Shown: positions 1 to 64,000 of the stretch, piece after piece
How the letters are laid out: every line of letters begins with the position of its first letter
How positions within the stretch are numbered: position 1 is the stretch's first letter
NCBI RefSeq assembly: GCF_001426865.1
Contig: NZ_LMFO01000029.1
Span: forward strand, 62,001-126,000
Source: Paenibacillus sp. Root52
GTDB lineage: Bacteria > Bacillota > Bacilli > Paenibacillales > Paenibacillaceae
DNA length: 64,000 nucleotides
Direction of reading: 5' to 3'
Position numbers and translations under genes: made by a program
Notes under the pieces: generated by a model
Databases searched by the model: none
What the model was told of the DNA's origin: nothing
Seen by the model: the letters and a program-made list of their open reading frames with translations, nothing else

Positions 1-470
1 TATATTTTTCCAATCATTTTATTATACATAAACTGTCCAGTAACTCGGCGAGCCGTAACATAACGGTCTTTGAAGTAAGGATTAGACAATTTAGTGATGC
101 TGACACCTTTACTGCTTGAAGCATGTGCGAATTGGCCGTCACCGATGTAAACACCTGCGTGTGAAACACCTTTACCCATTGTATTGAAGAATACGAGATC
201 GCCTGTGCGAAGGTTCGCTTTGGATACAGCAGTTCCTGCTTTTGCTTGCTGCTGGGAAGTTCGTGGTAAATCGATGCTATATTTATCAAAAAGATATCTC
301 ATAAATCCAGAACAATCGAAGCCGGCCATAGTCGTACCGCCCCATTTGTAAGGAATACCTGCCATGTTATTAACGACTGTGTTGATTGTGCTTGCCTCTG
401 TACTTGTTGCACCTGAAGTAAATAGTACTGCTGCTCCAAAAATGGAGATGATAAGTTTTTTCAAAATCAA
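1..470 (-). CDS. NlpC/P60 family cell-wall endopeptidase, C-terminus beyond window edge
   Basis: Secreted peptidoglycan hydrolase of the NlpC/P60 (C40) family, which cuts peptide stems (typically D-Glu to diamino acid bonds). The reverse strand from a TTG at 470 reads without a stop to position 1, giving 156 residues. An N-terminal signal peptide (about residues 1-28, ending near TEAS) is followed directly by the catalytic domain. The Cys is in FDCSGF (about residue 52), one His is in SHAGVYIGDG, and another candidate polar residue lies in FAHASS. A strong AGGGAG lies just upstream of TTG 470; an in-frame TTG at 464 is also possible. No SH3 or LysM repeats precede the catalytic domain, so this is a minimal single-domain form. 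It is preceded by a c-di-AMP riboswitch, the classic arrangement for wall hydrolases in this lineage. The C-terminus lies outside the window. Confidence 0.88.
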   Translation of the reverse strand, partial: MILKKLIISIFGAAVLFTSGATSTEASTINTVVNNMAGIPYKWGGTTMAGFDCSGFMRYLFDKYSIDLPRTSQQQAKAGTAVSKANLRTGDLVFFNTMGKGVSHAGVYIGDGQFAHASSSKGVSITKLSNPYFKDRYVTARRVTGQFMYNKMIGKI

Positions 471-481
471 TGTTCTCCCTT

Positions 482-616
482 CGTTGCCTACGGAGTTAGC
501 TAAGGGTTCGGTAGAAGGTTCCCTATATTTCCTATGTATAAGAATAATTCACCCAAAATGGTTCCCCCGTTTTCAAACATGAAACTCGGCAAATGAATAA
601 TTAAGTTTTTGTAACC
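482..616 (-). promoter_or_regulatory. ydaO-type cyclic di-AMP riboswitch
   Basis: The leader between the sigma-A promoter and the NlpC/P60 start carries the conserved ydaO/yuaA core on the minus strand. It reads, in order, CGGGGGAACCA, GGGTGAATTATTC, ATAGGGAACCTTCTACCGAA and CCCTTAGCTAACTCCGTAGG, ending about 12 nt before the start codon. These are the blocks that define the c-di-AMP class. The class is known to be genetically OFF when ligand is bound and commonly controls wall hydrolases and potassium or osmolyte transport. I did not see a clear poly-U terminator between the aptamer and the gene, so control may be translational or use a weak terminator. Confidence 0.88.
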
Positions 617-623
617 TTTTGAA

Positions 624-652
624 ACTATATTGCATATATGCGTAAATGTCAA
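624..652 (-). promoter_or_regulatory. Sigma-A promoter of the riboswitch-hydrolase transcript
   Basis: On the minus strand TTGACA (652-647) and TATAGT (629-624) are separated by exactly 17 bp. Transcription would start near 617, just upstream of the riboswitch. Confidence 0.8.
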
Positions 653-864
653 ACCCATCTTAATACCTTCTTTATCGCCCAATGTTAACGGAACTATTGA
701 TTTTTATGAAGAATAAACACGAAATGACAGCGCAACTAATTACAAAAAAGTAATATGTGATTCAAATCCAAACTGGAGTGTATATCACTCAAGGTTTGTC
801 ATGTGCAGTTTGAACTATTCTGATAGATACAATAATCGCGGAATGTTACAAGATGTTGCATTAA

Positions 865-893
865 TTGACAAAGTTATTTTTTTTGCATAAGAT
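865..893 (+). promoter_or_regulatory. Candidate sigma-A promoter for the pectate lyase
   Basis: TTGACA at 865-870 and TAAGAT at 888-893 with a 17-bp spacer. A perfect TATAAT at 934-939 is also present but lacks a well-spaced -35 (nearest TTGGAT, 14 bp). Either could serve the gene beginning at 1046. Between this region and the riboswitch promoter I see no gene. Confidence 0.5.
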
Positions 894-1045
894 CGTTCTA
901 TCCAATCCACATATTGGATAAAAATATAGTCGTTATAATTTAATTCAAATAAAGGAGTTGATGGAGAGACGTGTAATTAGAGGGTGGAAGTAAGTGGAAT
1001 GAAGAATTGGATGATTTCAATAATAACGGGGAGTGTGTGATCATT

Positions 1046-2002
1046 TTGAATACAAAAACAAAGTTAGTTACATTAGTTCTAGCATTTTCAATGGTATTTT
1101 CTGCGGTAGGTATGGTCATTCAACCGGTTAGCACTGTATCTGCTGCGGATGCTTCGGGAACAACAGCAAGCATATCCGATATTTTGAAGAATCAACGAGC
1201 CGATGGTGGCTGGAGAAAAGAATATAAGCAATCCACTGGTGAGTGGGCGAAATCTACGATCGACAATAAAGCTACATACTCAGAAATTAGAAGACTAGCC
1301 AAAGAATTTAAAAAGACAAACGACCCACGTTATTCTGCTGCCGCGATCAAAGGGATTAACTTTTTGCTGAATATGCAATATTCCAATGGTGGATGGCCTC
1401 AAGTTTATCAAAGTTCTGGTTATCACAAACATATTACTTATAATGATGATGCGATGATTAATGTAATGTACATGCTGGATGAGGTAGCGACGCGAAAAGG
1501 TGACTTCTCCTTTATCGACAGCAACCTTGCCAATCGTAGTAAAAATGCGGTTGCTAAAGGTGTAGATGCGATTCTGAATACACAGGTGGTTTCAGGTGGC
1601 AAGCTCACAGCATGGGGACAACAGCATGATTCAAGCACACTTAAGCCTGCAGGTGCAAGAATCTATGAAGTACCATCATTAACAGCTGGAGAGAGTGTAA
1701 CGATTGTTAAATTCCTGAAAACAAGACCTTCCAACGCCAAGATTACAGCATCCATCAAGGGAGCCGAAGCTTGGTTTAACAAAGTGAAGATCACCGGTTA
1801 CAGATATGAAAGAGCGAACGGCGATAGCAAAATCATTGCTGATTCCAAAGCTGCACCAATCTGGGCTCGTTTCTATGAAGTTGGAACGGATAAACCCATT
1901 TTTATCGGTCGTGACGGCATCGTGAAATACAAATTGAGCGATATTGACAAAGAAAGAAGAGGCGGTTATGCATGGTATGGTAACTGGCCATCCAAGCTGT
2001 AA
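1046..2002 (+). CDS. pelA: Pectate lyase, polysaccharide lyase family 10
   Basis: Secreted enzyme predicted to cleave polygalacturonate by beta-elimination. After a signal peptide (about residues 1-34, ending VSAADA) the whole protein is a PL10 domain of about 280 residues. Characteristic stretches are NQRADGGWRKEY, DNKATYSEIRRLA, NGGWPQVYQ, ITYNDDAMINVMYML and the C-terminal GGYAWYGNWP. An acidic pair in TYNDDAM is where PL10 enzymes bind the catalytic Ca2+. An upstream ATG at 1007 is in frame but lacks a good ribosome binding site. The TTG at 1046 is preceded by GGGGAG plus GTGATC, both complementary to the 16S tail, and gives a proper signal peptide. It lies alone, upstream of tRNA-Leu. 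Confidence 0.87.
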   Translation: MNTKTKLVTLVLAFSMVFSAVGMVIQPVSTVSAADASGTTASISDILKNQRADGGWRKEYKQSTGEWAKSTIDNKATYSEIRRLAKEFKKTNDPRYSAAAIKGINFLLNMQYSNGGWPQVYQSSGYHKHITYNDDAMINVMYMLDEVATRKGDFSFIDSNLANRSKNAVAKGVDAILNTQVVSGGKLTAWGQQHDSSTLKPAGARIYEVPSLTAGESVTIVKFLKTRPSNAKITASIKGAEAWFNKVKITGYRYERANGDSKIIADSKAAPIWARFYEVGTDKPIFIGRDGIVKYKLSDIDKERRGGYAWYGNWPSKL

Positions 2003-2063
2003 CTTAATTTAGATTCTAAACTGGTACCAATCATGCCAGACCCTATGCCAGCTCCTAAACATG

Positions 2064-2102
2064 AAGCCCGATCCGGAAGTGACTATCTGGATTGGGTTTA
2101 TT
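2064..2102 (+). terminator. Weak terminator-like hairpin after pelA
   Basis: AAGCCCGATCC and GGATTGGGTTT form an 11-bp stem with wobble pairs, followed by a short interrupted T stretch. Confidence 0.35.
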
Positions 2103-2118
2103 CCTGAGCATTTCTATA

Positions 2119-2147
2119 TTGACATGTAAATGCTTGCGTGATATATT
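2119..2147 (+). promoter_or_regulatory. Promoter of tRNA-Leu
   Basis: TTGACA (2119-2124), a 17-bp spacer and TATATT (2142-2147) preceded by TGA, an extended -10. It lies 46 nt upstream of the mature tRNA. Confidence 0.68.
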
Positions 2148-2192
2148 ATTTTTTGTCGCCGAGATACATATATATCACGGAGATATACATAT

Positions 2193-2276
<84 letters not shown>

Positions 2277-2283
2277 TCGAATG

Positions 2284-2328
2284 AAAAGGTTCCCTGTTAG
2301 ACTTTAGTCTAACGGGGAACCTTTTTTT
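2284..2328 (+). terminator. Intrinsic terminator of tRNA-Leu
   Basis: A near-perfect 18-bp hairpin (AAGGTTCCC and GTTAGACT arms, TT loop) is followed by seven T residues. Confidence 0.88.
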
Positions 2329-2427
2329 GAACTCATATGGGGGATCTCACAGCTTGTCCATCCATTTTCGGATATAACGACCAATCACAGAATGGGCAAT
2401 TTTTTGCCAATTAAATTACTACACGTA

Positions 2428-4104
2428 TTATGATGCTGTAACTGTAATGTTATCGATATTAGGCCCCTCTGTACCTGTTGTTACAACTCTAATGGTATTC
2501 GTTCCTGAATTCATGGGTACCTGAATGGTTTTCTCGCCCCATGTCGACCAGCTTCCTGTTGCTGAAAAAGGGGTATTGCTGATCACTTTGTTTCCGTTAA
2601 CGTACACATCGAGGTTACGCGTGCCACTCTCTAATGCATAACGAAACTTTACGTTTTTGGTACCACTTGTCGCATTGTTAATATTATTCCATTGAATGGC
2701 AGAGTTCGTTAGTGCATTGAAATTAACATACCCCGAGCCCGTGTAACCTGGGTAGATTGTCTCAACTACAGCATCAGTTAAGGTAGTTCCTGTTTCAGCT
2801 TCATACGTTGTGCCACTTGTGTTACCACTACCTGGCCCAGTGATATCCGCTACAAATGTGGTTACACTTTGAGCAGGAAGCTGTGCAGTAAATGCGCCGT
2901 TAGACACATTGATCGGTGCTCCACTTGCTAGGTTACGGCTGCTATCCGTTACCCATGAGGATACAGTAGAGGCATTACCATTTTGCAGGACGAATCGCTG
3001 ACTGGTCGCAGAAGTTCCTTTGTTAATTGCGACAACGACAACCTTGTTATCTCCTTTGTACGCAGACACAAACGTATTGGTATCCGGGTTTTTCGTTGCA
3101 TCCACTCGCAGATAGCCTGGACGTACGAACTTGGAGAATTGAGCCATATTATAACCACGTTTGCTGATCGTACCATCCTCTTTCATTGGTCCATACTGTC
3201 TACGGATATACCACCATACATAAGCCTGAAAGTCACCTTCTACCATTGCATTGTGCATGTGATGGGAAACCTCCAACGCTTCTGGCCAGCGGTCTGCAGA
3301 ATTGCTATCACTGTTTGGATAATAAACTTCGGTCATCCACAGTTCTTTGCCTGCACCTTTTTGCTTGAAGAGTGGGTAGGCAAAATTATTGACTTGAGTA
3401 CCGTACAAGTGTGCACCTAGAATGTCCATATTCGCGAGCGCTTGTGGATCATTGAGGATCGGGTCAGATATGTTTTTCAGGTATTGGAAGGATTCAGGCG
3501 CCATCACTTTGGTGTTCTGGATCGATCCTGCATTTTCTTTCATGAAACGAAGGATCTCCTGTGGTGTCCACCAGGTCCAATCATGAGCGTAATCCGGTTC
3601 ATTTTGAACGGAAATGGCATACAAGTTTACGCCGTTATCTTTCATGTACGTAACGAAGTCATTCAGGTGCTGAGCGTAAGCAGCATATTTGTCATATCTC
3701 AGACGTTTAGCATTCGTATCGCCATTCCGGTTGAAGGTCTCGACCATGTCACTTGGAGGATTCCATGGGGAGGCGAACACTAGAGCTCCTTGTTCAATCG
3801 CTCTTTTGGCTGTATCTACTTCCCTAGACCAGTTACTTCGATTAGGATCGACACTGATCCTTAAGATGGAGAAGCCTAACTGGTTTTGCCCGTTGCCAAA
3901 GGCTGTATCACGTTGAGCTGGCGTCAAGTCACCGATCCAAACCGGGTGATTAATTCCTCCGAAGCCTTTGATGAGCTGCTTCTCCGAGGATAAATTAATG
4001 GTAGCATCACTTGCTGCCGAAGCTTGTGTGGGTGTTAACATCAGTGGCAGAGCCGTTAAGCAGGCGAGTAAAACGTTAAAGGTTTTTTTGAATTTAAATT
4101 TCAC
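2428..4104 (-). CDS. xynC: Glucuronoxylanase, GH30 subfamily 8, with C-terminal carbohydrate-binding module
   Basis: Secreted endo-xylanase predicted to cut xylan near (methyl)glucuronosyl side groups. After a signal peptide (about 1-31) there is a GH30 (beta/alpha)8 barrel with its beta side domain, ending near residue 420. The acid/base Glu is in SVQNEPDY (about residue 169) and the nucleophile in WMTEVYYP (about 258). WWYIRRQYGP carries the arginine that in XynC-type enzymes contacts the glucuronate group. A short GPGSGNTSG linker leads to a CBM6/35-like domain starting YEAETGT. An ATG at 4113 abuts AGGAGG and cannot be used well; GTG 4104 has a 9-nt spacing and is preferred. The leader is long and carries a cre-like site. 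It is a single-gene unit. Confidence 0.9.
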   Translation of the reverse strand: MKFKFKKTFNVLLACLTALPLMLTPTQASAASDATINLSSEKQLIKGFGGINHPVWIGDLTPAQRDTAFGNGQNQLGFSILRISVDPNRSNWSREVDTAKRAIEQGALVFASPWNPPSDMVETFNRNGDTNAKRLRYDKYAAYAQHLNDFVTYMKDNGVNLYAISVQNEPDYAHDWTWWTPQEILRFMKENAGSIQNTKVMAPESFQYLKNISDPILNDPQALANMDILGAHLYGTQVNNFAYPLFKQKGAGKELWMTEVYYPNSDSNSADRWPEALEVSHHMHNAMVEGDFQAYVWWYIRRQYGPMKEDGTISKRGYNMAQFSKFVRPGYLRVDATKNPDTNTFVSAYKGDNKVVVVAINKGTSATSQRFVLQNGNASTVSSWVTDSSRNLASGAPINVSNGAFTAQLPAQSVTTFVADITGPGSGNTSGTTYEAETGTTLTDAVVETIYPGYTGSGYVNFNALTNSAIQWNNINNATSGTKNVKFRYALESGTRNLDVYVNGNKVISNTPFSATGSWSTWGEKTIQVPMNSGTNTIRVVTTGTEGPNIDNITVTAS

Positions 4105-4178
4105 TGCGATCATCCTCCTCGAAATGGTTATCCTGGAACTGTTAAACCGATGAAATCTTAATTTTACACAGATTTAGT

Positions 4179-4192
4179 TGTAAGCCCTTACA
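4179..4192 (-). promoter_or_regulatory. cre-like operator in xynC leader
   Basis: TGTAAGCCCTTACA (plus strand) is a perfect inverted repeat and matches the CcpA cre consensus except at one of the two central bases. It lies downstream of the proposed promoter, where bound CcpA or another LacI-family protein would act as a roadblock. Confidence 0.5.
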
Positions 4193-4195
4193 TAA

Positions 4196-4204
4196 CCTCC
4201 TTTC
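4196..4204 (-). promoter_or_regulatory. GAAAGGAGG element (STAB-SD-like) in xynC leader
   Basis: The minus strand reads GAAAGGAGG about 90 nt upstream of the real start, followed by TT and an ATG directly followed by TAA, so it cannot start a gene. The same sequence in the cry3A leader is a known mRNA 5' stabiliser that works by 30S binding. The role here is inference. Confidence 0.35.
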
Positions 4205-4255
4205 GAAAATAAAAGGAAAGAAAATCAATTTATTCTTTCTTTTGTTTATTTTAAT

Positions 4256-4284
4256 AAAATATTGTTGAACTGAATACCTGACAA
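4256..4284 (-). promoter_or_regulatory. Candidate sigma-A promoter of xynC
   Basis: On the minus strand TTGTCA (4284-4279) and TATTTT (4261-4256) are 17 bp apart. The predicted start near 4249 would give a leader of about 145 nt. Confidence 0.45.
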
Positions 4285-4450
4285 ATTTCAGGTCTTTTAC
4301 TAATTTATCTCAAATTATCGGGAATCCATGACATTTATTATCCCTATTCAGTAGTTACAAATTTTCCTTTAGTTAACTCAGACCGTTTCTTACATAGAAC
4401 TCCCTACAATATCAAACAATGAGAACACAGATCTAAGGGAGGGAATCAAC

Positions 4451-5374
4451 ATGGATAACAAAGTGAGAAGCAAGCTGTATACAAGGTTAGCGGGGTTCTT
4501 CGTTCTTTTACTACTTATTAACGTAGGATGTATGGCAGGTGGAGAGATAACGGTGGCATCTCAGGTGACAAGAGAAGCGGATACAGGGTATGCTAACGCA
4601 CTGTCGAATCATGATCGGATGCATGTTGCATCTCAACCTGAACAATCCGTAATCCCTCATAACCGTATGGCAATCATCATTGATGATGTAGGTAATGACA
4701 TGAAGGGGACAGCAGAAATCTTGGCGATGCCAGTCAAACTGACCGTTGCGGTCATGCCCTTTTTGCCAACAACTCAAAAAGATGCCGCTGCGGCACATGA
4801 GAAGGGAATGGATGTGATTGTACACATGCCCATGGAGCCGAAGAAAGGAAAACCGGAGTGGCTGGGGCCAGGAGCTATTACGTCCAATCTAACTGATGAG
4901 GAAGTCCGTGAACGGGTGGGAAAAGCAATTGATGATGTCCCGTATGCCATTGGCATGAACAATCATATGGGTTCTAAGATTACTTCGGACAAACGGATCA
5001 TGTCGATTGTGTTGGACGTATGCCGTGAGCGAGGTCTCTTTTTTGTAGACAGTCGAACCAATTTTCGCTCGGTAGTAGGTGAACTGGCCGCGTCCAAAAA
5101 TATGCCACCTGTCGGTAATGACATCTTCTTAGACGACCAGAACTCTAAGCCGCACATTCGCAAGCAAATGGAACTGGCCGCTAAGCGTGCCGTGGATAAA
5201 AAAAGCTGTGTAGTCATCGGTCATGTCGGTCACACCGGGCTTAACACATCTGCTGTTCTTCGTGAAACCGTCACCCAACTACAGGGACAGATTGAATTTG
5301 TGGGCATTGGTGATCTGGTGCGAGAGGTGTGGGATTGGCATATTGCGCCTACACTACCGACAGGTAATAAATAA
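4451..5374 (+). CDS. Divergent polysaccharide deacetylase family protein (YibQ-like)
   Basis: Exported protein of 307 residues of the divergent polysaccharide deacetylase (DUF610/YibQ) family, whose substrate is unknown. The N-terminus is a signal or anchor segment (about 12-32), with a cysteine in INVGCMAGG that could serve as a lipobox, though L-3 is replaced by N. The domain starts at RMAIIIDDVGND, the usual double-Asp motif. Other marks are VIVHMPMEP, IGMNNHMGSKIT and LFFVDSRTNFRSV, with the His/Asp positions typical of the fold. AGGGAGGG precedes the ATG with good spacing. Its 3' end overlaps the convergent amidase gene by 26 bp. Both neighbours act on the wall or surface glycans, which supports a wall role. 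Confidence 0.82.
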   Translation: MDNKVRSKLYTRLAGFFVLLLLINVGCMAGGEITVASQVTREADTGYANALSNHDRMHVASQPEQSVIPHNRMAIIIDDVGNDMKGTAEILAMPVKLTVAVMPFLPTTQKDAAAAHEKGMDVIVHMPMEPKKGKPEWLGPGAITSNLTDEEVRERVGKAIDDVPYAIGMNNHMGSKITSDKRIMSIVLDVCRERGLFFVDSRTNFRSVVGELAASKNMPPVGNDIFLDDQNSKPHIRKQMELAAKRAVDKKSCVVIGHVGHTGLNTSAVLRETVTQLQGQIEFVGIGDLVREVWDWHIAPTLPTGNK

Positions 5375-6125
5375 TGCCGTTTGCGATGGATTCAGCAATG
5401 CGCTTTTGCTCGGCGGGATCACTTATTTTGGCTCGGTCTGTTGCATTACTCAAAAATCCGGTTTCAACAATGACGGCAGGATGTTTCACATAATTCAACA
5501 GGTAAAAGGGTTTACCCCAAACGACTTGCCGTTTAGTTCCATATAAGTCATTCATGGCATCTTGAATCGATTGTGCTAAGAGGTAGCTTCTACCTTCTTT
5601 TTGGTGCAGTACCACCGGACCGTGTGTTGCAGCTCTTGAACTCCAATTGGCATGGATACTGACAACGATATCCGTACTGACTTCTTCGCTGAGGCTTTTG
5701 CGCTGTGCTAAATCTCTGCGATGCCGTGAGCGGCTGTTAAGCCAGCGGTTATCATCGCTGAGCGCATAATCACCAAGTCGGTTGATAATGACAGCATATC
5801 CTTTGCTACGCAACAGAAGATAAACCTTTTGACTTATAGCGAGGTTAATGTCCTTCTCCAGCACACCTTGTGCTGACGTTCCTCCATCGACTCCTCCATG
5901 ACCTACATCAATTAGGATTACGGGAGCTGCGAAGGCATGATGGCTGGAGCGATAGGCTTCACCGTCGGTTATTGGTAACATGGATGGACTGTTCGTTGAG
6001 GGGCTAGCTTGGATGGGGGTAACAGATCCGACTTGTTGGGCTGACTGTCCCTGAACAAGTGGAAGAATCGGAAGACATAACAAGCTAACTAGCAAAGTGG
6101 TCGAAGCAACCAGCAGCTTATACAT
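5349..6125 (-). CDS. N-acetylmuramoyl-L-alanine amidase, Amidase_3 family (CwlD-like)
   Basis: Zinc amidase that removes the peptide stem from N-acetylmuramic acid. It has a signal peptide (about 1-28), a Ser/Pro-rich stretch and one Amidase_3 domain from about residue 75 to the end. Zinc ligands are visible as His in LIDVGHGGVDGG, Glu in VLEKDINL and His in VVSIHANW. The catalytic Glu is in AVIVETGFLSN. The length (258 residues) and the single domain resemble CwlD, the amidase that makes muramic lactam in spore cortex, but there is no SLH or SPOR domain to confirm the role. ATG 6131 is only 3 nt from AAGGAG; ATG 6125 (9 nt) is preferred. It overlaps the YibQ-like gene tail to tail. Confidence 0.87.
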   Translation of the reverse strand: MYKLLVASTTLLVSLLCLPILPLVQGQSAQQVGSVTPIQASPSTNSPSMLPITDGEAYRSSHHAFAAPVILIDVGHGGVDGGTSAQGVLEKDINLAISQKVYLLLRSKGYAVIINRLGDYALSDDNRWLNSRSRHRRDLAQRKSLSEEVSTDIVVSIHANWSSRAATHGPVVLHQKEGRSYLLAQSIQDAMNDLYGTKRQVVWGKPFYLLNYVKHPAVIVETGFLSNATDRAKISDPAEQKRIAESIANGIIYYLSVV

Positions 6126-6316
6126 GGACATTCACTCCTTCATGATATTGGTCTTTGGTGCATATTAGGGATTCGATGGATACCTTTGGCATTAGACTGT
6201 GCATTCTGCAGATTTTCATGCACGTTGCCCACAAAAATGTTTAACGAGAACACTTCTTGCACACACTAGAACTATCGTAAGCTTCGTCAAGTGATGGAGC
6301 TAGGGAGGCAGAGGGT

Positions 6317-6532
6317 ATGGCCAAAAGTGATGAGTTGGTAAAATATATAACACAACGTGTGGTGCATTATATTGATACTCCGAAGGATGAGCGGAAAGGG
6401 CGTACCAAACAGAAGGAACCATGGTCCATGAAATGGTTTGGCATGATTCCGTTTGGCGTGTCGCTGTGGGTTGGCAAGAAGGGGAGATCTGTGGAATCGA
6501 ACTCGAGGAAAAGCTCTTCAGACAAGGAATAG
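6317..6532 (+). CDS. yqzE: YqzE family small protein
   Basis: A 71-residue basic protein matching the YqzE family of Bacillales, whose function is not known. Marks are the N-terminal DELVKYITQRVVHYIDTPK, a charged RKGRTKQK stretch, then the hydrophobic block WFGMIPFGVSLWVGK, which could be one membrane-associated helix. The tail is hydrophilic (Ser/Lys-rich). AGGGAGG lies at a suitable distance from the ATG. In B. subtilis yqzE lies beside the comG cluster; that cluster is not present here. Confidence 0.72.
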   Translation: MAKSDELVKYITQRVVHYIDTPKDERKGRTKQKEPWSMKWFGMIPFGVSLWVGKKGRSVESNSRKSSSDKE

Positions 6533-6591
6533 ATGGACGGAAGCGATTACCTTACTGAAGATCGATCAACGAAAAAACGAGGTCTGTATGC

Positions 6592-6638
6592 AAAATAGAC
6601 GCACTTCCTGTATGGTCAGGAAAAGGCGTCTATTTTTG
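6592..6638. terminator. Bidirectional terminator between yqzE and the 6663-7664 gene
   Basis: An outer stem AATAGACGC/GCGTCTATT and an inner stem TTCCTG/CAGGAA are flanked by T runs in both directions, serving two convergent genes. Confidence 0.75.
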
Positions 6639-6662
6639 CATGGAAACTCTTAATCTATCATT

Positions 6663-7664
6663 TCAGGGGTTAGCGACATAGAATTGCCCGTCTTCCAATA
6701 GAGTATCCAATGGTACGAATCGTTGCGTGGAAGTATGTCCACCAATCGCTACATAGAAGACTGATTGTGATTGAGCCTTGTTATGCCACAATTGATAACC
6801 ACTAATGGGTAAAGGGCCACCGTAAAAAATATTTCGATTATTCGCGGAATAAACAATTCCAAGCTCCTTATGAAGCTGAGTCCAGTCTTGTACACGGGTG
6901 AGCTTCACTGGTTTGGAGGTGATCCATAACAGGTTGTCCATCGGGTTAAAGGTAGGTCGCATATGAACAGAATCGATAAGCCAGGATGAGGTCGCGGAAG
7001 CATAGGTATCTATCATTACCATTGGTTTGGAAGTCGTCTCGATCTGTCTCAAAGTCTCTGAGGGTAAAAGGTCACCATTGGTGGCATCGATGTAAAGAGC
7101 TTCTTGGTTCGGTCGTTCTACCTTCCAGTAAGCGAGTAGAGGAAGAGCATAACGAAGCCCGAGCTTTCCTCCATCGGCATGTATCATCGTAAGGTTGAGG
7201 TGTTGGCGTTCTAACGCATGGCTTAACAGCTCGCGATCATAGGGTGACTGTTCTCCTAAACCGTATTCGCTAAGCTTCAAATGTCCCTGATCTGTTGCAG
7301 TAATAATCATATATCCAATTAATTTCTCTTCAAAAGTAGCCTGCACGAGCCAACTATGTGTACCTGGGCCAAGTGGAGTAAAGCTGAGTTCAGCCTTCTT
7401 CCAGTTGGACTCCCCATCTACTGAACCAAGCGCAAGAGCATGCTGATGAGCAAACTGCTGTACAGCAATAGGCGCTAGCTTGTCATGTTGGGGAGCCGTG
7501 CTGTCTTCGAGATGAGTTAATGACATGGGAGCAAGCGGAGGAGTGCTTCGATCTTCGGCACTTGCAATCGACCAGAAAGTAGATAAGGCTGCACAACTGA
7601 GTACAGTTAGAGTGATCAAGGTTATTCGCTGTAGTAGGATCCGTTGCGTAGCGTTTCGTTCCAA
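6663..7664 (-). CDS. Exported protein of unknown function, PepSY-like region
   Basis: I do not recognise this 333-residue protein. It has a cleavable signal or anchor (about residues 12-36, ending IASAED). A central part contains IGYMIITATDQGHLKLSEYG and later ALYIDATNGDLLPSE, the second resembling the end of a PepSY repeat. The C-terminal third holds DWTQLHKELGIVYSANN and ends with FVPLDTLLEDGQFYVANP. No catalytic motif is visible, and there are no cysteines outside the signal region. The start is TTG 7664, preceded by GAAGGTG. It is transcribed toward the shared terminator and away from yqhG. A secreted inhibitor-like or propeptide-like role is possible but unproven. Confidence 0.6.
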   Translation of the reverse strand: MERNATQRILLQRITLITLTVLSCAALSTFWSIASAEDRSTPPLAPMSLTHLEDSTAPQHDKLAPIAVQQFAHQHALALGSVDGESNWKKAELSFTPLGPGTHSWLVQATFEEKLIGYMIITATDQGHLKLSEYGLGEQSPYDRELLSHALERQHLNLTMIHADGGKLGLRYALPLLAYWKVERPNQEALYIDATNGDLLPSETLRQIETTSKPMVMIDTYASATSSWLIDSVHMRPTFNPMDNLLWITSKPVKLTRVQDWTQLHKELGIVYSANNRNIFYGGPLPISGYQLWHNKAQSQSVFYVAIGGHTSTQRFVPLDTLLEDGQFYVANP

Positions 7665-7801
7665 ATAAACACCTTCTTCTTCGAGATACGGTGAATGAAA
7701 CGTATCTACGAGTATTGGTTGCGTATGCGACGCTAATATTCATTCTAGGGGACGAGTTATGCAAAGGTTGCTGTAACCTGTCGGGCAACTGATTATGAAT
7801 A

Positions 7802-7840
7802 AACACTACTTTTGCCAGCATTTGCAGGAAAAGTAGTGTC
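7802..7840 (-). terminator. Hairpin after yqhG
   Basis: ACACTACTTTT and AAAAGTAGTGT form an 11-bp stem just beyond the yqhG stop on the minus strand. The following T stretch is short, so it may be a weak terminator. Confidence 0.5.
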
Positions 7841-7845
7841 TTCGT

Positions 7846-9042
7846 CTATCTTAAGTGAAACATGCCGCTGCTAATAGCAGTAACCTTCACTTTGGGTTCA
7901 TATTGCCAGATCATTTCAGTTCGGCGTGTCTCATATTGCAGTTTCATCGCCTCACGATCAATAACCGCCTGTTTGGCTTTTTCTCGCTCCGAATGTGCCT
8001 CAGTTTCTAACGGAATGGCTGGCTCTGCTGCCATCTCTACATCCTCACGAATACGATTATTTGTCCCCACATCATCGGTCGGTACATTCGTTCGTAGAGG
8101 GGAGGGCTCGGGTGTGGAAGAGGCATGTTGAATGTTAGAGTCAGTTATGCTCGTAGTTTCTACCTCAGGCATATCCTCGCGCAATACGGCTTCATAGTAC
8201 GTATCTACAACGTCAAGCTCTAGTGCAAGCCGTTCTTTGGCTTGTTCTGCCCAGCCGTAATCAAGCTGAAGCAGACGGTTCGTGAGATGGGACTCTAACG
8301 CTGCTCCGGCAGTAGATAATGAAATTTTGGCTGCCTGCGCATGCATATTCTCTGCCAATCGTGGGCTAAGATCGCGCCGGTTAAGCTTCGCCCCGAATTG
8401 TTCAATAATCTCACCGGAACGAAGAGAGATGCCGAGAAAGTGAAGTTCCTCCCGTTTGAGATCACAGGCGAATTCCACCTTGAAACAAACGCCAAGCCAA
8501 GGTTCATAGACGGCCGGCGCTGTCGCTCGCAATTGTCGTTTGGCCGCTTGTTCGAACAGATTAACAAAAGCCCCGCCCTCACGTGCGGCATCAAAAATTT
8601 GCTGAAGTCGGCGGCTGCCATAAACGACGTCTTCACGCAAAATCCGTCCTGGTCCTAATTGCGGTAAAGACGGAGTTATGCCAAAGTAACGACCCAGAAT
8701 GGTTTCTTTTGCTGGTTCAGTACCAGGGGTGCTGGTATTGGTTCCGCCACTGGCTGCACCAGATCCAACCGAAGAATTCGCCTGTGATGCTGTGGCTTCC
8801 GCTGCCTCAGTGGCTAGCTTATAAGCTTCCGGATCAAATACAAAAGTAAATGACATGGTTTCTGCTGGTGCGCCAGTGCGCTCCACAAATCCCCAATAGT
8901 ACGGTCGATTCGTCAGCGCTTTATCAGCCTCGGGCGAGAGTTTAACCGTCACATGGGCGGGAGAACGTTCTATGATCTGACAATCCAAGGCTTCAAGATA
9001 GGTAAGTACATAAGCCTGAATCTCGTGGGGTGACATGGTCAT
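7846..9042 (-). CDS. yqhG: YqhG family protein
   Basis: Protein of 398 residues matching Bacillus YqhG, function unknown. The conserved N-terminal domain includes LTNRPYYWGFVERTGAPAETMSF. After a poorly conserved Ala/Ser/Thr/Gly-rich insert (about 85-115) comes ETILGRYFGITPSLPQLGPGRILRE and a long mixed domain. The C-terminal 100 residues are acidic and low in conservation. No signal peptide or membrane segment is seen, so it is probably cytoplasmic. It lies 3 nt downstream of the SNF2 helicase gene, the same yqhH-yqhG pair as in B. subtilis. That strongly suggests one transcript and a shared role with the helicase, perhaps in nucleoprotein remodelling (inference). Confidence 0.82.
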   Translation of the reverse strand: MTMSPHEIQAYVLTYLEALDCQIIERSPAHVTVKLSPEADKALTNRPYYWGFVERTGAPAETMSFTFVFDPEAYKLATEAAEATASQANSSVGSGAASGGTNTSTPGTEPAKETILGRYFGITPSLPQLGPGRILREDVVYGSRRLQQIFDAAREGGAFVNLFEQAAKRQLRATAPAVYEPWLGVCFKVEFACDLKREELHFLGISLRSGEIIEQFGAKLNRRDLSPRLAENMHAQAAKISLSTAGAALESHLTNRLLQLDYGWAEQAKERLALELDVVDTYYEAVLREDMPEVETTSITDSNIQHASSTPEPSPLRTNVPTDDVGTNNRIREDVEMAAEPAIPLETEAHSEREKAKQAVIDREAMKLQYETRRTEMIWQYEPKVKVTAISSGMFHLR

Positions 9043-9045
9043 AGG

Positions 9046-10806
9046 TTAGCCTCCTTCTTTCCGAAGATCGAGCTTGGTAATCAGTGGTACTTCATCTGCG
9101 ACCTCGCGTTGGATGGAGTTCAGTGATTGTCCTAGTGAGTCCATCTTGAGCCGTAGATCCTCTTCATTTTGAGATTCTAGCAAAATTTTGGTTAAGCTTT
9201 TCTCGATGGATTCCTTCTTCTCAAGCCGCTCTAGAATCACATCTAGTCCACCGATCACCATCTCAAACATGTTAATTTTCTCATGCAGTAGATGCAGAAT
9301 ATGCTCTTCTATGGTGCCTGTCGTGGATAGATTGAAGATATTAACGTCATTCTGCTGTCCCAACCGGTGTACCCGTCCGATTCGTTGCTCCACCCGCATG
9401 GGATTCCAAGGCAGGTCGAAGTTAATCATATGGTGGCAGAATTGTAGGTTAATGCCTTCACCGCCGGCTTCGGTTGCAATCATGGCCTGAACTCGTCCAC
9501 GGAACAGATCCATCATCCAATCCTTTTTCCCTCGGTTCATGCCGCCTCGGTAGGGTACAGCAGTAAGTCCGTTATTGCGAAAATAATTAAGGAGATACTC
9601 CTGCGTTGCCCGGTATTCGGTGAAAATGATTACTTTCTCATTCATATTGCGAATCAGTTCCATCGTTTTCTCAGCTTTGGTATTTTCCTTAATCGCTTTG
9701 ATATGAGCAACCAGTTCCCAGATTTTGTCCCGAAGAGGGGAGTCGAGTGGGAGCTTCTTCGACAGGTTGACGAGTGTTACGAATACAGCATCCCTACTGC
9801 TACATACTTCTCGTTGTAATGTAACGAGTGAGAGCATGCTGCTCAGATTGCCACCAGCTTCCTGATACTGATCCTTCACAAATGAGGTCACACCGTCATA
9901 CAAAGCCTGTTCTTCGGGTGATAATTGTAGATTGACGTTGGAGACATTCCGCTTGGTGAACTGAACAGGCCCTTCGCCGCGTCTGTTACGGATCATGACT
10001 TTGGACAATTCATCCTTAAGCTGTTCTTGGTTTTTCGGAACGCGCTTATCCACGACGAAGTTGGCTGCAAAATCACCCTGACGCCCAAGCTGACCCGGCT
10101 TGAGCAGGTTAATCAGATTAAACAGTTCACTCATGTCATTCTGCACGGGTGTCGCTGTAAGCAAAAGACAGTATTTTTTGCGCAATTTAAGCATGAATTG
10201 ATAGTTTGTTGTTTTCTTATTTTTGAGCTTATGAGCTTCATCGATAATAATCATGTCATAATCGATATTCAGTAACATGTCTTTGTGCGGATCACGCTTG
10301 GCAGTGTCCATGGAAGCAACAACAACTTCGTTTTGCCAGGAGTATGCTTTCTTCTGAGCAACGGCAGGAATGCCGAATTTCGAATTCAGCTCTCGTACCC
10401 ATTGCAGTACAAGTGAGGCAGGAACAAGGATAAGCACTTTGGATACAAGACCACGAACCATATATTCTTTGAGGATAAGGCCGGCTTCAATCGTTTTACC
10501 CAGTCCCACTTCGTCGGCGAGAATGGCTCGGCCAGACATTTCAAATAACACTTTTCGCGCCGTGTCCATCTGGTGAGGGAGTGGGGTCAGACCTTGCAAA
10601 TGCTTCAAACATTGGATTTCGTCAAAATTCGGAATTAGATTCGTCTCTTCGGCCTGAATACCTAATTGAAAGAGTCGATAATCTCCCCAAGGTCCCCCTT
10701 TATCCAAACGGGATTCAAGCTGGGTAAGCCAGCTTCGATCAAACTCCAGTGGTACCGGCATTTCGGATATAGTCTGTTTGTTGTGGAGCGGATTTTTCCG
10801 GTTCAT
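9046..10806 (-). CDS. yqhH: SNF2-family DNA/RNA helicase (YqhH-like)
   Basis: ATP-dependent SNF2/RapA-type translocase, cytoplasmic. Motif I is ADEVGLGKTIEAGLIL, motif II is IIIDEAHKLKN and motif III is LLLTATPVQND. Motif IV is KVIIFTEYRATQEYL, motif V is ATEAGGEGINLQFC, and motif VI is MRVEQRIGRVHRLGQ. The C-terminal 90 residues carry a coiled, Glu/Lys-rich helix. At 586 residues it is a compact single-module enzyme, without the N-terminal SWIM or zinc-finger domains of larger relatives. ATG 10806 is chosen over ATG 10821 because GGGAGGT lies between them, 6 nt before 10806. It is co-directional with and almost touching yqhG. Confidence 0.88.
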   Translation of the reverse strand: MNRKNPLHNKQTISEMPVPLEFDRSWLTQLESRLDKGGPWGDYRLFQLGIQAEETNLIPNFDEIQCLKHLQGLTPLPHQMDTARKVLFEMSGRAILADEVGLGKTIEAGLILKEYMVRGLVSKVLILVPASLVLQWVRELNSKFGIPAVAQKKAYSWQNEVVVASMDTAKRDPHKDMLLNIDYDMIIIDEAHKLKNKKTTNYQFMLKLRKKYCLLLTATPVQNDMSELFNLINLLKPGQLGRQGDFAANFVVDKRVPKNQEQLKDELSKVMIRNRRGEGPVQFTKRNVSNVNLQLSPEEQALYDGVTSFVKDQYQEAGGNLSSMLSLVTLQREVCSSRDAVFVTLVNLSKKLPLDSPLRDKIWELVAHIKAIKENTKAEKTMELIRNMNEKVIIFTEYRATQEYLLNYFRNNGLTAVPYRGGMNRGKKDWMMDLFRGRVQAMIATEAGGEGINLQFCHHMINFDLPWNPMRVEQRIGRVHRLGQQNDVNIFNLSTTGTIEEHILHLLHEKINMFEMVIGGLDVILERLEKKESIEKSLTKILLESQNEEDLRLKMDSLGQSLNSIQREVADEVPLITKLDLRKEGG

Positions 10807-11023
10807 GCTGCTACCTCCCATGCCATTCGAGATGACGTTTATTCGTAGGTAATAGTATGGACGAATGAGAGACAGTTCATAACCAGATTCAGAATTCTAT
10901 ATGCACGGCTGTATTTTCCCAAAAAGTTCACAGAGTTCGTATTCATACGTCTGAGTGTGATTGAGGAAGCTTGTCCGAGTATTCATGAATGCGAGGAACG
11001 GCTATGATATAAATCACATGGAA

Positions 11024-11072
11024 AATCAATATATGGTGTAATATACTTGAATATAATCACTATATGTGGTGT
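11024..11072 (+). promoter_or_regulatory. Tandem NrdR-like boxes upstream of nrdJ
   Basis: Two 16-bp sites, 11024-11039 and 11057-11072, each match 13 of 16 positions of the NrdR-box consensus ACACWATATMTWGTGT. Their starts are 33 bp apart, close to three helical turns, as known for paired NrdR boxes. A TATAAT at 11052-11057 lies between them, so bound repressor would cover the promoter. NrdR is the ATP/dATP-sensing repressor of ribonucleotide reductases. Confidence 0.55.
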
Positions 11073-11134
11073 TTAGTCATAATTTAATCGTAGAGCAAAA
11101 TTGAACCGTTACCGTTATTCCGGGGAGGCTGAGC

Positions 11135-13840
11135 GTGGCGATGAAAACGAACAAACGATCACACAAGTTAGAGGGACTAAGCGAGAAAATATTTCTAGAC
11201 CGATATGCCTGGAAGAACGCAGATTCGAATCATGCAAAGGTCGGGGATGTTGTATTGGTATTAACAAAGGATGACCCTAAATTTCCCACGAAGGAAGTTG
11301 GGGAGATTATAGAACGTGAGGGTCAGCTGGTTCAAGTGAGAACCCGAAGCGGAGAGATCGTCAAGACGGATGTAGAAAAGCTAACGCTTAATATAGAAAA
11401 GACACCTGAAGAGATGTGGGATCGCCTGGCTAAAGCGATGGCCTCCGTTGAATCCACCCCTGAACAACGAACGACATGGGAATCTCGATTCCGTTCGGTC
11501 TTAGACGATTGGAAGCTCGTACCAGGAGGTCGGATTGCTGCGGGTGCTGGTGCAAGTGATGAACTCACGCTGTTTAATTGTTATGTTATCCCTTCGCCCC
11601 AGGATAGCCGCGGTGGCATTATGAAAACGTTGACTGAAATGACTGAGATTATGGCACGCGGAGGTGGCGTGGGGATTAATTTGTCTTCCTTACGACCTCG
11701 CCGAGCCGTTGTTAAAGGGGTTAATGGGTCATCGAGCGGGTCCGTGTCTTGGGGTGGCTTGTTCAGTTATACTACCGGACTGATTGAACAAGGAGGAAGC
11801 CGGCGAGGCGCCTTAATGCTGATGATGAACGATTGGCACCCTGACGTGCTTGATTTTATTACGGTGAAACAAACGATGGGTCAGGTCACGAATGCGAACC
11901 TATCCGTATGTGTAAGTAATGGATTTATGGAAGCCGTTAAACAGGACGGTGACTGGGAGCTCGTTTTTCCAGATACAACTGACCCCAATTATGATAACGA
12001 GTGGAGCGGAGATCTTCAGCAATGGAGAGAAGCTGGTCGCTCGGTCATTCCTTATCGTACGGTTAAAGCGCGGGACATCTGGCGTACCATTATTGAATCT
12101 GCTTGGAAATCTGCAGAGCCAGGCGTTGTATTTATGGAGTATTATAATCAAATGTCGAACAGCTGGTATTTCAACCCGATTATCTGTACCAATCCATGTG
12201 GCGAACAGGGTTTGCCAGGGTGGGGTGTGTGTAATCTGTCAGCAATCAATTTATCCAAATTCTATGACGCAGATGCAGATGATGTAGCTTGGGGAGAACT
12301 GGCGGAGACGACACGTGTTTCGGCGAGATTTTTGGATAATGTAATTGATGCAACGCCGTATCATTTTGAAGAGAATAGACAGAACCAGCAGCATGAACGT
12401 CGGGTGGGGCTTGGTACGATGGGACTCGCAGAGCTGATGATCAAACTTCGCATTCGATATGGCAGCCCGGAGTCGCTGGAATTTTTAGATAAGCTGTATG
12501 GTTTCATTGCGAAGGAAGCCTATCTGGCATCGGCGGAGATCGCGGCTGAGAAGGGCTCGTTCCCTGCTTTTGAAGCAGAGCCATACCTACAGAGCGGTTT
12601 TATGAAAAATATGGTTGCGACGTATCCGGAAGTGGGGGAGGCTATACGGAAACAGGGCATTCGTAATGTCACCCTAATCACTCAGGCTCCGACTGGAAGT
12701 ACAGGAACGATGGTGGGTACATCAACAGGTATTGAACCCTATTTTGCTTTTAAGTATTTCCGTCAGAGCCGGCTTGGTTATGATGAACAGTTTGTACCGA
12801 TCGCACAGGAGTGGCTGGATGCCCATCCAAATGAGTCACTTCCAGCGTACTTTGTAACCGCGATGGATTTATCCGCTGAGAATCATATTCGCGTGCAAGC
12901 GGCCATTCAGCAGTGGGTGGATAGCTCTATATCCAAAACAGCCAACTGTCCAGCCGATTTTACGGTCGAAGATACTGCGCAACTCTATGAGCTTGCCTAT
13001 GATCTGGGATGCAAAGGGGTAACGATCTACCGAGATGGCAGTAGAGATGTGCAGGTGTTATCCACTTCGAAGAAGGAAGAGGTAAAGGAAGAAGGACAAG
13101 AAGGGGCAAAAGTACAAGAAACACACGAAATACAAGAAAAGGTATTAAATAAACAAGAATCTACGTCAGAAGTAGAAGCAGGATCAGAGGCAGTAGCTGG
13201 ATCGGATGTAGCAGCCACCTCTGCAAAAGTGCTAGATAAACAGTACAGAAGCCGTCCTCAGGTGCTGCGTGGAGCCACTTACAAAATTAATACGCCATTT
13301 GGAATGGCTTATATTACGATCAATGACTTAGACGGCATTCCAGCCGAAATTTTCCTGAATGTAGGTAAAGCGGGTTCAGATGTATTTGCCATGGCAGAGG
13401 CTCTTGGACGGGTCTGCTCTCTGTTCCTGCGGTACGGTGACCATGGGCATAAAGTGGAACTGCTCATTAAGCACTTGAAGGGCATTGGAGGTTCAGGAGC
13501 CATTGGCTTTGGTGTGAATCGAGTCGAATCCATTGCAGATGCAGTTGCCAAAGCTTTGGAAAGTCATGTACAGAACCAAAGTATAGAGAACGAGCCGAAA
13601 TTAAGCGTAAATCACAATCATTCGGATTCCATCCATACAGATGCAGGTAATGCAGAGGCATGGAGAGAAGATTTGATCAAGGACACGAACCATGCTGCTA
13701 CGCATGAATCAACAGGAGGAATGGGGCGTGCTTCTACTGCTGAATCGAGGGATTTATGTCCTTCGTGTGGTTCAGCAACCCTGATCAATCTGGAAGGATG
13801 CAAGACATGCAACAATTGCGGATACAGTAAATGTAGTTAA
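11135..13840 (+). CDS. nrdJ: Adenosylcobalamin-dependent (class II) ribonucleoside reductase
   Basis: Makes deoxyribonucleotides from ribonucleotides using adenosylcobalamin; cytoplasmic, oxygen-independent. An N-terminal extension of about 90 residues precedes the barrel. TLFNCYVIP (about residue 149) and NPCGEQGLPGWGVCNLSAINL (about 351) carry active-site cysteines, the latter being the finger-loop thiyl site. The barrel ends near 640. A Glu/Lys/Gln-rich spacer of about 50 residues (650-700) leads to a TSCPD-type domain (GATYKINTPFGMAYITI). The end is a four-cysteine zinc-ribbon-like tail, CPSCG and CKTCNNCGYSKC, likely including the re-reducing cysteines. The start is GTG 11135, preceded by GGGGAGG; ATG 11141 is an alternative. 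It is a single-gene unit with NrdR-like boxes upstream and a terminator downstream. Confidence 0.92.
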   Translation: MAMKTNKRSHKLEGLSEKIFLDRYAWKNADSNHAKVGDVVLVLTKDDPKFPTKEVGEIIEREGQLVQVRTRSGEIVKTDVEKLTLNIEKTPEEMWDRLAKAMASVESTPEQRTTWESRFRSVLDDWKLVPGGRIAAGAGASDELTLFNCYVIPSPQDSRGGIMKTLTEMTEIMARGGGVGINLSSLRPRRAVVKGVNGSSSGSVSWGGLFSYTTGLIEQGGSRRGALMLMMNDWHPDVLDFITVKQTMGQVTNANLSVCVSNGFMEAVKQDGDWELVFPDTTDPNYDNEWSGDLQQWREAGRSVIPYRTVKARDIWRTIIESAWKSAEPGVVFMEYYNQMSNSWYFNPIICTNPCGEQGLPGWGVCNLSAINLSKFYDADADDVAWGELAETTRVSARFLDNVIDATPYHFEENRQNQQHERRVGLGTMGLAELMIKLRIRYGSPESLEFLDKLYGFIAKEAYLASAEIAAEKGSFPAFEAEPYLQSGFMKNMVATYPEVGEAIRKQGIRNVTLITQAPTGSTGTMVGTSTGIEPYFAFKYFRQSRLGYDEQFVPIAQEWLDAHPNESLPAYFVTAMDLSAENHIRVQAAIQQWVDSSISKTANCPADFTVEDTAQLYELAYDLGCKGVTIYRDGSRDVQVLSTSKKEEVKEEGQEGAKVQETHEIQEKVLNKQESTSEVEAGSEAVAGSDVAATSAKVLDKQYRSRPQVLRGATYKINTPFGMAYITINDLDGIPAEIFLNVGKAGSDVFAMAEALGRVCSLFLRYGDHGHKVELLIKHLKGIGGSGAIGFGVNRVESIADAVAKALESHVQNQSIENEPKLSVNHNHSDSIHTDAGNAEAWREDLIKDTNHAATHESTGGMGRASTAESRDLCPSCGSATLINLEGCKTCNNCGYSKCS

Positions 13841-13895
13841 AATAGTTGAGTCCGAATTAATCCGAACTAAACCGCTTAATCCTTTAAATCTCATG

Positions 13896-13946
13896 CAAAC
13901 GATTAGTGGAATTTTCTGAATTCATTGACTAATCGTTTGTTTTTTT
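13896..13946 (+). terminator. Intrinsic terminator of nrdJ
   Basis: CAAACGATTAGT and ACTAATCGTTTG form a 12-bp stem followed by a T-rich run. Confidence 0.8.
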
Positions 13947-14049
13947 GTTGGTAAAGCGTATGATGAGAAATACATGTGATACGCATGTGTTAGGGTATTG
14001 TTTTTGCCAATGTAAAATGAGATAGGACGTTAATTAGGAGGGGTTTTTG

Positions 14050-14700
14050 ATGTTATCCTTAATTTTTGATATGGATGGAACGTTGTTTCAGACGGATAAA
14101 ATATTGGAATCTTCACTACATGACACATTTGAGCACCTAAGGTCACAAGGGTTATGGAATGAAGGTACACCTATAGAAAAGTACCGTGAGATTATGGGGG
14201 TTCCACTGCCGGTCGTTTGGGAAACTTTATTACCCGGTCATTCTGACTCCATTAGAAATCAAGCGAATGAATGGTTCCATGCGAGATTAATCGAACATAT
14301 TAGTACAGGTAAAGGGGCGCTGTATCCTGGTGTGGAAGAGTTCTTTCAGTTGTGCAAAGACAGAGAAATACCGATATACATAGCCAGTAACGGGCAGATT
14401 GAATACTTAGAATCCATCGTTAATTATTACCACTTGCATGAATGGGTTACGGAAACCTTTAGCATACAACAGATAGAATCGCAGAATAAGACTGATCTGG
14501 TACGAACCATTATGCAGAAGTATAAGATCACTCAAGGGTTGGTCATTGGCGATCGGTTGTCCGATATCCGAGCAGCCAAGGAAAATGGGTTGAGGTCTAT
14601 TGGGTGTAATTTCGATTTTGCTCAGCCGGATGAGTTAGCACAGGCCGATCGTGTGATTAATAGCTTAATAGAATTAAGAACCGAGATCGATATCGCATAG
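14050..14700 (+). CDS. HAD-superfamily hydrolase (phosphoglycolate-phosphatase-like)
   Basis: Cytoplasmic phosphatase of the HAD superfamily, 216 residues, substrate unknown. Motif I is IFDMDGTLF with the nucleophile Asp near residue 8. Motif II is the Ser in IASNGQIEYL (about 116). Motif III is a Lys in the SQNKTDLV region, and motif IV is VIGDRLSDIRAAKENG. A helical C1 cap occupies about residues 18-85. ATG 14050 has AGGAGGGG six bases upstream; an adjacent TTG at 14047 is less suitable. It is separated from nrdJ by a terminator and stands alone. It could hydrolyse phosphoglycolate, pyrophosphate or a sugar phosphate; the sequence does not decide. Confidence 0.8.
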   Translation: MLSLIFDMDGTLFQTDKILESSLHDTFEHLRSQGLWNEGTPIEKYREIMGVPLPVVWETLLPGHSDSIRNQANEWFHARLIEHISTGKGALYPGVEEFFQLCKDREIPIYIASNGQIEYLESIVNYYHLHEWVTETFSIQQIESQNKTDLVRTIMQKYKITQGLVIGDRLSDIRAAKENGLRSIGCNFDFAQPDELAQADRVINSLIELRTEIDIA

Positions 14701-15120
14701 ATTAGAATCAATGAAGTATATAGCGTGATGGAATTGTGGAAATGCCAGTTCGAGATTGTCAAGGAGCCTAGCCTATAAAGCTCTTATCTAGTAAACGCTT
14801 GTAAAATTTACCCTTTTCGGCGCTTGAGTCCTAGGCTTCGAGATGCATTTATGAGCAAAACTTTCAATCCGGCAAAGGATAGGTTTATAATGGTTAGTGG
14901 CTGCTGAGTAAGTCGGCAGCCTTTTTCCATGGATTACATGTTTCTTAACCGTAAAATATGAGGAATCTCTCATTTGACAATGTAAGGTAATATTCTCCAT
15001 TCGATGAAAAGCACTGTATTAAGCTATAAATATAGAGTATGATTTTACAGCTATAGAAGCTTGGAAGATAAAGTTACATCGTTTTAAACTGTTGTAACTG
15101 TTCTTGTAAATTCTGCCGAA
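14701..15120. other. Gene-free stretch upstream of oatA
   Basis: About 420 bp without a credible gene. It holds a terminator-like hairpin at 14899-14926 and a short palindrome GTAAAATTTAC near 14803. I compared the part before the hairpin with known riboswitch cores and found no match. Confidence 0.5.
14899..14926 (+). terminator. Terminator-like hairpin
   Basis: GGCTGC and GCAGCC pair around an 11-nt loop and are followed by TTTTT. It lies about 200 nt after the HAD gene, so it may terminate that transcript. Confidence 0.55.
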
Positions 15121-15147
15121 TTGATCGAGCGTATACTGTGATATAAA
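15121..15147 (+). promoter_or_regulatory. Candidate extended -10 promoter for oatA
   Basis: TTGATC (15121-15126), a 15-bp spacer and TATAAA (15142-15147) preceded by TGA. The short spacer is offset by the extended -10. The leader would be about 225 nt. Confidence 0.4.
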
Positions 15148-15283
15148 CGCATGGTGCGATCAGATGAATCTGACTATGTTATCCACGTCGTGGATTAATA
15201 ATATTAATGCTATAGATGCAACGCAGAAGATATGTTACACGTCTTCTTTAATGTGGAAATGAAAGATGAAAGGTGCAATACGT

Positions 15284-15394
15284 ATGTTAAAGACAACGAG
15301 AACCAGTACCACTGCGAGCTTCAAATTGCCCCAGACAACGAAGATGTCAACATGCATGAGTAAGGAGGGGCACAGCATATGTCACAATCTTTGA
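15284..15394 (+). CDS. Possible 36-residue upstream ORF overlapping oatA start
   Basis: An ATG at 15284 with GAAAGGTG 8 nt upstream opens a 36-codon frame, rich in Thr, Ser and Lys, whose stop lies 13 nt inside oatA in another frame. Such an overlap could couple translation. The peptide resembles no family I know. It may well be chance. Confidence 0.22.
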   Translation: MLKTTRTSTTASFKLPQTTKMSTCMSKEGHSICHNL

Positions 15395-17448
15395 GTAGCA
15401 AGCGCCACATGAACGGATTGGATGGTTTACGAGCCATCGCGGTGCTTGGCGTAATTGCGTATCATTTGAATTTAGATTTTATCCCTGGTGGATTGCTCGG
15501 TGTGGGCATATTCTTCGTACTATCGGGTTACTTGATCACAGACATTCTCCTGACACAATGGAAGGAACATGGCCGAATTTTACTCGGTGACTTCTGGGTA
15601 AGACGGGTGAGAAGACTGTTACCTGGCATGTTAACGATGACAGCAGTTGTTATGATCTGGTTGCTCTGCACCGATCCTTCCCGGTTGGCCGCTCTTCGTG
15701 GTGACATTGTCGCAGGGGTGTTATACATAAGCAATTGGTGGTATATCTTTCATCATGTATCCTATTTCGAAAGCTTTGGTCCACCGTCCCCATTTGGCCA
15801 TTTCTGGTCGCTAGCTGTAGAAGAGCAGTTCTACATCGTGTGGCCTTTATTGATGGTCGCGGCAATTGTTTTATTCAAACGTAAGGGATGGCTAGTTGTC
15901 TTTATTGTGATCATGGCTGAATTATCAGCAGGTGCAATGGCAATTATGTACAACCCGGATCTGGATCCAAGCAGGGTCTATTACGGAACAGATACCCGTG
16001 CATTTGCACTACTAGCGGGTGCTGCGCTAGCCGTAGTCTGGCCTAGCCGGAAGTTGTCTTCGTCACTTGCCAATGGTAATCGATTGGGCATGGATGCAGC
16101 AGGTATAGCTGCTCTATTACTGTTAATCTATATGATGCTGAACTCCAGTGAATACGATTCTTCGTTATATCAGGGCGGCATGGTAATCCAAGCTATTGCA
16201 ACGACGATACTAGTTGCTGTACTTGCGCATCCTTCGTCGTTCTTGGCACGGATCATTGGTGCTAAACCACTACGTTGGATTGGTGAACGTTCATATGGGA
16301 TGTATCTGTGGCATTATCCGGTGATCGTACTGACGAGCCCAACTGTAGATACGGGTGGAGCACACCCGGTGCGAATCATTCTACAGGTACTGGCAACGGT
16401 TGTTCTGGCATCACTATCACTTAAATATATTGAGAACCCCATTCGTTATAATGGATTCCGTAACACGTTATCCAGGATGTGGGGGCGAGGTCATCGGCAT
16501 GGAGTTTCCCACATGTGGTGGAAACGTTCGGCTCTCGTTCTCTCCATGCTCCTGATGATTGTAACGGTGTCACAGATGGTGATTGTCTCTGAAGCGAATT
16601 CAGATTCCCATTCGGAGTCCATGTCAACTACGCTGAACAGTGATCATTCGGTCACGGAAGAGAAGGGACAAGATGTTGTGCCCGCAACGGTCGCTCCATC
16701 AGACCCAGGTAATAAGCAAGATGAGAAGACCGATAAGCCGGTTGCAGGATCAGATGATCATTCAGGTAAGAATGACCCACCTGCCAATCCGCCAGATTCC
16801 TTCTCCAAGCCTGAGGAGCAAGCAACGGATGGAGGTAAAGAGACACCTACGGAACAGCAAGATAACAGTGGAGAATCCGGAGAGGGTACGGAAGATTCTA
16901 TCGATCAGGCTGCCCAGTCACCAGAGGAATCTGATCACACATCGGATGAGCCTAAAGGGGAAACCAATTCACCAGCTACAGACGAGAAAATCCGCTATAC
17001 AATCATCGGGGATTCAGTCATTCTCGACGCCAAGCCTTATCTGGAACAGACGATGGCAGGCGTGCACGTAGATGGGCATGTTGGTCGTCAGATGTGGCAG
17101 GCTGCGGATGTATTAAGTGAATTGAAAAAGAACAATCAGATGGGCAGTAAGGTTATATTGGAACTAGGTACCAACGGGTCATTTAATTCCAAAAATTTAA
17201 AATCGGTTCTCGAATTTTTGAAGGATGAGGAACATGTGTATCTAGTTACGGTACGCGTGCCTAGACCTTGGGAACGGACAGTTAATAAAGCATTGAACGA
17301 GGCAGCTACAGAGTATAGCAATGTCTCACTCATTGATTGGAACGCTGCGAGCGAAGGTCAGGATGCTTATTTTGAAAAAGATGGCGTGCATCTCACGGCT
17401 GAAGGTTCAGAAGCTTTTGCTGCGCTCGTGAAAAATAGTATCAAATAA
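15379..17448 (+). CDS. oatA: OatA-type acyltransferase (AT3) with extracellular SGNH domain
   Basis: Membrane O-acetyltransferase predicted to move acetyl groups across the membrane and place them on peptidoglycan or another surface glycan. The N-terminal acyltransferase_3 domain (about 1-400) has 10-11 membrane segments and the motifs LDGLRAIAVLGVIAYHL, FFVLSGYLIT and RRVRRLLPG, with the catalytic His near residue 28. FWSLAVEEQFYIVWPLL is typical. A 120-residue Ser/Asp/Glu/Pro/Thr spacer (about 410-535) joins an SGNH hydrolase domain. Its nucleophile Ser is in IIGDSVIL (about 544), with LGTNGS, and the Asp-His pair is in DGVHLTAEG (about 668-671). AAGGAGGGG precedes the ATG. Monocistronic; this fusion layout is that of Staphylococcus and Bacillus OatA. 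Confidence 0.88.
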   Translation: MSQSLSSKRHMNGLDGLRAIAVLGVIAYHLNLDFIPGGLLGVGIFFVLSGYLITDILLTQWKEHGRILLGDFWVRRVRRLLPGMLTMTAVVMIWLLCTDPSRLAALRGDIVAGVLYISNWWYIFHHVSYFESFGPPSPFGHFWSLAVEEQFYIVWPLLMVAAIVLFKRKGWLVVFIVIMAELSAGAMAIMYNPDLDPSRVYYGTDTRAFALLAGAALAVVWPSRKLSSSLANGNRLGMDAAGIAALLLLIYMMLNSSEYDSSLYQGGMVIQAIATTILVAVLAHPSSFLARIIGAKPLRWIGERSYGMYLWHYPVIVLTSPTVDTGGAHPVRIILQVLATVVLASLSLKYIENPIRYNGFRNTLSRMWGRGHRHGVSHMWWKRSALVLSMLLMIVTVSQMVIVSEANSDSHSESMSTTLNSDHSVTEEKGQDVVPATVAPSDPGNKQDEKTDKPVAGSDDHSGKNDPPANPPDSFSKPEEQATDGGKETPTEQQDNSGESGEGTEDSIDQAAQSPEESDHTSDEPKGETNSPATDEKIRYTIIGDSVILDAKPYLEQTMAGVHVDGHVGRQMWQAADVLSELKKNNQMGSKVILELGTNGSFNSKNLKSVLEFLKDEEHVYLVTVRVPRPWERTVNKALNEAATEYSNVSLIDWNAASEGQDAYFEKDGVHLTAEGSEAFAALVKNSIK

Positions 17449-17550
17449 ATGGCTTGAATGAGCCGATTCTGCTTCAACCTTATTAAGCACTTATTCAATT
17501 CATTATGTATTGAACATTATTTGCTAACATATCAACGAAAATGTTCATGA

Positions 17551-17581
17551 AACAGCCCTCCTAGTGAGGGCTGTTTTTTTA
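17551..17581 (+). terminator. Intrinsic terminator of oatA
   Basis: AACAGCCCTC and GAGGGCTGTT form the stem, followed by seven or eight T residues. Confidence 0.88.
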
Positions 17582-17680
17582 CCAATCGGATGGGTTTATA
17601 AGTCACATTTCAGCTATTCTTAACGCTAAACATCGGATTACGCTACGCTTAGAGAAAAGAGAAAATGCACTCCAAAAATA

Positions 17681-17703
17681 ATTTTACTTAATATAAGTAA
17701 AAT
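17681..17703. promoter_or_regulatory. Perfect AT-rich palindrome upstream of the SLH esterase
   Basis: ATTTTACTTA and TAAGTAAAAT are perfect 10-bp arms around ATA. The site lies directly upstream of the candidate -35, as expected for an operator. No regulator can be assigned. Confidence 0.4.
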
Positions 17704-17707
17704 CTTA

Positions 17708-17737
17708 TTGATTTTTTACTAAAAATAATGATAAATT
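17708..17737 (+). promoter_or_regulatory. Candidate promoter of the SLH esterase gene
   Basis: TTGATT (17708-17713), an 18-bp spacer and TAAATT (17732-17737) with TGA before the -10. Confidence 0.42.
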
Positions 17738-17750
17738 AGTAATGTTCAAT

Positions 17751-17764
17751 TGTAAACGCTATCA
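17751..17764 (+). promoter_or_regulatory. cre site
   Basis: TGTAAACGCTATCA matches the CcpA catabolite-responsive element consensus at all defined positions, including the central CG. It sits about 10 bp after the expected transcription start and 24 bp before the ATG. A LacI-family regulator encoded downstream (22668) could also use such a site. Confidence 0.65.
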
Positions 17765-17788
17765 TAAAGTAACTAGGGAGGTTAGTTC

Positions 17789-20700
17789 ATGAAAGATTCT
17801 AGATCCAAGAAAACGAAAAGAAAGACGATACCCATCGCCGCATTGTCGGCAGCTCTGATGTTAACCTCATCGCCAAGTCTCATATATGCGGAAACAACAA
17901 CTGCTGTGCAGGAGGAAACTGTGCAGGGAGAATCTATACAAGAAGAGTCTGTAAAGGAAGAGTCGATACAGGGTGGACAGGAAGCAGTGGTCGATGATCC
18001 ATCTGTAACTGCACCAATAGAACAAGAGTCTGCTATACCTGTCACTGAGCAGAACACCCAACTGAGCAGTCAGTTAATCTCCAGCACTCCGGAGGGATCA
18101 CCTGAAGCACAGAAATTCAGATTCTACACAGCAACGTATGTGTCCGATAGCCTGAATCAGAAGGAAATGAGTTATCGGGTATACCTTCCAGAAGGATATT
18201 ACGATAGCACAAGAACGTATCCTGTTGTCTATTTGCTTCATGGAGAGAACAATACCAGTGAGCAGTTTGAGTCCAGTGGCATTGCAGACAAGCTAGATCA
18301 GTGGATGAAGGATGGGACACTTCAGAAAATGATTGTCATTATGCCAGACTCAAGCAAAGGGAGCTATTTCGTCAATCAGACGGAAGGTGATGATCAAGGA
18401 AACTGGGAAAATATGATTGTAAATGATCTGGTTCCCGTAGTTGATGGTAAATTCAGAACAATTGATAAACCGCTATACAGAGCAATTACGGGTATTTCCA
18501 TGGGTGGTTTTGGTGCTTTTGTCGTCGGGCTTGATCACCCAGAGGTATTTGGTTCGATTGGAAGCCATCGAGCTCCGCTGGGCATGACCATTGCTGGAAA
18601 GAATCCGATGGAGATGATAAAAAGCAAATCAGAGAATGAGTTGAAAGCGTATTCCATTTATCTGGATGGTGATGCGGATGACCCTAATACATATGCAGAT
18701 AACTCCACGAATGCTATTCACGCTCATCTGCGATCCAAATCCATCTCACATGGCTACCAGATGCGTCCGGGTGATCACACCACCGATCCACTCGTGGATC
18801 TGAACCGTTCTTTGGGTGCTTTTAATTCGAAATTTGCCAAAGGCATTCTAACAGGCAGCTTTACGGCTACGCCTCAAGCATTGGGTACCGATACGAATGA
18901 GGTTCGTGTAGCCTACACAACTCAATTGGATCGGACTGCGGCGCAGCTGTTCCAGAATAATGGTACAGATCAGGATTTTGAGTTGTCTGTATCGCTGAAG
19001 GTAACTAATCCAGCGGGTGAGGTCTTGTACAGTGATACGAAGAAAGCGGGGGACATTATTACGGGTTCTGCTGAATCTACTTTTAATGACAGTTTCAATA
19101 TTCCAGTGGTTCAGCTGGGCAGTAGTAAAAGTACAACTGTTTCTCTCGAAGCCTCGTTACTTGGCTCAACGATATCGCTGGGTTCCAAACCCCTAATCCG
19201 CGTTACGCCAACAGGTACGTTGCCTGAAGATATTCAGATTGATCTGCTTGGGGATTGGAAATTTAAGAAAGATTCATATCCAGGACCATCACTACATGGA
19301 GAAGCCGAAAATGTGGATACGACGGATTGGGCAACAGTGCAGCCGGGTCTGGACTGGTGGACAGACGGGTTCGGCGGTTATGAAGGGCTGAATAATTATT
19401 ACGGAGCTGCTTGGTATCAGAAGACATTTTTTGTTCCTGAAGATTTCCCAGATCAGGACCTGACCTTAATGGCCGGCAAAATAGATGATGCTGACATCAC
19501 CTATATTAATGGAATTAAAGTTGGCGAGACAGGTTTCGTGAACGGCGTGTATAAGTCTTCTTTCTGGGCAGCATCGCGTGAATATAAAATCCCGAGTAAT
19601 CTGCTGAAACGGGGTCAGGTCAATACGATAGCCGTGTACATGCTTAACGATAACGGCGGTGGTGGCTGGTATTCTGGGCCTATTGGCATTTACACGAAGG
19701 CGGCGATGCAAAAAATTAAAGACCTACCTTCTGAGGTGCCTAGTGAGAACGAAGTAACCACAGTGAAGGAGTTCGCGGCTAAGCAATACCAGGCAATAGA
19801 TCAGAAAAATCTGACTGTCTACGCAGATACATTGTCGGCTAAATATTTTGAGAAAGGCATTGATAAACTGAAGCTGCTGGAACAACGACAACAGTGGACA
19901 AAAGATTATGCAACAATCAAAACCAAGATCAACAATCCGTATGTGTTCACACTGGATAACCGTTACTTGTATACGGCTGAAGTTGTCGTAACAGGAACCA
20001 AAGCAGATGGAACCGAGACGGTACTTCAGCAGGGAACGGTATCTCAATATTATCAGCAGGAGAACGGTAAACTTCGAGAAACAGGTGACCAGAAACTGTT
20101 CTTTGTGACGGAGTTCTATTCAGAAAGTGCGAAGCGGACGGTCAAATACAGAGTTTATCTGCCACAGAGCTATTTGACGAATCCAGACAAGCGTTATTCA
20201 AGTGTGTATTTACTTCACCAGTTTAACAGTGACAGTGAGTCCTACGAGATCGACAAAATCGATCAGATTTTGAACAAAGAGATCGCTGCAGGACGATCCA
20301 AAGATATGATTGTTGTTATGCCTGACTCTTCCGGAATGAGCTGGTGGGTAAATGGAGCAGAGCCTGATGGTGTGAAATGGCAGGACATGGTGGTTAAGGA
20401 TCTGGTACCGTATGTAGATCAGAAATTCAGAACGATTGATGATGCGCGTTACAGAGGAACCTCCGGCGTGTCCATGGGTGGATTCGGTTCCTTCGCGATT
20501 GGTTTCCAATACCCGGATCTATTCTCTTCAGCAGCAAGTCATATGGGGGCAATAAACTTCACTCAAGCAGGCCAGAATCCAGTTGAGATTATTAAATCTT
20601 ACCCTGTTGAAGCGTTGAAACGGTATTCTATTTACTTGGATTCAGGTAATGAGGATGTGTACAAATTTGACGTGCCGGTAACGACGCTTCACAAGTATTT

Positions 20701-22363
20701 GAAGGATAATCATGTAGAACATTATGCCGAGATTCGTGACGGACTACATGACAGTGCGTTCTATACTAAGTCGATAGACTTGTCGTTCGCTCAGCACAGC
20801 AGACATTTTGCTGATGCACATGTTACAGACGGAGTTTTGGCGGGAAGTCTTAATATCCAGAGCAGATCTGGCAACAAAACAGTGACATACCAGGTGACTG
20901 CAAAAGAACAATTAAATGCTTATGTAGATAACATTCCGACGTCACCTTATGTGAAAAATCAGACGCCAGATCTACACATCCCTGTCATTCTTGAACTCGT
21001 TAATCAGGCTACAGGGGAGCGAGTTGCTGTACAACAGGATGCACTTAAAGCTCGTACTGGCGGTGTATCGAAGGAGGGTACACTAACCATTCCTGCTCTT
21101 CAAGATGGCAATTACAGCTTAAAACTGAAAGCTTCAGTACTAGATCGCACGTTTACACTTGCTACTGCGAATTACACGGTAGATGGTTCAACGGGAGGAT
21201 CTCCTGGCAATACCGGGGGAAGCTCTACAGGAGGTTCTTCATCTGGCACACCAGCTATCACTCCGACTCAACCGGTTGCTACACCAGGAGCAAATACGAA
21301 TACGGACGGTGTTAACGGTGCAACCACGGTAAGCCGTGAAGATGTTGCTGCTGCGCTGGAGAAGCAAACGGATCTGTCGATCAAACTCGCAGAGGGAATC
21401 TCACTTGTGCTTCCATTTGACGCTTTGAAACAGATCATGTCAGAGCTGGGTTCTGGATTCAAGTTATTGAATCTGAAATCAATACCTGTTACAGCCACTG
21501 AACAAAATTCGAAGATTGCGTCGGCTGGACAGCATTTGGGCGGTCAGCTCAAGTCAGCCGGATCGTTCATCAGCTTGGAGCTGTCTGCTACGCTTGAAGA
21601 TGGCACAGTTCGCCAGTTGAATCCTACGTTCGAGCAGCCAGTCCAAATTGAACTTGCAGCAGATGCTGGAACCGATCACCAGCTCGTCGGTGTGTATTAC
21701 TGGAACGAGAAAGGTGAAGCAGCGTTTAAGCGCAGTACATGGCATAGCGAGACAGACACATTTGAAGCCCAGATCAACGAATTGGGAACCTATAGTCTGA
21801 TGACTTTTACGAAGCCATTCAATGACGTTCAGTCCGGTTCATGGTATAACCGTGCTGTCGAAGTGATGGTTGCTCAGCACATCGTTAAAGGAGTTAACGA
21901 TGCGAATTTTGCACCTCAAAGTTCTGTGACGAGAGCAGAGTTTGCCGCTCTACTTACCCGTATGCTGGGCCTTGAAGAAACAGCAAATGCACCGTTTGCT
22001 GATGTGTCTCAGGACAGATGGTACGCATCCTCCGTTGCGGCTGCATATCAAGCAGGCATTATCAACGGTGTGTCTGATGTGGCTTTTGAACCGAACAGAC
22101 AGATTACACGAGAGCAGATGGCTGTTATGACTTATAATGCACTGCAAAAGCTGTACCCAGGCGAAAGTGGAACCAGTCATGATGCGTTGGCTGGATTCAC
22201 AGATGGAAGAGATATTCGTCCTTGGGCTCAGCAGCAACTATCTACACTTGTACAGCTTGGATTAATCCAGGGTAATGGTAAGTCCATGAAGCCTCAGGGT
22301 ATCGCTACCCGAGGTGAAGCTGTGCAGGTGTTATTGAACCTAATGGAACATAAGGGTCAGTAA
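17789..22363 (+). CDS. S-layer-anchored protein with two esterase domains and a jelly-roll domain
   Basis: Secreted surface protein of 1524 residues. A signal peptide (about 1-35) is followed by a Glu/Ser/Val-rich stretch with imperfect QEESVQ-type repeats. Domain 1 (about 105-345) is an esterase-D/feruloyl-esterase-like alpha/beta hydrolase with GISMGGFG, Ser 237. A galactose-binding-like jelly roll follows (about 485-637; LLGDWKFKKDS to GPIGIYTK), of the type found in GH2 enzymes and acetylesterases. Domain 2 (about 770-1007) is a second esterase with GVSMGGFG, Ser 895. A Gly/Ser linker (about 1131-1158), a beta-rich region and three SLH repeats (about 1340-1520) end the protein, giving wall attachment. 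AGGGAGG precedes the ATG. It probably removes ester groups (acetyl or feruloyl) from plant polysaccharide at the cell surface; the substrate is inferred. Confidence 0.85.
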   Translation: MKDSRSKKTKRKTIPIAALSAALMLTSSPSLIYAETTTAVQEETVQGESIQEESVKEESIQGGQEAVVDDPSVTAPIEQESAIPVTEQNTQLSSQLISSTPEGSPEAQKFRFYTATYVSDSLNQKEMSYRVYLPEGYYDSTRTYPVVYLLHGENNTSEQFESSGIADKLDQWMKDGTLQKMIVIMPDSSKGSYFVNQTEGDDQGNWENMIVNDLVPVVDGKFRTIDKPLYRAITGISMGGFGAFVVGLDHPEVFGSIGSHRAPLGMTIAGKNPMEMIKSKSENELKAYSIYLDGDADDPNTYADNSTNAIHAHLRSKSISHGYQMRPGDHTTDPLVDLNRSLGAFNSKFAKGILTGSFTATPQALGTDTNEVRVAYTTQLDRTAAQLFQNNGTDQDFELSVSLKVTNPAGEVLYSDTKKAGDIITGSAESTFNDSFNIPVVQLGSSKSTTVSLEASLLGSTISLGSKPLIRVTPTGTLPEDIQIDLLGDWKFKKDSYPGPSLHGEAENVDTTDWATVQPGLDWWTDGFGGYEGLNNYYGAAWYQKTFFVPEDFPDQDLTLMAGKIDDADITYINGIKVGETGFVNGVYKSSFWAASREYKIPSNLLKRGQVNTIAVYMLNDNGGGGWYSGPIGIYTKAAMQKIKDLPSEVPSENEVTTVKEFAAKQYQAIDQKNLTVYADTLSAKYFEKGIDKLKLLEQRQQWTKDYATIKTKINNPYVFTLDNRYLYTAEVVVTGTKADGTETVLQQGTVSQYYQQENGKLRETGDQKLFFVTEFYSESAKRTVKYRVYLPQSYLTNPDKRYSSVYLLHQFNSDSESYEIDKIDQILNKEIAAGRSKDMIVVMPDSSGMSWWVNGAEPDGVKWQDMVVKDLVPYVDQKFRTIDDARYRGTSGVSMGGFGSFAIGFQYPDLFSSAASHMGAINFTQAGQNPVEIIKSYPVEALKRYSIYLDSGNEDVYKFDVPVTTLHKYLKDNHVEHYAEIRDGLHDSAFYTKSIDLSFAQHSRHFADAHVTDGVLAGSLNIQSRSGNKTVTYQVTAKEQLNAYVDNIPTSPYVKNQTPDLHIPVILELVNQATGERVAVQQDALKARTGGVSKEGTLTIPALQDGNYSLKLKASVLDRTFTLATANYTVDGSTGGSPGNTGGSSTGGSSSGTPAITPTQPVATPGANTNTDGVNGATTVSREDVAAALEKQTDLSIKLAEGISLVLPFDALKQIMSELGSGFKLLNLKSIPVTATEQNSKIASAGQHLGGQLKSAGSFISLELSATLEDGTVRQLNPTFEQPVQIELAADAGTDHQLVGVYYWNEKGEAAFKRSTWHSETDTFEAQINELGTYSLMTFTKPFNDVQSGSWYNRAVEVMVAQHIVKGVNDANFAPQSSVTRAEFAALLTRMLGLEETANAPFADVSQDRWYASSVAAAYQAGIINGVSDVAFEPNRQITREQMAVMTYNALQKLYPGESGTSHDALAGFTDGRDIRPWAQQQLSTLVQLGLIQGNGKSMKPQGIATRGEAVQVLLNLMEHKGQ

Positions 22364-22424
22364 TACCCTACGGAATAGCTAATTGATAGATACGTAATAA
22401 TCTAAAAAGGACAAACAAGTTTTA

Positions 22425-22467
22425 AACCTTCTGCTCGCGGCCACGCGGGCTGGAGGTCTTTTTTTCA
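22425..22467 (+). terminator. Intrinsic terminator of the SLH esterase gene
   Basis: A 13-bp GC-rich stem with one mismatch (CCTTCTGCTCGCG with CGCGGGCTGGAGG) is followed by TCTTTTTTT. Confidence 0.72.
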
Positions 22468-22631
22468 TAATAGGGTGTTACTCTGTGCAGAGGGATTCTT
22501 CAAGGTTCTAGGATGTTATTGTTGGGCATTCAACCAGACATCTGATACACTATTTATCAGGTGAATTAATTGTGATGATCTCGCTGAATTAGCAACAGGC
22601 TAACGTATTCAGATTGCAGAGTTGTTGATGA

Positions 22632-23702
<1,071 letters not shown>

Positions 23703-23772
23703 CAGAAAAACAACAACAATTGGTTGAACCTTAATAGATGGTTGATCTCTCGATTAGAATGAATACCACCAT

Positions 23773-23813
23773 AATAAGCCATGAACTCCGAGCTGGAGGG
23801 TCATGGCTTATTG
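23773..23813. terminator. Bidirectional terminator between convergent lacI-like and monooxygenase genes
   Basis: AATAAGCCATGA and TCATGGCTTATT form a 12-bp stem, continued by CTCC/GGAG. T-rich flanks are short on both sides. Confidence 0.55.
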
Positions 23814-23891
23814 TCGTACAACGTTATGATGATTGTATGGGGCGAGTCCTAGACAGCTCAGTCATATGAGCAATTAGACCATCTTGCTCCC

Positions 23892-25019
23892 TTAATTAAG
23901 GAAGGATTCATAGCGTTGCTGGAAAGATACCTCCATCTCGATCTGCCGTGCAAGCTGCTGTTTCACTTTATCTCCGCGTAATGACTGCAACTCTTGCAGG
24001 GGCTTCATCGAAGCGAACTGATCCTGTGCCATGCGGGTCAATAGTTCTGCAAGCATATCTGCATCCTCTAGAGCAGCATTTAGTCCGAATGCACCTGTGG
24101 GAGTCATCGTATGAGCAGCGTCACCGATGAGCACGATATTGTCCTGCGTCCATGTCTCTGAATAACTGCTTTCCACAGATAATAAGACAAAGTCACTCCA
24201 TGTTTGGATGTGCGCTTTAACCGAATCAGCCAAACAAGGGAATGCCGTGACCAGTTTTTGAACAAAAGGTGTAAAAGGCAGCTCGCGCAACTTGGAATAA
24301 GATCCTTGGGGGATGTTCCAGCCGATCTGAACATAGCCCCCGAATTGAGAAAAGAGAGCCAGCTGTTGTCCGTCCATGCTTGCCATTCGTACCGCAGGTT
24401 CCCAGCCTACAGGTGCCGGGATGCGAGCCCATAACAGGTCATAACCATGCTTACGAATAAGGGGGATCATTCCCGAATGTTTCCGTACAGCTGAGTATCG
24501 TCCATCAGCACCGACGATAATGGAAGCTTCAATGGAAGACGGAACGCCATTTTGACGGATATTGATACCAACAGGCTTACCGGTCTTCTCTCGCAATATC
24601 CCGGTCATAATGGTATTGAAGAGGATATGCTCATGGTTTTGCTCTTGCTGCTGTGACTGGGTGACGATAATCTCTAACAAGTGATCCTGTGGTACATGGA
24701 TGCCAACGTGCGAGACTTCATCACTTGGGAAAATGGTTTTAATAATTTTACCGTCTTCCCAATATTGAATCTCCTCCAGCGGAAGTGCTCCGCGCTCAGC
24801 AATAATGGAGTATAGACCATGTTTGTTTAATATAGCTTCTCCATCCGTATTCAGCAGCTCTCCGCGGAATGACTTGTGAAGATGTGGCTGTCGTTCAATT
24901 AAAGCTGTAGATATGCCTTGTCGATTCAACAGATTGGACAATAGTGCTCCACCTGGCCCCGCCCCAACGATACAGACATCGACAGTCAGCGTTTGGTTTG
25001 TTTCATTTGTATTATTCAT
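23892..25019 (-). CDS. FAD-dependent monooxygenase (PHBH/UbiH-like)
   Basis: Flavoprotein of 375 residues of the class A monooxygenase family. The N-terminal Rossmann motif is VDVCIVGAGPGGALLSNLL, then the FAD-ribose contact ALIERQP. The middle NADPH/FAD DG motif is IVGADGRYSAVRKHSG, and the C-terminal motif is VLIGDAAHTMTPTGAFGLN. Members hydroxylate aromatic or quinone-like compounds; some close relatives are tetracycline-modifying or dehydrogenating enzymes. No membrane segment is seen. It diverges from a MarR-family gene, a typical layout for aromatic-compound or antibiotic response, and this suggests the MarR protein controls it. The substrate cannot be read from the sequence. Confidence 0.83.
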   Translation of the reverse strand: MNNTNETNQTLTVDVCIVGAGPGGALLSNLLNRQGISTALIERQPHLHKSFRGELLNTDGEAILNKHGLYSIIAERGALPLEEIQYWEDGKIIKTIFPSDEVSHVGIHVPQDHLLEIIVTQSQQQEQNHEHILFNTIMTGILREKTGKPVGINIRQNGVPSSIEASIIVGADGRYSAVRKHSGMIPLIRKHGYDLLWARIPAPVGWEPAVRMASMDGQQLALFSQFGGYVQIGWNIPQGSYSKLRELPFTPFVQKLVTAFPCLADSVKAHIQTWSDFVLLSVESSYSETWTQDNIVLIGDAAHTMTPTGAFGLNAALEDADMLAELLTRMAQDQFASMKPLQELQSLRGDKVKQQLARQIEMEVSFQQRYESFLN

Positions 25020-25092
25020 ATGTTAAAATTCCTTCGCTGTATTATAGGTGATCATTCATGTACTTTATAACAATAAATTTATAAAAATCATT

Positions 25093-25126
25093 AAGTAACT
25101 AAAAGTAACTTTGAGCATAAGTAATT
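25093..25126. repeat. Three AAGTAACT-type direct repeats in the MarR/monooxygenase intergenic region
   Basis: AAGTAACT occurs at 25093-25100 and 25103-25110 (10-bp period), and AAGTAATT at 25119-25126. The helical phasing of the first two suggests a protein-binding site, perhaps affecting the monooxygenase promoter. Confidence 0.35.
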
Positions 25127-25306
25127 ATAAACAAACTCCTTAAGATATTGCAATAGGTTGTTTAAGTACCTGTCTCTAAACTTGCCTAAACGTCTGACAT
25201 TCATCCCAATTGAACCCGTCGAATGCAAACGTATATTTCACAAACAAAATAGTACAAATATGTTACAATATAAGGTAGGTTATGATCATAGGTAGGAGGG
25301 ACAGTT

Positions 25307-25789
25307 ATGAGTCCGGATACGGAGCGAAACTCTCAATTGGCAAATATCGATCAATTGTTGGAGGCCTTCTTCAGATATAAAAATAAAGTGTTGGATCAGC
25401 AACAGAAGAATGAAACAAACTGCAAACTGAATCCAACCAAAAATCATATATTGGCCATGATATTACGTGAAGAACGTTGCATGGCTGTTGATGTGGCAAG
25501 ACAGCTCAGCCTATCTTCGGGAGCAACGACAATTGTCCTGAATCAGTTGGAGAGTGAGGGGCTTATTCAACGGGTGCGCAGTGAAGAGGATCGGCGGATT
25601 GTCTGGTTATCCCTTACAAGTGATGGAGAGCAGCTAGCTCGTACATTGATTGCGAATCGTGGCCGCATGACTTGGGAATTGTTGCAGGCACTTACAGAAG
25701 AGGAACAACAACAGATGATCGGCATGCTCAAAAAAATTGAGCTGAAGCTGCTGGAGAACATGAAAGCACTTGAGCAAGCGAATCGATAA
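25307..25789 (+). CDS. MarR-family transcriptional regulator
   Basis: Winged-helix regulator of 160 residues. The recognition region is MAVDVARQLSLSSGATTIVLNQLESEGLIQR, followed by the wing VRSEEDRRIVWLSLTSDGEQLA, a standard MarR signature. The C-terminal helix QALTEEEQQQMIGMLKKIELKLLENM forms the dimer interface. One cysteine lies in NCKLNPTKN and another in EERCMAVD; the latter could allow redox sensing but this is a guess. TAGGAGGG gives good spacing to the ATG. A TACAAT with an upstream TG (extended -10) lies about 40 nt before. It diverges from the FAD monooxygenase and most likely represses it. Confidence 0.85.
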   Translation: MSPDTERNSQLANIDQLLEAFFRYKNKVLDQQQKNETNCKLNPTKNHILAMILREERCMAVDVARQLSLSSGATTIVLNQLESEGLIQRVRSEEDRRIVWLSLTSDGEQLARTLIANRGRMTWELLQALTEEEQQQMIGMLKKIELKLLENMKALEQANR

Positions 25790-25807
25790 GGTAATACGTT
25801 TCAATTT

Positions 25808-25878
25808 AAGGCGTCAGCCTTCAAGAATTTCAGACCTTCGTTGAGGTCTAAACCTTGAAGACTGGCGTTTTTTATTTT
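25808..25878 (+). terminator. Branched terminator after the MarR gene
   Basis: Outer arms CTTCAAG/CTTGAAG with flanking GGCGTCAG/CTGGCGTT enclose an inner AGACCT/AGGTCT hairpin, and TTTTTT follows. Confidence 0.65.
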
Positions 25879-25982
25879 ACATATCAATTTAAATTCATTC
25901 ACCTACAGGTTCATAAGTGGTCTTTGAATTTGCAGGAATATGCATTTCATATTTCATTAAGGGTATTATAAAATGTTTTCGC

Positions 25983-26282
25983 TTATAGGTGGAACCTGCG
26001 AATATGGTCTGTTAGACCTTCAAGCTGCAAGATTTCCTTTTGTTTCTCACCGAGAAGATCAAAATGAGGAAAAAGCTCACGTCGATGAATATAACGAGGA
26101 TTAAGTCCATGTGCGCGGCACCATTCTTCGAGTCTTTCCAAATCTGCACATCCCACTTTGGTCACACTCTTTACGCCAGGGAAACGGGGATCAATCCAAA
26201 AATGAGTGAGATAGGCAATTTCGCCACGGGAGACACGCTCTTTCCAGGCTGTCAGCTCTTTTCGCTTAATTCCAAATGCCAT
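25983..26282 (-). CDS. yneQ: YneQ-like conserved protein
   Basis: A 99-residue cytoplasmic protein resembling Bacillus YneQ, function unknown. It begins MAFGIKRKELTAWKERVSRG and contains EIAYLTHFWIDPRFPG, TKVGCADLERLEEWC and FPHFDLLGEKQKEIL. An upstream in-frame start exists at 26351. I chose ATG 26282 because the family begins at MAFGIKR and AAAGGA lies 11 nt before it; the extra N-terminal part has no conserved look. The repeated aromatic and His/Asp positions (HFWIDPRF, FPHFD) hint at a metal or nucleic-acid site, but this is speculation. It stands alone, and a fragment of the dispersed repeat lies upstream. Confidence 0.7.
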   Translation of the reverse strand: MAFGIKRKELTAWKERVSRGEIAYLTHFWIDPRFPGVKSVTKVGCADLERLEEWCRAHGLNPRYIHRRELFPHFDLLGEKQKEILQLEGLTDHIRRFHL

Positions 26283-26345
26283 AATTACCAAAATCCTTTC
26301 CAAACGGGTATTGTCCTGAACGTATTGTAACATCTTATAGTGGTA

Positions 26346-26378
26346 GTTCAAAAAGTCCGCTTTTAATTACGAAGGAAC
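26346..26378 (+). repeat. Fragment of the dispersed MITE-like repeat (left end)
   Basis: GTTCAAAAAGTCCGCTTTT followed by AATTACGAAGGA matches the left end of the 166-bp element at 36705. Only about 33 bp remain. It lies in the yneQ-antiporter gap. Confidence 0.6.
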
Positions 26379-26520
26379 AGAATCAATCACTATTGTTCAA
26401 ACGAAGCTATTATAAAATGCGGTGGCTGGGTAAATGTATATGACAACATTTTTATAACCATTATTCGTTATATGCTAAAATAAGGCATCAATGTTCATTA
26501 CGCGGAAAGGGAATGACATC

Positions 26521-28545
26521 ATGGAACTATTTATCGCAGTCCTCGTTTTACTGGTTCTGATCGGTTTATCCAATATATTGAACCGATTTGTACCTTTTAT
26601 CCCCGTTCCGCTCATTCAGATTGCGCTTGGTTTTGCTGTAGCGTTGCTACCGGCCGGCGTACATTTGCCACTGAATCCGGAATTGTTCTTTGTGCTGTTT
26701 ATTGCTCCATTGTTATACAACGATGGCAAACGAACACCTCGAAATGAATTGTGGAATCTTAGAGCACCCATTCTACTTCTTGCTCTAGGGCTTGTATTTG
26801 TCACCGTACTGGTGGGCGGATATGCGATCCACTGGCTTATTCCTACCATTCCACTTCCTGCTGCCTTTGCGCTGGCTGCAATTTTGTCCCCGACGGATGC
26901 TGTAGCTGTTGGAGCGATGGCAGGACGTGTGCATCTTCCCAAAAGCATACATAGGTTACTTGAGGGAGAGGCGTTAATGAACGATGCCTCTGGATTGGTT
27001 GCTTTCAAATTTGCAATTGCTGCAACGGTTACAGGTGTTTTTTCACTTGCTGAGGCCTCGGTTAGCTTCTTAATTATTGCAATCGGCGGGCTACTTGCCG
27101 GTGCATTATTATCGTTTCTGCTGATCCGGCTTGGTGTCTGGATTCGTCGTCTTGGAATGGAGGATGTAACCATTCATATGCTTCTGCAGATTTTGACGCC
27201 ATTCGTTATATATCTCGTGAGTGAAGAGATTGGTGTCTCGGGGATTTTGGCAGTCGTAGCTGGTGGCATCATTCATGCGATTGAGCGTGATCGAACGGAA
27301 TCCGTGCAACTGAAAATGCAGGTTGTATCGATGAGCACGTGGTCTGTAATTTTGTATATTCTGAATGGTCTGGTGTTTGTCATTCTAGGCGTGCAGATTC
27401 CAGATGTGTTAAATACTATTTTTGCCAATGCTTCGTTTAATAATGGACAGGTTCTCGGCTACGTAGGTCTGATTACGTTGTTGTTGTTAGTATTACGTTT
27501 TGCGTGGATTTATGTATTCTGGCGTGGGAACAAATGGTTTCGTCCTCAATCTTCGATTGGAAAGCCAAAATTCAAAGCAATGACGTTGATTTCTCTTTCA
27601 GGTGTGAGAGGGGCGGTGACGCTAGCGGGTGCATTCTCCATTCCATATGTACTCGAAGATGGCTCGCCTTTCCCAGAGCGGGATCTCATTATATTTTTGG
27701 CGGCAGGTGTCATTCTGTTAACATTAATTGCAGCGAGTGCCTTGCTTCCGGTATTAGCCAAAAATGATGAGAAAACAACGGATGGCGAACCACTTACGAC
27801 CGAGCGTAAAGCTCAAGATATTATGCTAAATGCAGCCATTCGCGCGGTGAAGTCAGAGATGAACGAGGAGAACAAGGCAGCAGCGCTTGCTGTAGTTTCA
27901 GACCTATCGAAGTATATCAGACAGGCAGCTGGTCAGCTCACCGCGGGGAAACGCAAAGATATCCTTAAACAGGAAGCGGCCATTAACCTGATCGGTACAC
28001 GGGCTGAGCGTAAGGAAGTGCAGAAGATGTTGGATGAAAATGTAATTGCATCTGACGCAGCATTCCGGTGTAATAGCTGGCTGGATCGCAAAGAAATGAT
28101 GCTGGCTAACCGAACCAACACACAAATGATGTTCTCCATCAGTGAGATTGGACGTGTGATCGGACATCTGTTCACCGAGCGCCAAGAAGCACCGACGCCG
28201 CAGTTCATGATCGAAAATGCAGAGCTGTTTCAACAGGTTAAACTTCGTACCTCTGAAGCAGCGATTAAGGCGATCCGTGCCCAGATGAACGATGCCAATC
28301 GTACGGTGGCGATAGCGGTTATTGCCAAGTATGAGCGTGTCATCTCCAAATTGCGTAGCTGGAATCAAGGGCAGAAGGAAGATCCATTCGATCAGAACAA
28401 GATGGAGCTGCAGATGGTAGCGATTCAAGAGCAGCGGAATACGGTACAGCAATTGTATGAGAATGGTGAAATTAACCGGGACGTGGCTGCTAAATTACGG
28501 CGTTTTATCAATGATGTGGAGGCTACCGTGCTCAAAAATAGTTAA
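26521..28545 (+). CDS. Na+/H+ antiporter, CPA1 (NhaP/NHE) family
   Basis: Integral membrane cation/proton antiporter. The first 420 residues hold 11-12 membrane segments. The diagnostic motifs LSPTDAVAV and LEGEALMNDASGLVAFKFA are present, the latter carrying the ND pair that binds ions in CPA1 proteins. LSGVRGAVTLAGAF is also typical. The C-terminal 250 residues are cytoplasmic, helical and rich in Glu/Lys/Arg/Gln, as in YjcE/Nhe-type regulatory tails. An in-frame ATG exists at 26491, but AAAGGG lies 9 nt before ATG 26521, where the first membrane helix begins. A TAAAAT with upstream TGC (26474-26481) may be the -10. It is probably monocistronic. Confidence 0.88.
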   Translation: MELFIAVLVLLVLIGLSNILNRFVPFIPVPLIQIALGFAVALLPAGVHLPLNPELFFVLFIAPLLYNDGKRTPRNELWNLRAPILLLALGLVFVTVLVGGYAIHWLIPTIPLPAAFALAAILSPTDAVAVGAMAGRVHLPKSIHRLLEGEALMNDASGLVAFKFAIAATVTGVFSLAEASVSFLIIAIGGLLAGALLSFLLIRLGVWIRRLGMEDVTIHMLLQILTPFVIYLVSEEIGVSGILAVVAGGIIHAIERDRTESVQLKMQVVSMSTWSVILYILNGLVFVILGVQIPDVLNTIFANASFNNGQVLGYVGLITLLLLVLRFAWIYVFWRGNKWFRPQSSIGKPKFKAMTLISLSGVRGAVTLAGAFSIPYVLEDGSPFPERDLIIFLAAGVILLTLIAASALLPVLAKNDEKTTDGEPLTTERKAQDIMLNAAIRAVKSEMNEENKAAALAVVSDLSKYIRQAAGQLTAGKRKDILKQEAAINLIGTRAERKEVQKMLDENVIASDAAFRCNSWLDRKEMMLANRTNTQMMFSISEIGRVIGHLFTERQEAPTPQFMIENAELFQQVKLRTSEAAIKAIRAQMNDANRTVAIAVIAKYERVISKLRSWNQGQKEDPFDQNKMELQMVAIQEQRNTVQQLYENGEINRDVAAKLRRFINDVEATVLKNS

Positions 28546-28562
28546 CCTGACAAATCCGATAT

Positions 28563-28591
28563 TTTAAATATGGTTATGCGTTTGATATAAT
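28563..28591 (+). promoter_or_regulatory. Promoter of the aldo/keto reductase gene
   Basis: TTTAAA (28563-28568), a 17-bp spacer and TATAAT (28586-28591), with TGA before the -10. Confidence 0.5.
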
Positions 28592-28638
28592 ACAGGAAGC
28601 ACGTGAACACACCTTCAGAAAAAGGAGATAGATGAGAT

Positions 28639-29577
28639 ATGGCAGAACAACACACTCGTTTAGGCAAAACAGATCTAGTCGTTAACCCCATCGGGTTAGG
28701 TGCAAACGCAGTAGGTGGACACAATATCTATCCAGATATGTTGAATGATGAAACGGGTAAAGAAGTCGTTCGCACGGCATTGAAGCAAGGGATTAACTTT
28801 GCGGATACAGCCTTCATCTATGGTCCGGAGCATTCTGAGCGATTAATTGGCGAAGTTCTCAAAGAAACAGGTCAGCGTCAAAATACAATCATAGCAACCA
28901 AGGCTGCACATAAATTGGTCGATGGAAAGGTTGAGATCGATAACTCTCCAGCCTTTCTAACCGAAGCTGTTGACCAAGCACTAAGACGTTTACAGACGGA
29001 TTACATCGATTTATTCTATATTCATTTCCCAGACGAACAGACACCGAAGGACGAAGCAGTAGGTGCGTTAAAGCGATTAAAGGATGCAGGCAAAATTCGG
29101 GCAATAGGTTTATCCAACTTCTCCGTTGAACAGCTTCGGGAAGCAAACCGCGATGGGCACGTGGACGTCCTGCAATCCGAATATAATCTATTTAAACGAG
29201 AAGCAGAACAAGAACTGCTTCCCTATACAAAAGAACATCACATTTCATTTGTTCCTTACTTCCCATTGGCGGCAGGGCTACTGGGAGGCAAATATAATCG
29301 TGATACAACATTCCAAGACGGACGTGCAACGAATCCACTCTTCACCGGAGAGAACTTTATTCGCAATTTGGACAAGGTAGATCAGCTTCGCAGCATCGCA
29401 GAATCCAAAAACGCTGAGGTTGCTCATCTTGTCTTGGCATGGTATCTATCCCAGCCTTCCATTGATGCCCTGATCCCAGGAGCGAAGAAACCGGAACAGG
29501 TGATTAATAATTTGAAGACGTTGCAGGTAGAATTGACTGCTGAAGAAATTGCAGTAATAGATCAGATTTTTCGCTAG
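28639..29577 (+). CDS. Aldo/keto reductase
   Basis: NADPH-dependent oxidoreductase of 312 residues with a TIM-barrel AKR fold. Seen motifs are [33 protein letters not shown] (catalytic Asp and Tyr), TKAAHK (catalytic Lys), [11 protein letters not shown] (catalytic His) and the cofactor-binding [10 protein letters not shown] near the C-terminus. It resembles the YghZ/IolS-like AKR11-type group rather than the xylose-reductase type. AAGGAGA precedes the ATG. It stands alone with its own promoter. The physiological substrate is unknown; detoxification of aldehydes is common for this group. Confidence 0.86.
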
Positions 29578-29670
29578 GCCGAGTTTTCAGACACGTTCTA
29601 AATAGTTCCGGGGAATCGGGTAATGCTAACAGGGAGAGTGTAGGTTCATCAACATAGAAAGGATATGAAC

Positions 29671-30453
29671 ATGACCCTGATCCCGAAAAAAGCCCGAATG
29701 CTCGGAATATTCATTGTGATTCTCTTATTGAGCTGTAATACGGTTTATGCGAAGCCGGCGCAGAAGAACCGGCAGTATTACGAGGAACGTGGAGAGATTG
29801 TGTGGGAAGTGCCTACACAGGATAAGCTTATCGCCCTAACATTTGATGATGGCCCGGATCCTGTGCAGACACCCGAAATTTTGGCTTTGCTCCGGCAGTA
29901 TGAAGCCAAAGCTACGTTTTTTGTGTTAGGTAAATGGGCTGAGAAATTTCCGCAACTTGTCATGCAAGAGCAGCAGGAAGGACATGAGGTAGCTAATCAC
30001 ACGTATGCACATACGTATGCAGTGCGATCTACGGGTGCTGACACCTATATCCGAGACATGGATGCGGCCGAGAAGTCTATCCTTGGTGCGGGGGTTGCAC
30101 GTCCAATGTTGTTTAGACCTCCCGGTGGCTACTATAACGATATGGTGATTCAAGCTGCCAAGCAAAAAGGGTATACCATTGTGTTATGGTCTTGGCATCA
30201 GGACACTCGCGATTGGGCTTCCCCAGGAGTCGCTACCATTGCCAACAAAGTGTTGAAAAACGTTCGTAACGGGGACATTGTTCTATTCCATGACAAAGTG
30301 GAAGGAAAGTCTCAGACGGTGCAGGCATTAGCACGAATCTTGCCTCAACTTCAACAAGAAGGCTATCACTTCGTGACCGTATCCGAGTTGCTTGCTGTTA
30401 AAGCCAAGGAGGCTGCAAAGAACGGCGTATCCTCTTCGAAAGTTCACCCGTAA
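29671..30453 (+). CDS. Polysaccharide deacetylase (NodB/CE4 family)
   Basis: Secreted or membrane-anchored N-deacetylase of about 260 residues. A signal segment (about 6-26, ending VYAKP) precedes the CE4 domain. Motif 1 is LTFDDGPDP, motif 2 is HEVANHTYAHTY with both zinc His, and motif 3 is FRPPGGYYN. Motif 4 is WHQDTRDWASPG, with tryptophan and Asp, and motif 5 is VLFHDKVEG. All five CE4 motifs are complete, so it should be active, probably on N-acetylglucosamine or muramic residues of the wall. ATG 29665 is only 2 nt after AAAGGA; ATG 29671 has 8 nt and is preferred. A strong terminator follows. Confidence 0.88.
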   Translation: MTLIPKKARMLGIFIVILLLSCNTVYAKPAQKNRQYYEERGEIVWEVPTQDKLIALTFDDGPDPVQTPEILALLRQYEAKATFFVLGKWAEKFPQLVMQEQQEGHEVANHTYAHTYAVRSTGADTYIRDMDAAEKSILGAGVARPMLFRPPGGYYNDMVIQAAKQKGYTIVLWSWHQDTRDWASPGVATIANKVLKNVRNGDIVLFHDKVEGKSQTVQALARILPQLQQEGYHFVTVSELLAVKAKEAAKNGVSSSKVHP

Positions 30454-30462
30454 TTGGAATTC

Positions 30463-30501
30463 AAACCCGCCGTCTCTGGATTTCAGAGCGAAGCGGGTTT
30501 T
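30463..30501 (+). terminator. Terminator of the polysaccharide deacetylase gene
   Basis: AAACCCGC and GCGGGTTT flank an inner CTCTG/CAGAG stem, followed by TTTTT. Confidence 0.78.
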
Positions 30502-30614
30502 TGCATTTGGCAGGCACAGCTTTTGTTTTGATCTCAAAACGTCTACAATAGATGAAGATTTGCTACAGGTGGCGTTATGAATTAGGACTGACTTATATAT
30601 AAGGAGGAGAACGG

Positions 30615-30821
30615 ATGAACGGACAACAACGGGTTAACATTAGAGCAGGCTTAGAAGTGGATATCGTGCTGAAGCAGGATCAAGCTACTGGCAAGCTGAC
30701 ACGGGGGATCGTGAAGGATTTACTGACCAAGTCACCCACACATCCTCATGGAATTAAGGTTCGTCTCACCAATGGACAGGTAGGACGAGTTAAGCAGATT
30801 ATCAGTGGAGCAGCGCAGTGA
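30615..30821 (+). CDS. ywbE: YwbE family protein
   Basis: A 68-residue protein matching the YwbE family throughout: VNIRAGLEVDIVLKQDQATGKLTRGIVKDLLT and HPHGIKVRLTNGQVGRVKQII. The fold is expected to be a small beta barrel. No function is known, though its basic charge and KOW-like VxVRLxxGxxGRV stretch would fit RNA binding (inference). AAGGAGGAG lies 6 nt before the ATG. It is 20 nt upstream of the DUF4269 gene, so the two are probably co-transcribed. Confidence 0.82.
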   Translation: MNGQQRVNIRAGLEVDIVLKQDQATGKLTRGIVKDLLTKSPTHPHGIKVRLTNGQVGRVKQIISGAAQ

Positions 30822-30841
30822 TTGAATGCGTGAGACAATAG

Positions 30842-31456
30842 ATGAAGAGCACAGCAGATGTAATGGCACATCTCGCAGGAGGGAATGAACGACAGCAGGA
30901 TGCCTATCAAGTGCTCCAAGAAAGTAGAGTGTTACTTACCTTGGCAGCATTTCAGGCTTATCCTGCGGGAACTGTACCTATAGATATCGACATTCCAGGT
31001 AGTGATCTAGATATCCTTTGTGAGGCACATGATCTAGATGCTTTTGCAATTCATATTCACCGAGAATTGGGTAACATGCTGCATTTCCAATGTAATCGTG
31101 GTACCCGAAGTGTGGATGGAACATCTTATGTGACATGTAACTTTCAGATTGACCATTGGCCTATAGAGATTTTTGCTCAAGCTGTCCCCATTCAACAGCA
31201 GAACGCATATCTTCATATGAAGGTAGAGTGGGAACTGTTACAACTATGGGGATCTGAGGGACATCGTGAGATTCGAAGATTAAAACGTTCTGGACTCAAG
31301 ACTGAGCCTGCCTTTGCTCAAGTGCTTGGGTTACAGGGCGATCCCTATGTGGAGATGCTGCATCTGGCAACGTGGAGTCATATCGAGCTTAGAGATTGGG
31401 CGCGTAAGCAGCCGTCATTCTTTCAGTTGTCTTCAATGATTAATGAATCATCATAA
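30842..31456 (+). CDS. DUF4269 family protein
   Basis: Cytoplasmic protein of 204 residues matching DUF4269. The conserved part includes GTVPIDIDIPGSDLDILCEA, in which GSDLDI resembles a nucleotidyltransferase active-site motif, then FQIDHWPIEIFAQAVPIQQQNAY and HLTKVEWELL-like helices. This suggests a minimal nucleotidyltransferase fold, but activity is unproven. ATG 30842 is preceded by a weak GAGAC site. It lies 20 nt after ywbE and may depend on translation from it. Its last 6 bp overlap the end of the convergent permease gene. Confidence 0.75.
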   Translation: MKSTADVMAHLAGGNERQQDAYQVLQESRVLLTLAAFQAYPAGTVPIDIDIPGSDLDILCEAHDLDAFAIHIHRELGNMLHFQCNRGTRSVDGTSYVTCNFQIDHWPIEIFAQAVPIQQQNAYLHMKVEWELLQLWGSEGHREIRRLKRSGLKTEPAFAQVLGLQGDPYVEMLHLATWSHIELRDWARKQPSFFQLSSMINESS

Positions 31457-32884
31457 TAAGAAAATGGCTACAATAGTCGTGACTGTTAAGCCTAGTAATA
31501 CAGGCTTCAGGTTTCGACGAGCAAGTTCAAACGGACTTACCCCGCATATGGCGGCGGCTGGAATCAACGCCCAAGGAATCAAAGTTCCACCGCCGACCCA
31601 AATCGCGGCAACCTGCCCTAGAGCGGTAAGTGTAGCTGCAGATGAAGCTGTATCGGCAAACATTGTTGCAATCGAACCAACGAGAGAGATCCCCGAAAAC
31701 CCCGAACCATCCATACCTGTGACCGCACCGGTCAGTGTAAGCGTGATTGCACCAATCGAATCATTCAAAGGTACGAGTCCCGCTAAGGCAACACCAAGAT
31801 CATTCACAATACCGTGAGATCCATCAGGCAATGGATTGTTGAACAGCTCAGTGATGGCTGAATCTCCGAGATAAAAGAACGCTGCGATTGGGATAACGGG
31901 GCCAAATACTTTGAATCCAAATTGAAACCCTTCAATGAGGTAACTCGTTGTTTCTTCGGGGCCTGTGTGGCGATGGGCTACAAGGGTTACTGCGATCAGA
32001 ATCAGCACAGCGGTACCGCCAATTAGGGCTGTAGCATCTCCGCCTTGAAGATTTAACACAAACATAAGAATAACATCAACTGCAAATAACAACGGAATTA
32101 GAATGGCGAATACCCTTTTCCAAATGGAAGGCAGAGGTTGTTGTTCAATGGAGGGAGTCGTCGCTTCCGGTGCAGAAGTGGATGCGGTAGGATTCACGTA
32201 CATTTCCCCTGTGACCGGGTTGCGAAGGGTATTGGTGTGATTTGCCTGCATCTCTTTGCGAAGCATCCAAAATGCCGTAATGGTGGATATGGCACCCATA
32301 ACAATGACGAGTGGAATACTCGCCGTAATGACAGAGCTTACTGGAAGTCCGGCAGCATCTGCTGTGAGTTTGGGCGCACCTTGGATGATGAAATCTCCTG
32401 ATAAGGCAATCCCGTGTCCAAAAAGATTCATGGCGATGGCCGCTCCGATGGGAGGAAGCCCTACACGAACCGCAACAGGCAGCAAAACAGCTCCTACTAG
32501 AGCAACTGCAGGTGATGGCCAGAAAAAGAAGGAGACCACCATCATAATGAGGCCGATGCCCCAGAAAGCGACCTGCGGTGAACGGATAAATCGTGTCAGT
32601 GGCGCTACCATCACTTCATTAATACCTGTTCGAATGAGCACCCGGCTCATAGCTACAATGATCGAGATGATGAATATAGTACTGATCAGCTCTTTCACCG
32701 CATAGATAAAACTGTTAAATATGCCTGACACAGAACCGGTTAATGATTCGGTAGCCAACAGACCAATGGTCATAATACCAGCGACACAGATAATGGTTGT
32801 ATCTCTTCGCCGAATCATTACAGCGATGATAAGTACGATAAACGCCAGATATACATAATGCAACGGAACAAGTTGAATATTCAC
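31451..32884 (-). CDS. Large integral membrane permease (ion-transporter superfamily-like)
   Basis: Membrane protein of 477 residues with about 11-12 hydrophobic segments and no signal peptide. The loop FGHGIALSGDFIIQGAPKLTADAAG is reminiscent of the substrate hairpins in GntP/citrate/ArsB-type carriers. A paired region later reads GLVPLNDSIGAITLTLTGAVTGMDGSGFSG. A hydrophilic stretch at about 215-250 separates two halves. I cannot name a substrate; organic anions are the usual cargo. The start is GTG 32884 with GGAGGGGG about 9 nt upstream. It is a single gene, tail to tail with the DUF4269 gene, and divergent from the first YesM/YesN sugar module. Confidence 0.68.
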   Translation of the reverse strand: MNIQLVPLHYVYLAFIVLIIAVMIRRRDTTIICVAGIMTIGLLATESLTGSVSGIFNSFIYAVKELISTIFIISIIVAMSRVLIRTGINEVMVAPLTRFIRSPQVAFWGIGLIMMVVSFFFWPSPAVALVGAVLLPVAVRVGLPPIGAAIAMNLFGHGIALSGDFIIQGAPKLTADAAGLPVSSVITASIPLVIVMGAISTITAFWMLRKEMQANHTNTLRNPVTGEMYVNPTASTSAPEATTPSIEQQPLPSIWKRVFAILIPLLFAVDVILMFVLNLQGGDATALIGGTAVLILIAVTLVAHRHTGPEETTSYLIEGFQFGFKVFGPVIPIAAFFYLGDSAITELFNNPLPDGSHGIVNDLGVALAGLVPLNDSIGAITLTLTGAVTGMDGSGFSGISLVGSIATMFADTASSAATLTALGQVAAIWVGGGTLIPWALIPAAAICGVSPFELARRNLKPVLLGLTVTTIVAIFLL

Positions 32885-33040
32885 ATTATAAGTCCCCCTC
32901 CATCTTAAGAGCCCAAGGCGTGCTATATCGTATGCATGTCAGCATCAGGCGTTCATAGAGAAATGCATGGTGTAGGAGGATTTTTTTTACAGATAGAGAA
33001 CTTAATTAACTATACAATGTGTATCGTTCATACTACTGTA

Positions 33041-33074
33041 GGTCACCAGAGTAGTAGTTAGAGGTCACCAAAGT
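33041..33074 (+). promoter_or_regulatory. Two GGTCACCAnAGT direct repeats, proposed YesN-type operator
   Basis: GGTCACCAGAGT at 33041-33052 and GGTCACCAAAGT at 33063-33074 are 22 bp apart, two helical turns, the spacing favoured by AraC-type activators on half-sites. The second copy ends 3 bp before the -35. A third copy is found with the same placement at 36951. Confidence 0.62.
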
Positions 33075-33077
33075 GCA

Positions 33078-33107
33078 TAGACAACGGAAAGCGAGCATGA
33101 TTACAAT
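33078..33107 (+). promoter_or_regulatory. Promoter of the first sensor kinase operon
   Basis: TAGACA (33078-33083), an 18-bp spacer and TACAAT (33102-33107). The weak -35 directly follows the proposed activator site. Confidence 0.5.
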
Positions 33108-33185
33108 GAACATGCCATCATAAGGAAGAAAAATGGAAAAAAAGGCGATCTATCTTGTACGTGAATAAGAAAGAACAAGCATTGT

Positions 33186-33199
33186 TGATAACGTTTACA
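33186..33199 (+). promoter_or_regulatory. cre site in the leader of the first kinase operon
   Basis: TGATAACGTTTACA matches the CcpA cre consensus at all defined positions. It is downstream of the promoter, a roadblock position. Its location supports the later start codon chosen for the kinase. Confidence 0.58.
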
Positions 33200-33253
33200 A
33201 TTGTGGGTTATGCCAAGAAGATTTTAATGCTGAACAAAAAAGGGCGGTCATCT

Positions 33254-35050
33254 ATGAACTTCATCCGTTCATTACGTTTCAAATTTATTGTTGGTCTGAC
33301 ACTCATCATGCTGCCCTTGTTTCTGTTGATGTACTATAACAATGTGTACGCCATGAATGTTGTACGTGATCAAGTATCGCTTACGAGTATGAATCATCTA
33401 GTCAAGAGCGTTGAACAAAATGAACGAGTCCTTCAAGAAACGAATCGTTATCTATATAGCTTGGGTGAACGCGACCCCGATATCATTTCCTTGTTTTTTC
33501 TAAAATACGGCAGCGGGGATTACATTATTGCTAAGCAACGGATTATGAATAAATTCATGACAGATATTGGCTTCTACAATCTGATCGATTCCTTCTTTTT
33601 ATACGACGCCATAAACGATGATCTATTACTCGCTACCTCCGGTGATTACGACATCAAAATGTCGCTCGTGCAGAAGAGTATGCCCGTGCAGATGCAGCAA
33701 TTCGAAGGGGATATTCAGCAGCCTGAATGGGGGATCGTCCGCGGCGAATCGAGAAATGCACTTGTGAAGACGGTTCGCATCAACCAGCAATTCTACGCGG
33801 GGGCTCTTGTGGATATGAACGCACTGAATTATCCAGAGCAATTCACGGAATCGGGAGATCGGGGTGGAGCTGTTATTGTAGGAATAGATGGGATAGCATT
33901 ATCCAATTCATCGTTGAGTGCAGATCAGATTAAGCTAGCGGCTGCCCATCTTCCAGGATTAAAGAACCCCTATCAGGTTATCTCGGAAGAAGTACCCAAA
34001 GGTAAGGCACGTCAATATTTGATGCTGGGCTTGCCTTCAGCGATGTCGAAGATGAACTACGTTGTGCTCTTGCCCGAAGAAGACATGATGCGAAACTTAC
34101 CGTTCTTCCAGCGGATTATTCGTTTGCTACCTATTGGTGCAGCTGTCATTCTTATTACTGCCCTTGTCTTTGTCCGTCAATTACTGTTCCGGCCGATGAA
34201 TATGCTCATCCGTGGTATGAGAAGGGTGAGTCGGGGAGAGCTGGATGTTAGGTTGGAGCCACCCGCTTCTTCGGAGCTGGAGTTTGTTACTCGAAGCTTC
34301 AATCAGATGACGAGTCAGATCCAGCATCTTAAGATTGATGTTTATGAGGAGCAGCTAAGAACGAGGGAAGCAGAGTTCAAGCAGCTCCAGATGCAGATTA
34401 ACCCTCACTTTTATCTGAACTCCCTCAATATCATTCATAGCCTGGCCTCTCTACAGAAGCATGAGCTGGTGCAACAGATGGCGGGGCATCTGGCTGACTA
34501 TTTCCGTTTCAGTCTGCGAGCAGGCAAACGTGTCATTAGACTTGATGAAGAACTGGAGCATATACGCCACTATTTGGAGATTCAGAAACTTCGTTTTCCC
34601 AACAAGCTTAGTTTTTCGCTGGAAGTAGAAGCTGGCCTGGGGCATTATGTGCTGCCACCGTTAACGCTACAACCCTTCGTAGAAAATTCAATTATACATG
34701 GATTCCAGCGGCGTACAGAGCCTTTTATCATTCGCATCAAAGGTCAGGGTACAGCAATCGTATCTGGTTCTACTGCAAACGATGAGGAGACAGAAGAGCT
34801 TCCGATGTTATTGATAACGATAGAGGACAATGGCGTAGGCTTCAACCAGGAGTTGCTGGATCGTTTGCAACAAGGGCAATATGCAGAAGATCCAGGGGGA
34901 CAGCATATTGGGATCTGGAATGTAGCACACCGATTGATGGTGAAATATGGAGATGTAGCCGGGCTTGCATTCAGCAATCAAGCAGATGGCGGAGCCAAAG
35001 TCGTAATTCATGTACCCGCTCAGACGGAAGAAGAAGAAGGGGGAGCCTAA
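33254..35050 (+). CDS. YesM-like sensor histidine kinase (module 1)
   Basis: Membrane sensor kinase of the HPK7/LytS-like YesM group. Helix 1 lies at about 12-32, followed by an extracellular domain (about 35-280), helix 2 (about 290-310) and a HAMP region with LIRGMRRVSRGELDVRLE. The His_kinase domain has the phospho-acceptor His in QINPHFYLNSLNIIHSL. The N box is PFVENSIIHGFQRR and the G box is IEDNGVGFNQELLD. An in-frame TTG at 33155 would add 33 residues without a good ribosome binding site and across a cre site, so ATG 33254 is chosen; its own SD (GGGCGG) is also weak. The stop overlaps the start of the next gene (TAATG), showing translational coupling with its response regulator. Confidence 0.86.
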   Translation: MNFIRSLRFKFIVGLTLIMLPLFLLMYYNNVYAMNVVRDQVSLTSMNHLVKSVEQNERVLQETNRYLYSLGERDPDIISLFFLKYGSGDYIIAKQRIMNKFMTDIGFYNLIDSFFLYDAINDDLLLATSGDYDIKMSLVQKSMPVQMQQFEGDIQQPEWGIVRGESRNALVKTVRINQQFYAGALVDMNALNYPEQFTESGDRGGAVIVGIDGIALSNSSLSADQIKLAAAHLPGLKNPYQVISEEVPKGKARQYLMLGLPSAMSKMNYVVLLPEEDMMRNLPFFQRIIRLLPIGAAVILITALVFVRQLLFRPMNMLIRGMRRVSRGELDVRLEPPASSELEFVTRSFNQMTSQIQHLKIDVYEEQLRTREAEFKQLQMQINPHFYLNSLNIIHSLASLQKHELVQQMAGHLADYFRFSLRAGKRVIRLDEELEHIRHYLEIQKLRFPNKLSFSLEVEAGLGHYVLPPLTLQPFVENSIIHGFQRRTEPFIIRIKGQGTAIVSGSTANDEETEELPMLLITIEDNGVGFNQELLDRLQQGQYAEDPGGQHIGIWNVAHRLMVKYGDVAGLAFSNQADGGAKVVIHVPAQTEEEEGGA

Positions 35051-36669
35051 TGCGGAATCTATTGATCGTGGATGATGAAGTATATGCCCTACAGGCCATG
35101 GTTGAAGGCGTGAACTGGCACTCGGCGGGCATTGATCAGGTATTTAGTGCAGGAGATGCTGAAGAGGCGCGAATAATACTGAAGCGACACGCTATCGATA
35201 TCATGATCTGTGATATTGAAATGCCTGGCGAGACAGGGCTCGATCTACAGAGTTGGGTTCTTAAGCATGATCCAGGTATGTTGACTATTTTCCTTACAGG
35301 TCATGCTTTGTTTGCATATGCGCAGTCGGCAATTAAGCTGAACAGCTTTGATTACGTGCTTAAGCCAGCTCCTGCGGATCAATTGCTCAAGATAGTAAGT
35401 CAGGCTGTAGACAAAATCAAAGCAGGTGAGCAGCGCACACATACAAATAAACTCTACGAGACCGTCTATAAACGGTGGCAGACACATAAGCCATTATTGA
35501 CAGAGCGGTTCTGGAAAGATGCGATATCTCAACGAATGACGTTGACTAAACAGCGCTTGCAGGAATTAGCCGAAGTGTATGGAGCCGAGATTGATCCGAA
35601 TGCACGAATTGTACCAATCGTCATTTCGGTGGAGGAATGGGTTCGTGAATTTGACCTTCGGGATGAAGAGGTATTGGAATATGCGCTGCGAAATGCAGCC
35701 AAGGAAATGTTGTTAGGAGACAGACCTGGTGAGGTGTTTCAAGATCATGGAGGTCTAAATATTGTGCTTGCGTATGAACAGGATGGCATCGTGGCTTCAG
35801 CGAAAGAGATGGAAAAGGATTGCCAGATCTATATTCGAGAATGCGGTACGTACTTCTATTGCCGATTATCCTGTTATGTGGGTGTCCCTGTTGCGGTTAC
35901 TGAATTACAGGGGATGCTCAATGAGTTGATGGACATGGAGCGTCGCAATATCAAGGAACTCGAAGGTGTATTTGTATACGATGAGCAAGGCCGAGATACC
36001 GAAGATCGCTTTTTACCGATTCCGTGGTTCTCCGAATTGTCCATTCTGTTCGAGACAGGCAAAGTAGGAGATTTACGTGAACGCGTCGATGAGATTTTCG
36101 AGTTGTTGGCTGGACAAGAGAGGTTGTCACCGGAGATTCTGCGACTGTACTATCATGCGATGCTTCATGTGGTATATCCTTTGCTTCATCAGAAAAATGT
36201 ATCTGTACGCAGTCTTTATCCAGGGGAACGCGAGCCGGAAGAAAGTGTCGTAACACGTTCCTTGCCCCAGTTGAAGCAGTGGACCCTAGAACTAATTAGC
36301 CGTGTGGTACCTGTGTTGTATCCAGACGATCATAGTCCAATGACGATCGTGGATCAATTGTGCATCTACATTGAGAATCATATTGGTGAAGAGCTGATGC
36401 GAGAAGAACTAGCTTCCTTTGCAGGATTTAACCCCGCGTATCTGTCTCGTCTCTTTCGGAAGGAGAAGGGCATGTCTCTTTCGGAGTTTATTTTACAGCG
36501 CAGAGTAGCGAAAGCGAAAACGTTATTATCCCAGTCTACCGTGAAGGTAACGGATATTGCGGGCAAGGTGGGATATTATAACTATTCTCATTTTACGAAA
36601 ATGTTCAAGAAGTGCACCGGCATAACCCCCCAGGAATTTCGCAAACAATCGCGTACCGTACAGCTATGA
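35050..36669 (+). CDS. YesN-like response regulator with AraC-type output (module 1)
   Basis: Response regulator of 539 residues. The receiver domain (about 1-120) has the acidic pair in LIVDDE, the phospho-acceptor Asp in IMICDIEMPGETG, and the Lys in YVLKPAPADQL. A long middle region (about 140-430) of unknown fold is typical of Paenibacillus YesN proteins. The C-terminal AraC domain has two HTH units: EELMREELASFAGFNPAYLSRLFRKEKG and VKVTDIAGKVGYYNYSHFTKMFKKCTG. It starts inside the kinase stop codon. It probably activates the transporter operon at 37065 and its own operon through the GGTCACCAnAGT sites (inference). A hairpin terminator overlaps its stop. Confidence 0.86.
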   Translation: MRNLLIVDDEVYALQAMVEGVNWHSAGIDQVFSAGDAEEARIILKRHAIDIMICDIEMPGETGLDLQSWVLKHDPGMLTIFLTGHALFAYAQSAIKLNSFDYVLKPAPADQLLKIVSQAVDKIKAGEQRTHTNKLYETVYKRWQTHKPLLTERFWKDAISQRMTLTKQRLQELAEVYGAEIDPNARIVPIVISVEEWVREFDLRDEEVLEYALRNAAKEMLLGDRPGEVFQDHGGLNIVLAYEQDGIVASAKEMEKDCQIYIRECGTYFYCRLSCYVGVPVAVTELQGMLNELMDMERRNIKELEGVFVYDEQGRDTEDRFLPIPWFSELSILFETGKVGDLRERVDEIFELLAGQERLSPEILRLYYHAMLHVVYPLLHQKNVSVRSLYPGEREPEESVVTRSLPQLKQWTLELISRVVPVLYPDDHSPMTIVDQLCIYIENHIGEELMREELASFAGFNPAYLSRLFRKEKGMSLSEFILQRRVAKAKTLLSQSTVKVTDIAGKVGYYNYSHFTKMFKKCTGITPQEFRKQSRTVQL

Positions 36670-36697
36670 CGCAGCATGCTGCGTCTTTTGTATTTTT
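36668..36697 (+). terminator. Terminator of kinase/regulator operon 1
   Basis: GACGCAGCATGCTGCGTC is a perfect palindrome followed by TTTTGTATTTTT. Its left arm overlaps the TGA stop codon. Confidence 0.75.
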
Positions 36698-36704
36698 AGA
36701 AGTT

Positions 36705-36870
36705 GTTCAAAAAGTCCGATTTTGATTACGAAGGATGCCTAATGGCATCTCAGCGTCGAATATGGGATTCAACCGAAATGTCCGTTGCTCACGTAGGTTT
36801 GCCTACGCTCCGCTACTCCATTTCTAGCTTCATCCCATATTCTCGGTACTGAAAAGCGAACTTTTTGAAC
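36705..36870. mobile_element. 166-bp palindromic MITE-like element
   Basis: Terminal inverted repeats begin GTTCAAAAAGTCCG at the left and end CGAACTTTTTGAAC at the right. Inside, GAATATGGGAT/ATCCCATATTC (11 bp), GAAATG/CATTTC and GTAGG/CCTAC nest into one long hairpin. No coding capacity is present. Partial copies of the same end occur at 26346, 36888 and 56317. This is the form of a non-autonomous miniature transposable element, or a REP-like intergenic repeat. It lies between the YesN gene and the transporter operon promoter. Confidence 0.75.
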
Positions 36871-36887
36871 TTCAATTGTAAGAGGTT

Positions 36888-36910
36888 GTTCAAAAAGTCC
36901 GCTTTTGAAC
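36888..36910. repeat. Second, short copy of the MITE-like end
   Basis: GTTCAAAAAGTCCGC is followed by TTTTGAAC, making a short inverted repeat 17 bp beyond the full element. It could be a solo end or a deletion derivative. Confidence 0.6.
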
Positions 36911-36950
36911 ACGAATTTATACGAGAAAGTCATAATTTGATCATTGAACA

Positions 36951-36962
36951 GGTCACCACAGT
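36951..36962 (+). promoter_or_regulatory. GGTCACCAnAGT site at the transporter promoter, proposed YesN operator
   Basis: GGTCACCACAGT is the third copy of the element seen at 33041 and 33063. It ends 3 bp before the -35, exactly as at the kinase promoter. A degenerate half-site (AGTCATAAT) lies about 23 bp upstream. Confidence 0.6.
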
Positions 36963-36965
36963 AGA

Positions 36966-36994
36966 TATTGGATCAGAACTCACAGCCGTATACT
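36966..36994 (+). promoter_or_regulatory. Promoter of transporter operon 1
   Basis: TATTGG (36966-36971), a 17-bp spacer and TATACT (36989-36994). The poor -35 fits an activator-dependent promoter. Confidence 0.48.
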
Positions 36995-37064
36995 TGAACC
37001 ACAGGAGACACAATCGGTGCTAAGTCCTGAGGAAGAATTCAAGAGGAGTGAGGGAGAAGAGGCT

Positions 37065-38051
37065 ATGAAGACACAACCCGAGACGGGTAATCGCGCACGG
37101 ATATCAGATGTAGGAGCGGGGTCAGTTCGCAAACGTAAATCGGTCTTGTACAATCTTGGAAAGTTTAAGGTGCTGTATCTCATGTTTCTGCCAGGGATTC
37201 TGTTTCTCCTGGTGAACAACTATATGCCAATGTTCGGCGTACTCATTGCATTCAAAAATGTGAATTATGCCGACGGTATCCTAGGTAGCCCTTGGAGCGG
37301 ATGGGATAACTTTAAGTATTTGTTCTCCACGAGTGACGCGTGGGAGATCACGCGGAATACACTTGCGTACAATACCGTGTTCATCGCACTAAATCTATTT
37401 GTCGGCGTAGGCCTCGCGATCTTGCTGAATGAAGTTAAGAACAAGGCCATGTCGAAATTATACCAATCACTTATGCTGCTGCCTTATTTCTTATCCATGA
37501 TTGTAGTCAGTTACCTGGTACTTGCGTTCCTGGGTAAGGATTCGGGGTTCATGAACTCTACCATATTACAGATCTTTGGTGGACAGCCAATTGACTGGTA
37601 CTCTGAGCCGAAGTACTGGCCTTATATATTGCCACTGGTGAATACGTGGAAGAATATAGGATATTATGCCGTCATTTATCTGGCAGCCGTCGTAGGCATT
37701 GATGAGGAGTATTATGAAGCGGCCGTCTTGGATGGAGCGACGAAATGGCATCAGATTCGTTTCATTACGGTACCGTTTCTCATTCCGTTGATTGTCATTA
37801 TGACATTGTTACAGATTGGCCGTATATTCTATGCAGATTTCAGTTTATTCTATCAGGTTCCATTAGAATCGGGTGCGCTGTTCCCTGTAACGAACGTACT
37901 TGATACTTATGTGTACCGTACATTCTTGGTCGGCGGCGATATAGGAATGTCCTCTGCTGCAGGTCTCTATCAGGCTATTGTCGGCTTCGTGCTTGTTTTG
38001 GTATCCAATACCATCGTAAGACGAATAGACAAAGATAATGCATTATTTTGA
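37065..38051 (+). CDS. ABC sugar transporter permease, LplB-like (module 1)
   Basis: Integral membrane permease of a CUT1-type sugar ABC importer, about 328 residues with six membrane segments. The N-terminus FLPGILFLLVNNYMPMFGVLIAF is the usual LplB first helix. The EAA cytoplasmic loop reads YYEAAVLDGATKWHQIRFITVPFLIP, where the ATPase docks. ATG 37065 was chosen; an in-frame GTG at 37017 would add 16 polar residues. It is the first gene of an operon with a second permease and a binding protein. No ATPase gene is present nearby. That is usual for Paenibacillus and Bacillus CUT1 systems, which share a common MsmK/MsmX-type ATPase encoded elsewhere. Confidence 0.87.
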   Translation: MKTQPETGNRARISDVGAGSVRKRKSVLYNLGKFKVLYLMFLPGILFLLVNNYMPMFGVLIAFKNVNYADGILGSPWSGWDNFKYLFSTSDAWEITRNTLAYNTVFIALNLFVGVGLAILLNEVKNKAMSKLYQSLMLLPYFLSMIVVSYLVLAFLGKDSGFMNSTILQIFGGQPIDWYSEPKYWPYILPLVNTWKNIGYYAVIYLAAVVGIDEEYYEAAVLDGATKWHQIRFITVPFLIPLIVIMTLLQIGRIFYADFSLFYQVPLESGALFPVTNVLDTYVYRTFLVGGDIGMSSAAGLYQAIVGFVLVLVSNTIVRRIDKDNALF

Positions 38052-38068
38052 GAGGGGGCAAGTCAACT

Positions 38069-38977
38069 GTGAAAACACGTGATCCATTGGCCGTTTCGCG
38101 GCGTTCCGCTTCAATTATTCACGGCATGTTTCTCTTTTACGCCATAGCCTGTATCGTGCCGATCCTGCTTGTCTTCGCCATCTCTTTCTCGGACGAAACA
38201 ACAGTAATCGCAAACGGCTATAAGTTAATTCCTGAGAAGTTCAGTCTGACAGCTTATGAGTTTTTGTTCAAGGATATGGATCAGATCATTCACTCCTACG
38301 GCATTTCCATCATTGTAACTGTGGTGGGAACGATTACGAGTGTGGCTCTGACTGCACTGTATGCTTATCCGCTCTCACGTAGAGATTTACCATACCGAGG
38401 ATGGTTCGCATTCTTCATCTTCTTCACTATGTTGTTCAATGGTGGATTGGTACCGTGGTATCTCGTATATGTGAATGTGCTTGATTTGAAAAATTCGATT
38501 CTGGCACTTATTTTGCCGCTGCTTCTATCACCGTTCTTCGTACTCGTTATGCGGACGTTCTTCGCGAATTCGATCCCAGTTTCCATACTGGAATCAGCAC
38601 GAATCGATGGAGCGGGTGAGCTGAGAACGTTTACACGCATTGTACTTCCGCTCTCACTTCCAGTTATGGCAACGGTTGCACTCTTTAGTACGCTTAATTA
38701 CTGGAATGACTGGTATTTAAGTATGATCTTTATATCGGATAACCGGACGATCAGCCTTCAGTACCTGATGTACCGAACGCTGCTCGATATTCAATATTTA
38801 ACTTCTAACTCGAATGTGTCCTCACAGATTTCATCACAGGGTGGATTGCTGAATCTACCGAACAAAACATTGCAGATGGCAATGGCTGTAGTCGGAATTG
38901 GACCTATTGTGCTAGCCTATCCGTTCTTCCAACGGTATTTCATCAAAGGGCTTACCGTAGGTGCAGTGAAGGGCTAA
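38069..38977 (+). CDS. ABC sugar transporter permease, LplC/YtcP-like (module 1)
   Basis: Second permease of the CUT1 importer, about 302 residues with six membrane segments. It shows the LplC-type pattern: FLFYAIACIVPILLVFAISFSD at the first helix, NGGLVPWYLVYVNV, and the EAA loop SILESARIDGAGELRTFTRIVLPLSLP. The end QRYFIKGLTVGAVKG is a family hallmark. GTG 38069 follows GAGGGGG at a good distance; the in-frame TTG at 38048 is too far upstream. It is 17 nt after the first permease and pairs with it in the membrane. Confidence 0.87.
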   Translation: MKTRDPLAVSRRSASIIHGMFLFYAIACIVPILLVFAISFSDETTVIANGYKLIPEKFSLTAYEFLFKDMDQIIHSYGISIIVTVVGTITSVALTALYAYPLSRRDLPYRGWFAFFIFFTMLFNGGLVPWYLVYVNVLDLKNSILALILPLLLSPFFVLVMRTFFANSIPVSILESARIDGAGELRTFTRIVLPLSLPVMATVALFSTLNYWNDWYLSMIFISDNRTISLQYLMYRTLLDIQYLTSNSNVSSQISSQGGLLNLPNKTLQMAMAVVGIGPIVLAYPFFQRYFIKGLTVGAVKG

Positions 38978-39101
38978 CTCCGGCCGGTTAGCGGAGGAAG
39001 AGTAGGAACACGAAGATAGCTGAAGGGGCATATACAAAATCGTGAATTGGGGTAATTGGCGGTCTGGTTGTAAGGTTTAACACACGACGGGAGGGGTTCA
39101 T

Positions 39102-40631
39102 TTGGTTAAAACATTAAAGGTATGGCCGCGACTTGCGGCGGCAGTCATGGCACTGAGTCTCGTGCTCGCAGGCTGTTCAACGGATAAGAGCGGAACAACA
39201 ACGCCTGGTGCAGAAGGCGGAGGTGCAGCAGAAGGTGGAGGGAAGCCTTATGAAGTAACGCTGTATTATCCAGGAACACCACAGAAGGATGTTGCCTTGG
39301 TAGAAGCTGAGATCAATAAAAAGATGGAACCGAAAATCGGAGCAACGCTTAAGATTAATGCGATCGACTGGGGACAATGGGACAATAAGTTGAATCTGAT
39401 GATATCCTCTGGTGAGAAATCAGACATTATCTTCACAGCAGCGTGGCAGAACTACACAGTCAATGTTGCCAAAGGAGCTTTCCTGCCGCTGAACGATCTG
39501 CTTGAAGAGCATGGTCAGGACATTAAGAAAAATCTAGATCCAGCCTTCCTCGAGGGTTCACAAGTAGATGGGGTCAACTATGGTGTACCAACGAATAAGG
39601 AACTTGCGGCAACGCGTGGTGTGCTCGTGCGTCAGGATCTAGCTGACAAATATAAGCTAGATTTAGCAGCGGTGAAAACATGGGCAGATCTAGAGCCTTT
39701 GCTCAAAACCATCAAGGAAAATGAACCAGGAATCACACCGTTCTACATGTCCAATACCAACGGTAACGGATTGTTAGAAAATCTGGATTGGGATTACCTC
39801 GGGGATGCATCTGTACCAGGCGTTATCTCGAAGACAGCAGGCTCCACAACAGTATTAAACGAAGTGGAGACGGCAGAATTCAAGGAAGCTGCTGAACTTG
39901 CCCGTAAGTGGTACCAAGCAGGATATATCAATAGTGATGCAGCTACATCCAATGTGTTCCCGAAAGACCAAGCCAAAGCAGGCAAAGCATTCATGTGGAC
40001 AGACGGTATGAAGCCAGGTAAAGATAAGGAAGAGGAAGGCTATGTTGGCTTCCCGCTCACACAGATCGAAATGACTCAACCAACAATTACAACGGGTGAT
40101 GCTTCCGGTGCGATGCTTGCAATCTCCCGCTCTTCTGAGCAACCGGAGAAAGCGATGCAAGTAATCAACCTGTTGCACTCTGATAAAGAAATCAACAACT
40201 TGCTTAATTTCGGTATTGAAGGTCAGCATTTTGTCAAAAAAGACGGAGCAGAAAACATCATCACACTGCCTGATGGTGTAGATGCGAACAGCCGCACTTA
40301 CAATCCAGGCGCACAATGGCAGCTCGGTAATCAATTCCTGAACTTCCTCTGGGATAATGAAGACCCTCAGAAGTGGGAGAAATTCAAAGAATTTAATGCC
40401 AAAGGTGTGAAGTCACCTGCCTTAGGATTTACATTTAACAGCCAATCGGTCAAAAATGAAATTGCTGCGGTGAACAATGTGAACAAACAGTTTAAACCAG
40501 GTATGACATCTGGAGCAGTAGATCCAAGCGAGATGATCCCTAAATACTTGGAAAAACTGAAAGCCGCAGGAATTGATAAGATCATTGCAGCGAAACAGGA
40601 ACAACTGGATGCATTCCTTTCCAAAAAATAA
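39102..40631 (+). CDS. Extracellular sugar-binding lipoprotein (module 1)
   Basis: Substrate-binding lipoprotein of the ABC importer, 509 residues, family 1 type. The signal peptide ends with the lipobox LVLAGC, with the lipidated Cys near residue 25, then a Gly/Thr/Ala-rich flexible tether. The mature part begins YEVTLYYPGTPQKDVALVE, and contains GEKSDIIFTAAWQNY and a hinge region near NTNGNGLLENLDWDYLGD. It resembles LipO/YtcQ-type proteins. The start is TTG 39102 with GGGAGGGG five bases upstream. The ligand is unknown; relatives bind oligosaccharides from plant polymers. A terminator at 40703 closes the operon. Confidence 0.87.
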   Translation: MVKTLKVWPRLAAAVMALSLVLAGCSTDKSGTTTPGAEGGGAAEGGGKPYEVTLYYPGTPQKDVALVEAEINKKMEPKIGATLKINAIDWGQWDNKLNLMISSGEKSDIIFTAAWQNYTVNVAKGAFLPLNDLLEEHGQDIKKNLDPAFLEGSQVDGVNYGVPTNKELAATRGVLVRQDLADKYKLDLAAVKTWADLEPLLKTIKENEPGITPFYMSNTNGNGLLENLDWDYLGDASVPGVISKTAGSTTVLNEVETAEFKEAAELARKWYQAGYINSDAATSNVFPKDQAKAGKAFMWTDGMKPGKDKEEEGYVGFPLTQIEMTQPTITTGDASGAMLAISRSSEQPEKAMQVINLLHSDKEINNLLNFGIEGQHFVKKDGAENIITLPDGVDANSRTYNPGAQWQLGNQFLNFLWDNEDPQKWEKFKEFNAKGVKSPALGFTFNSQSVKNEIAAVNNVNKQFKPGMTSGAVDPSEMIPKYLEKLKAAGIDKIIAAKQEQLDAFLSKK

Positions 40632-40702
40632 TTCAGTAGGTAGACGAACCAAGCCATAAGCAGATTTTGATATCTGCAAAATGGATAGAGAGTTTACGCT
40701 TG

Positions 40703-40738
40703 GAGACATCTTCGGTACATAACCGAGGATGTCTTTTT
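40703..40738 (+). terminator. Terminator of transporter operon 1
   Basis: GAGACATC.TTCGGT pairs with AACCGA.GGATGTCTT, then TTTTT. Confidence 0.72.
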
Positions 40739-40786
40739 GTCGTTTGATACATGGATTTGGATTGTTAATCATAATTAGGAAAAATA

Positions 40787-40795
40787 TGATATAAT
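40787..40795 (+). promoter_or_regulatory. Extended -10 element before the 40822 gene
   Basis: TGATATAAT is a consensus extended -10. No good -35 is at 17 bp. It lies 27 nt before the start codon, so the leader is very short. Confidence 0.5.
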
Positions 40796-40821
40796 CAGGT
40801 GGCTGATTAGGGGGTGTTTAT

Positions 40822-41520
40822 GTGTCGAGGGCGAAACTCACGTTCTCAATCATTTTTTTGCTATTTTCAATCATTTTTACCTTCAACCATCATCTGGGCT
40901 TCTCGGTAGGTGATACGATATTGAGTAAAGTGGGATTGTTACCTTATACAACAACATATGTTAGAGGTGTTCATATCACACTTTTTATAGGTCTGGGTAT
41001 GCTGGTCTGTAGTTATTTCATTACACGAAAAGTGTTGGGATCATCGTTCCCACGACTTGCCAGCAAGCTATGGTTAATGGTCTTGGTCATTGTTCTCAGC
41101 TATTCCTTTATCACGGATAAAGTCATGTACGTAGTCAAATGGAATGCAACGGGAACCAATGCCGTTTCTTATGTACAAAACCAAAGTTCGTGCATGTACG
41201 ATGTAGTTGATGATGGCGATACTTTAGCGAGCTGTTATCTAATCATCAAAAACTACAGTGGACAACCCGTAGTTGCTATGGTCAAACCCGATCTTGCACG
41301 TAGTTACAGGAATCAAGATGATCCACTCTATGAATCTTTAAACTCGGTTGAGCTAAAGCCTGTACGCATAGAGATTAAACCTCGTGGTACATTTGCGGGT
41401 CAGCTTGCATTTTCCGGTCTAGCAGGTTCACCGCTCCCTTTTCAAGGCAAACTTCATGATATTGTGCTTGATATTGGGATTGAAGGTCAGAATATTGTAT
41501 TTGATTATGAGTTGCCCTAG
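40822..41520 (+). CDS. Membrane protein of unknown function
   Basis: I do not recognise this 232-residue protein. Three hydrophobic segments occupy about residues 6-22, 48-70 and 83-102. The remaining 130 residues form a soluble part with a beta-rich look, containing two Cys (NQSSCMYDVVDDGDTLASCYLIIKN) that could form a disulfide. It ends with GIEGQNIVFDYELP. This tail could lie outside the membrane. GTG 40822 has AGGGGG seven bases upstream. It lies between the two sugar modules with its own promoter and terminator and has no obvious link to either. Confidence 0.62.
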   Translation: MSRAKLTFSIIFLLFSIIFTFNHHLGFSVGDTILSKVGLLPYTTTYVRGVHITLFIGLGMLVCSYFITRKVLGSSFPRLASKLWLMVLVIVLSYSFITDKVMYVVKWNATGTNAVSYVQNQSSCMYDVVDDGDTLASCYLIIKNYSGQPVVAMVKPDLARSYRNQDDPLYESLNSVELKPVRIEIKPRGTFAGQLAFSGLAGSPLPFQGKLHDIVLDIGIEGQNIVFDYELP

Positions 41521-41530
41521 CAGCATAGAG

Positions 41531-41563
41531 TACATACATACATACATACACACATACATAATT
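41531..41563. repeat. CATA short tandem repeat
   Basis: About eight TACA/CATA tetranucleotide units, with one variant unit, follow directly after the stop of the 40822 gene. Slippage could change its length. Confidence 0.6.
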
Positions 41564-41585
41564 TCCATTACAATGGATTAAGAAG

Positions 41586-41609
41586 AGTCGGCGAAAGCCG
41601 ACTTTTTTG
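41586..41609 (+). terminator. Terminator of the 40822 gene
   Basis: AGTCGGC and GCCGACT with a GAAA loop, followed by six T residues. Confidence 0.88.
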
Positions 41610-41666
41610 GATTATATAGCTAGAATTAGTGCAGAAATATTGACTTTGTGACCTGTATCTTACGCT

Positions 41667-41680
41667 TGGAAACGCTTACG
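41667..41680 (+). promoter_or_regulatory. cre-like site upstream of operon 2
   Basis: TGGAAACGCTTACG matches 12 of 14 cre positions, with the CG centre intact. It lies about 90 bp upstream of the -35. Confidence 0.4.
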
Positions 41681-41717
41681 ATGGAGAGTGAGCTACTCTG
41701 CTTGTATGTATAGAAGG

Positions 41718-41757
41718 GTGTAAGAAAGCTATGGTGTGAAAACGGATCGTGTGAAAG
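41718..41757 (+). repeat. Three GTGTnnGAAA-like repeats upstream of kinase 2
   Basis: GTGTAAGAAAG (from 41718), GTGTGAAAACG (from 41734) and GTGTGAAAG (from 41749) are spaced 15-16 bp and end just upstream of the -35. They are candidate regulator half-sites. Confidence 0.4.
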
Positions 41758-41771
41758 TACGAAAATAATCA

Positions 41772-41800
41772 TTTATGTTTATAGCATGTATAGCTAAAAT
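41772..41800 (+). promoter_or_regulatory. Promoter of kinase/regulator operon 2
   Basis: TTTATG (41772-41777), a 17-bp spacer and TAAAAT (41795-41800); start expected near 41807. Confidence 0.45.
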
Positions 41801-41839
41801 AGATGTCACTGACAATTTGAGACAAGGTGAGATGAGAAA

Positions 41840-43609
41840 ATGTCATATCGGACAAACCTATTTTCCAAGATGGTTATTTTGATTTTAATTATGTTAATTC
41901 CTGTCGTATTGCTCTATTGGTATTCCAATCACAAAACAACAGCTGTGCTTCGGGATGAGCTCAATCGCTCAAACAGCAATCAGCTTGAGTTCTTTCAGAA
42001 TCAGGTGAACACACATATTGAATTGTTATCATCATGGCCGAACCTGCTCATTCATGATCCCGATATTGCTAGCTTTCGACGGATCTTTGCAGATAGCTCG
42101 TATTTTGATCTGGATACCATCAATCTTGTAAAACGAATTCAGAACAAGTTAAGCATTCAGGAGAGCTCCTCTAACTGGGAGACAAAATTGTATTTATACT
42201 CCCCTTCCTTGGGCAGGGTTGTATCTGAACGGGACGCCCGCTCATATGACAAGCTCTCCTTACAGAATTCAATCTCTTCGGGCTGGGACGTACGCCGAAT
42301 TGCTGGTGTAGCAGGAGAGGATGATCGCTTCATGTTCAGCTGGATTACGGTATCGCCCTATGGGATTAGTGACCCGGCAGTGAATGCGGAAACGATCATT
42401 AAACTGGAGTTTGATAGCAGCAACATCCGTGACATGTTAGACAAGTTTAAAGATGACGGAAGGCACGACCCCTTCTATTATCGCGAAGATGCAGGGGTCA
42501 TCTATAATCGTACCTCGGATCGAACGCTAACCGGCCAACTTATCAATCAATTGTCCATTCATCAGCTGAAGGATGTGGACAATCGAACTGTTGTTATTGA
42601 TGGGGATCCTTACATGGTCAACACGGTGAAATCAAGCACAACAGGCTGGTATCTGGTTGATTATATGCCGCTGTCAGCGATTTTGAAGCCGATTCATCAA
42701 TCGAATCTATTGTTTTATTCCTCGATGCTCTGCCTATTTCTAATGAGTTTTCTGGCAGCCTATATGTTATATGTTCAGGTACAGGTGCCGGTCAAGCAAC
42801 TTATTCGTGGTTTCCAGCGCTTGAAGCAGGAGGATTATTCTGTTCGTATTCAGCCTAAAGGACGTAATGAATTTAGCTTTCTGTCCGAACGGTTCAATTC
42901 AATGGTAGATCAGATTCAGCAGTTGTTTGAACATGTGTATTTGGAACGAATACATGTGCGTGAAGCTAGACTGAAGCAGCTACAGTCACAGATTAATCCG
43001 CATTTCTTCTATAATTGCTTCTCGTTTATTACCAGTATGGCTAAGCTCAAACGGGTGGATGCCGTCGTGGCGATGTCACATAATCTGTCTAGATATTATC
43101 GTTATACAACGAGACAGGAACGGGATGTCGTACCACTTACAGAGGAAATCGAATTCGTGAATTGTTATTTAGAGATTCAGAAGATGCGTATGGATCGCAT
43201 TCACTACACCATTGATTTATCCGAAGATATACTGCTGCAGGAAGTTCCACCACTGATTGTTCAGCCATTAGTAGAGAACGCAGTGATTCATGGGATTGAG
43301 GCAGATGCTGAGGCGGGAGAGATCAAGGTTACGGGTGAATGCCGCGATGGAATGATGATCCTTCAGGTCGAGGATGATGGTCAGGGGATGAATGCAGAAG
43401 GGCGAGAAGCTCTGCTGTTAAAACTCAGAGGAACGATGGATCAGGAAATGGGCTGTGGTCTGTGGAATGTGAACCAGCGTTTGCAGCTGAGATATGGTGA
43501 GAAGGCAGGTCTTCATATTGAGGAATCTCAGCTTGGCGGATTGCGAGTGACGTTAAGATGGCCTGTGAGTGAAGAGAAGATTACAGAATTACAGGCGCCG
43601 ATGGATTAA
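41840..43609 (+). CDS. YesM-like sensor histidine kinase (module 2)
   Basis: Membrane sensor kinase of 589 residues, paralogous to the module 1 kinase. The first helix is at about 10-28, an extracellular sensor domain at about 30-285, and the second helix at about 290-312. A HAMP region (PVKQLIRGFQRLKQEDYSVRIQ) follows. The phospho-acceptor His is in QINPHFFYNCFSFITSM, the N box in PLVENAVIHGIEAD and the G box in VEDDGQGMNAEGRE. AAGGTGA lies upstream of the ATG. A sensed ligand outside the cell, such as a galacto-oligosaccharide or a loaded binding protein, is inferred from the downstream genes. It is the first gene of a kinase-regulator pair. Confidence 0.86.
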   Translation: MSYRTNLFSKMVILILIMLIPVVLLYWYSNHKTTAVLRDELNRSNSNQLEFFQNQVNTHIELLSSWPNLLIHDPDIASFRRIFADSSYFDLDTINLVKRIQNKLSIQESSSNWETKLYLYSPSLGRVVSERDARSYDKLSLQNSISSGWDVRRIAGVAGEDDRFMFSWITVSPYGISDPAVNAETIIKLEFDSSNIRDMLDKFKDDGRHDPFYYREDAGVIYNRTSDRTLTGQLINQLSIHQLKDVDNRTVVIDGDPYMVNTVKSSTTGWYLVDYMPLSAILKPIHQSNLLFYSSMLCLFLMSFLAAYMLYVQVQVPVKQLIRGFQRLKQEDYSVRIQPKGRNEFSFLSERFNSMVDQIQQLFEHVYLERIHVREARLKQLQSQINPHFFYNCFSFITSMAKLKRVDAVVAMSHNLSRYYRYTTRQERDVVPLTEEIEFVNCYLEIQKMRMDRIHYTIDLSEDILLQEVPPLIVQPLVENAVIHGIEADAEAGEIKVTGECRDGMMILQVEDDGQGMNAEGREALLLKLRGTMDQEMGCGLWNVNQRLQLRYGEKAGLHIEESQLGGLRVTLRWPVSEEKITELQAPMD

Positions 43610-43687
43610 GAGCAGATGTGATGTATGACTATGAGGATGTGCAATGAGAGCTAAGAAATGCAGCGTTGAAGATGAGGAGTGTATAAA

Positions 43688-45307
43688 TTGATTGATATTT
43701 TATTGGTGGATGATGAGACGTATGTAACAGAAAGTCTGGAACTAACGATCCCTTGGGGTGAGCTTGGGGTAACGACAGTGTTTCGTGCTGCTTCTGCAAA
43801 AGAAGCATTAGCGATTATGGAAGAAAATGCAGTGGACATTGTAGTGACAGATATTCGTATGCCAGGCATGTCGGGACTGGATCTTGTTGCAGAAGTCAGT
43901 ACCCGTTGGTCGCATATCCGTTGTATTTTGTTAACAGGTCATAGTGATTTTGAATATGCGAAAAAGGCGATTCAGTTGCAGGCAGCCGATTATATTCTCA
44001 AACCAGTTAACGATGATGAATTCATGGCATCCGTATCCGCAGCGATCACGTCACTTCGAGATGAATGGGATGAATTCGATAAATATCACCGCTTATTATA
44101 TAGCCGCAAGTCCGATTACAAAATTCTGCGCGAAAATTTGATGCATGATCTATTGTTAGGACGTGAGATTACAGCTCGGGCACTTGGTGAACAGTTGCAG
44201 CAGTACGAGATTCAACTGGAACCGGAACAACCAGCTGTTATGATGTTAATTCGTCTTGCCGGTCGATTCTCAAGTATGGATCAACAATCATTAGATCTGA
44301 TGGATTTTGCGGTGGGAAATATCGCGGAAGAGGTGTTTGGTCCACAGTTTAATGTTTGGTTTGGTCATGGCCCTCATGAATGCCTAGTCATGTTGATACA
44401 GCATCAGAACTTAAACGGAGCCGAAGCGATGATTCTGGACGAGATTAAGGAACCTACCGCTACCTTCCGGGAGCATGTCATTCGATATTTGCAGGGAGAT
44501 ATCTCTATGGTCGTAACGCAGCCGTTTGCTTTTGAAGAACTAACGACGGCATATCGCCGGGGATTAGGCTCACTTGTGCTTACAGGACCAGAGGAGAATA
44601 TGATTCAGTATCTGGATGCTAACACGACCAAGCGCTCCGATAATGATGCGCAGGCATTGGATGAGCTATACAAGCCGCCAGTTCTGCCTCAATTGCTGGA
44701 AACCAAACAGTGGGAGGCAGCCGCACGTAAGCTTGAGGCTGTATTTGATGAGGCAGAGCGTGTGCGATTGTCACGAGAACATGTCTATGAGATGTATTTA
44801 TCCGTAACGAATGCATTTATGTATATTGCACATAAACAGGGACATCTCGTACATGAGATTGATCATGCCGGCTTTGACTTGCTCTTGGCACATCAGTTGA
44901 TTCAATCACCTGAGAAGCTGCGCCGCTGGGCAACAGAAATGTTAACCAAGCTCCAAGAAGAACTATCTGATCAAGAAGGAACACAGAGCCGAAGACATGT
45001 TATTAAACAAGTTCAAGAGCTAGTAACCCGTGAAACAGGGCAAGAGTTATCTGTGAAGATGATTGCGGACAAAGTGTACTTGCATCCAGTATACCTATCC
45101 AAAATCTATAAGGCAGAAACAGGAGAGGGTCTAGGGGACTATATGATTCGCATGCGGATGGAGCGTGCATTGTATCTGCTCAAAAATACGAACAAAAAGA
45201 TATACGAGATTACGAGTGAGCTTGGGTACCAAAATCCTCAATATTTCAGCAAAATGTTTAAAAAACATTACGGGATGACCCCAAATGAGTATCGAGATCA
45301 GTCGTAA
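43688..45307 (+). CDS. YesN-like response regulator with AraC-type output (module 2)
   Basis: Response regulator of about 539 residues. The receiver domain has ILLVDDETY, the phospho-acceptor Asp in IVVTDIRMPGMSG, and YILKPVNDDEF. A variable middle segment occupies about 130-430. The C-terminal AraC DNA-binding domain has HTH units in LSVKMIADKVYLHPVYLSKIYKAETG and KIYEITSELGYQNPQYFSKMFKKHYG. TTG 43688 with GAGGAG eight bases upstream is preferred over GTG 43679, which is too close to that site. It most likely activates the galactan genes that follow. The AraC part differs from that of module 1, so it is expected to use a different operator. Confidence 0.86.
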   Translation: MIDILLVDDETYVTESLELTIPWGELGVTTVFRAASAKEALAIMEENAVDIVVTDIRMPGMSGLDLVAEVSTRWSHIRCILLTGHSDFEYAKKAIQLQAADYILKPVNDDEFMASVSAAITSLRDEWDEFDKYHRLLYSRKSDYKILRENLMHDLLLGREITARALGEQLQQYEIQLEPEQPAVMMLIRLAGRFSSMDQQSLDLMDFAVGNIAEEVFGPQFNVWFGHGPHECLVMLIQHQNLNGAEAMILDEIKEPTATFREHVIRYLQGDISMVVTQPFAFEELTTAYRRGLGSLVLTGPEENMIQYLDANTTKRSDNDAQALDELYKPPVLPQLLETKQWEAAARKLEAVFDEAERVRLSREHVYEMYLSVTNAFMYIAHKQGHLVHEIDHAGFDLLLAHQLIQSPEKLRRWATEMLTKLQEELSDQEGTQSRRHVIKQVQELVTRETGQELSVKMIADKVYLHPVYLSKIYKAETGEGLGDYMIRMRMERALYLLKNTNKKIYEITSELGYQNPQYFSKMFKKHYGMTPNEYRDQS

Positions 45308-45430
45308 TTACAACATCATTCCAGAATATAGGTTGGCAAAGGTGCAGAAATCTTGATTTCGTATCATAGGAACAAAGGCCCGGCCAGCCTATAATGAAAG
45401 GGTAACCAAAACGATTGAAGGGGGAACAAC

Positions 45431-47119
45431 ATGAGAGCGCAATCAACGAAAAAGAAATTTTTGTCGCTTCTCGCTACAACACTGAGTCTGACTGTCGTTC
45501 TTGCAGGATGTTCAGGAGGCAGTGCGGAGGAGAGTGCAGCACCAAGTACATCTGGTGTTCAGAATGAATACAAAGAAAAGTATGACCCAGAGGTAACCAT
45601 TACAACTGCATGGGGGATTGACCCTGAACTGAAATTCAAAAATGGTGAATCCATGGAAAATAACGTAGCGACCAAATGGGCTAAGGACAAATTCGGTATT
45701 AACATTAAGTCACTTTGGTCTGTAACGGATACAAACAGTGCGTTTGCAACTAAACTGCGTCTCGCCATGTCTTCAGGTCAAGAAATGCCTGACATTGTGA
45801 CCATTGGCCAACCAGATAACCTGGTTGCTCAAGATTTAATCGATTCCGGCATGTATCAGGAAGTAGGGCTGTTGTTCGACAAATACGCTTCGGACACATG
45901 GAAAGAGGCTATGGCTCAAGATTCAAACGTATGGAATCAGTACAGTCGTGACGGCAAGAGAATGGGAATTCCAGTACTCGACTATGCATACAACAATGAT
46001 TACCTGCTCTGGATTCGTCAAGACTGGTTGGACAAGCTGAACCTTGAAGCACCAAAAACGATTGACGAGCTGGAAGTTGTTATGGAAGCGTTCAAAAACA
46101 AAAACCCGGACGGCTTGGCTCCGGATAAAGTAACACCACTCAGTATTGGTTTCAAAACGTCCATGAACACATGGATGGGAGATCCATCCTGGATCTTCGG
46201 TGCATACGGTACGCTGCCTTCCCAATGGAATGTGGGAGCAGATGGCAAGCTCGAATATGGTTCAATTAACCCAGGCATGAAACAAGGTCTAGTTAAATTG
46301 AATGAATGGTTGACCAAAGGTTACATTCCTCAAGAAGCAGCGCTGTGGGATGAGAACAAAACTGCAGAACCAGCAGTTGCAGGTACAGCAGGTATTATCC
46401 CTGGTCCTTACTGGATGAGCGGCTGGCCATTGGCTGATACAGTGAAGAACGTATCTAGTGCTGTGTGGAAGCCAATTCAAATCCCGGTAGGGCCTGAAGG
46501 CAAAGCAATGCGTCATGGTACGCAATTCGTTAACGGTGTTACGCTGATTAAGAAAGATATGCAGAACCCAGAAGCATTCTTCACATATCAAAACTACCTG
46601 TTTGACAATTATGCTAATCCAGCACCAGGCAGTGAGTATGATAACGGTCTCTTTGAAAGCTATGACTTTGAATTAGATGCAAACGGAAAACAAAAACGAT
46701 ATGAAGATATTGAAGGCGGGTATGTTAACGTAGTACGTTACTTGCTCGTGCGTGATGGCGCCCGTATTCCAGATGCACAAATGAAAGCCTTGATGAATCT
46801 GGCTGATGGCAAAGAGCCAGAGACGAAGCTTGAAAAAGATGTTGCCGCAAACTATGGTACAGAAACACCTGCCGCAGCTAAAGTGTTGCTTGCACAGGAA
46901 GAAATCTCATTCAAAAACATGTTTACTGGTCCTACGACAGCGACAATGAAATCCAAATTGGATTACCTCAACAAAATTGAGAATCAGACCTTCAATGAAA
47001 TTATCTATGGCAAAAATCCGGTAGATTCGTTCGATACGTTTGTTCAGACGTGGAAAGCTGGTGGCGGAGATCAGATCACTCAAGAGGTTAACGAGTGGTA
47101 TGAAGGTGTAAGAAAATAA
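45431..47119 (+). CDS. Extracellular sugar-binding lipoprotein (module 2)
   Basis: Family 1 substrate-binding lipoprotein, 562 residues. The signal peptide (about 1-25) ends with VVLAGC, the lipobox, followed by a Ser/Gly/Glu tether. The mature domain has WGIDPELKFKNGESMENN and the usual two-lobed pattern, with TWMGDPSWIFGAYGTLPSQWN and PGPYWMSGWPLAD near the ligand cleft, rich in Trp and Tyr for sugar stacking. GAAGGGGG gives a good start. A TATAAT at 45390-45395 with a weak -35 lies upstream, consistent with activation by the adjacent YesN protein. A terminator follows, so the binding protein can be made in excess of the permeases. Confidence 0.87.
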   Translation: MRAQSTKKKFLSLLATTLSLTVVLAGCSGGSAEESAAPSTSGVQNEYKEKYDPEVTITTAWGIDPELKFKNGESMENNVATKWAKDKFGINIKSLWSVTDTNSAFATKLRLAMSSGQEMPDIVTIGQPDNLVAQDLIDSGMYQEVGLLFDKYASDTWKEAMAQDSNVWNQYSRDGKRMGIPVLDYAYNNDYLLWIRQDWLDKLNLEAPKTIDELEVVMEAFKNKNPDGLAPDKVTPLSIGFKTSMNTWMGDPSWIFGAYGTLPSQWNVGADGKLEYGSINPGMKQGLVKLNEWLTKGYIPQEAALWDENKTAEPAVAGTAGIIPGPYWMSGWPLADTVKNVSSAVWKPIQIPVGPEGKAMRHGTQFVNGVTLIKKDMQNPEAFFTYQNYLFDNYANPAPGSEYDNGLFESYDFELDANGKQKRYEDIEGGYVNVVRYLLVRDGARIPDAQMKALMNLADGKEPETKLEKDVAANYGTETPAAAKVLLAQEEISFKNMFTGPTTATMKSKLDYLNKIENQTFNEIIYGKNPVDSFDTFVQTWKAGGGDQITQEVNEWYEGVRK

Positions 47120-47130
47120 GGTTTTAACCG

Positions 47131-47164
47131 GCGCGCAGGCTACTTGTAGTCTGCGCGTTTTTTT
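47131..47164 (+). terminator. Terminator between binding protein and permease genes
   Basis: CGCGCAG.GCTAC pairs with GTAG.TCTGCGCG, followed by seven T residues. Confidence 0.88.
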
Positions 47165-47281
47165 GTTTTTTTGAGAGGACAGGAAGACGTCATCCATGGA
47201 AATTGGTTCCAATACAAATGAAGCATTGTATGGTTCTAAAGTAGTTGCTTTTGTGCCATTTATATTGCTTTTATGCGCTGT

Positions 47282-47308
47282 TTGAGTGCCTCAAAAGCTT
47301 GATATAAT
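47282..47308 (+). promoter_or_regulatory. Promoter of permease/galactanase genes
   Basis: TTGAGT (47282-47287), a 15-bp spacer and TATAAT (47303-47308) preceded by TGA. The palindrome TTTGAG/CTCAAA (47281-47295) covers the -35 and could be an operator. Confidence 0.48.
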
Positions 47309-47365
47309 CGCATTATAAGCCACTCAGGGAGTACTTGAGTAGGAAGAACTACAGGGGGAGCAATC

Positions 47366-48256
47366 ATGAGAACTTTGAAACGTACTTGGCCATTCCACGT
47401 AATGCTGCTGCCAGCCATCATCTTTCTGATCATCTTCAGTTATGTGCCTATGGGCGGGATCGTTATGGCATTTCAGAACTATAAGCCATGGCTTGGAATT
47501 AGCGGCTCCGATTGGGTCGGATTGGACAACTTTAGATACTTGTTTGAACGTGAAGACAGCTTGCAGGTTATCTGGAATACATTAATCATTGCTGTGCTCA
47601 AACTGATCTTTAACTTATGTGTACCATTTGTGTTTGCAATCCTGTTGAATGAGGTTCGTAAGATGGCTATTCAGCGGACCATTCAAACGTTGGTATATCT
47701 GCCTCACTTCTTGTCTTGGGTTATCCTGGGCGGGATTTTGCTAGACTTGTTGTCAACTGGAGGATTGGTTAACCGAGTATTGGGAACCTTCGGACTCGGA
47801 CCATACTTCTTCTTAGGCGATAACAGCTTGTTCCGACCAACGATCATTCTAACGGATGTGTGGAAGGAATTCGGTTATAACATGATTGTCTTTCTGGCTG
47901 CACTTGCCGGTATTAACCCGGCGCTATATGAAGCAGCTGAGATCGACGGAGCGAATCGTTGGAAACAAACCCTTCATATTACGGTTCCGTCTCTCGTACC
48001 GATGCTGATGGTTGTTGGAACACTGGCACTGGGAAATGTATTGAATGCCGGTTTCGACCAAATTTTCAACTTGTACAACCCGCTCGTGTATCAAACAGGG
48101 GACATCATCGATACATTCGTATATCGCTCGGCGCTGGAAAATGGAGAGATGGGTTTCGCTACTGCGATTGGATTGTTTAAATCCGTCATCAGTATGGTGC
48201 TGATCCTCGTATCGTACAGCTTAGCCAAGAAGTACGCCGGATACCGCATATTCTAA
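47366..48256 (+). CDS. ABC sugar transporter permease, LplB-like (module 2)
   Basis: CUT1 importer permease of 296 residues with six membrane segments. The first helix is HVMLLPAIIFLIIFSYVPMGGIVMAF. NDTLIIA-type segments and VPFVFAILLNEVRKMAIQRT precede the EAA loop LYEAAEIDGANRWKQTLHITVPSLVP. GGGGG lies at a good distance before the ATG. It is followed at 29 nt by its partner permease and then by galactanase and beta-galactosidase genes. By position it takes the role of GanP in a galactan-oligosaccharide importer, though it belongs to the LplB group rather than the MalF-like group. The ATPase is not encoded here. Confidence 0.87.
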   Translation: MRTLKRTWPFHVMLLPAIIFLIIFSYVPMGGIVMAFQNYKPWLGISGSDWVGLDNFRYLFEREDSLQVIWNTLIIAVLKLIFNLCVPFVFAILLNEVRKMAIQRTIQTLVYLPHFLSWVILGGILLDLLSTGGLVNRVLGTFGLGPYFFLGDNSLFRPTIILTDVWKEFGYNMIVFLAALAGINPALYEAAEIDGANRWKQTLHITVPSLVPMLMVVGTLALGNVLNAGFDQIFNLYNPLVYQTGDIIDTFVYRSALENGEMGFATAIGLFKSVISMVLILVSYSLAKKYAGYRIF

Positions 48257-48285
48257 TCGAATGAACAGAGAAGGAAGGGACCACG

Positions 48286-49164
48286 ATGTATCATAAAACG
48301 AAATCATATCGCGTGTTTAACGTTATCAATATTTGCTTTCTGCTGTTAGTTGCCATCATGTGTATCGTCCCGATGATTCACGTACTGGCTGTCTCGTTCA
48401 GTAATAAAGCTGCTGCAGATGCTAACCTGGTCAGTCTCTGGCCAGTAGGCTTCTCGCTTGAAGCTTACAAAAAGACAATGAATAATCCCATTTTCTTGAA
48501 CTCTCTCTGGATTTCACTGCTTCGTACCGTGATTGGTACAGCGATTACCTTGCTGATTACGTTCTTGGCAGCCTATCCGTTGTCCAAAGAAAACAGTGAG
48601 TTCAAAGGTAGAACAATCTACTCCTGGATTTTTGTATTCAGTATGATTTTCAACGGTGGACTGGTTCCATTCTATATGGTTATCCAAAAGATCGGATTGA
48701 TGGATTCCTTCTGGGTGCTGGTACTCCCAGGTGCAGTAAACACATTCCTTGTCATCTTGATGCTGAACTTCTTCCGTGGCATTCCGAAAGAGCTGGAGGA
48801 AGCAGCACTGATGGACGGAGCGAACCATTTTAGAACATTGTTCAGTATCTTCCTGCCGATCTCCATGCCGTCAATCGCAACCATTGCATTGTTCAGTATG
48901 GTATTTCACTGGAATTCCTGGTTTGACGGATTGTTGTATATGAACAATGCCAAGGATTATCCGCTGGCTACATTCATGCAGACCGTTATTATCAAGCGTG
49001 ATATGAGTACGATGGCGATGAATCCGAAAGAACTGGAAACGATCTCTCAGACAACGGTAAGAGCTGCACAGATTTTCATTGGTAGTGCGCCGATTCTGAT
49101 CGTGTATCCTTTCTTGCAACGCTTCTTTGTTAAAGGTATGACACTGGGCTCAGTTAAAGGCTGA
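48286..49164 (+). CDS. ABC sugar transporter permease, LplC-like (module 2)
   Basis: Partner permease of 292 residues with six membrane segments. It shows VAIMCIVPMIHVLAVSFSNKAAA, FNGGLVPFYMVIQKIGLMDS, and the EAA loop PKELEEAALMDGANHFRTLFSIFLPISMP. The end is QRFFVKGMTLGSVKG, as in other LplC proteins. AAGGAAGGG precedes the ATG. The gene ends 40 nt before the galactanase start, in one transcript. Together with the 47366 product it forms the membrane channel that should receive ligand from the 45431 lipoprotein. Confidence 0.87.
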   Translation: MYHKTKSYRVFNVINICFLLLVAIMCIVPMIHVLAVSFSNKAAADANLVSLWPVGFSLEAYKKTMNNPIFLNSLWISLLRTVIGTAITLLITFLAAYPLSKENSEFKGRTIYSWIFVFSMIFNGGLVPFYMVIQKIGLMDSFWVLVLPGAVNTFLVILMLNFFRGIPKELEEAALMDGANHFRTLFSIFLPISMPSIATIALFSMVFHWNSWFDGLLYMNNAKDYPLATFMQTVIIKRDMSTMAMNPKELETISQTTVRAAQIFIGSAPILIVYPFLQRFFVKGMTLGSVKG

Positions 49165-49204
49165 GCCCAGAACGTAATTACTTCGTTCAATGGAGGTTGA
49201 TTGT

Positions 49205-50284
49205 GTGAATAACCGGTATAGTGGGCCATTCATTCTTGGAATGGATGTGTCATTTATGGATGAGATCGAACAACATGGAGGCAGTTTTAGTGATATAGAT
49301 GGCAAAGAGCAAGATCTGCTGTCTATTTTGAAACATAACGATACCAACGCCATTCGACTGCGGATCTGGAATGATCCGGCTGGTGGCTTCTGTAACCTAG
49401 AGCGGACAGTCGCTGTAGCCAAACGTATTAAGGCTCATGGTCTTCAATTTTTGCTTGATTTCCATTATTCAGACCGTTGGGCTGATCCAGCTAACCAGTG
49501 GAAGCCGAAGGCATGGGAGGAGCTGTCTTATGAAGAGCTTCAACGTGCGGTGTGCAACTATACGGCAGAGGTATTACGAACGCTGAAGGAGCACGATGCA
49601 TTGCCGGATATGGTGCAGGTAGGTAACGAGATCACGCCTGGTATGCTGTGGGATGAGGGTCGAGTAGGTGGAGAGGAACATGATACCGATGAACAGTGGG
49701 AACGCTTTGCAGGGCTTGTGAATTATGGTATCGCTGCCGTGAAATCGATCGATTCAGATATTAATATTATGATCCACATTGATCGTGGCGGAGATAATGC
49801 AGAGAGCGTCAAGTTCTATGATCGCTTTGAAGCGCTCGGCGTAGAGTTTGATACCATTGGTCTCTCTTATTATCCTTGGTGGCATGGCACACTCGACGCA
49901 TTGAAGGAGAATATGCATGATCTGGCGAAACGTTATGGTAAAGAAATTGTAGTTGTAGAAACCGCTTACCCATGGACGTTAGAAGAGCTTGAAGGTCATG
50001 AGTGGATTATGAGACAGGAAGATATGCTGTTGCCTGGGTACCCGGCGACCGTTGAAGGTCAACGTCGTTATCTGAGAGACATGTTACAGATTATTCGTGA
50101 AGTACCCGGTGGTTTAGGTGTCGGATTCTACTATTGGGAACCGGCATGGATTCCTAGTAAACCCGAATGGTCGGTTGGACATGCGAATAACTGGGCGAAC
50201 TTAGCGATGTTTGACTACAAAGGACGTAAGTTGGAATCGTTTGCAGCATTAACCGATGGTCAGGATACATTAATAACTAAATAG
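49205..50284 (+). CDS. ganB: Endo-beta-1,4-galactanase, GH53, without signal peptide
   Basis: Cuts beta-1,4-galactan chains of type I arabinogalactan. The 359 residues are a single GH53 TIM barrel. LGMDVSFMDEIEQHGGSF is the family's N-terminal motif. The acid/base Glu is in VQVGNEITPGMLW (about residue 142) and the nucleophile in VVVETAYPW (about 253). LRIWNDPAGGFCNL and FYYWEPAWIP are also typical. GTG 49205 with TGGAGG eight bases upstream is preferred over ATG 49190, which lies within that site; neither gives a signal peptide. So this galactanase should act in the cytoplasm on imported oligosaccharides, unlike the secreted B. subtilis enzyme. It is co-transcribed with permeases and beta-galactosidase. 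Confidence 0.9.
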   Translation: MNNRYSGPFILGMDVSFMDEIEQHGGSFSDIDGKEQDLLSILKHNDTNAIRLRIWNDPAGGFCNLERTVAVAKRIKAHGLQFLLDFHYSDRWADPANQWKPKAWEELSYEELQRAVCNYTAEVLRTLKEHDALPDMVQVGNEITPGMLWDEGRVGGEEHDTDEQWERFAGLVNYGIAAVKSIDSDINIMIHIDRGGDNAESVKFYDRFEALGVEFDTIGLSYYPWWHGTLDALKENMHDLAKRYGKEIVVVETAYPWTLEELEGHEWIMRQEDMLLPGYPATVEGQRRYLRDMLQIIREVPGGLGVGFYYWEPAWIPSKPEWSVGHANNWANLAMFDYKGRKLESFAALTDGQDTLITK

Positions 50285-50350
50285 TGTATAGCTACAGTTT
50301 GAACAGAGTTATCACAACAATAGATTACATCATTAAAGGAGTTTTTCCCT

Positions 50351-52423
50351 ATGACATACAAATTTCCACCTGTAAGCTCGAAAGCACCACACATGCTTCA
50401 CGGAGCAGACTACAATCCGGAGCAGTGGCTTCGTTACCCTGAGATCCTCGAAGAGGATATTCGCTTGATGAAGCTTGCCAAATGTAATGTGATGTCCATC
50501 GGCATTTTCTCTTGGGTATCCCTTGAACCGGAAGAGGGCGTATACACGTTCGAATGGCTTGATCAAGTATTGGATCGTTTTGCGGCAAACGGCATCTATG
50601 CTTTTCTAGCAACTCCAAGCGGAGCGAGACCAGCTTGGATGTCTGCTAAGTATCCAGAGGTGCTGCGTGTGTCCGAGAACCGTGTTCGTAATCTTCATGG
50701 TTTCCGTCACAATCATTGTTATACTTCACCGGTTTATCGGGAAAAGGTGACTGCAATCAATTCCAAGCTTGCTGAGCGTTATTCGGATCATCCGGCAGTG
50801 ATTGGTTGGCATATTTCCAATGAATTCGGTGGGGATTGCCATTGTGATTACTGTCAAGCAGCATTCCGCGAATGGGTTCAGAACAAATATAAAACGCTCG
50901 ATGAGCTTAATCATGCATGGTGGACCACATTCTGGAGTCATACGATCACAGATTGGAGTCAAGTTGAGTCTCCTGCTCCGCATGGTGAGACACAGGTACA
51001 TGCGATGAATCTGGACTGGCGCCGCTTTGTAACCGATCAGACTGCTAACTTTATCGTTCACGAAACTAAACCTTTGAAAGCTAAGAATCCGGATTTACCG
51101 GTCACAACCAACCTGATGGAGTTTTACGGTGGGTTGAACTACTGGAAATTTGCTGATATTCTAGATTTCCTCTCATGGGATAGTTATCCGACATGGCATG
51201 ATGCGGATGATGATGGGAAACAAGCATCCAGAATCGCAATGATGCATGACATCGTTCGTTCCATTAAGGGTGGACAACCTTTCTTATTGATGGAAAGCAC
51301 ACCTAGCTCAACGAACTGGCAGGAAGTGAGCAAGCTGAAACGTCCAGGCATGCATCTGTTATCCTCATTACAGGCTGTAGCACACGGATCAGACAGCGTG
51401 CAGTATTTCCAGTGGAGAAAGAGCCGGGGGTCTAGTGAGAAGCTGCATGGTGCAGTGGTAGATCATGTTGGAACAGAGCATACACGCGTATTCCAAGATG
51501 TGACTGACGTAGGTACAGCGCTTGAAGGCATGGAGGCGATTGTTGGAACAGCGGTTCCAGCAGAAGTAGCCATTATCTTCGATTGGGAAAATCGCTGGGC
51601 TGTGAATGATTCTCAGGGACCACGAAATATCGGTGTGAAGTACGAGCAGACGGTGGAAGCGCATTACGAAGCGTTCTGGAAAAAGGGAGTGGCTGTAGAC
51701 GTTATCGATATGGATGCAGACCTCTCCAAATACAAATTGCTTGTTGCACCAATGCTTTACTTGATGAGAGAAGGCGTTGGAGAGCGCATCGAGAAGTTTG
51801 TTGAAAATGGCGGAACCTTTGTGGCAACGTATTGGTCCGGCATTGTAAACGAGAATGATCTGTGCTTCTTGGGTGGATTCCCAGGTCCGCTGCGCAAAAC
51901 GCTGGGAATCTGGTCAGAGGAGATTGATGGATTACACGATCGTGAACTGAACGGAATCATTCCAGAGAAGGGCAATGAGCTTAAGCTGAACACAGAGTAT
52001 GATGCAATTGAGCTGTGTGACCTCATTCATCTGGAGGGTGCGGAATCCCTGGCTACGTATCGTTCTGACTTTTATGCAGGACGTCCTGCACTGACGGTTA
52101 ATCGTCTGGGATCAGGTAAGGCATATTATATGGCGGCACGTCTGAAAGCACCATTTTATGATGACTTCTACGGTAGCTTGATCCATGATCTGAACATTGA
52201 ACGTGGATTGCAAACAGAGCTTCCAGCAGGAACCACTGCTCATACTCGAACCGATGGAACAGCAGATTATGTGTTTGTGCAAAACTATACATCGGAGACG
52301 AAGCAAGTGCAGCTGGATGGTCAGTCCTATACCGATCTGCTTCGCGGAGAAGCGGTTCCGGCGCAAATCACACTGCAACCGTATGATATCCGTGTATTGC
52401 GCAGAGCTGTAGAGCGTAAATAA
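50351..52423 (+). CDS. ganA: Beta-galactosidase, GH42
   Basis: Cytoplasmic beta-galactosidase of 690 residues that releases galactose from galacto-oligosaccharides. The (beta/alpha)8 catalytic domain (about 1-390) begins MLHGADYNPEQW. The acid/base Glu is in WHISNEFGG and the nucleophile in LLMESTPSSTNW. Cys in HNHCYTSP and the three Cys of GGDCHCDYC form the zinc cluster known in GH42. A trimerisation domain (about 395-610) and a small beta domain at the end complete the family length. AAAGGAG lies before the ATG. It is the last gene of the galactan operon, closed by a terminator at 52441. Confidence 0.92.
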   Translation: MTYKFPPVSSKAPHMLHGADYNPEQWLRYPEILEEDIRLMKLAKCNVMSIGIFSWVSLEPEEGVYTFEWLDQVLDRFAANGIYAFLATPSGARPAWMSAKYPEVLRVSENRVRNLHGFRHNHCYTSPVYREKVTAINSKLAERYSDHPAVIGWHISNEFGGDCHCDYCQAAFREWVQNKYKTLDELNHAWWTTFWSHTITDWSQVESPAPHGETQVHAMNLDWRRFVTDQTANFIVHETKPLKAKNPDLPVTTNLMEFYGGLNYWKFADILDFLSWDSYPTWHDADDDGKQASRIAMMHDIVRSIKGGQPFLLMESTPSSTNWQEVSKLKRPGMHLLSSLQAVAHGSDSVQYFQWRKSRGSSEKLHGAVVDHVGTEHTRVFQDVTDVGTALEGMEAIVGTAVPAEVAIIFDWENRWAVNDSQGPRNIGVKYEQTVEAHYEAFWKKGVAVDVIDMDADLSKYKLLVAPMLYLMREGVGERIEKFVENGGTFVATYWSGIVNENDLCFLGGFPGPLRKTLGIWSEEIDGLHDRELNGIIPEKGNELKLNTEYDAIELCDLIHLEGAESLATYRSDFYAGRPALTVNRLGSGKAYYMAARLKAPFYDDFYGSLIHDLNIERGLQTELPAGTTAHTRTDGTADYVFVQNYTSETKQVQLDGQSYTDLLRGEAVPAQITLQPYDIRVLRRAVERK

Positions 52424-52440
52424 AAATAACCATCTTATTA

Positions 52441-52482
52441 AGGCCACCTTGAACGTCGTTTAGACGTGTAGGGTGGTCTTTT
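52441..52482 (+). terminator. Terminator of the galactan operon
   Basis: GGCCACCTTGAACGTC and GACGTGTAGGGTGGTC form a long stem with two internal mismatches, followed by TTTT. Confidence 0.68.
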
Positions 52483-52640
52483 GCATAGGTTAGGTTTAGT
52501 CGGTGATCTCAAGGTTATATTCATAAGGCCAATGAACCCTTTTAGACTTTTTCTGGGTAAGATAAAGGAAAAGAGTGCATGTGCAGCGAAGAGAAAAAGG
52601 TAACATGCAACTCAAGACTTACAGTCTGGGAGGAATTGGA

Positions 52641-54080
52641 ATGAATCAAAGGAATCTAGATGGCAACAGCATTATTATTCGGCTGGAAATGACAACGAAA
52701 GATATCAAGTTTGGCGAAGTGGCATCGGCCATCTCGGAAGCTGGCGGAGACATCATTGCCATTGACGTGATTTCAACGAACCAGGATGTTAGTGTACGTG
52801 ACTTAACTGTAGCAGTAACCGATTCGCAGGATAACAGCAAAATTATAGACGCGGTACGCGAGCTAAAAGGCGTATCCATCGTTAACGTATCAGATCGAAC
52901 GTTCCTTTTACATCTGGGAGGTAAGATTGAGGTAACTCCGAAAACACCGATTCATAACCGGGAGGATCTGTCCCGTGTGTATACACCTGATGTGGCTCGT
53001 GTGTGCTCAGCCATTGCGGATGAGCCGGGCAAGGCATTTTCACTAACAATTAAGCGTAATACTGTAGCAGTTGTATCGGATGGAAGTGCTGTTCTTGGTC
53101 TTGGCAATATCGGCCCGCGTGCCGCAATGCCTGTAATGGAAGGTAAGGCGATGTTATTCAAACAATTCGCTGGTGTGGATGCTTTTCCAATATGCCTAGA
53201 TACGCAGGATACCGAGGAAATCATTCGAACTGTGAAAGCGATATCACCTGCATTCGGTGGTATTAATCTGGAGGACATTTCCTCACCGCGGTGCTTCGAA
53301 ATTGAACGCCGCTTGAACGAGGAGTTGGATATTCCTGTTTTTCATGATGACCAGCATGGCACAGCAGTTGTGTTATATGCTGGATTGATCAATGCACTGA
53401 AATTGGTCGGAAAATCGATTGCGGATGTGAAGATCGTCGTATGCGGTATTGGTGCGGCAGGTGTGGCTTGTAGCAATATTTTGTTGTCCGCAGGAGCGAA
53501 TCGGCTAATTGGCGTAGATCGTGAAGGTGCTCTTGTACGCACCCAGACATATGAGAGTGAGGTCTGGAGCGATTACGCGACTCGTACGAATCCGGAGCTT
53601 GAGACAGGCTCCCTGCGTGACGTTATCCGTGATGCAGATGTATTTATTGGTCTCTCACGAGGCAATCTGCTATCCAGGGAAGATGTACAATCGATGGCAG
53701 CAGATCCAATCGTTTTTGCCATGGCGAATCCTGTACCCGAGATTATGCCTGCTGAGGTTGAGGATATTGTAGCCGTGATGGCGACAGGACGTTCGGATTA
53801 CCCGAACCAGATTAATAACGTGCTTTGCTTCCCGGGTATGTTCAGAGCTGTGCTGGATTGCCGTGCGACAGAGATCAATGAGGAGATGAAGTTAGCTGCT
53901 GCGAAGGCCATTGCTGCTGCGATCTCCGATGAAGAGCGTTCTCGCTATTATATTATCCCAAGTGTGTTTAACGACAAAGTTGTCAAGTCGATGCGTAATC
54001 GTATTGTCGAGGCGGCGGTAAAAACAGGTGTGGCTCGTCGTGTACCACGGGAACAAACGCGTGAAAGCGAGGAATTGTAG
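52641..54080 (+). CDS. NAD(P)-dependent malic enzyme with N-terminal ACT domain
   Basis: Oxidative decarboxylation of malate to pyruvate; cytoplasmic, about 479 residues. An ACT domain (about 5-78; IIIRLEMTTKDIKFGEVASAI) suggests allosteric control by an amino acid. The catalytic part begins YTPDVARVCSAIAD. It contains VAVVSDGSAVLGLGNIGPRAAMPVMEGKA, then FGGINLEDISSPRCFEIERRL and HDDQHGTAVVLYAGLINAL, followed by a nucleotide-binding fold with VVCGIGAAGVA. ATG 52641 with GGGAGGA upstream is preferred over the earlier in-frame ATG at 52575, whose extension is not conserved in look. One base separates its stop from the HD gene start, so the two are probably co-translated. Confidence 0.88.
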   Translation: MNQRNLDGNSIIIRLEMTTKDIKFGEVASAISEAGGDIIAIDVISTNQDVSVRDLTVAVTDSQDNSKIIDAVRELKGVSIVNVSDRTFLLHLGGKIEVTPKTPIHNREDLSRVYTPDVARVCSAIADEPGKAFSLTIKRNTVAVVSDGSAVLGLGNIGPRAAMPVMEGKAMLFKQFAGVDAFPICLDTQDTEEIIRTVKAISPAFGGINLEDISSPRCFEIERRLNEELDIPVFHDDQHGTAVVLYAGLINALKLVGKSIADVKIVVCGIGAAGVACSNILLSAGANRLIGVDREGALVRTQTYESEVWSDYATRTNPELETGSLRDVIRDADVFIGLSRGNLLSREDVQSMAADPIVFAMANPVPEIMPAEVEDIVAVMATGRSDYPNQINNVLCFPGMFRAVLDCRATEINEEMKLAAAKAIAAAISDEERSRYYIIPSVFNDKVVKSMRNRIVEAAVKTGVARRVPREQTRESEEL

Positions 54081-54081
54081 G

Positions 54082-54816
54082 ATGGGTGAGCATGCTTCTG
54101 AGCGATCTACAGCAAATCTGCAGGATTCAGGTTTGAACCATCAGACCGATGGCATGCGGGTTGGTGAAGAAATTCTTCAAGCCGCGCGTACCTTTGTTCA
54201 GGCAGATTTAGCAGAACATGCGGATGGCCATGACTGGTCTCATATTGAGCGGGTCACTGCTCTGGGGGTAGAGATTGCTCATCGGATGGGAGCAGATCCA
54301 TTTATCGTGGAACTAGCAGCGTTACTGCATGATGTGCCTGATGAGAAGCTGAATGCAAGCTTGGAGGCGGGCATGGCGAAGCTGCACGCATGGCTGGATA
54401 CACAGCCGCTTGAGGCAAGTACACGCGATACGGTCGTGAACATTATCAGTACGATCTCTTACGCAGGTGGACAACGTCCTGAAGTCTCCAGCTTAGAGGC
54501 TCAGGTTGTACAAGATGCAGATCGTCTCGATGCGCTAGGAGCAATCGGGATAGCCCGTGCTTTTTCATTTGGCGGTTCCAGAGGGCGGCAGATGTATGAT
54601 CCTACCCTTCCCCCACGGGAACAGATGACCCGGGAGGAATATCGCAATGGGCGCAGCACAACGATTAACCATTTTTACGAGAAACTGTTTAAGCTGAAGG
54701 AGCTTATGAATACATCATATGGTAAAGAGCTGGCGGAGGAACGACATGCTTATATGGTACAATTCGTAGAACAGTTCAAACGTGAATGGGAAGGAACCGA
54801 TAAAGACAACGTATAA
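54082..54816 (+). CDS. HD-domain phosphohydrolase
   Basis: Metal-dependent phosphohydrolase of about 244 residues. After a variable N-terminal stretch comes the HD domain: the His of DGHDWSHIERV, the HD pair of LAALLHDVPDEK, and the final Asp in VVQDADRLDALGAIGIARAF. These are the four metal ligands of the superfamily. It resembles the YedJ/YpgQ group, reported as nucleotide pyrophosphohydrolases. ATG 54082 with GAGGA 8-9 nt upstream is chosen; an in-frame start at 54028 would lie inside the malic enzyme gene. The tight junction with the malic enzyme indicates an operon, but no shared pathway is obvious. Confidence 0.8.
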   Translation: MGEHASERSTANLQDSGLNHQTDGMRVGEEILQAARTFVQADLAEHADGHDWSHIERVTALGVEIAHRMGADPFIVELAALLHDVPDEKLNASLEAGMAKLHAWLDTQPLEASTRDTVVNIISTISYAGGQRPEVSSLEAQVVQDADRLDALGAIGIARAFSFGGSRGRQMYDPTLPPREQMTREEYRNGRSTTINHFYEKLFKLKELMNTSYGKELAEERHAYMVQFVEQFKREWEGTDKDNV

Positions 54817-54858
54817 GCGTATCCTGCATTAAATTGGGGGATAACATGAAATAGCATG

Positions 54859-54898
54859 AATAGACCGTTATCTCTCCCGCAGAGTGCGGTCTATTCTT
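54859..54898. terminator. Hairpin terminator after the HD gene
   Basis: AATAGACCG and CGGTCTATT form a 9-bp stem with an 19-nt loop and TCTT after it. Confidence 0.55.
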
Positions 54899-55116
54899 GT
54901 AGCAATGGATTGAAGTGGAGTCAAAATCGCTTCTATGCTTCGGATTAGTGTGTATGAATGCACTTTCGAATAGCACAGACTACATATTCCGTGGTACAAT
55001 GAATCGTTCTTGTGAGAATATGACATGAAAATAAAGATCACTACAATGAAATACGGGGTAATAATGATTAATAATGCAGTTTACAGAAAAGATAGGTTAG
55101 GTAAGGAGGGGTTGCC

Positions 55117-56181
55117 GTGTCGTTCGGAGCACGAGTGCTTAAGACAGGGATTGCGGTAACGCTTGCTCTGTACCTCAGTATGTTTCTTAACCCGCAGTCG
55201 CCTGTGCCGGCTGCGATCGCGGCGATTTTTGCCATGCAGCCATCCATTTATCGATCATGGAAATACTTCTTGGATCAGTTGCAGACAACAACACTTGGTG
55301 CCATTGTTGCGCTACTTGGCGGTATGGTACTGTCCAATGAGCCCATAGCGGTTGGATTGATTATTGTGCTCGTTATCATGATCTGTCTTAAGCTGAATAT
55401 GGGCGAAACCGTAGGTCTGACATTGGTTACTGTTGTTTCCATTATGGAAGCTTCGGGAGATTGGCATTTTGCACTGAATCGGTTTCTCTTAACGCTTATT
55501 GGTATCGTGTCAGCCTTCCTCATCAACATTACAGTCTTTCCTCCCAAACCGAAGGTACAGTTTGTGAAGCAGATTCAGAGTGTATTTAACAGCATGTCGC
55601 TCTTGCTACGAACGTCCATCTCAGATGAGATTAAGGAAGCTGTATTCCGAGACGAGAAGAGCAATTTGGGAGGCTCCATTAAATCCCTGTCAGATAAGTA
55701 CAATTTGTTTGAAGAAGAACAGAAAAAGATGAAACGTTCGAAGTTCAGTCAGACCCGCCAAATGGTTGTGTATAAGCAGATGTTACTGAGTCTGCAAAAG
55801 GGTTATGAAGTATTAGACTCTGTCGAACGTCACTATTTCCAAGCACAGCGAAGCCCTGAGTTGGATCGTTTCTTCGATACCCACCTGGAGAGATTGATTA
55901 AATTTCACGAGCACGCACTTCTCAAATTCGAAGATAAGTTGAAGCCCAATGGTGAAGAGGCGGAGCAGTTTATTTTGGACAATGATCACTTTATGGAGCA
56001 AGCGATCACGGAGTTTGATGTTGACCAGAACGGCATGCTTCGACTGTCCATTGTTGCTGCAGCGATCTATGATTATGGCTATCAGCTGGAGCGCCTCAAC
56101 CGCCTTGCTGATCATGTACACAGTGGCAGCGATGATAAGGACTCACAGGATCATATCCTGAATTGGATTAAGTGGCCATAA
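55117..56181 (+). CDS. Aromatic acid exporter family protein (ArAE_1, YqjA-like)
   Basis: Membrane protein of 354 residues with the aromatic-acid-exporter (FUSC-like) N-terminal domain. Five or six hydrophobic helices occupy about residues 8-145: MSFGARVLKTGIAVTLALYL, PVPAAIAAIFAMQPSIYRSW and the end FLINITVFPPKPK. The C-terminal 200 residues are soluble and helical, with Lys/Glu-rich coiled stretches, as in the YqjA type. It may export organic acids, but no substrate is proven for the Bacillales members. GTG 55117 is preceded by AAGGAGGGG. A TACAAT with TGG before it (54992-55000) may be its -10. It stands alone. Confidence 0.78.
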   Translation: MSFGARVLKTGIAVTLALYLSMFLNPQSPVPAAIAAIFAMQPSIYRSWKYFLDQLQTTTLGAIVALLGGMVLSNEPIAVGLIIVLVIMICLKLNMGETVGLTLVTVVSIMEASGDWHFALNRFLLTLIGIVSAFLINITVFPPKPKVQFVKQIQSVFNSMSLLLRTSISDEIKEAVFRDEKSNLGGSIKSLSDKYNLFEEEQKKMKRSKFSQTRQMVVYKQMLLSLQKGYEVLDSVERHYFQAQRSPELDRFFDTHLERLIKFHEHALLKFEDKLKPNGEEAEQFILDNDHFMEQAITEFDVDQNGMLRLSIVAAAIYDYGYQLERLNRLADHVHSGSDDKDSQDHILNWIKWP

Positions 56182-56229
56182 CAGTGAATTGCAGTTGGCG
56201 GCATACTCATATACAATAGAACCACAACT

Positions 56230-56261
56230 TAGCCCGGGCAGCCTTGTCCGGGTTATTTTGT
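56230..56261 (+). terminator. Hairpin after the ArAE gene
   Basis: TAGCCCGG and CCGGGTTA pair, followed by TTTTG. Short T run. Confidence 0.5.
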
Positions 56262-56316
56262 TGCAGGGATACCAAACCATTAATATGATAAATGCGTTCA
56301 AAATTCAACCCCCTTA

Positions 56317-56369
56317 TTCGATACTGAGATGCCACTAGGCACCTTGTAATCAAAGCGGACTTTTTGAAC
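56317..56369 (-). repeat. Fragment of the dispersed MITE-like repeat
   Basis: On the minus strand it reads GTTCAAAAAGTCCGC, then GATTAC, TGCC and GGCATCTCAG, matching about 53 bp of the left half of the 166-bp element at 36705. Its end lies only 7 bp from a TATAAT (56376-56381) serving the 56399 gene. Confidence 0.7.
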
Positions 56370-56398
56370 TACCTCTATAATGAACCGAGGGAGATCTT

Positions 56399-56866
56399 AT
56401 GACTTCAATAATAACAGAGCTTAACCCTGAATTAATGCAGTGGTTCAATGGGCAGCATTTACAACATAAAAAACATGAAGCCATGCAGCTACTAACCGTC
56501 TCGGAAGATGCGTGGCCTCATCAAGCCATGATTAGTGTGGGAGAACTGGTTGCGATAAGTCCAACCGTGCTGAGACTTGCATTGTGGTCTGGAACGCAGA
56601 CAAGCCAAAATATGGAGCGGACAGGCAAGGCTACTTTGGTCGCCATTGTAGATCATCAGTTGTTAACTATTCGACTTGCGTTACGTGCGCTTCCTCCCTT
56701 ACCTGGGTCTGTTCATCCAAGGGATCGCTACGAAGGTGAGATAAGGAGTATTCGTGTAGATCATGCGCCTTATGCGGATATCACCTCTGGGATTACCTTT
56801 CAATTGAAGGATGAGCCTGGCACATTAAAGCGCTGGGAAGAGACGATTGCAGAGTTGCGACTATAG
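56399..56866 (+). CDS. Pyridoxamine 5'-phosphate oxidase-like FMN-binding protein
   Basis: A 155-residue protein with a PNPOx-like split barrel. Recognisable parts are the N-terminal helix ELMQWFNGQ, the strand pair AMQLLTVSEDAWPHQAMISVGELVAISP, LRLALWSGTQTSQNMERTGKATLVAI and the end DITSGITFQLKDEPGTLKRWEETI. Family members bind FMN or F420/heme; no PLP-specific residues can be asserted. AGGGAGA precedes the ATG at good distance. A TATAAT lies 18 nt before the start codon, next to a repeat fragment. It stands alone between a terminator and helD. Confidence 0.7.
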   Translation: MTSIITELNPELMQWFNGQHLQHKKHEAMQLLTVSEDAWPHQAMISVGELVAISPTVLRLALWSGTQTSQNMERTGKATLVAIVDHQLLTIRLALRALPPLPGSVHPRDRYEGEIRSIRVDHAPYADITSGITFQLKDEPGTLKRWEETIAELRL

Positions 56867-57117
56867 AGATTACTTATAAATCTCTTATTAGTACGTAAAC
56901 AATCATAATTACCATGTGAAATTATCTATATCGATCCATATGGTGGGTAATAATAAGCTAAGAAGAGATGATGTTGCATAGGATATATGGGGTGTTGGAG
57001 AAGAGCTAACAGCAGGGTAGTGTGTCATTAAACGTAATGAACCAAGAGCATATGACAATACATTGAAGAAGTAGGAGTTAGAAAATAACATTAGAAAACA
57101 ACAAAAAACGCCTCCAC
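56867..57117. other. AT-rich stretch after the 56399 gene
   Basis: About 250 bp upstream of the helD promoter with no credible gene. On the minus strand a hairpin AACGTC/GGCGTT followed by TTTTTTG (about 57133 to 57100) could end a short antisense-direction transcript starting near 57203. Confidence 0.4.
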
Positions 57118-57146
57118 TTGCATCGGGACGTTGTCACTGGTACAAT
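57118..57146 (+). promoter_or_regulatory. Promoter of helD
   Basis: TTGCAT (57118-57123), a 17-bp spacer and TACAAT (57141-57146) with TGG before the -10. The leader would be about 135 nt. Confidence 0.5.
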
Positions 57147-57209
57147 AAAAAATGGTTTTCAAAAAATTAGAACTAATTAACATAAAATTAAAATGTTTAC
57201 TTTCTAATA

Positions 57210-57239
57210 ATTATACCATGGCCTAGTCGGGCATGTCAA
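57210..57239 (-). promoter_or_regulatory. Strong minus-strand promoter inside the helD leader
   Basis: On the minus strand TTGACA (57239-57234) and TATAAT (57215-57210) are 18 bp apart and the -10 is preceded by TGG. Both hexamers are perfect. No gene lies downstream in this direction, so it may make a short RNA, of about 100 nt if it ends at the hairpin near 57100. Confidence 0.6.
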
Positions 57240-57286
57240 ATGAGCTTTTGAGGAAACATTCCGGGGAAAGAGGGGCATAGGATTAT

Positions 57287-59662
57287 ATGAGTACAGATCA
57301 GCAATGGAGCGAAGAACAGCATCGGGTCGACAGTGTAACCAATCAGATTGAACGTAAAATTACAATTCTTGAACAAGAGGTTGGTTCCTTTAGAGACGAA
57401 GTTGTAGAGATGAGAAAGGATTTCTGGGACGAGGTTACGATGAACTTCAGTGAAGCCGATGATGTAGGGGAAACCTCTACAAGTATGCGGCAGCAGTCAC
57501 AGGTCCTATCGGATCGGGAGCGTAGCCATTTGAATACGGCAGCGGCACTCGACAAAATGAAAAGACTACATCACTCGCCTTATTTTGGACGCATCGATTT
57601 CAAAGAGGACGGATATCCGCAGGCAGAGCGCATTTATCTTGGCATTGCTTCCTTATTGGATGAGAAGGAGGAATCCTTCTTGGTGTACGATTGGCGTGCC
57701 CCAATATCCAACCTGTATTATGACGGCGCGCCAGGGCCGATCACATATGAGACACCCAGCGGTGAGATTAGCGGCGACATTGAGATGAAGCGGCAATTTG
57801 TCATCCGTGAAGGTCGTATCCGGTTCATGTTTGACACAGGCGTAACCATCGGTGATCAATTGTTGCAGGCCGTTCTGAGCCGGACGTCAGATGCGCAGAT
57901 GAAAAGTATTGTGGCGACGATCCAGAGAGAGCAGAACCGTATTATCCGTAATGATCGAACACGTATGCTGATTGTACAGGGGGCTGCTGGAAGCGGCAAA
58001 ACGTCGGCTGCCCTTCAGCGCGTGGCCTATCTTCTATATAAATACCGTGAACATTTGTCAGCGGATCAGATGGTGCTTTTCTCGCCAAACCCAATGTTCA
58101 ATAGTTATGTATCAACGGTATTACCTGAGCTAGGGGAAGAAAATATGTTGCAAACGACGTTCCAAGAGTATCTGGAGCGCCGTCTTGGACGGGAATACCA
58201 GCTTGAAGATCCGTTTATTCAGCTTGAATATGTGCTCTCGGCTACAGAAGACACAGCTTACCCTGCGCGCATGTCTGGGATTCGATTCAAATCGTCTGAA
58301 TTGTTCCTGAAGGTAATTACGAAATATAAAGACAACTTAATGGTCGATGGCATGAAGTTCAAGCCGGTTCGTTTTCAAGGACGTGCTGTTGTTACCGCTG
58401 AAGCGATGGAAGAGAAATTCTACAGTTATGAACCATCGGTGAAGCTGGTGAATCGGCTCGAAATGTTAAGAGACTGGATGTTGAAGGAGCTCTCCGCATT
58501 CGGGAAAAGTGAACTAGAGGCACCTTGGGTAGATCAGCAGCTTGATCTGATGGAGCCAGAAGAACTGCAACGAGCGTTCCAGCGTCTGAAGCGTAAACAA
58601 AAAGGGAAGGCAGATACATTTGATGATTTTGGACAGGAACGCGAGATTCTTGCCAGAATGGTCGTAAGTAGTCGCCTTAAGCCTTTGCGAAAATGGATCA
58701 AATCTTTGCGCTTTGTTGATATTCGCAAGCTTTATTCACAATTGTTCAAGGATCAAGGACAGATCGTTCGACTGCTGGATAAAGAACCATTGCCTACGCA
58801 CTGGGAAGAAATCAGCGATATGACTCTACGGAGAATGAAAGAACAAGAGCTTGCTTATGAAGATATCACACCATATTTGTACTTACGTGAACTATTGCTT
58901 GGGTTCCATATTAACTCTAACATCCGGCATGTAATTATTGATGAAGCTCAGGATTACTCTGCGTTCCAACTGGCATTTATGAAAAGACTGTTTCCGCGAG
59001 CCAAGATTACAGCACTTGGTGATTTCAATCAGGCGATTTATGCCCATTCTTCTGTGCTGAGTGGGACAGGACCATTGATGAACCTATACGGCCCTGAAAA
59101 TACCGAACTTATTGAGTTAACCCGTAGTTATCGCTCAACCCAAGAGATTGTGGAGTTCACGAAGGGAATGGTTCCAGGTGGAGAAGAGATAATTCCGTTT
59201 AACCGTAGTGGGGAGAAACCTCAAGTTATTGTCACAACGTCTGAGCAGAAGCATCTTGATCTGATCACTGCTGACCTTAACGCCTTAGTTCAGGAAGGAT
59301 ATGAGTCCGTAGCAGTGATCTGTAAGACCGCAGAAGAGAGTAGAGAAGTACATGAAGCACTCAGTAAGGTATTAACTACCGCACCGAAGCTGATCAAAAA
59401 AACGACTTTAGCGTTCGAACGAGGTGTTCATGTCATACCTGCCTACTTAGCTAAAGGTGTAGAGTTTGATGCCGTACTCATCTACGATGGTTCTGTGGAG
59501 TATTATGCCCAAGAGCATGAGCGCAAGTTGTTCTACACGGCGTGTACACGGGCTATGCATTTGCTTCATATCTATTGTTTAGGTCAACCGAGTCCATTTA
59601 TCACTTCGCAATCAGAAACGTTATATGATACGGGAAAGGTAACTGCTGCTCAGGCGGATTAA
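57287..59662 (+). CDS. helD: RNA polymerase recycling motor HelD (UvrD/Rep-like ATPase)
   Basis: HelD binds RNA polymerase and uses ATP to release stalled or DNA-bound enzyme. The 791 residues begin with a coiled-coil arm (about 1-75; IERKITILEQEVGSFRDEV) that enters the polymerase secondary channel. A first ATPase part has Walker A QGAAGSGKTSAALQRV (about 230). An insertion domain (about 300-540) is the clamp-opening arm. Walker B is VIIDEAQDYSAFQL (about 550). Later motifs are GDFNQAIYAHS, LTRSYRSTQEI, AKGVEFDAVLIYDG (about 721) and YTACTRAMHLLH (about 750). The ATG is preceded by a modest AGGA; GAGGGG lies farther upstream. The gene has its own promoter and terminator. Confidence 0.9.
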   Translation: MSTDQQWSEEQHRVDSVTNQIERKITILEQEVGSFRDEVVEMRKDFWDEVTMNFSEADDVGETSTSMRQQSQVLSDRERSHLNTAAALDKMKRLHHSPYFGRIDFKEDGYPQAERIYLGIASLLDEKEESFLVYDWRAPISNLYYDGAPGPITYETPSGEISGDIEMKRQFVIREGRIRFMFDTGVTIGDQLLQAVLSRTSDAQMKSIVATIQREQNRIIRNDRTRMLIVQGAAGSGKTSAALQRVAYLLYKYREHLSADQMVLFSPNPMFNSYVSTVLPELGEENMLQTTFQEYLERRLGREYQLEDPFIQLEYVLSATEDTAYPARMSGIRFKSSELFLKVITKYKDNLMVDGMKFKPVRFQGRAVVTAEAMEEKFYSYEPSVKLVNRLEMLRDWMLKELSAFGKSELEAPWVDQQLDLMEPEELQRAFQRLKRKQKGKADTFDDFGQEREILARMVVSSRLKPLRKWIKSLRFVDIRKLYSQLFKDQGQIVRLLDKEPLPTHWEEISDMTLRRMKEQELAYEDITPYLYLRELLLGFHINSNIRHVIIDEAQDYSAFQLAFMKRLFPRAKITALGDFNQAIYAHSSVLSGTGPLMNLYGPENTELIELTRSYRSTQEIVEFTKGMVPGGEEIIPFNRSGEKPQVIVTTSEQKHLDLITADLNALVQEGYESVAVICKTAEESREVHEALSKVLTTAPKLIKKTTLAFERGVHVIPAYLAKGVEFDAVLIYDGSVEYYAQEHERKLFYTACTRAMHLLHIYCLGQPSPFITSQSETLYDTGKVTAAQAD

Positions 59663-59695
59663 GCAAAGTGATATAGACTTAACGAAACCAAGTAG

Positions 59696-59725
59696 ACTTC
59701 CGTCCGACTGGACGGAAGTTTTTCT
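59696..59725 (+). terminator. Terminator of helD
   Basis: ACTTCCGTCC and GGACGGAAGT with a GACT loop, followed by TTTTT. Confidence 0.85.
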
Positions 59726-59816
59726 ATATATTTTCTGACATTATCGATGAGCAGATTTAGGTGGTTTGGATGCTTTGGATAAATTTTGCATCGGAATTTG
59801 GATTTAAACACAATTG

Positions 59817-59835
59817 GTGTAAATGTTCTTTACAC
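59817..59835. promoter_or_regulatory. Palindrome overlapping the adeC -35
   Basis: GTGTAAA and TTTACAC are perfect 7-bp arms around a 5-bp centre. The right arm contains the -35 hexamer, the place for a repressor. No regulator is assigned. Confidence 0.45.
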
Positions 59836-59857
59836 TTAGTGTTCGGGCTCATATAAT
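59829..59857 (+). promoter_or_regulatory. Sigma-A promoter of adeC
   Basis: TTTACA (59829-59834), a 17-bp spacer and TATAAT (59852-59857). I looked for a purine riboswitch core in the short leader and found none. Confidence 0.72.
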
Positions 59858-59907
59858 CGAAACAATATACTTTTTTGGAGCGTTTAATTCAGGAGGAGGC
59901 AACTACA

Positions 59908-61764
59908 TTGTACAAATCATCTTTTGACCGACCGCTAATGGCGGATTGTGTACCTGATCTAGTGGCAACAGCACGTGGGGACCTGCCAGCAACATTGGTG
60001 ATTCGTGGCGGGACACTAGTCAACGTGATATCCGGTGAAATTTTAGAAGGTATGTCTGTAGCTGTACAGGGCGCACGGATTGCATATGTCGGCAAAGATG
60101 TAAGTCATACGATCGGAGAACACACTCGAATCATCGAGGCGAAAGGCAAGTATATAGCTCCGGGACTACTGGACGGTCACTGCCATATTGAAAGTACGCA
60201 GATGAAGGTAACAGAGTTTGCACGAGCCGTGCTTCCGTCTGGTACAACGGGTGGATTCTTTGACCCTCATGAAATCTCCAATGTCCTTGGACTTCAAGGT
60301 CTGAGAATGATGCTTGATGAAGCTCGGACGACACCAATGGCTGCCTATATGCAGGTTGCATCATGTGTTCCTTCCACGCATCCAGGACTAGAGACGACTG
60401 GCGCTCACATTGGTCCAGAGGAAGTTGCTGAAGCTCTCTCTTGGGGGCCAGATATGATTGGTCTTGGCGAGGTGATGAATTTTCCAGGGGTTGTGTATGG
60501 AGATGAAACGATGATTGGAGAGATTCAAGCTACGCTTCGAGCAGGCAAAGTAGCTGATGGACACTTTACGTGGGCAGCAGATGACTGGCGTTTGCCAGCC
60601 TATGCGGCTAGTGGAGTCACTGGAGATCATGAATGTGTGACGAAGGAAGATGTGGTTGAACGTCTGAGACTAGGCATGTATGCCAAAATGCGTCAAGGAT
60701 CAGCTTGGCATGACGTAGCTGAGACGATCAAGGCTTGCACGGAGCTCGGCTTGGATACACGCCGGATGATGCTGGTTACGGATGACCGCAGTTCAGAGTC
60801 GTTGCTAAAGGAAGGACATATGGATTTTGTCGTGCGTCTCGCGATTTCACAGGGCGTGAAGCCGGTAACAGCGTTTCAGATGGCAACCATTAATACGGCT
60901 GAGCGGTTTGGTGTGGCTCGGGATATTGGCGCAATCATCCCGGGTAATATGGCTGATATTATTTTGCTGGATGGGCGACTCGCGGATGTGCGTGTTGGTA
61001 TGACGATTGCGGCTGGGCAGGTCGTGGCAGAGAATGGTCAGATGACTGCCGTATGGGACAATTTCATCTATCCTGAAGAGGCATTGAATACGGTAAAATT
61101 GGAACCTACAATTACGTCAGAGCAGATGGAACTTGCTGCGCCGATTGAAGAAGGCACGATTGGGGCTAAGATTATTCATGTAACGGAGAATCATGTGGAT
61201 ACGAAGGAAAAACACCATCCTGTTGCTGTACAGGATGGTCGGGTTGTCGTATCTACAACAGGTGATGTATGTAAAATTGCAGTGCTGGAGCGCCACAAAC
61301 AAACCGGGAACCGGGCTGTAGCTTTAGTTGGAGGTATTGGCTTCACGGCACCAGCGGCCATCGCAATGACGGTAGCTCATGATAGCCATAATCTATTGAT
61401 CATCGGTAATGATGATGCTTTGATGGCTGAAGCAGGTAACCGGGTCATTCGCATGCAAGGTGGCGTTGCAGTAGTAACAGGTTCAGGAGTGACGGAGTTC
61501 CCGTTACGGATTGCCGGATTGATGTCAACGGAGTCCTTTGAAGAGGTGGCTGTTCAATCCGCCGCCGTTAGCGAAGCGTTGCAATCGGTTGGCTGTACAC
61601 TGAATAATGCATTTATGACCTTATCATTGCTGGCATTGGTTGTCATTCCAGAACTACGGTTATCTGATAAGGGGTTGGTACGGATCTCGGCAGAAGGGAT
61701 TGAGCTGGTTTCCTTGTTTGATGAGACAACAGAGAACGTGAATGCTGCCCCGGCTGGTTCGTAA
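59908..61764 (+). CDS. adeC: Adenine deaminase
   Basis: Converts adenine to hypoxanthine and ammonia; cytoplasmic, purine salvage. About 618 residues of the amidohydrolase superfamily. The small beta domain begins LVIRGGTLVNVISGE. The metal site is in IAPGLLDGHCHIESTQM, and FFDPHEISNVLG, ADGHFTWAADDW, GVTGDHECVTKE and MLVTDDRSS follow, all as in AdeC. The barrel ends at NMADIILLDGRLADV. A C-terminal domain (about 420-600; VALVGGIGFTAPAAIAMTVAHDSHNL) is also family-specific and complete. The start is TTG 59908 with AGGAGGAGG upstream; an in-frame TTG at 59875 lies too far from it. Monocistronic with a promoter, an operator-like palindrome and a terminator. Confidence 0.92.
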   Translation: MYKSSFDRPLMADCVPDLVATARGDLPATLVIRGGTLVNVISGEILEGMSVAVQGARIAYVGKDVSHTIGEHTRIIEAKGKYIAPGLLDGHCHIESTQMKVTEFARAVLPSGTTGGFFDPHEISNVLGLQGLRMMLDEARTTPMAAYMQVASCVPSTHPGLETTGAHIGPEEVAEALSWGPDMIGLGEVMNFPGVVYGDETMIGEIQATLRAGKVADGHFTWAADDWRLPAYAASGVTGDHECVTKEDVVERLRLGMYAKMRQGSAWHDVAETIKACTELGLDTRRMMLVTDDRSSESLLKEGHMDFVVRLAISQGVKPVTAFQMATINTAERFGVARDIGAIIPGNMADIILLDGRLADVRVGMTIAAGQVVAENGQMTAVWDNFIYPEEALNTVKLEPTITSEQMELAAPIEEGTIGAKIIHVTENHVDTKEKHHPVAVQDGRVVVSTTGDVCKIAVLERHKQTGNRAVALVGGIGFTAPAAIAMTVAHDSHNLLIIGNDDALMAEAGNRVIRMQGGVAVVTGSGVTEFPLRIAGLMSTESFEEVAVQSAAVSEALQSVGCTLNNAFMTLSLLALVVIPELRLSDKGLVRISAEGIELVSLFDETTENVNAAPAGS

Positions 61765-61826
61765 ATACTTTAATACATCATTACAACGTTATATTAGAAT
61801 TGAAATAAATTTGAGGATAAATAAGC

Positions 61827-61859
61827 AAGCCATCTAGAGCGGATCTAGATGGCTTTTTT
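61827..61859 (+). terminator. Terminator of adeC
   Basis: AAGCCATCTAGA and TCTAGATGGCTT with a 5-nt loop, followed by TTTTTT. Confidence 0.9.
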
Positions 61860-62220
61860 GTGCTTTTAACTGAGCAAAACATATTGAATTTTGTACTTAA
61901 AGGAGAGGATGAAACGGAGCGAAGGTGTGAAAATTGGCTGAAAAGCAGAGTGAACCGCCGGAAGCAGTGAATTGATCCGTCGGAAGTAGCCTAGCTGCAA
62001 GCTTGTTGCAGAACTCAACGAAGGGATGTAGTGAGCGATTCATTTTGAACAAACTAGCAAGAAAACGCTTCCTAGGTCTTCTGTCGGTAGGTTTCATATG
62101 TTCATAATGACTGAAGTCTTGTGTGTTAATACGTTAAATAAGAAAAAATTCAGTTAATTGAGACTTTAGAACTATAAATACAGAAGTGTGAATACCCGAA
62201 ATATGTTATATGATTCTTTC
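61860..62220. other. Gene-free stretch after adeC
   Basis: About 360 bp with no supported gene. An open frame of 66 codons on the minus strand (62097-61897) has no ribosome binding site. Nothing else clear is seen before the structured element at 62221. Confidence 0.5.
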
Positions 62221-62316
62221 GTCGTAAGTCTTAGAGATGGCATTGCATATAGAAGCAATTCACTAGATAAAGCCTTTGGTAAATACGCCAAAATGCTTAA
62301 ATTACGACAGTTTTTT
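62221..62316 (+). ncRNA. Structured leader candidate upstream of the 62367 gene
   Basis: GTCGTAA (62221-62227) pairs with TTACGAC (62302-62308) and encloses two hairpins, ATTGC/GCAAT with a loop at about 62232-62249 and TTTGG/CCAAA at about 62275-62293. This makes a possible three-way junction. AGTTTTTT follows directly, so the closing stem could double as a terminator. The element does not match riboswitch cores I know. It ends about 50 nt before the start codon. Confidence 0.35.
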
Positions 62317-62366
62317 GCCGGGTGCTAAAGATCAGAGAGATATAACATTTGAGGGAGTGTACGAAT

Positions 62367-63287
62367 ATGCAACAGAAGTCCAAATACCATTTTATCAAAC
62401 TTGTTAGTTGTCTAATCCTCGTCGCTGGTGTTACGTTTTCTTCGAGAACAATTGCAGAGGGTTCAGTTGAAAGTTATGAGAGCATTCACGGTGAGATTGA
62501 GCAGCCTATCCGAGCTACATGGGTTTGGGATACCACTCAGATTCAAAGTCGTCCACAAGAAGTGCTGAAATTTGCCAAAGAAAAAAAGGTGAATACAATC
62601 TACCTGCAATTGAACCGGGATGTGAAAATTCCTTATTATACAAGCTTTATTCGTGAGGCTAGAGCGAATCATATTGCAGTGGATGTGATGGATGGCAGAT
62701 CTGCATGGGGATTGACCGAAAGTAGAGGACAAATCGCTGATTTTCTGAACTGGATTGAGGCGTATCAAAATCAGGTACAACCAAATGAGAAATTTGCTGG
62801 CATTCATTTGGACATTGAACCCCATGTGCATCCACAGTGGAAAACGAATCAAGCGAGTGTTATTACGCAATGGATGGGAAATGTGCAGTACATTGTGGAT
62901 CGTGCTAAACAGATGAAGATGCCGGTTGGGGCAGATCTGCCGTTCTGGCTGGATAATTACAAAGTTCCTGGTTCGACGCAGGCGGTTAGCAATTGGATGA
63001 TTCAGAAATATGATTCAATCACAATCATGGCCTACCGGGATACAGCAACCGCAATTTATAATGTGGCGAAGGATGAACTTATCGATGCAGCACAACAAGG
63101 CAAGAAGATATCCATCGCTATAGAGACGAAGCAAAGTAAAGAGGGCGACTTTATTACCTTCTATGAAGAGGGTTCGGAGTACATGGAGTCTCAGCTTAAG
63201 CTGGTGGAGAATATGGCTAAAGCACATTCATCTTTTAACGGATTCTCAATTCATGAGTACACGTCTTGGAAAACTCTAAAGAACTAG
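62367..63287 (+). CDS. Exported TIM-barrel-like protein of unknown function
   Basis: I cannot name this 306-residue protein. A signal peptide (about 1-31) precedes a single domain that looks like a glycoside-hydrolase-like TIM barrel. Supporting marks are RATWVWDTTQIQ, NTIYLQLNRD, FAGIHLDIEPHVHPQW and SITIMAYRDTATAIYN, which follow the strand pattern and DxE-type acidic motif of GH18-like barrels, though the exact DxxDxDxE is absent. The end FNGFSIHEYTSWKTL resembles a last barrel strand. ATG 62367 with GAGGGAG upstream is preferred over TTG 62349. It may act on a wall or capsule glycan (inference). Confidence 0.62.
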   Translation: MQQKSKYHFIKLVSCLILVAGVTFSSRTIAEGSVESYESIHGEIEQPIRATWVWDTTQIQSRPQEVLKFAKEKKVNTIYLQLNRDVKIPYYTSFIREARANHIAVDVMDGRSAWGLTESRGQIADFLNWIEAYQNQVQPNEKFAGIHLDIEPHVHPQWKTNQASVITQWMGNVQYIVDRAKQMKMPVGADLPFWLDNYKVPGSTQAVSNWMIQKYDSITIMAYRDTATAIYNVAKDELIDAAQQGKKISIAIETKQSKEGDFITFYEEGSEYMESQLKLVENMAKAHSSFNGFSIHEYTSWKTLKN

Positions 63288-63338
63288 TGATTATAAGCTT
63301 CTAATTTTAATGTAGAAAAAAAAGAAAACACCCTTCCC

Positions 63339-63378
63339 AAAGATGTCGCGACGATTCCTGTTGCTGACATCTTTTTTT
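63339..63378. terminator. Terminator between the 62367 gene and the AraC-type gene
   Basis: AAGATGTC and GACATCTT pair and are followed by TTTTTT on the plus strand. Outer arms CCTTCCC/GGGAAGG and a T-rich run on the minus side suggest it also serves the convergent gene. Confidence 0.72.
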
Positions 63379-63500
63379 GACTTAGGGAAGGCTGTGAGAT
63401 GCTTGAATCAAGAGCTATTGAATGAATATTAGCGAACATGCCGGGATCCATGTGTATGAGCTGACATGTTACCATGTACCCGCAGGTTAAATAATGCCGA

Positions 63501-64000
63501 TCAGATCAGCATAGGTTCCACGTCAACTTTCTCATAGAACATTTTTCGATACTGTGATGGTGTGGTGCTCTTATGTTTCTTGAACGTGGTAATAAAGTAG
63601 CTTAGATGCTCAAAGCCAACGTCCATCGCAATGTCTACGATTTTATGATCGGTATTCTCCAGCAGGTAGCAGGCCTGTTGCACTCTATAATAATTAATAT
63701 AATCGACAGGACTTTTTTGCACCATCTGTTTGAAGAATCGGCAAAAGTGGCCTTCACTCATGTTCGCCTCATCTGCTAATTCCTTCAGCCGTAATGCTTC
63801 TGGATAATGTTGATGAATGTACGATAGCACCGACTTCAAGCGTTCCACTTTATCATGGCTGCCTGTTGAAAGAATGCCGTTGGTAGTAGCTGGACGCATG
63901 TGTTCGAACATCTGTGCAAATATAAGATACAAATATGCTTTGGTGGACATTTCACACGTCTCTGAGTTCGTTGCGTGTTCGGCAAATATGCGTTGTAAAT
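63501..64000 (-). CDS. AraC-family transcriptional regulator, N-terminus beyond window edge
   Basis: The frame is open from 64000 to the stop at 63501, so the start lies outside. The visible 165 residues end with a complete AraC DNA-binding domain of two helix-turn-helix units: LRLKELADEANMSEGHFCRFFKQMVQKSPVDYIN and KIVDIAMDVGFEHLSYFITTFKKHKSTTPSQYRK. Upstream residues (LQRIFAEHATNS, YLYLIFAQMFEHM) fit the end of a cupin-type sensor domain. Such proteins usually control sugar-use genes, often divergently transcribed neighbours; the target gene is probably beyond the right edge. An internal ATG at 63950 is not likely to be the start. Confidence 0.82.
   Translation of the reverse strand, partial: LQRIFAEHATNSETCEMSTKAYLYLIFAQMFEHMRPATTNGILSTGSHDKVERLKSVLSYIHQHYPEALRLKELADEANMSEGHFCRFFKQMVQKSPVDYINYYRVQQACYLLENTDHKIVDIAMDVGFEHLSYFITTFKKHKSTTPSQYRKMFYEKVDVEPMLI

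Follow-up and report, generated by a model that had tools for sequence, protein, structure and literature searches.

A conserved tandem element as the candidate operator of a YesN-type regulator at its own operon, an ABC importer and an unlinked GH9–GH48 cellulase operon in Paenibacillus

Which genes does the YesN-type regulator of a Paenibacillus two-component module control, and through which DNA sequence? We examined a 64,000-nucleotide stretch of the Paenibacillus sp. Root52 genome (hereafter the window), in which the plus strand of module 1 encodes a YesM-type sensor histidine kinase (33254–35050; HAMP and His_kinase domains), its proposed cognate YesN-type response regulator with an AraC DNA-binding domain (35050–36669; Response_reg and HTH_18), a terminator-like hairpin 3′ of the regulator gene (36668–36685, a consensus match only), two ABC permeases (37017–38051 and 38048–38977, both BPD_transp_1) and a solute-binding protein (39102–40631; SBP_bac_1 and DUF3502). 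The kinase open reading frame opens at TTG 33155 and its best start is ATG 33254, which is kept in alignments of relatives; the first permease frame begins at GTG 37017 and its start is perhaps ATG 37065. With a Pfam receiver domain (PF00072) at residues 5–116, a C-terminal AraC helix-turn-helix (PF12833) at residues 454–533 and an adjoining YesM-type kinase, the 35050 product is a regulator of the YesN type. The module's single binding-protein gene sits in the importer operon, and module 1 is not a three-component system of the CuaDSR type: the kinase and regulator are the only plus-strand open reading frames of at least 150 amino acids between the kinase promoter (P1) and the permease promoter (P2), with no sensor-only binding-protein gene among them. 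The solved structures closest to the binding protein (5swa, 5mlt and 5suo) do not indicate cellodextrins.

The original prediction placed the regulator's operator in a 12-bp sequence, GGTCACCANAGT, occurring twice before the kinase gene and once before the permease operon. The 12-mer is present without mismatch on the plus strand at 33041, 33063 and 36951, and a genome search found it nowhere else in 6,628,015 bases, so the exact sites are not spread over the genome. Since about 2.7 exact copies are expected from the base composition of the window, three copies are unremarkable in number. Their placement is out of the ordinary, all of them falling within 4 kb in two promoters that flank one regulator gene. 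Allowing up to one mismatch yields 69 genome matches versus 112 for the reversed pattern, and loose versions of the 12-mer, being no commoner than this control, therefore carry no meaning. The nearest 12-mer starts 39 bp before the −10 box at P1 (33063 to 33102) and 38 bp before it at P2 (36951 to 36989), the distances that had been claimed.

Within P1, the distal half-site spans 33041–33052 (core GTCAC at 33042–33046) and the proximal half-site spans 33063–33083 (core GTCAC at 33064–33068), ending in an ATAGACA sequence (33077–33083) that overlaps the −35 box TAGACA (33078–33083); the −10 box TACAAT (33102–33107) was assigned from a promoter scan and from its distance in relatives. The P2 proximal half-site (36951–36971) has its core GTCAC at 36952–36956 and ATA at 36965–36967, enters the −35-like sequence TATTGG (36966–36971) and is followed by the −10 box TATACT (36989–36994), placed by alignment and by its distance in relatives. 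P2 had been credited with a single site, which proved incorrect: a distal half-site, GTCATAATTTGAT at 36929–36941, stands 23 bp ahead of the proximal core and is conserved in the alignment and pattern scan of relatives. All of these features lie on the plus strand. The description of both −35 boxes as poor fits TATTGG at the permease promoter but not TAGACA at the kinase promoter, which matches at five of six positions and scores 10 of 12 together with its −10 box in the promoter scan, a tool whose matches by themselves are no evidence (four in this region, compared with an average of 8.1 in shuffled sequence).

Comparison across relatives of the regulator, 78 named loci in all, defined the element that is conserved. 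The close clade comprises 26 loci (L031–L056) with regulators 84–99% identical to that of the window, or 27 loci with the window itself; one of them, L045, ends short of the kinase promoter, leaving 26 of 27 that hold P1. Alignments of P1 and P2 together with a pattern scan revealed a tandem pair, GTCAY-N18-GTCAC-N8-ATA, in which the half-sites are 23 bp apart (22 bp in the P1 of the window) and the proximal half-site enters the −35. Paired cores are present at P1 in all 26 loci holding this promoter, with 17 bases instead of 18 between them in the window and in L031, and at P2 in 26 of 27 loci, the exception being L048 with 17 bases between cores and a proximal GTAAC. They stand as islands amid diverged upstream DNA, and their conservation in the P2 promoters of relatives indicates that P2 likewise carries two half-sites. 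We discarded the idea that the 12-mer is itself the operator, as relatives mostly lack it and keep GTCAY and GTCAC at 23 bp, and as copies with up to one mismatch do not outnumber the reversed control.

A slightly loose form of the paired pattern (N17–19) gave five matches in the genome of the window: P1, P2, a third promoter on another contig and two others. At the third promoter, a TATAAT box follows the second core at 36 bp; downstream come a GH9–CBM3 gene and then a GH48–CBM3 gene, each with its CBM3 found by domain search. The inner part of this cellulase site, AACAATGTTATT, is unlike P1 and P2. The two remaining matches were taken as chance, C23:252698 having no same-strand open reading frame of at least 150 amino acids wholly within its 3-kb stretch and C32:159039 lying inside an open reading frame. 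A strict search of nine genomes returned 25 matches, 22 of them at P1, P2 or the cellulase promoter, and the element was found in every one of the 30 cellulase loci fetched out of 45 GH9 matches. Directly 5′ of the GH9–GH48 operon in the genome of the window is a gene that resembles, by eye, a methyl-accepting chemotaxis protein gene (4032–5780 of locus L144).

Distance and conservation were measured over 82 promoters scanned on both strands, representing 24 distinct sequences for P1, 25 for P2 and 30 for the cellulase promoter. Among loci with the core pattern, the second GTCAC precedes the −10 box by 38 bp in 25 of 26 P1 promoters (37 bp in the other), by 37 bp in 26 of 26 P2 promoters and by 36 bp in every one of the 30 cellulase promoters. 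Mean major-base frequency per 10-bp block in the operator region was 0.67–0.93 for P1, 0.91–0.99 for P2 and 0.91–1.00 for the cellulase promoter, compared with 0.40–0.62, 0.40–0.81 and 0.52–0.71, respectively, across ten upstream blocks; because the sequences were picked by a pattern that requires the cores, only the bases between the cores are free evidence in this comparison, and the blocks at and directly 3′ of the −10 are conserved too. Orthologous promoters thus keep the element at a constant 36–38 bp from the −10. The predicted direct repeat of about two helical turns next to the −35 is borne out in the close clade, with a conserved core and spacing that differ from the proposed 12-mer, and a 22–23-bp direct repeat whose second core lies 36–38 bp before the −10 is the arrangement of an AraC-type activator operator.

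Strict matches across 75 same-genus genomes numbered 140 in 50 genomes, versus 14 for the reversed control. Sorted by hand, 46 fall at P2, 43 at P1, 43 at the cellulase promoter and eight elsewhere, placing 132 of 140 at the promoters of the yesMN kinase gene, the permease operon and the unlinked GH9–GH48 operon. The eight others comprise a near-same sequence in G000, G034 and G064 and single matches in G007, G014, G036, G037 and G046. These matches elsewhere count against the operator reading; one of them, common to the genome of the window and two near relatives, lies inside a coding region. More operons than these three may belong to the regulon. A regulator match at 1e-100 occurs in 56 of 75 genomes, 48 close (at least 84% identity, counting as close the partial matches of G005 and G050) and eight distant (43–45%), and no strict match was found in the eight same-genus genomes with distant regulators. 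Strict P2 is present in 46 of the 48 close-regulator genomes and absent in G010, which has the GTAAC change seen in L048, and in G011. Strict P1, with 18 bases, is present in 43 of 48; non-strict forms have 17 bases in the genome of the window and in G034, as in L031, and 17 bases with a GTAAC proximal core in G037, and in G036 the contig ends before the promoter.

GH9 is detected at 1e-40 in 45 of 75 genomes, and the cellulase element occurs in exactly the 43 genomes that have both a close regulator and GH9 (43 of 43). Five genomes with a close regulator and no GH9 match (G012, G022, G046, G071 and G072) have kept P1 and P2. The two genomes with GH9 and no regulator match, G017 and G023, had no strict matches, and a looser 2-kb scan 5′ of their GH9 genes was empty; this contrast is weak because these GH9 genes have diverged, being only 76% identical over residues 28–196 alone with the N-terminus unmatched, and they may not be the same gene as the GH9 of the cellulase operon. 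As the clade is narrow, these genome counts are not independent events: shared descent confounds regulator, GH9 and element, with essentially one clade and two informative exceptions, which counts against the operator reading.

More distant relatives carry related tandems. In L057, L058 and L059 (53, 45 and 46% regulator identity) a tandem followed by ATAGA precedes the permease operon, with both cores GTCAT in L057 and seven bases, not eight, from core to ATA in L058 and L059. In L060–L062 with L068 and in L063–L066, GTCAT is followed 22–23 bp on by GTTAC before the permease operon, as seen by eye, in what from its sequence is likely a variant operator; this tandem stands about 25–90 bases past the regulator stop in L060–L066 and L068. 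A search for the GTTAC variant in 11 genomes gave one match each in five and none in six, four of the five right behind the regulator and the fifth coinciding in coordinates with one of these (G044), and found no further promoter with the variant in these genomes. We found no paired core before the kinase genes of L057–L071, so that autoactivation, part of the original prediction and in line with the paired cores at P1, is supported for the close clade only. No GH9 relative was returned at 1e-30 in the genomes of L057–L059, L063, L066, L067, L069 and L071, an empty answer that is not evidence of absence.

The first recognition helix of the regulator is presumably close to NPAYLSRLFKKE, a placement taken from AraC structures; the corresponding sequence varies little among L057–L071 and differs in the regulator of a second YesMN module in the window (module 2). 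We tentatively raise the possibility, short of an expectation, that a GTCAY/GTYAC tandem at 22–23 bp could be a common operator code of the YesN subgroup with this helix, with inner bases specific to each subgroup. If true, sequence would reveal the regulons of many orphan YesMN-importer modules and the substrates they serve, and cellulase or hemicellulase operons at unlinked positions could be assigned to their sensors. In a lag test on distant YesN genes (52 loci, of which eight without a downstream open reading frame were dropped, leaving 44 in 32 clusters), 12 clusters had near-repeats at lag 22, where 40 shuffles averaged 4.6 and never exceeded 10, and nine had them at lag 23, where the shuffles averaged 4.4 and reached 9 at most. 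This result is no more than suggestive, because shorter lags such as 11 and 12 were raised too and the shuffles preserve base composition alone.

The YesN protein encoded at 35050–36669 is the best candidate to bind the element: P1 and P2 flank its gene, its DNA-binding domain is 95–100% identical across the 26 close-clade loci, genomes with the unlinked cellulase element also have the regulator, and AraC domains found at 1e-20 elsewhere in the genome of the window are only 37–44% identical to it. We conclude that the element is probably the operator of this protein, acting as an AraC-type activator of yesMN, the importer and the GH9–GH48 operon, with a cellulose product as the probable signal. 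The proposal of one YesN activator for the kinase and permease operons is thereby supported by the conserved element and its geometry, and gains a third, unlinked target. In the proposed mechanism, the operator would be a direct repeat of two half-sites with cores 22–23 bp, or about two helical turns, apart, each composed of a GTCAY core and, about 8 bp later, an ATA or TTGACA-like box, a layout that would fit the two helix-turn-helices of one AraC domain. The proximal half-site would overlap the −35 in the arrangement of an AraC-type activator dimer, such that a YesN dimer activated by the YesM kinase would bind and aid RNA polymerase from the −35 edge at yesMN itself, the neighboring ABC importer and the unlinked GH9–CBM3/GH48–CBM3 operon. 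That the signal would be a cellulose breakdown product is suggested by the cellulase target together with the CuaDSR and AviRS systems; such products could be seen by the kinase directly or via the binding protein of the importer, and in the simplest physiology the response would raise sensor, importer and cellulases together.

We consider it unlikely that YesN acts at P1 and P2 only and that the cellulase promoter is under another AraC-type regulator with a similar site preference. The divergent AACAATGTTATT would suit such a division, as would the large number of AraC-type domains in the genome (127 first-look candidates), yet no other domain found at 1e-20 exceeds 44% identity to that of YesN, and neither the C23 nor the C32 match stands before an AraC-type regulator among the listed open reading frames. 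Relatives of the L060 type indicate that related regulators can use related cores; set against a separate cellulase regulator is the missing cellulase element in both genomes with GH9 but without the regulator, tempered by the divergence of those GH9 genes. Repression, or binding by a wholly different protein with YesN as a coincidental neighbor, is improbable. A regulator gene adjoining its site is circumstantial evidence, but in 82 promoters the site begins upstream of the −35 and runs into it, 36–38 bp before the −10, which is the usual place of AraC-type activators, and a different binder is further opposed by the occurrence of the unlinked cellulase element in genomes having the regulator and by the near-invariant DNA-binding domain in the clade. 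That the 12-mer reflects chance, as its expected copy number would allow, or common promoter ancestry devoid of a regulatory role is very unlikely given the footprints, with paired cores kept at constant −10 distances in three promoters that otherwise differ.

The circuit proposed here, in which YesN would activate its own operon, an importer and cellulases, resembles known systems. In E. coli, AraC at araI1–I2 likewise binds direct-repeat half-sites about two turns apart with the proximal one overlapping the −35, at a spacing of 21 bp and as a one-component regulator without phosphorylation, versus 22–23 bp and a two-component system here. The YesMN-type systems AraPST, XynDC and GanPST of Geobacillus stearothermophilus adjoin oligosaccharide importers and serve arabinan, xylan and galactan. 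This kind of circuit is already known from AviRS and CuaSR. According to the available text on Caldicellulosiruptor bescii, the cellulose/cellobiose pathway has a two-component regulator, AviRS, whose predicted targets for activation are a CUT1-family ABC importer and the secreted cellulase gene celD, and three of five AraC-domain two-component regulators have tandem repeats with large spacers 5′ of the promoter; the same text describes the celA1 locus as without a dedicated regulator (PMC8579813). CelA is described in a separate abstract as a GH9–GH48 enzyme. In Paenibacillus the shared element precedes the two-component operon, the importer operon and a cellulase operon, over which the system would exert similar control; unlike AviRS, whose celD target lies in the same cluster, the site here is carried by an unlinked GH9–GH48 operon and by the regulator's own promoter. 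CuaR, a 538-amino-acid response regulator of the YesN/AraC type in Ruminiclostridium cellulolyticum, responds to cellobiose by activating a cellodextrin ABC importer; its target shown in the available text is cuaABC-cbpA, for which no operator sequence appears there (PMC5663094, PMC10384115). CuaDSR differs from module 1 in having a dedicated sensing binding protein, CuaD, and a constitutive operon of its own, where module 1 has no sensor-only binding protein. Candidate motifs of the YesN-type regulators YesN and RR07 of pneumococcus come from promoter comparison. For pneumococcal YesN, the available text reports that a clear repeat motif did not emerge, and the pneumococcal RR07 motif CTWWWWWWAG is unlike the GTCAY/GTCAC element (PMC11034029).

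In the open-access literature, which leaves subscription journals mostly outside, we found no description of this circuit, of its operator or of a regulator of Paenibacillus GH9–GH48, the available text of PMC10766802 likewise offering nothing, and as far as that literature shows, the operator, the unlinked GH9–GH48 target and the Paenibacillus circuit are new. Together, these data suggest that the sensor helps switch on cellulose digestion. For the GH9–GH48 pair, whose element is present in 43 of 75 same-genus genomes, they put forward candidates for sensor, regulator, operator and importer. The YesMN-importer module, otherwise anonymous, gains a likely class of substrate, and a defined operator is proposed for a member of a regulator family that has few clear motifs.

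Two further repeated sequences lie in the window. Two copies of GTTGTTCAAAAAGTCCG, starting at 36702 and 36885, stand in the interval that separates the regulator gene from P2 (within 36702–36910). The sequence is missing from most P2 alignments of relatives, and a similar one occurs 5′ of the kinase gene in L035, L037, L041 and L044; GTTGTTCAAAAAGTCCG is possibly a small mobile repeat that entered right before the operator. Module 2 consists of the second YesMN pair (41840–45307), two permeases and GH53 and GH42 enzymes, which we take to suggest galactan use. It has a shared element of its own, GTGCAGAAATNTTGAYTT, at 41629–41646 and 45342–45359, the sole exact copies in the genome, upstream of the module 2 kinase gene and of a 562-amino-acid open reading frame at 45431 that has no Pfam match and occupies the place of a binding-protein gene. 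Since the genome has no other exact copy of GTGCAGAAATNTTGAYTT, every YesMN module may have its own operator.
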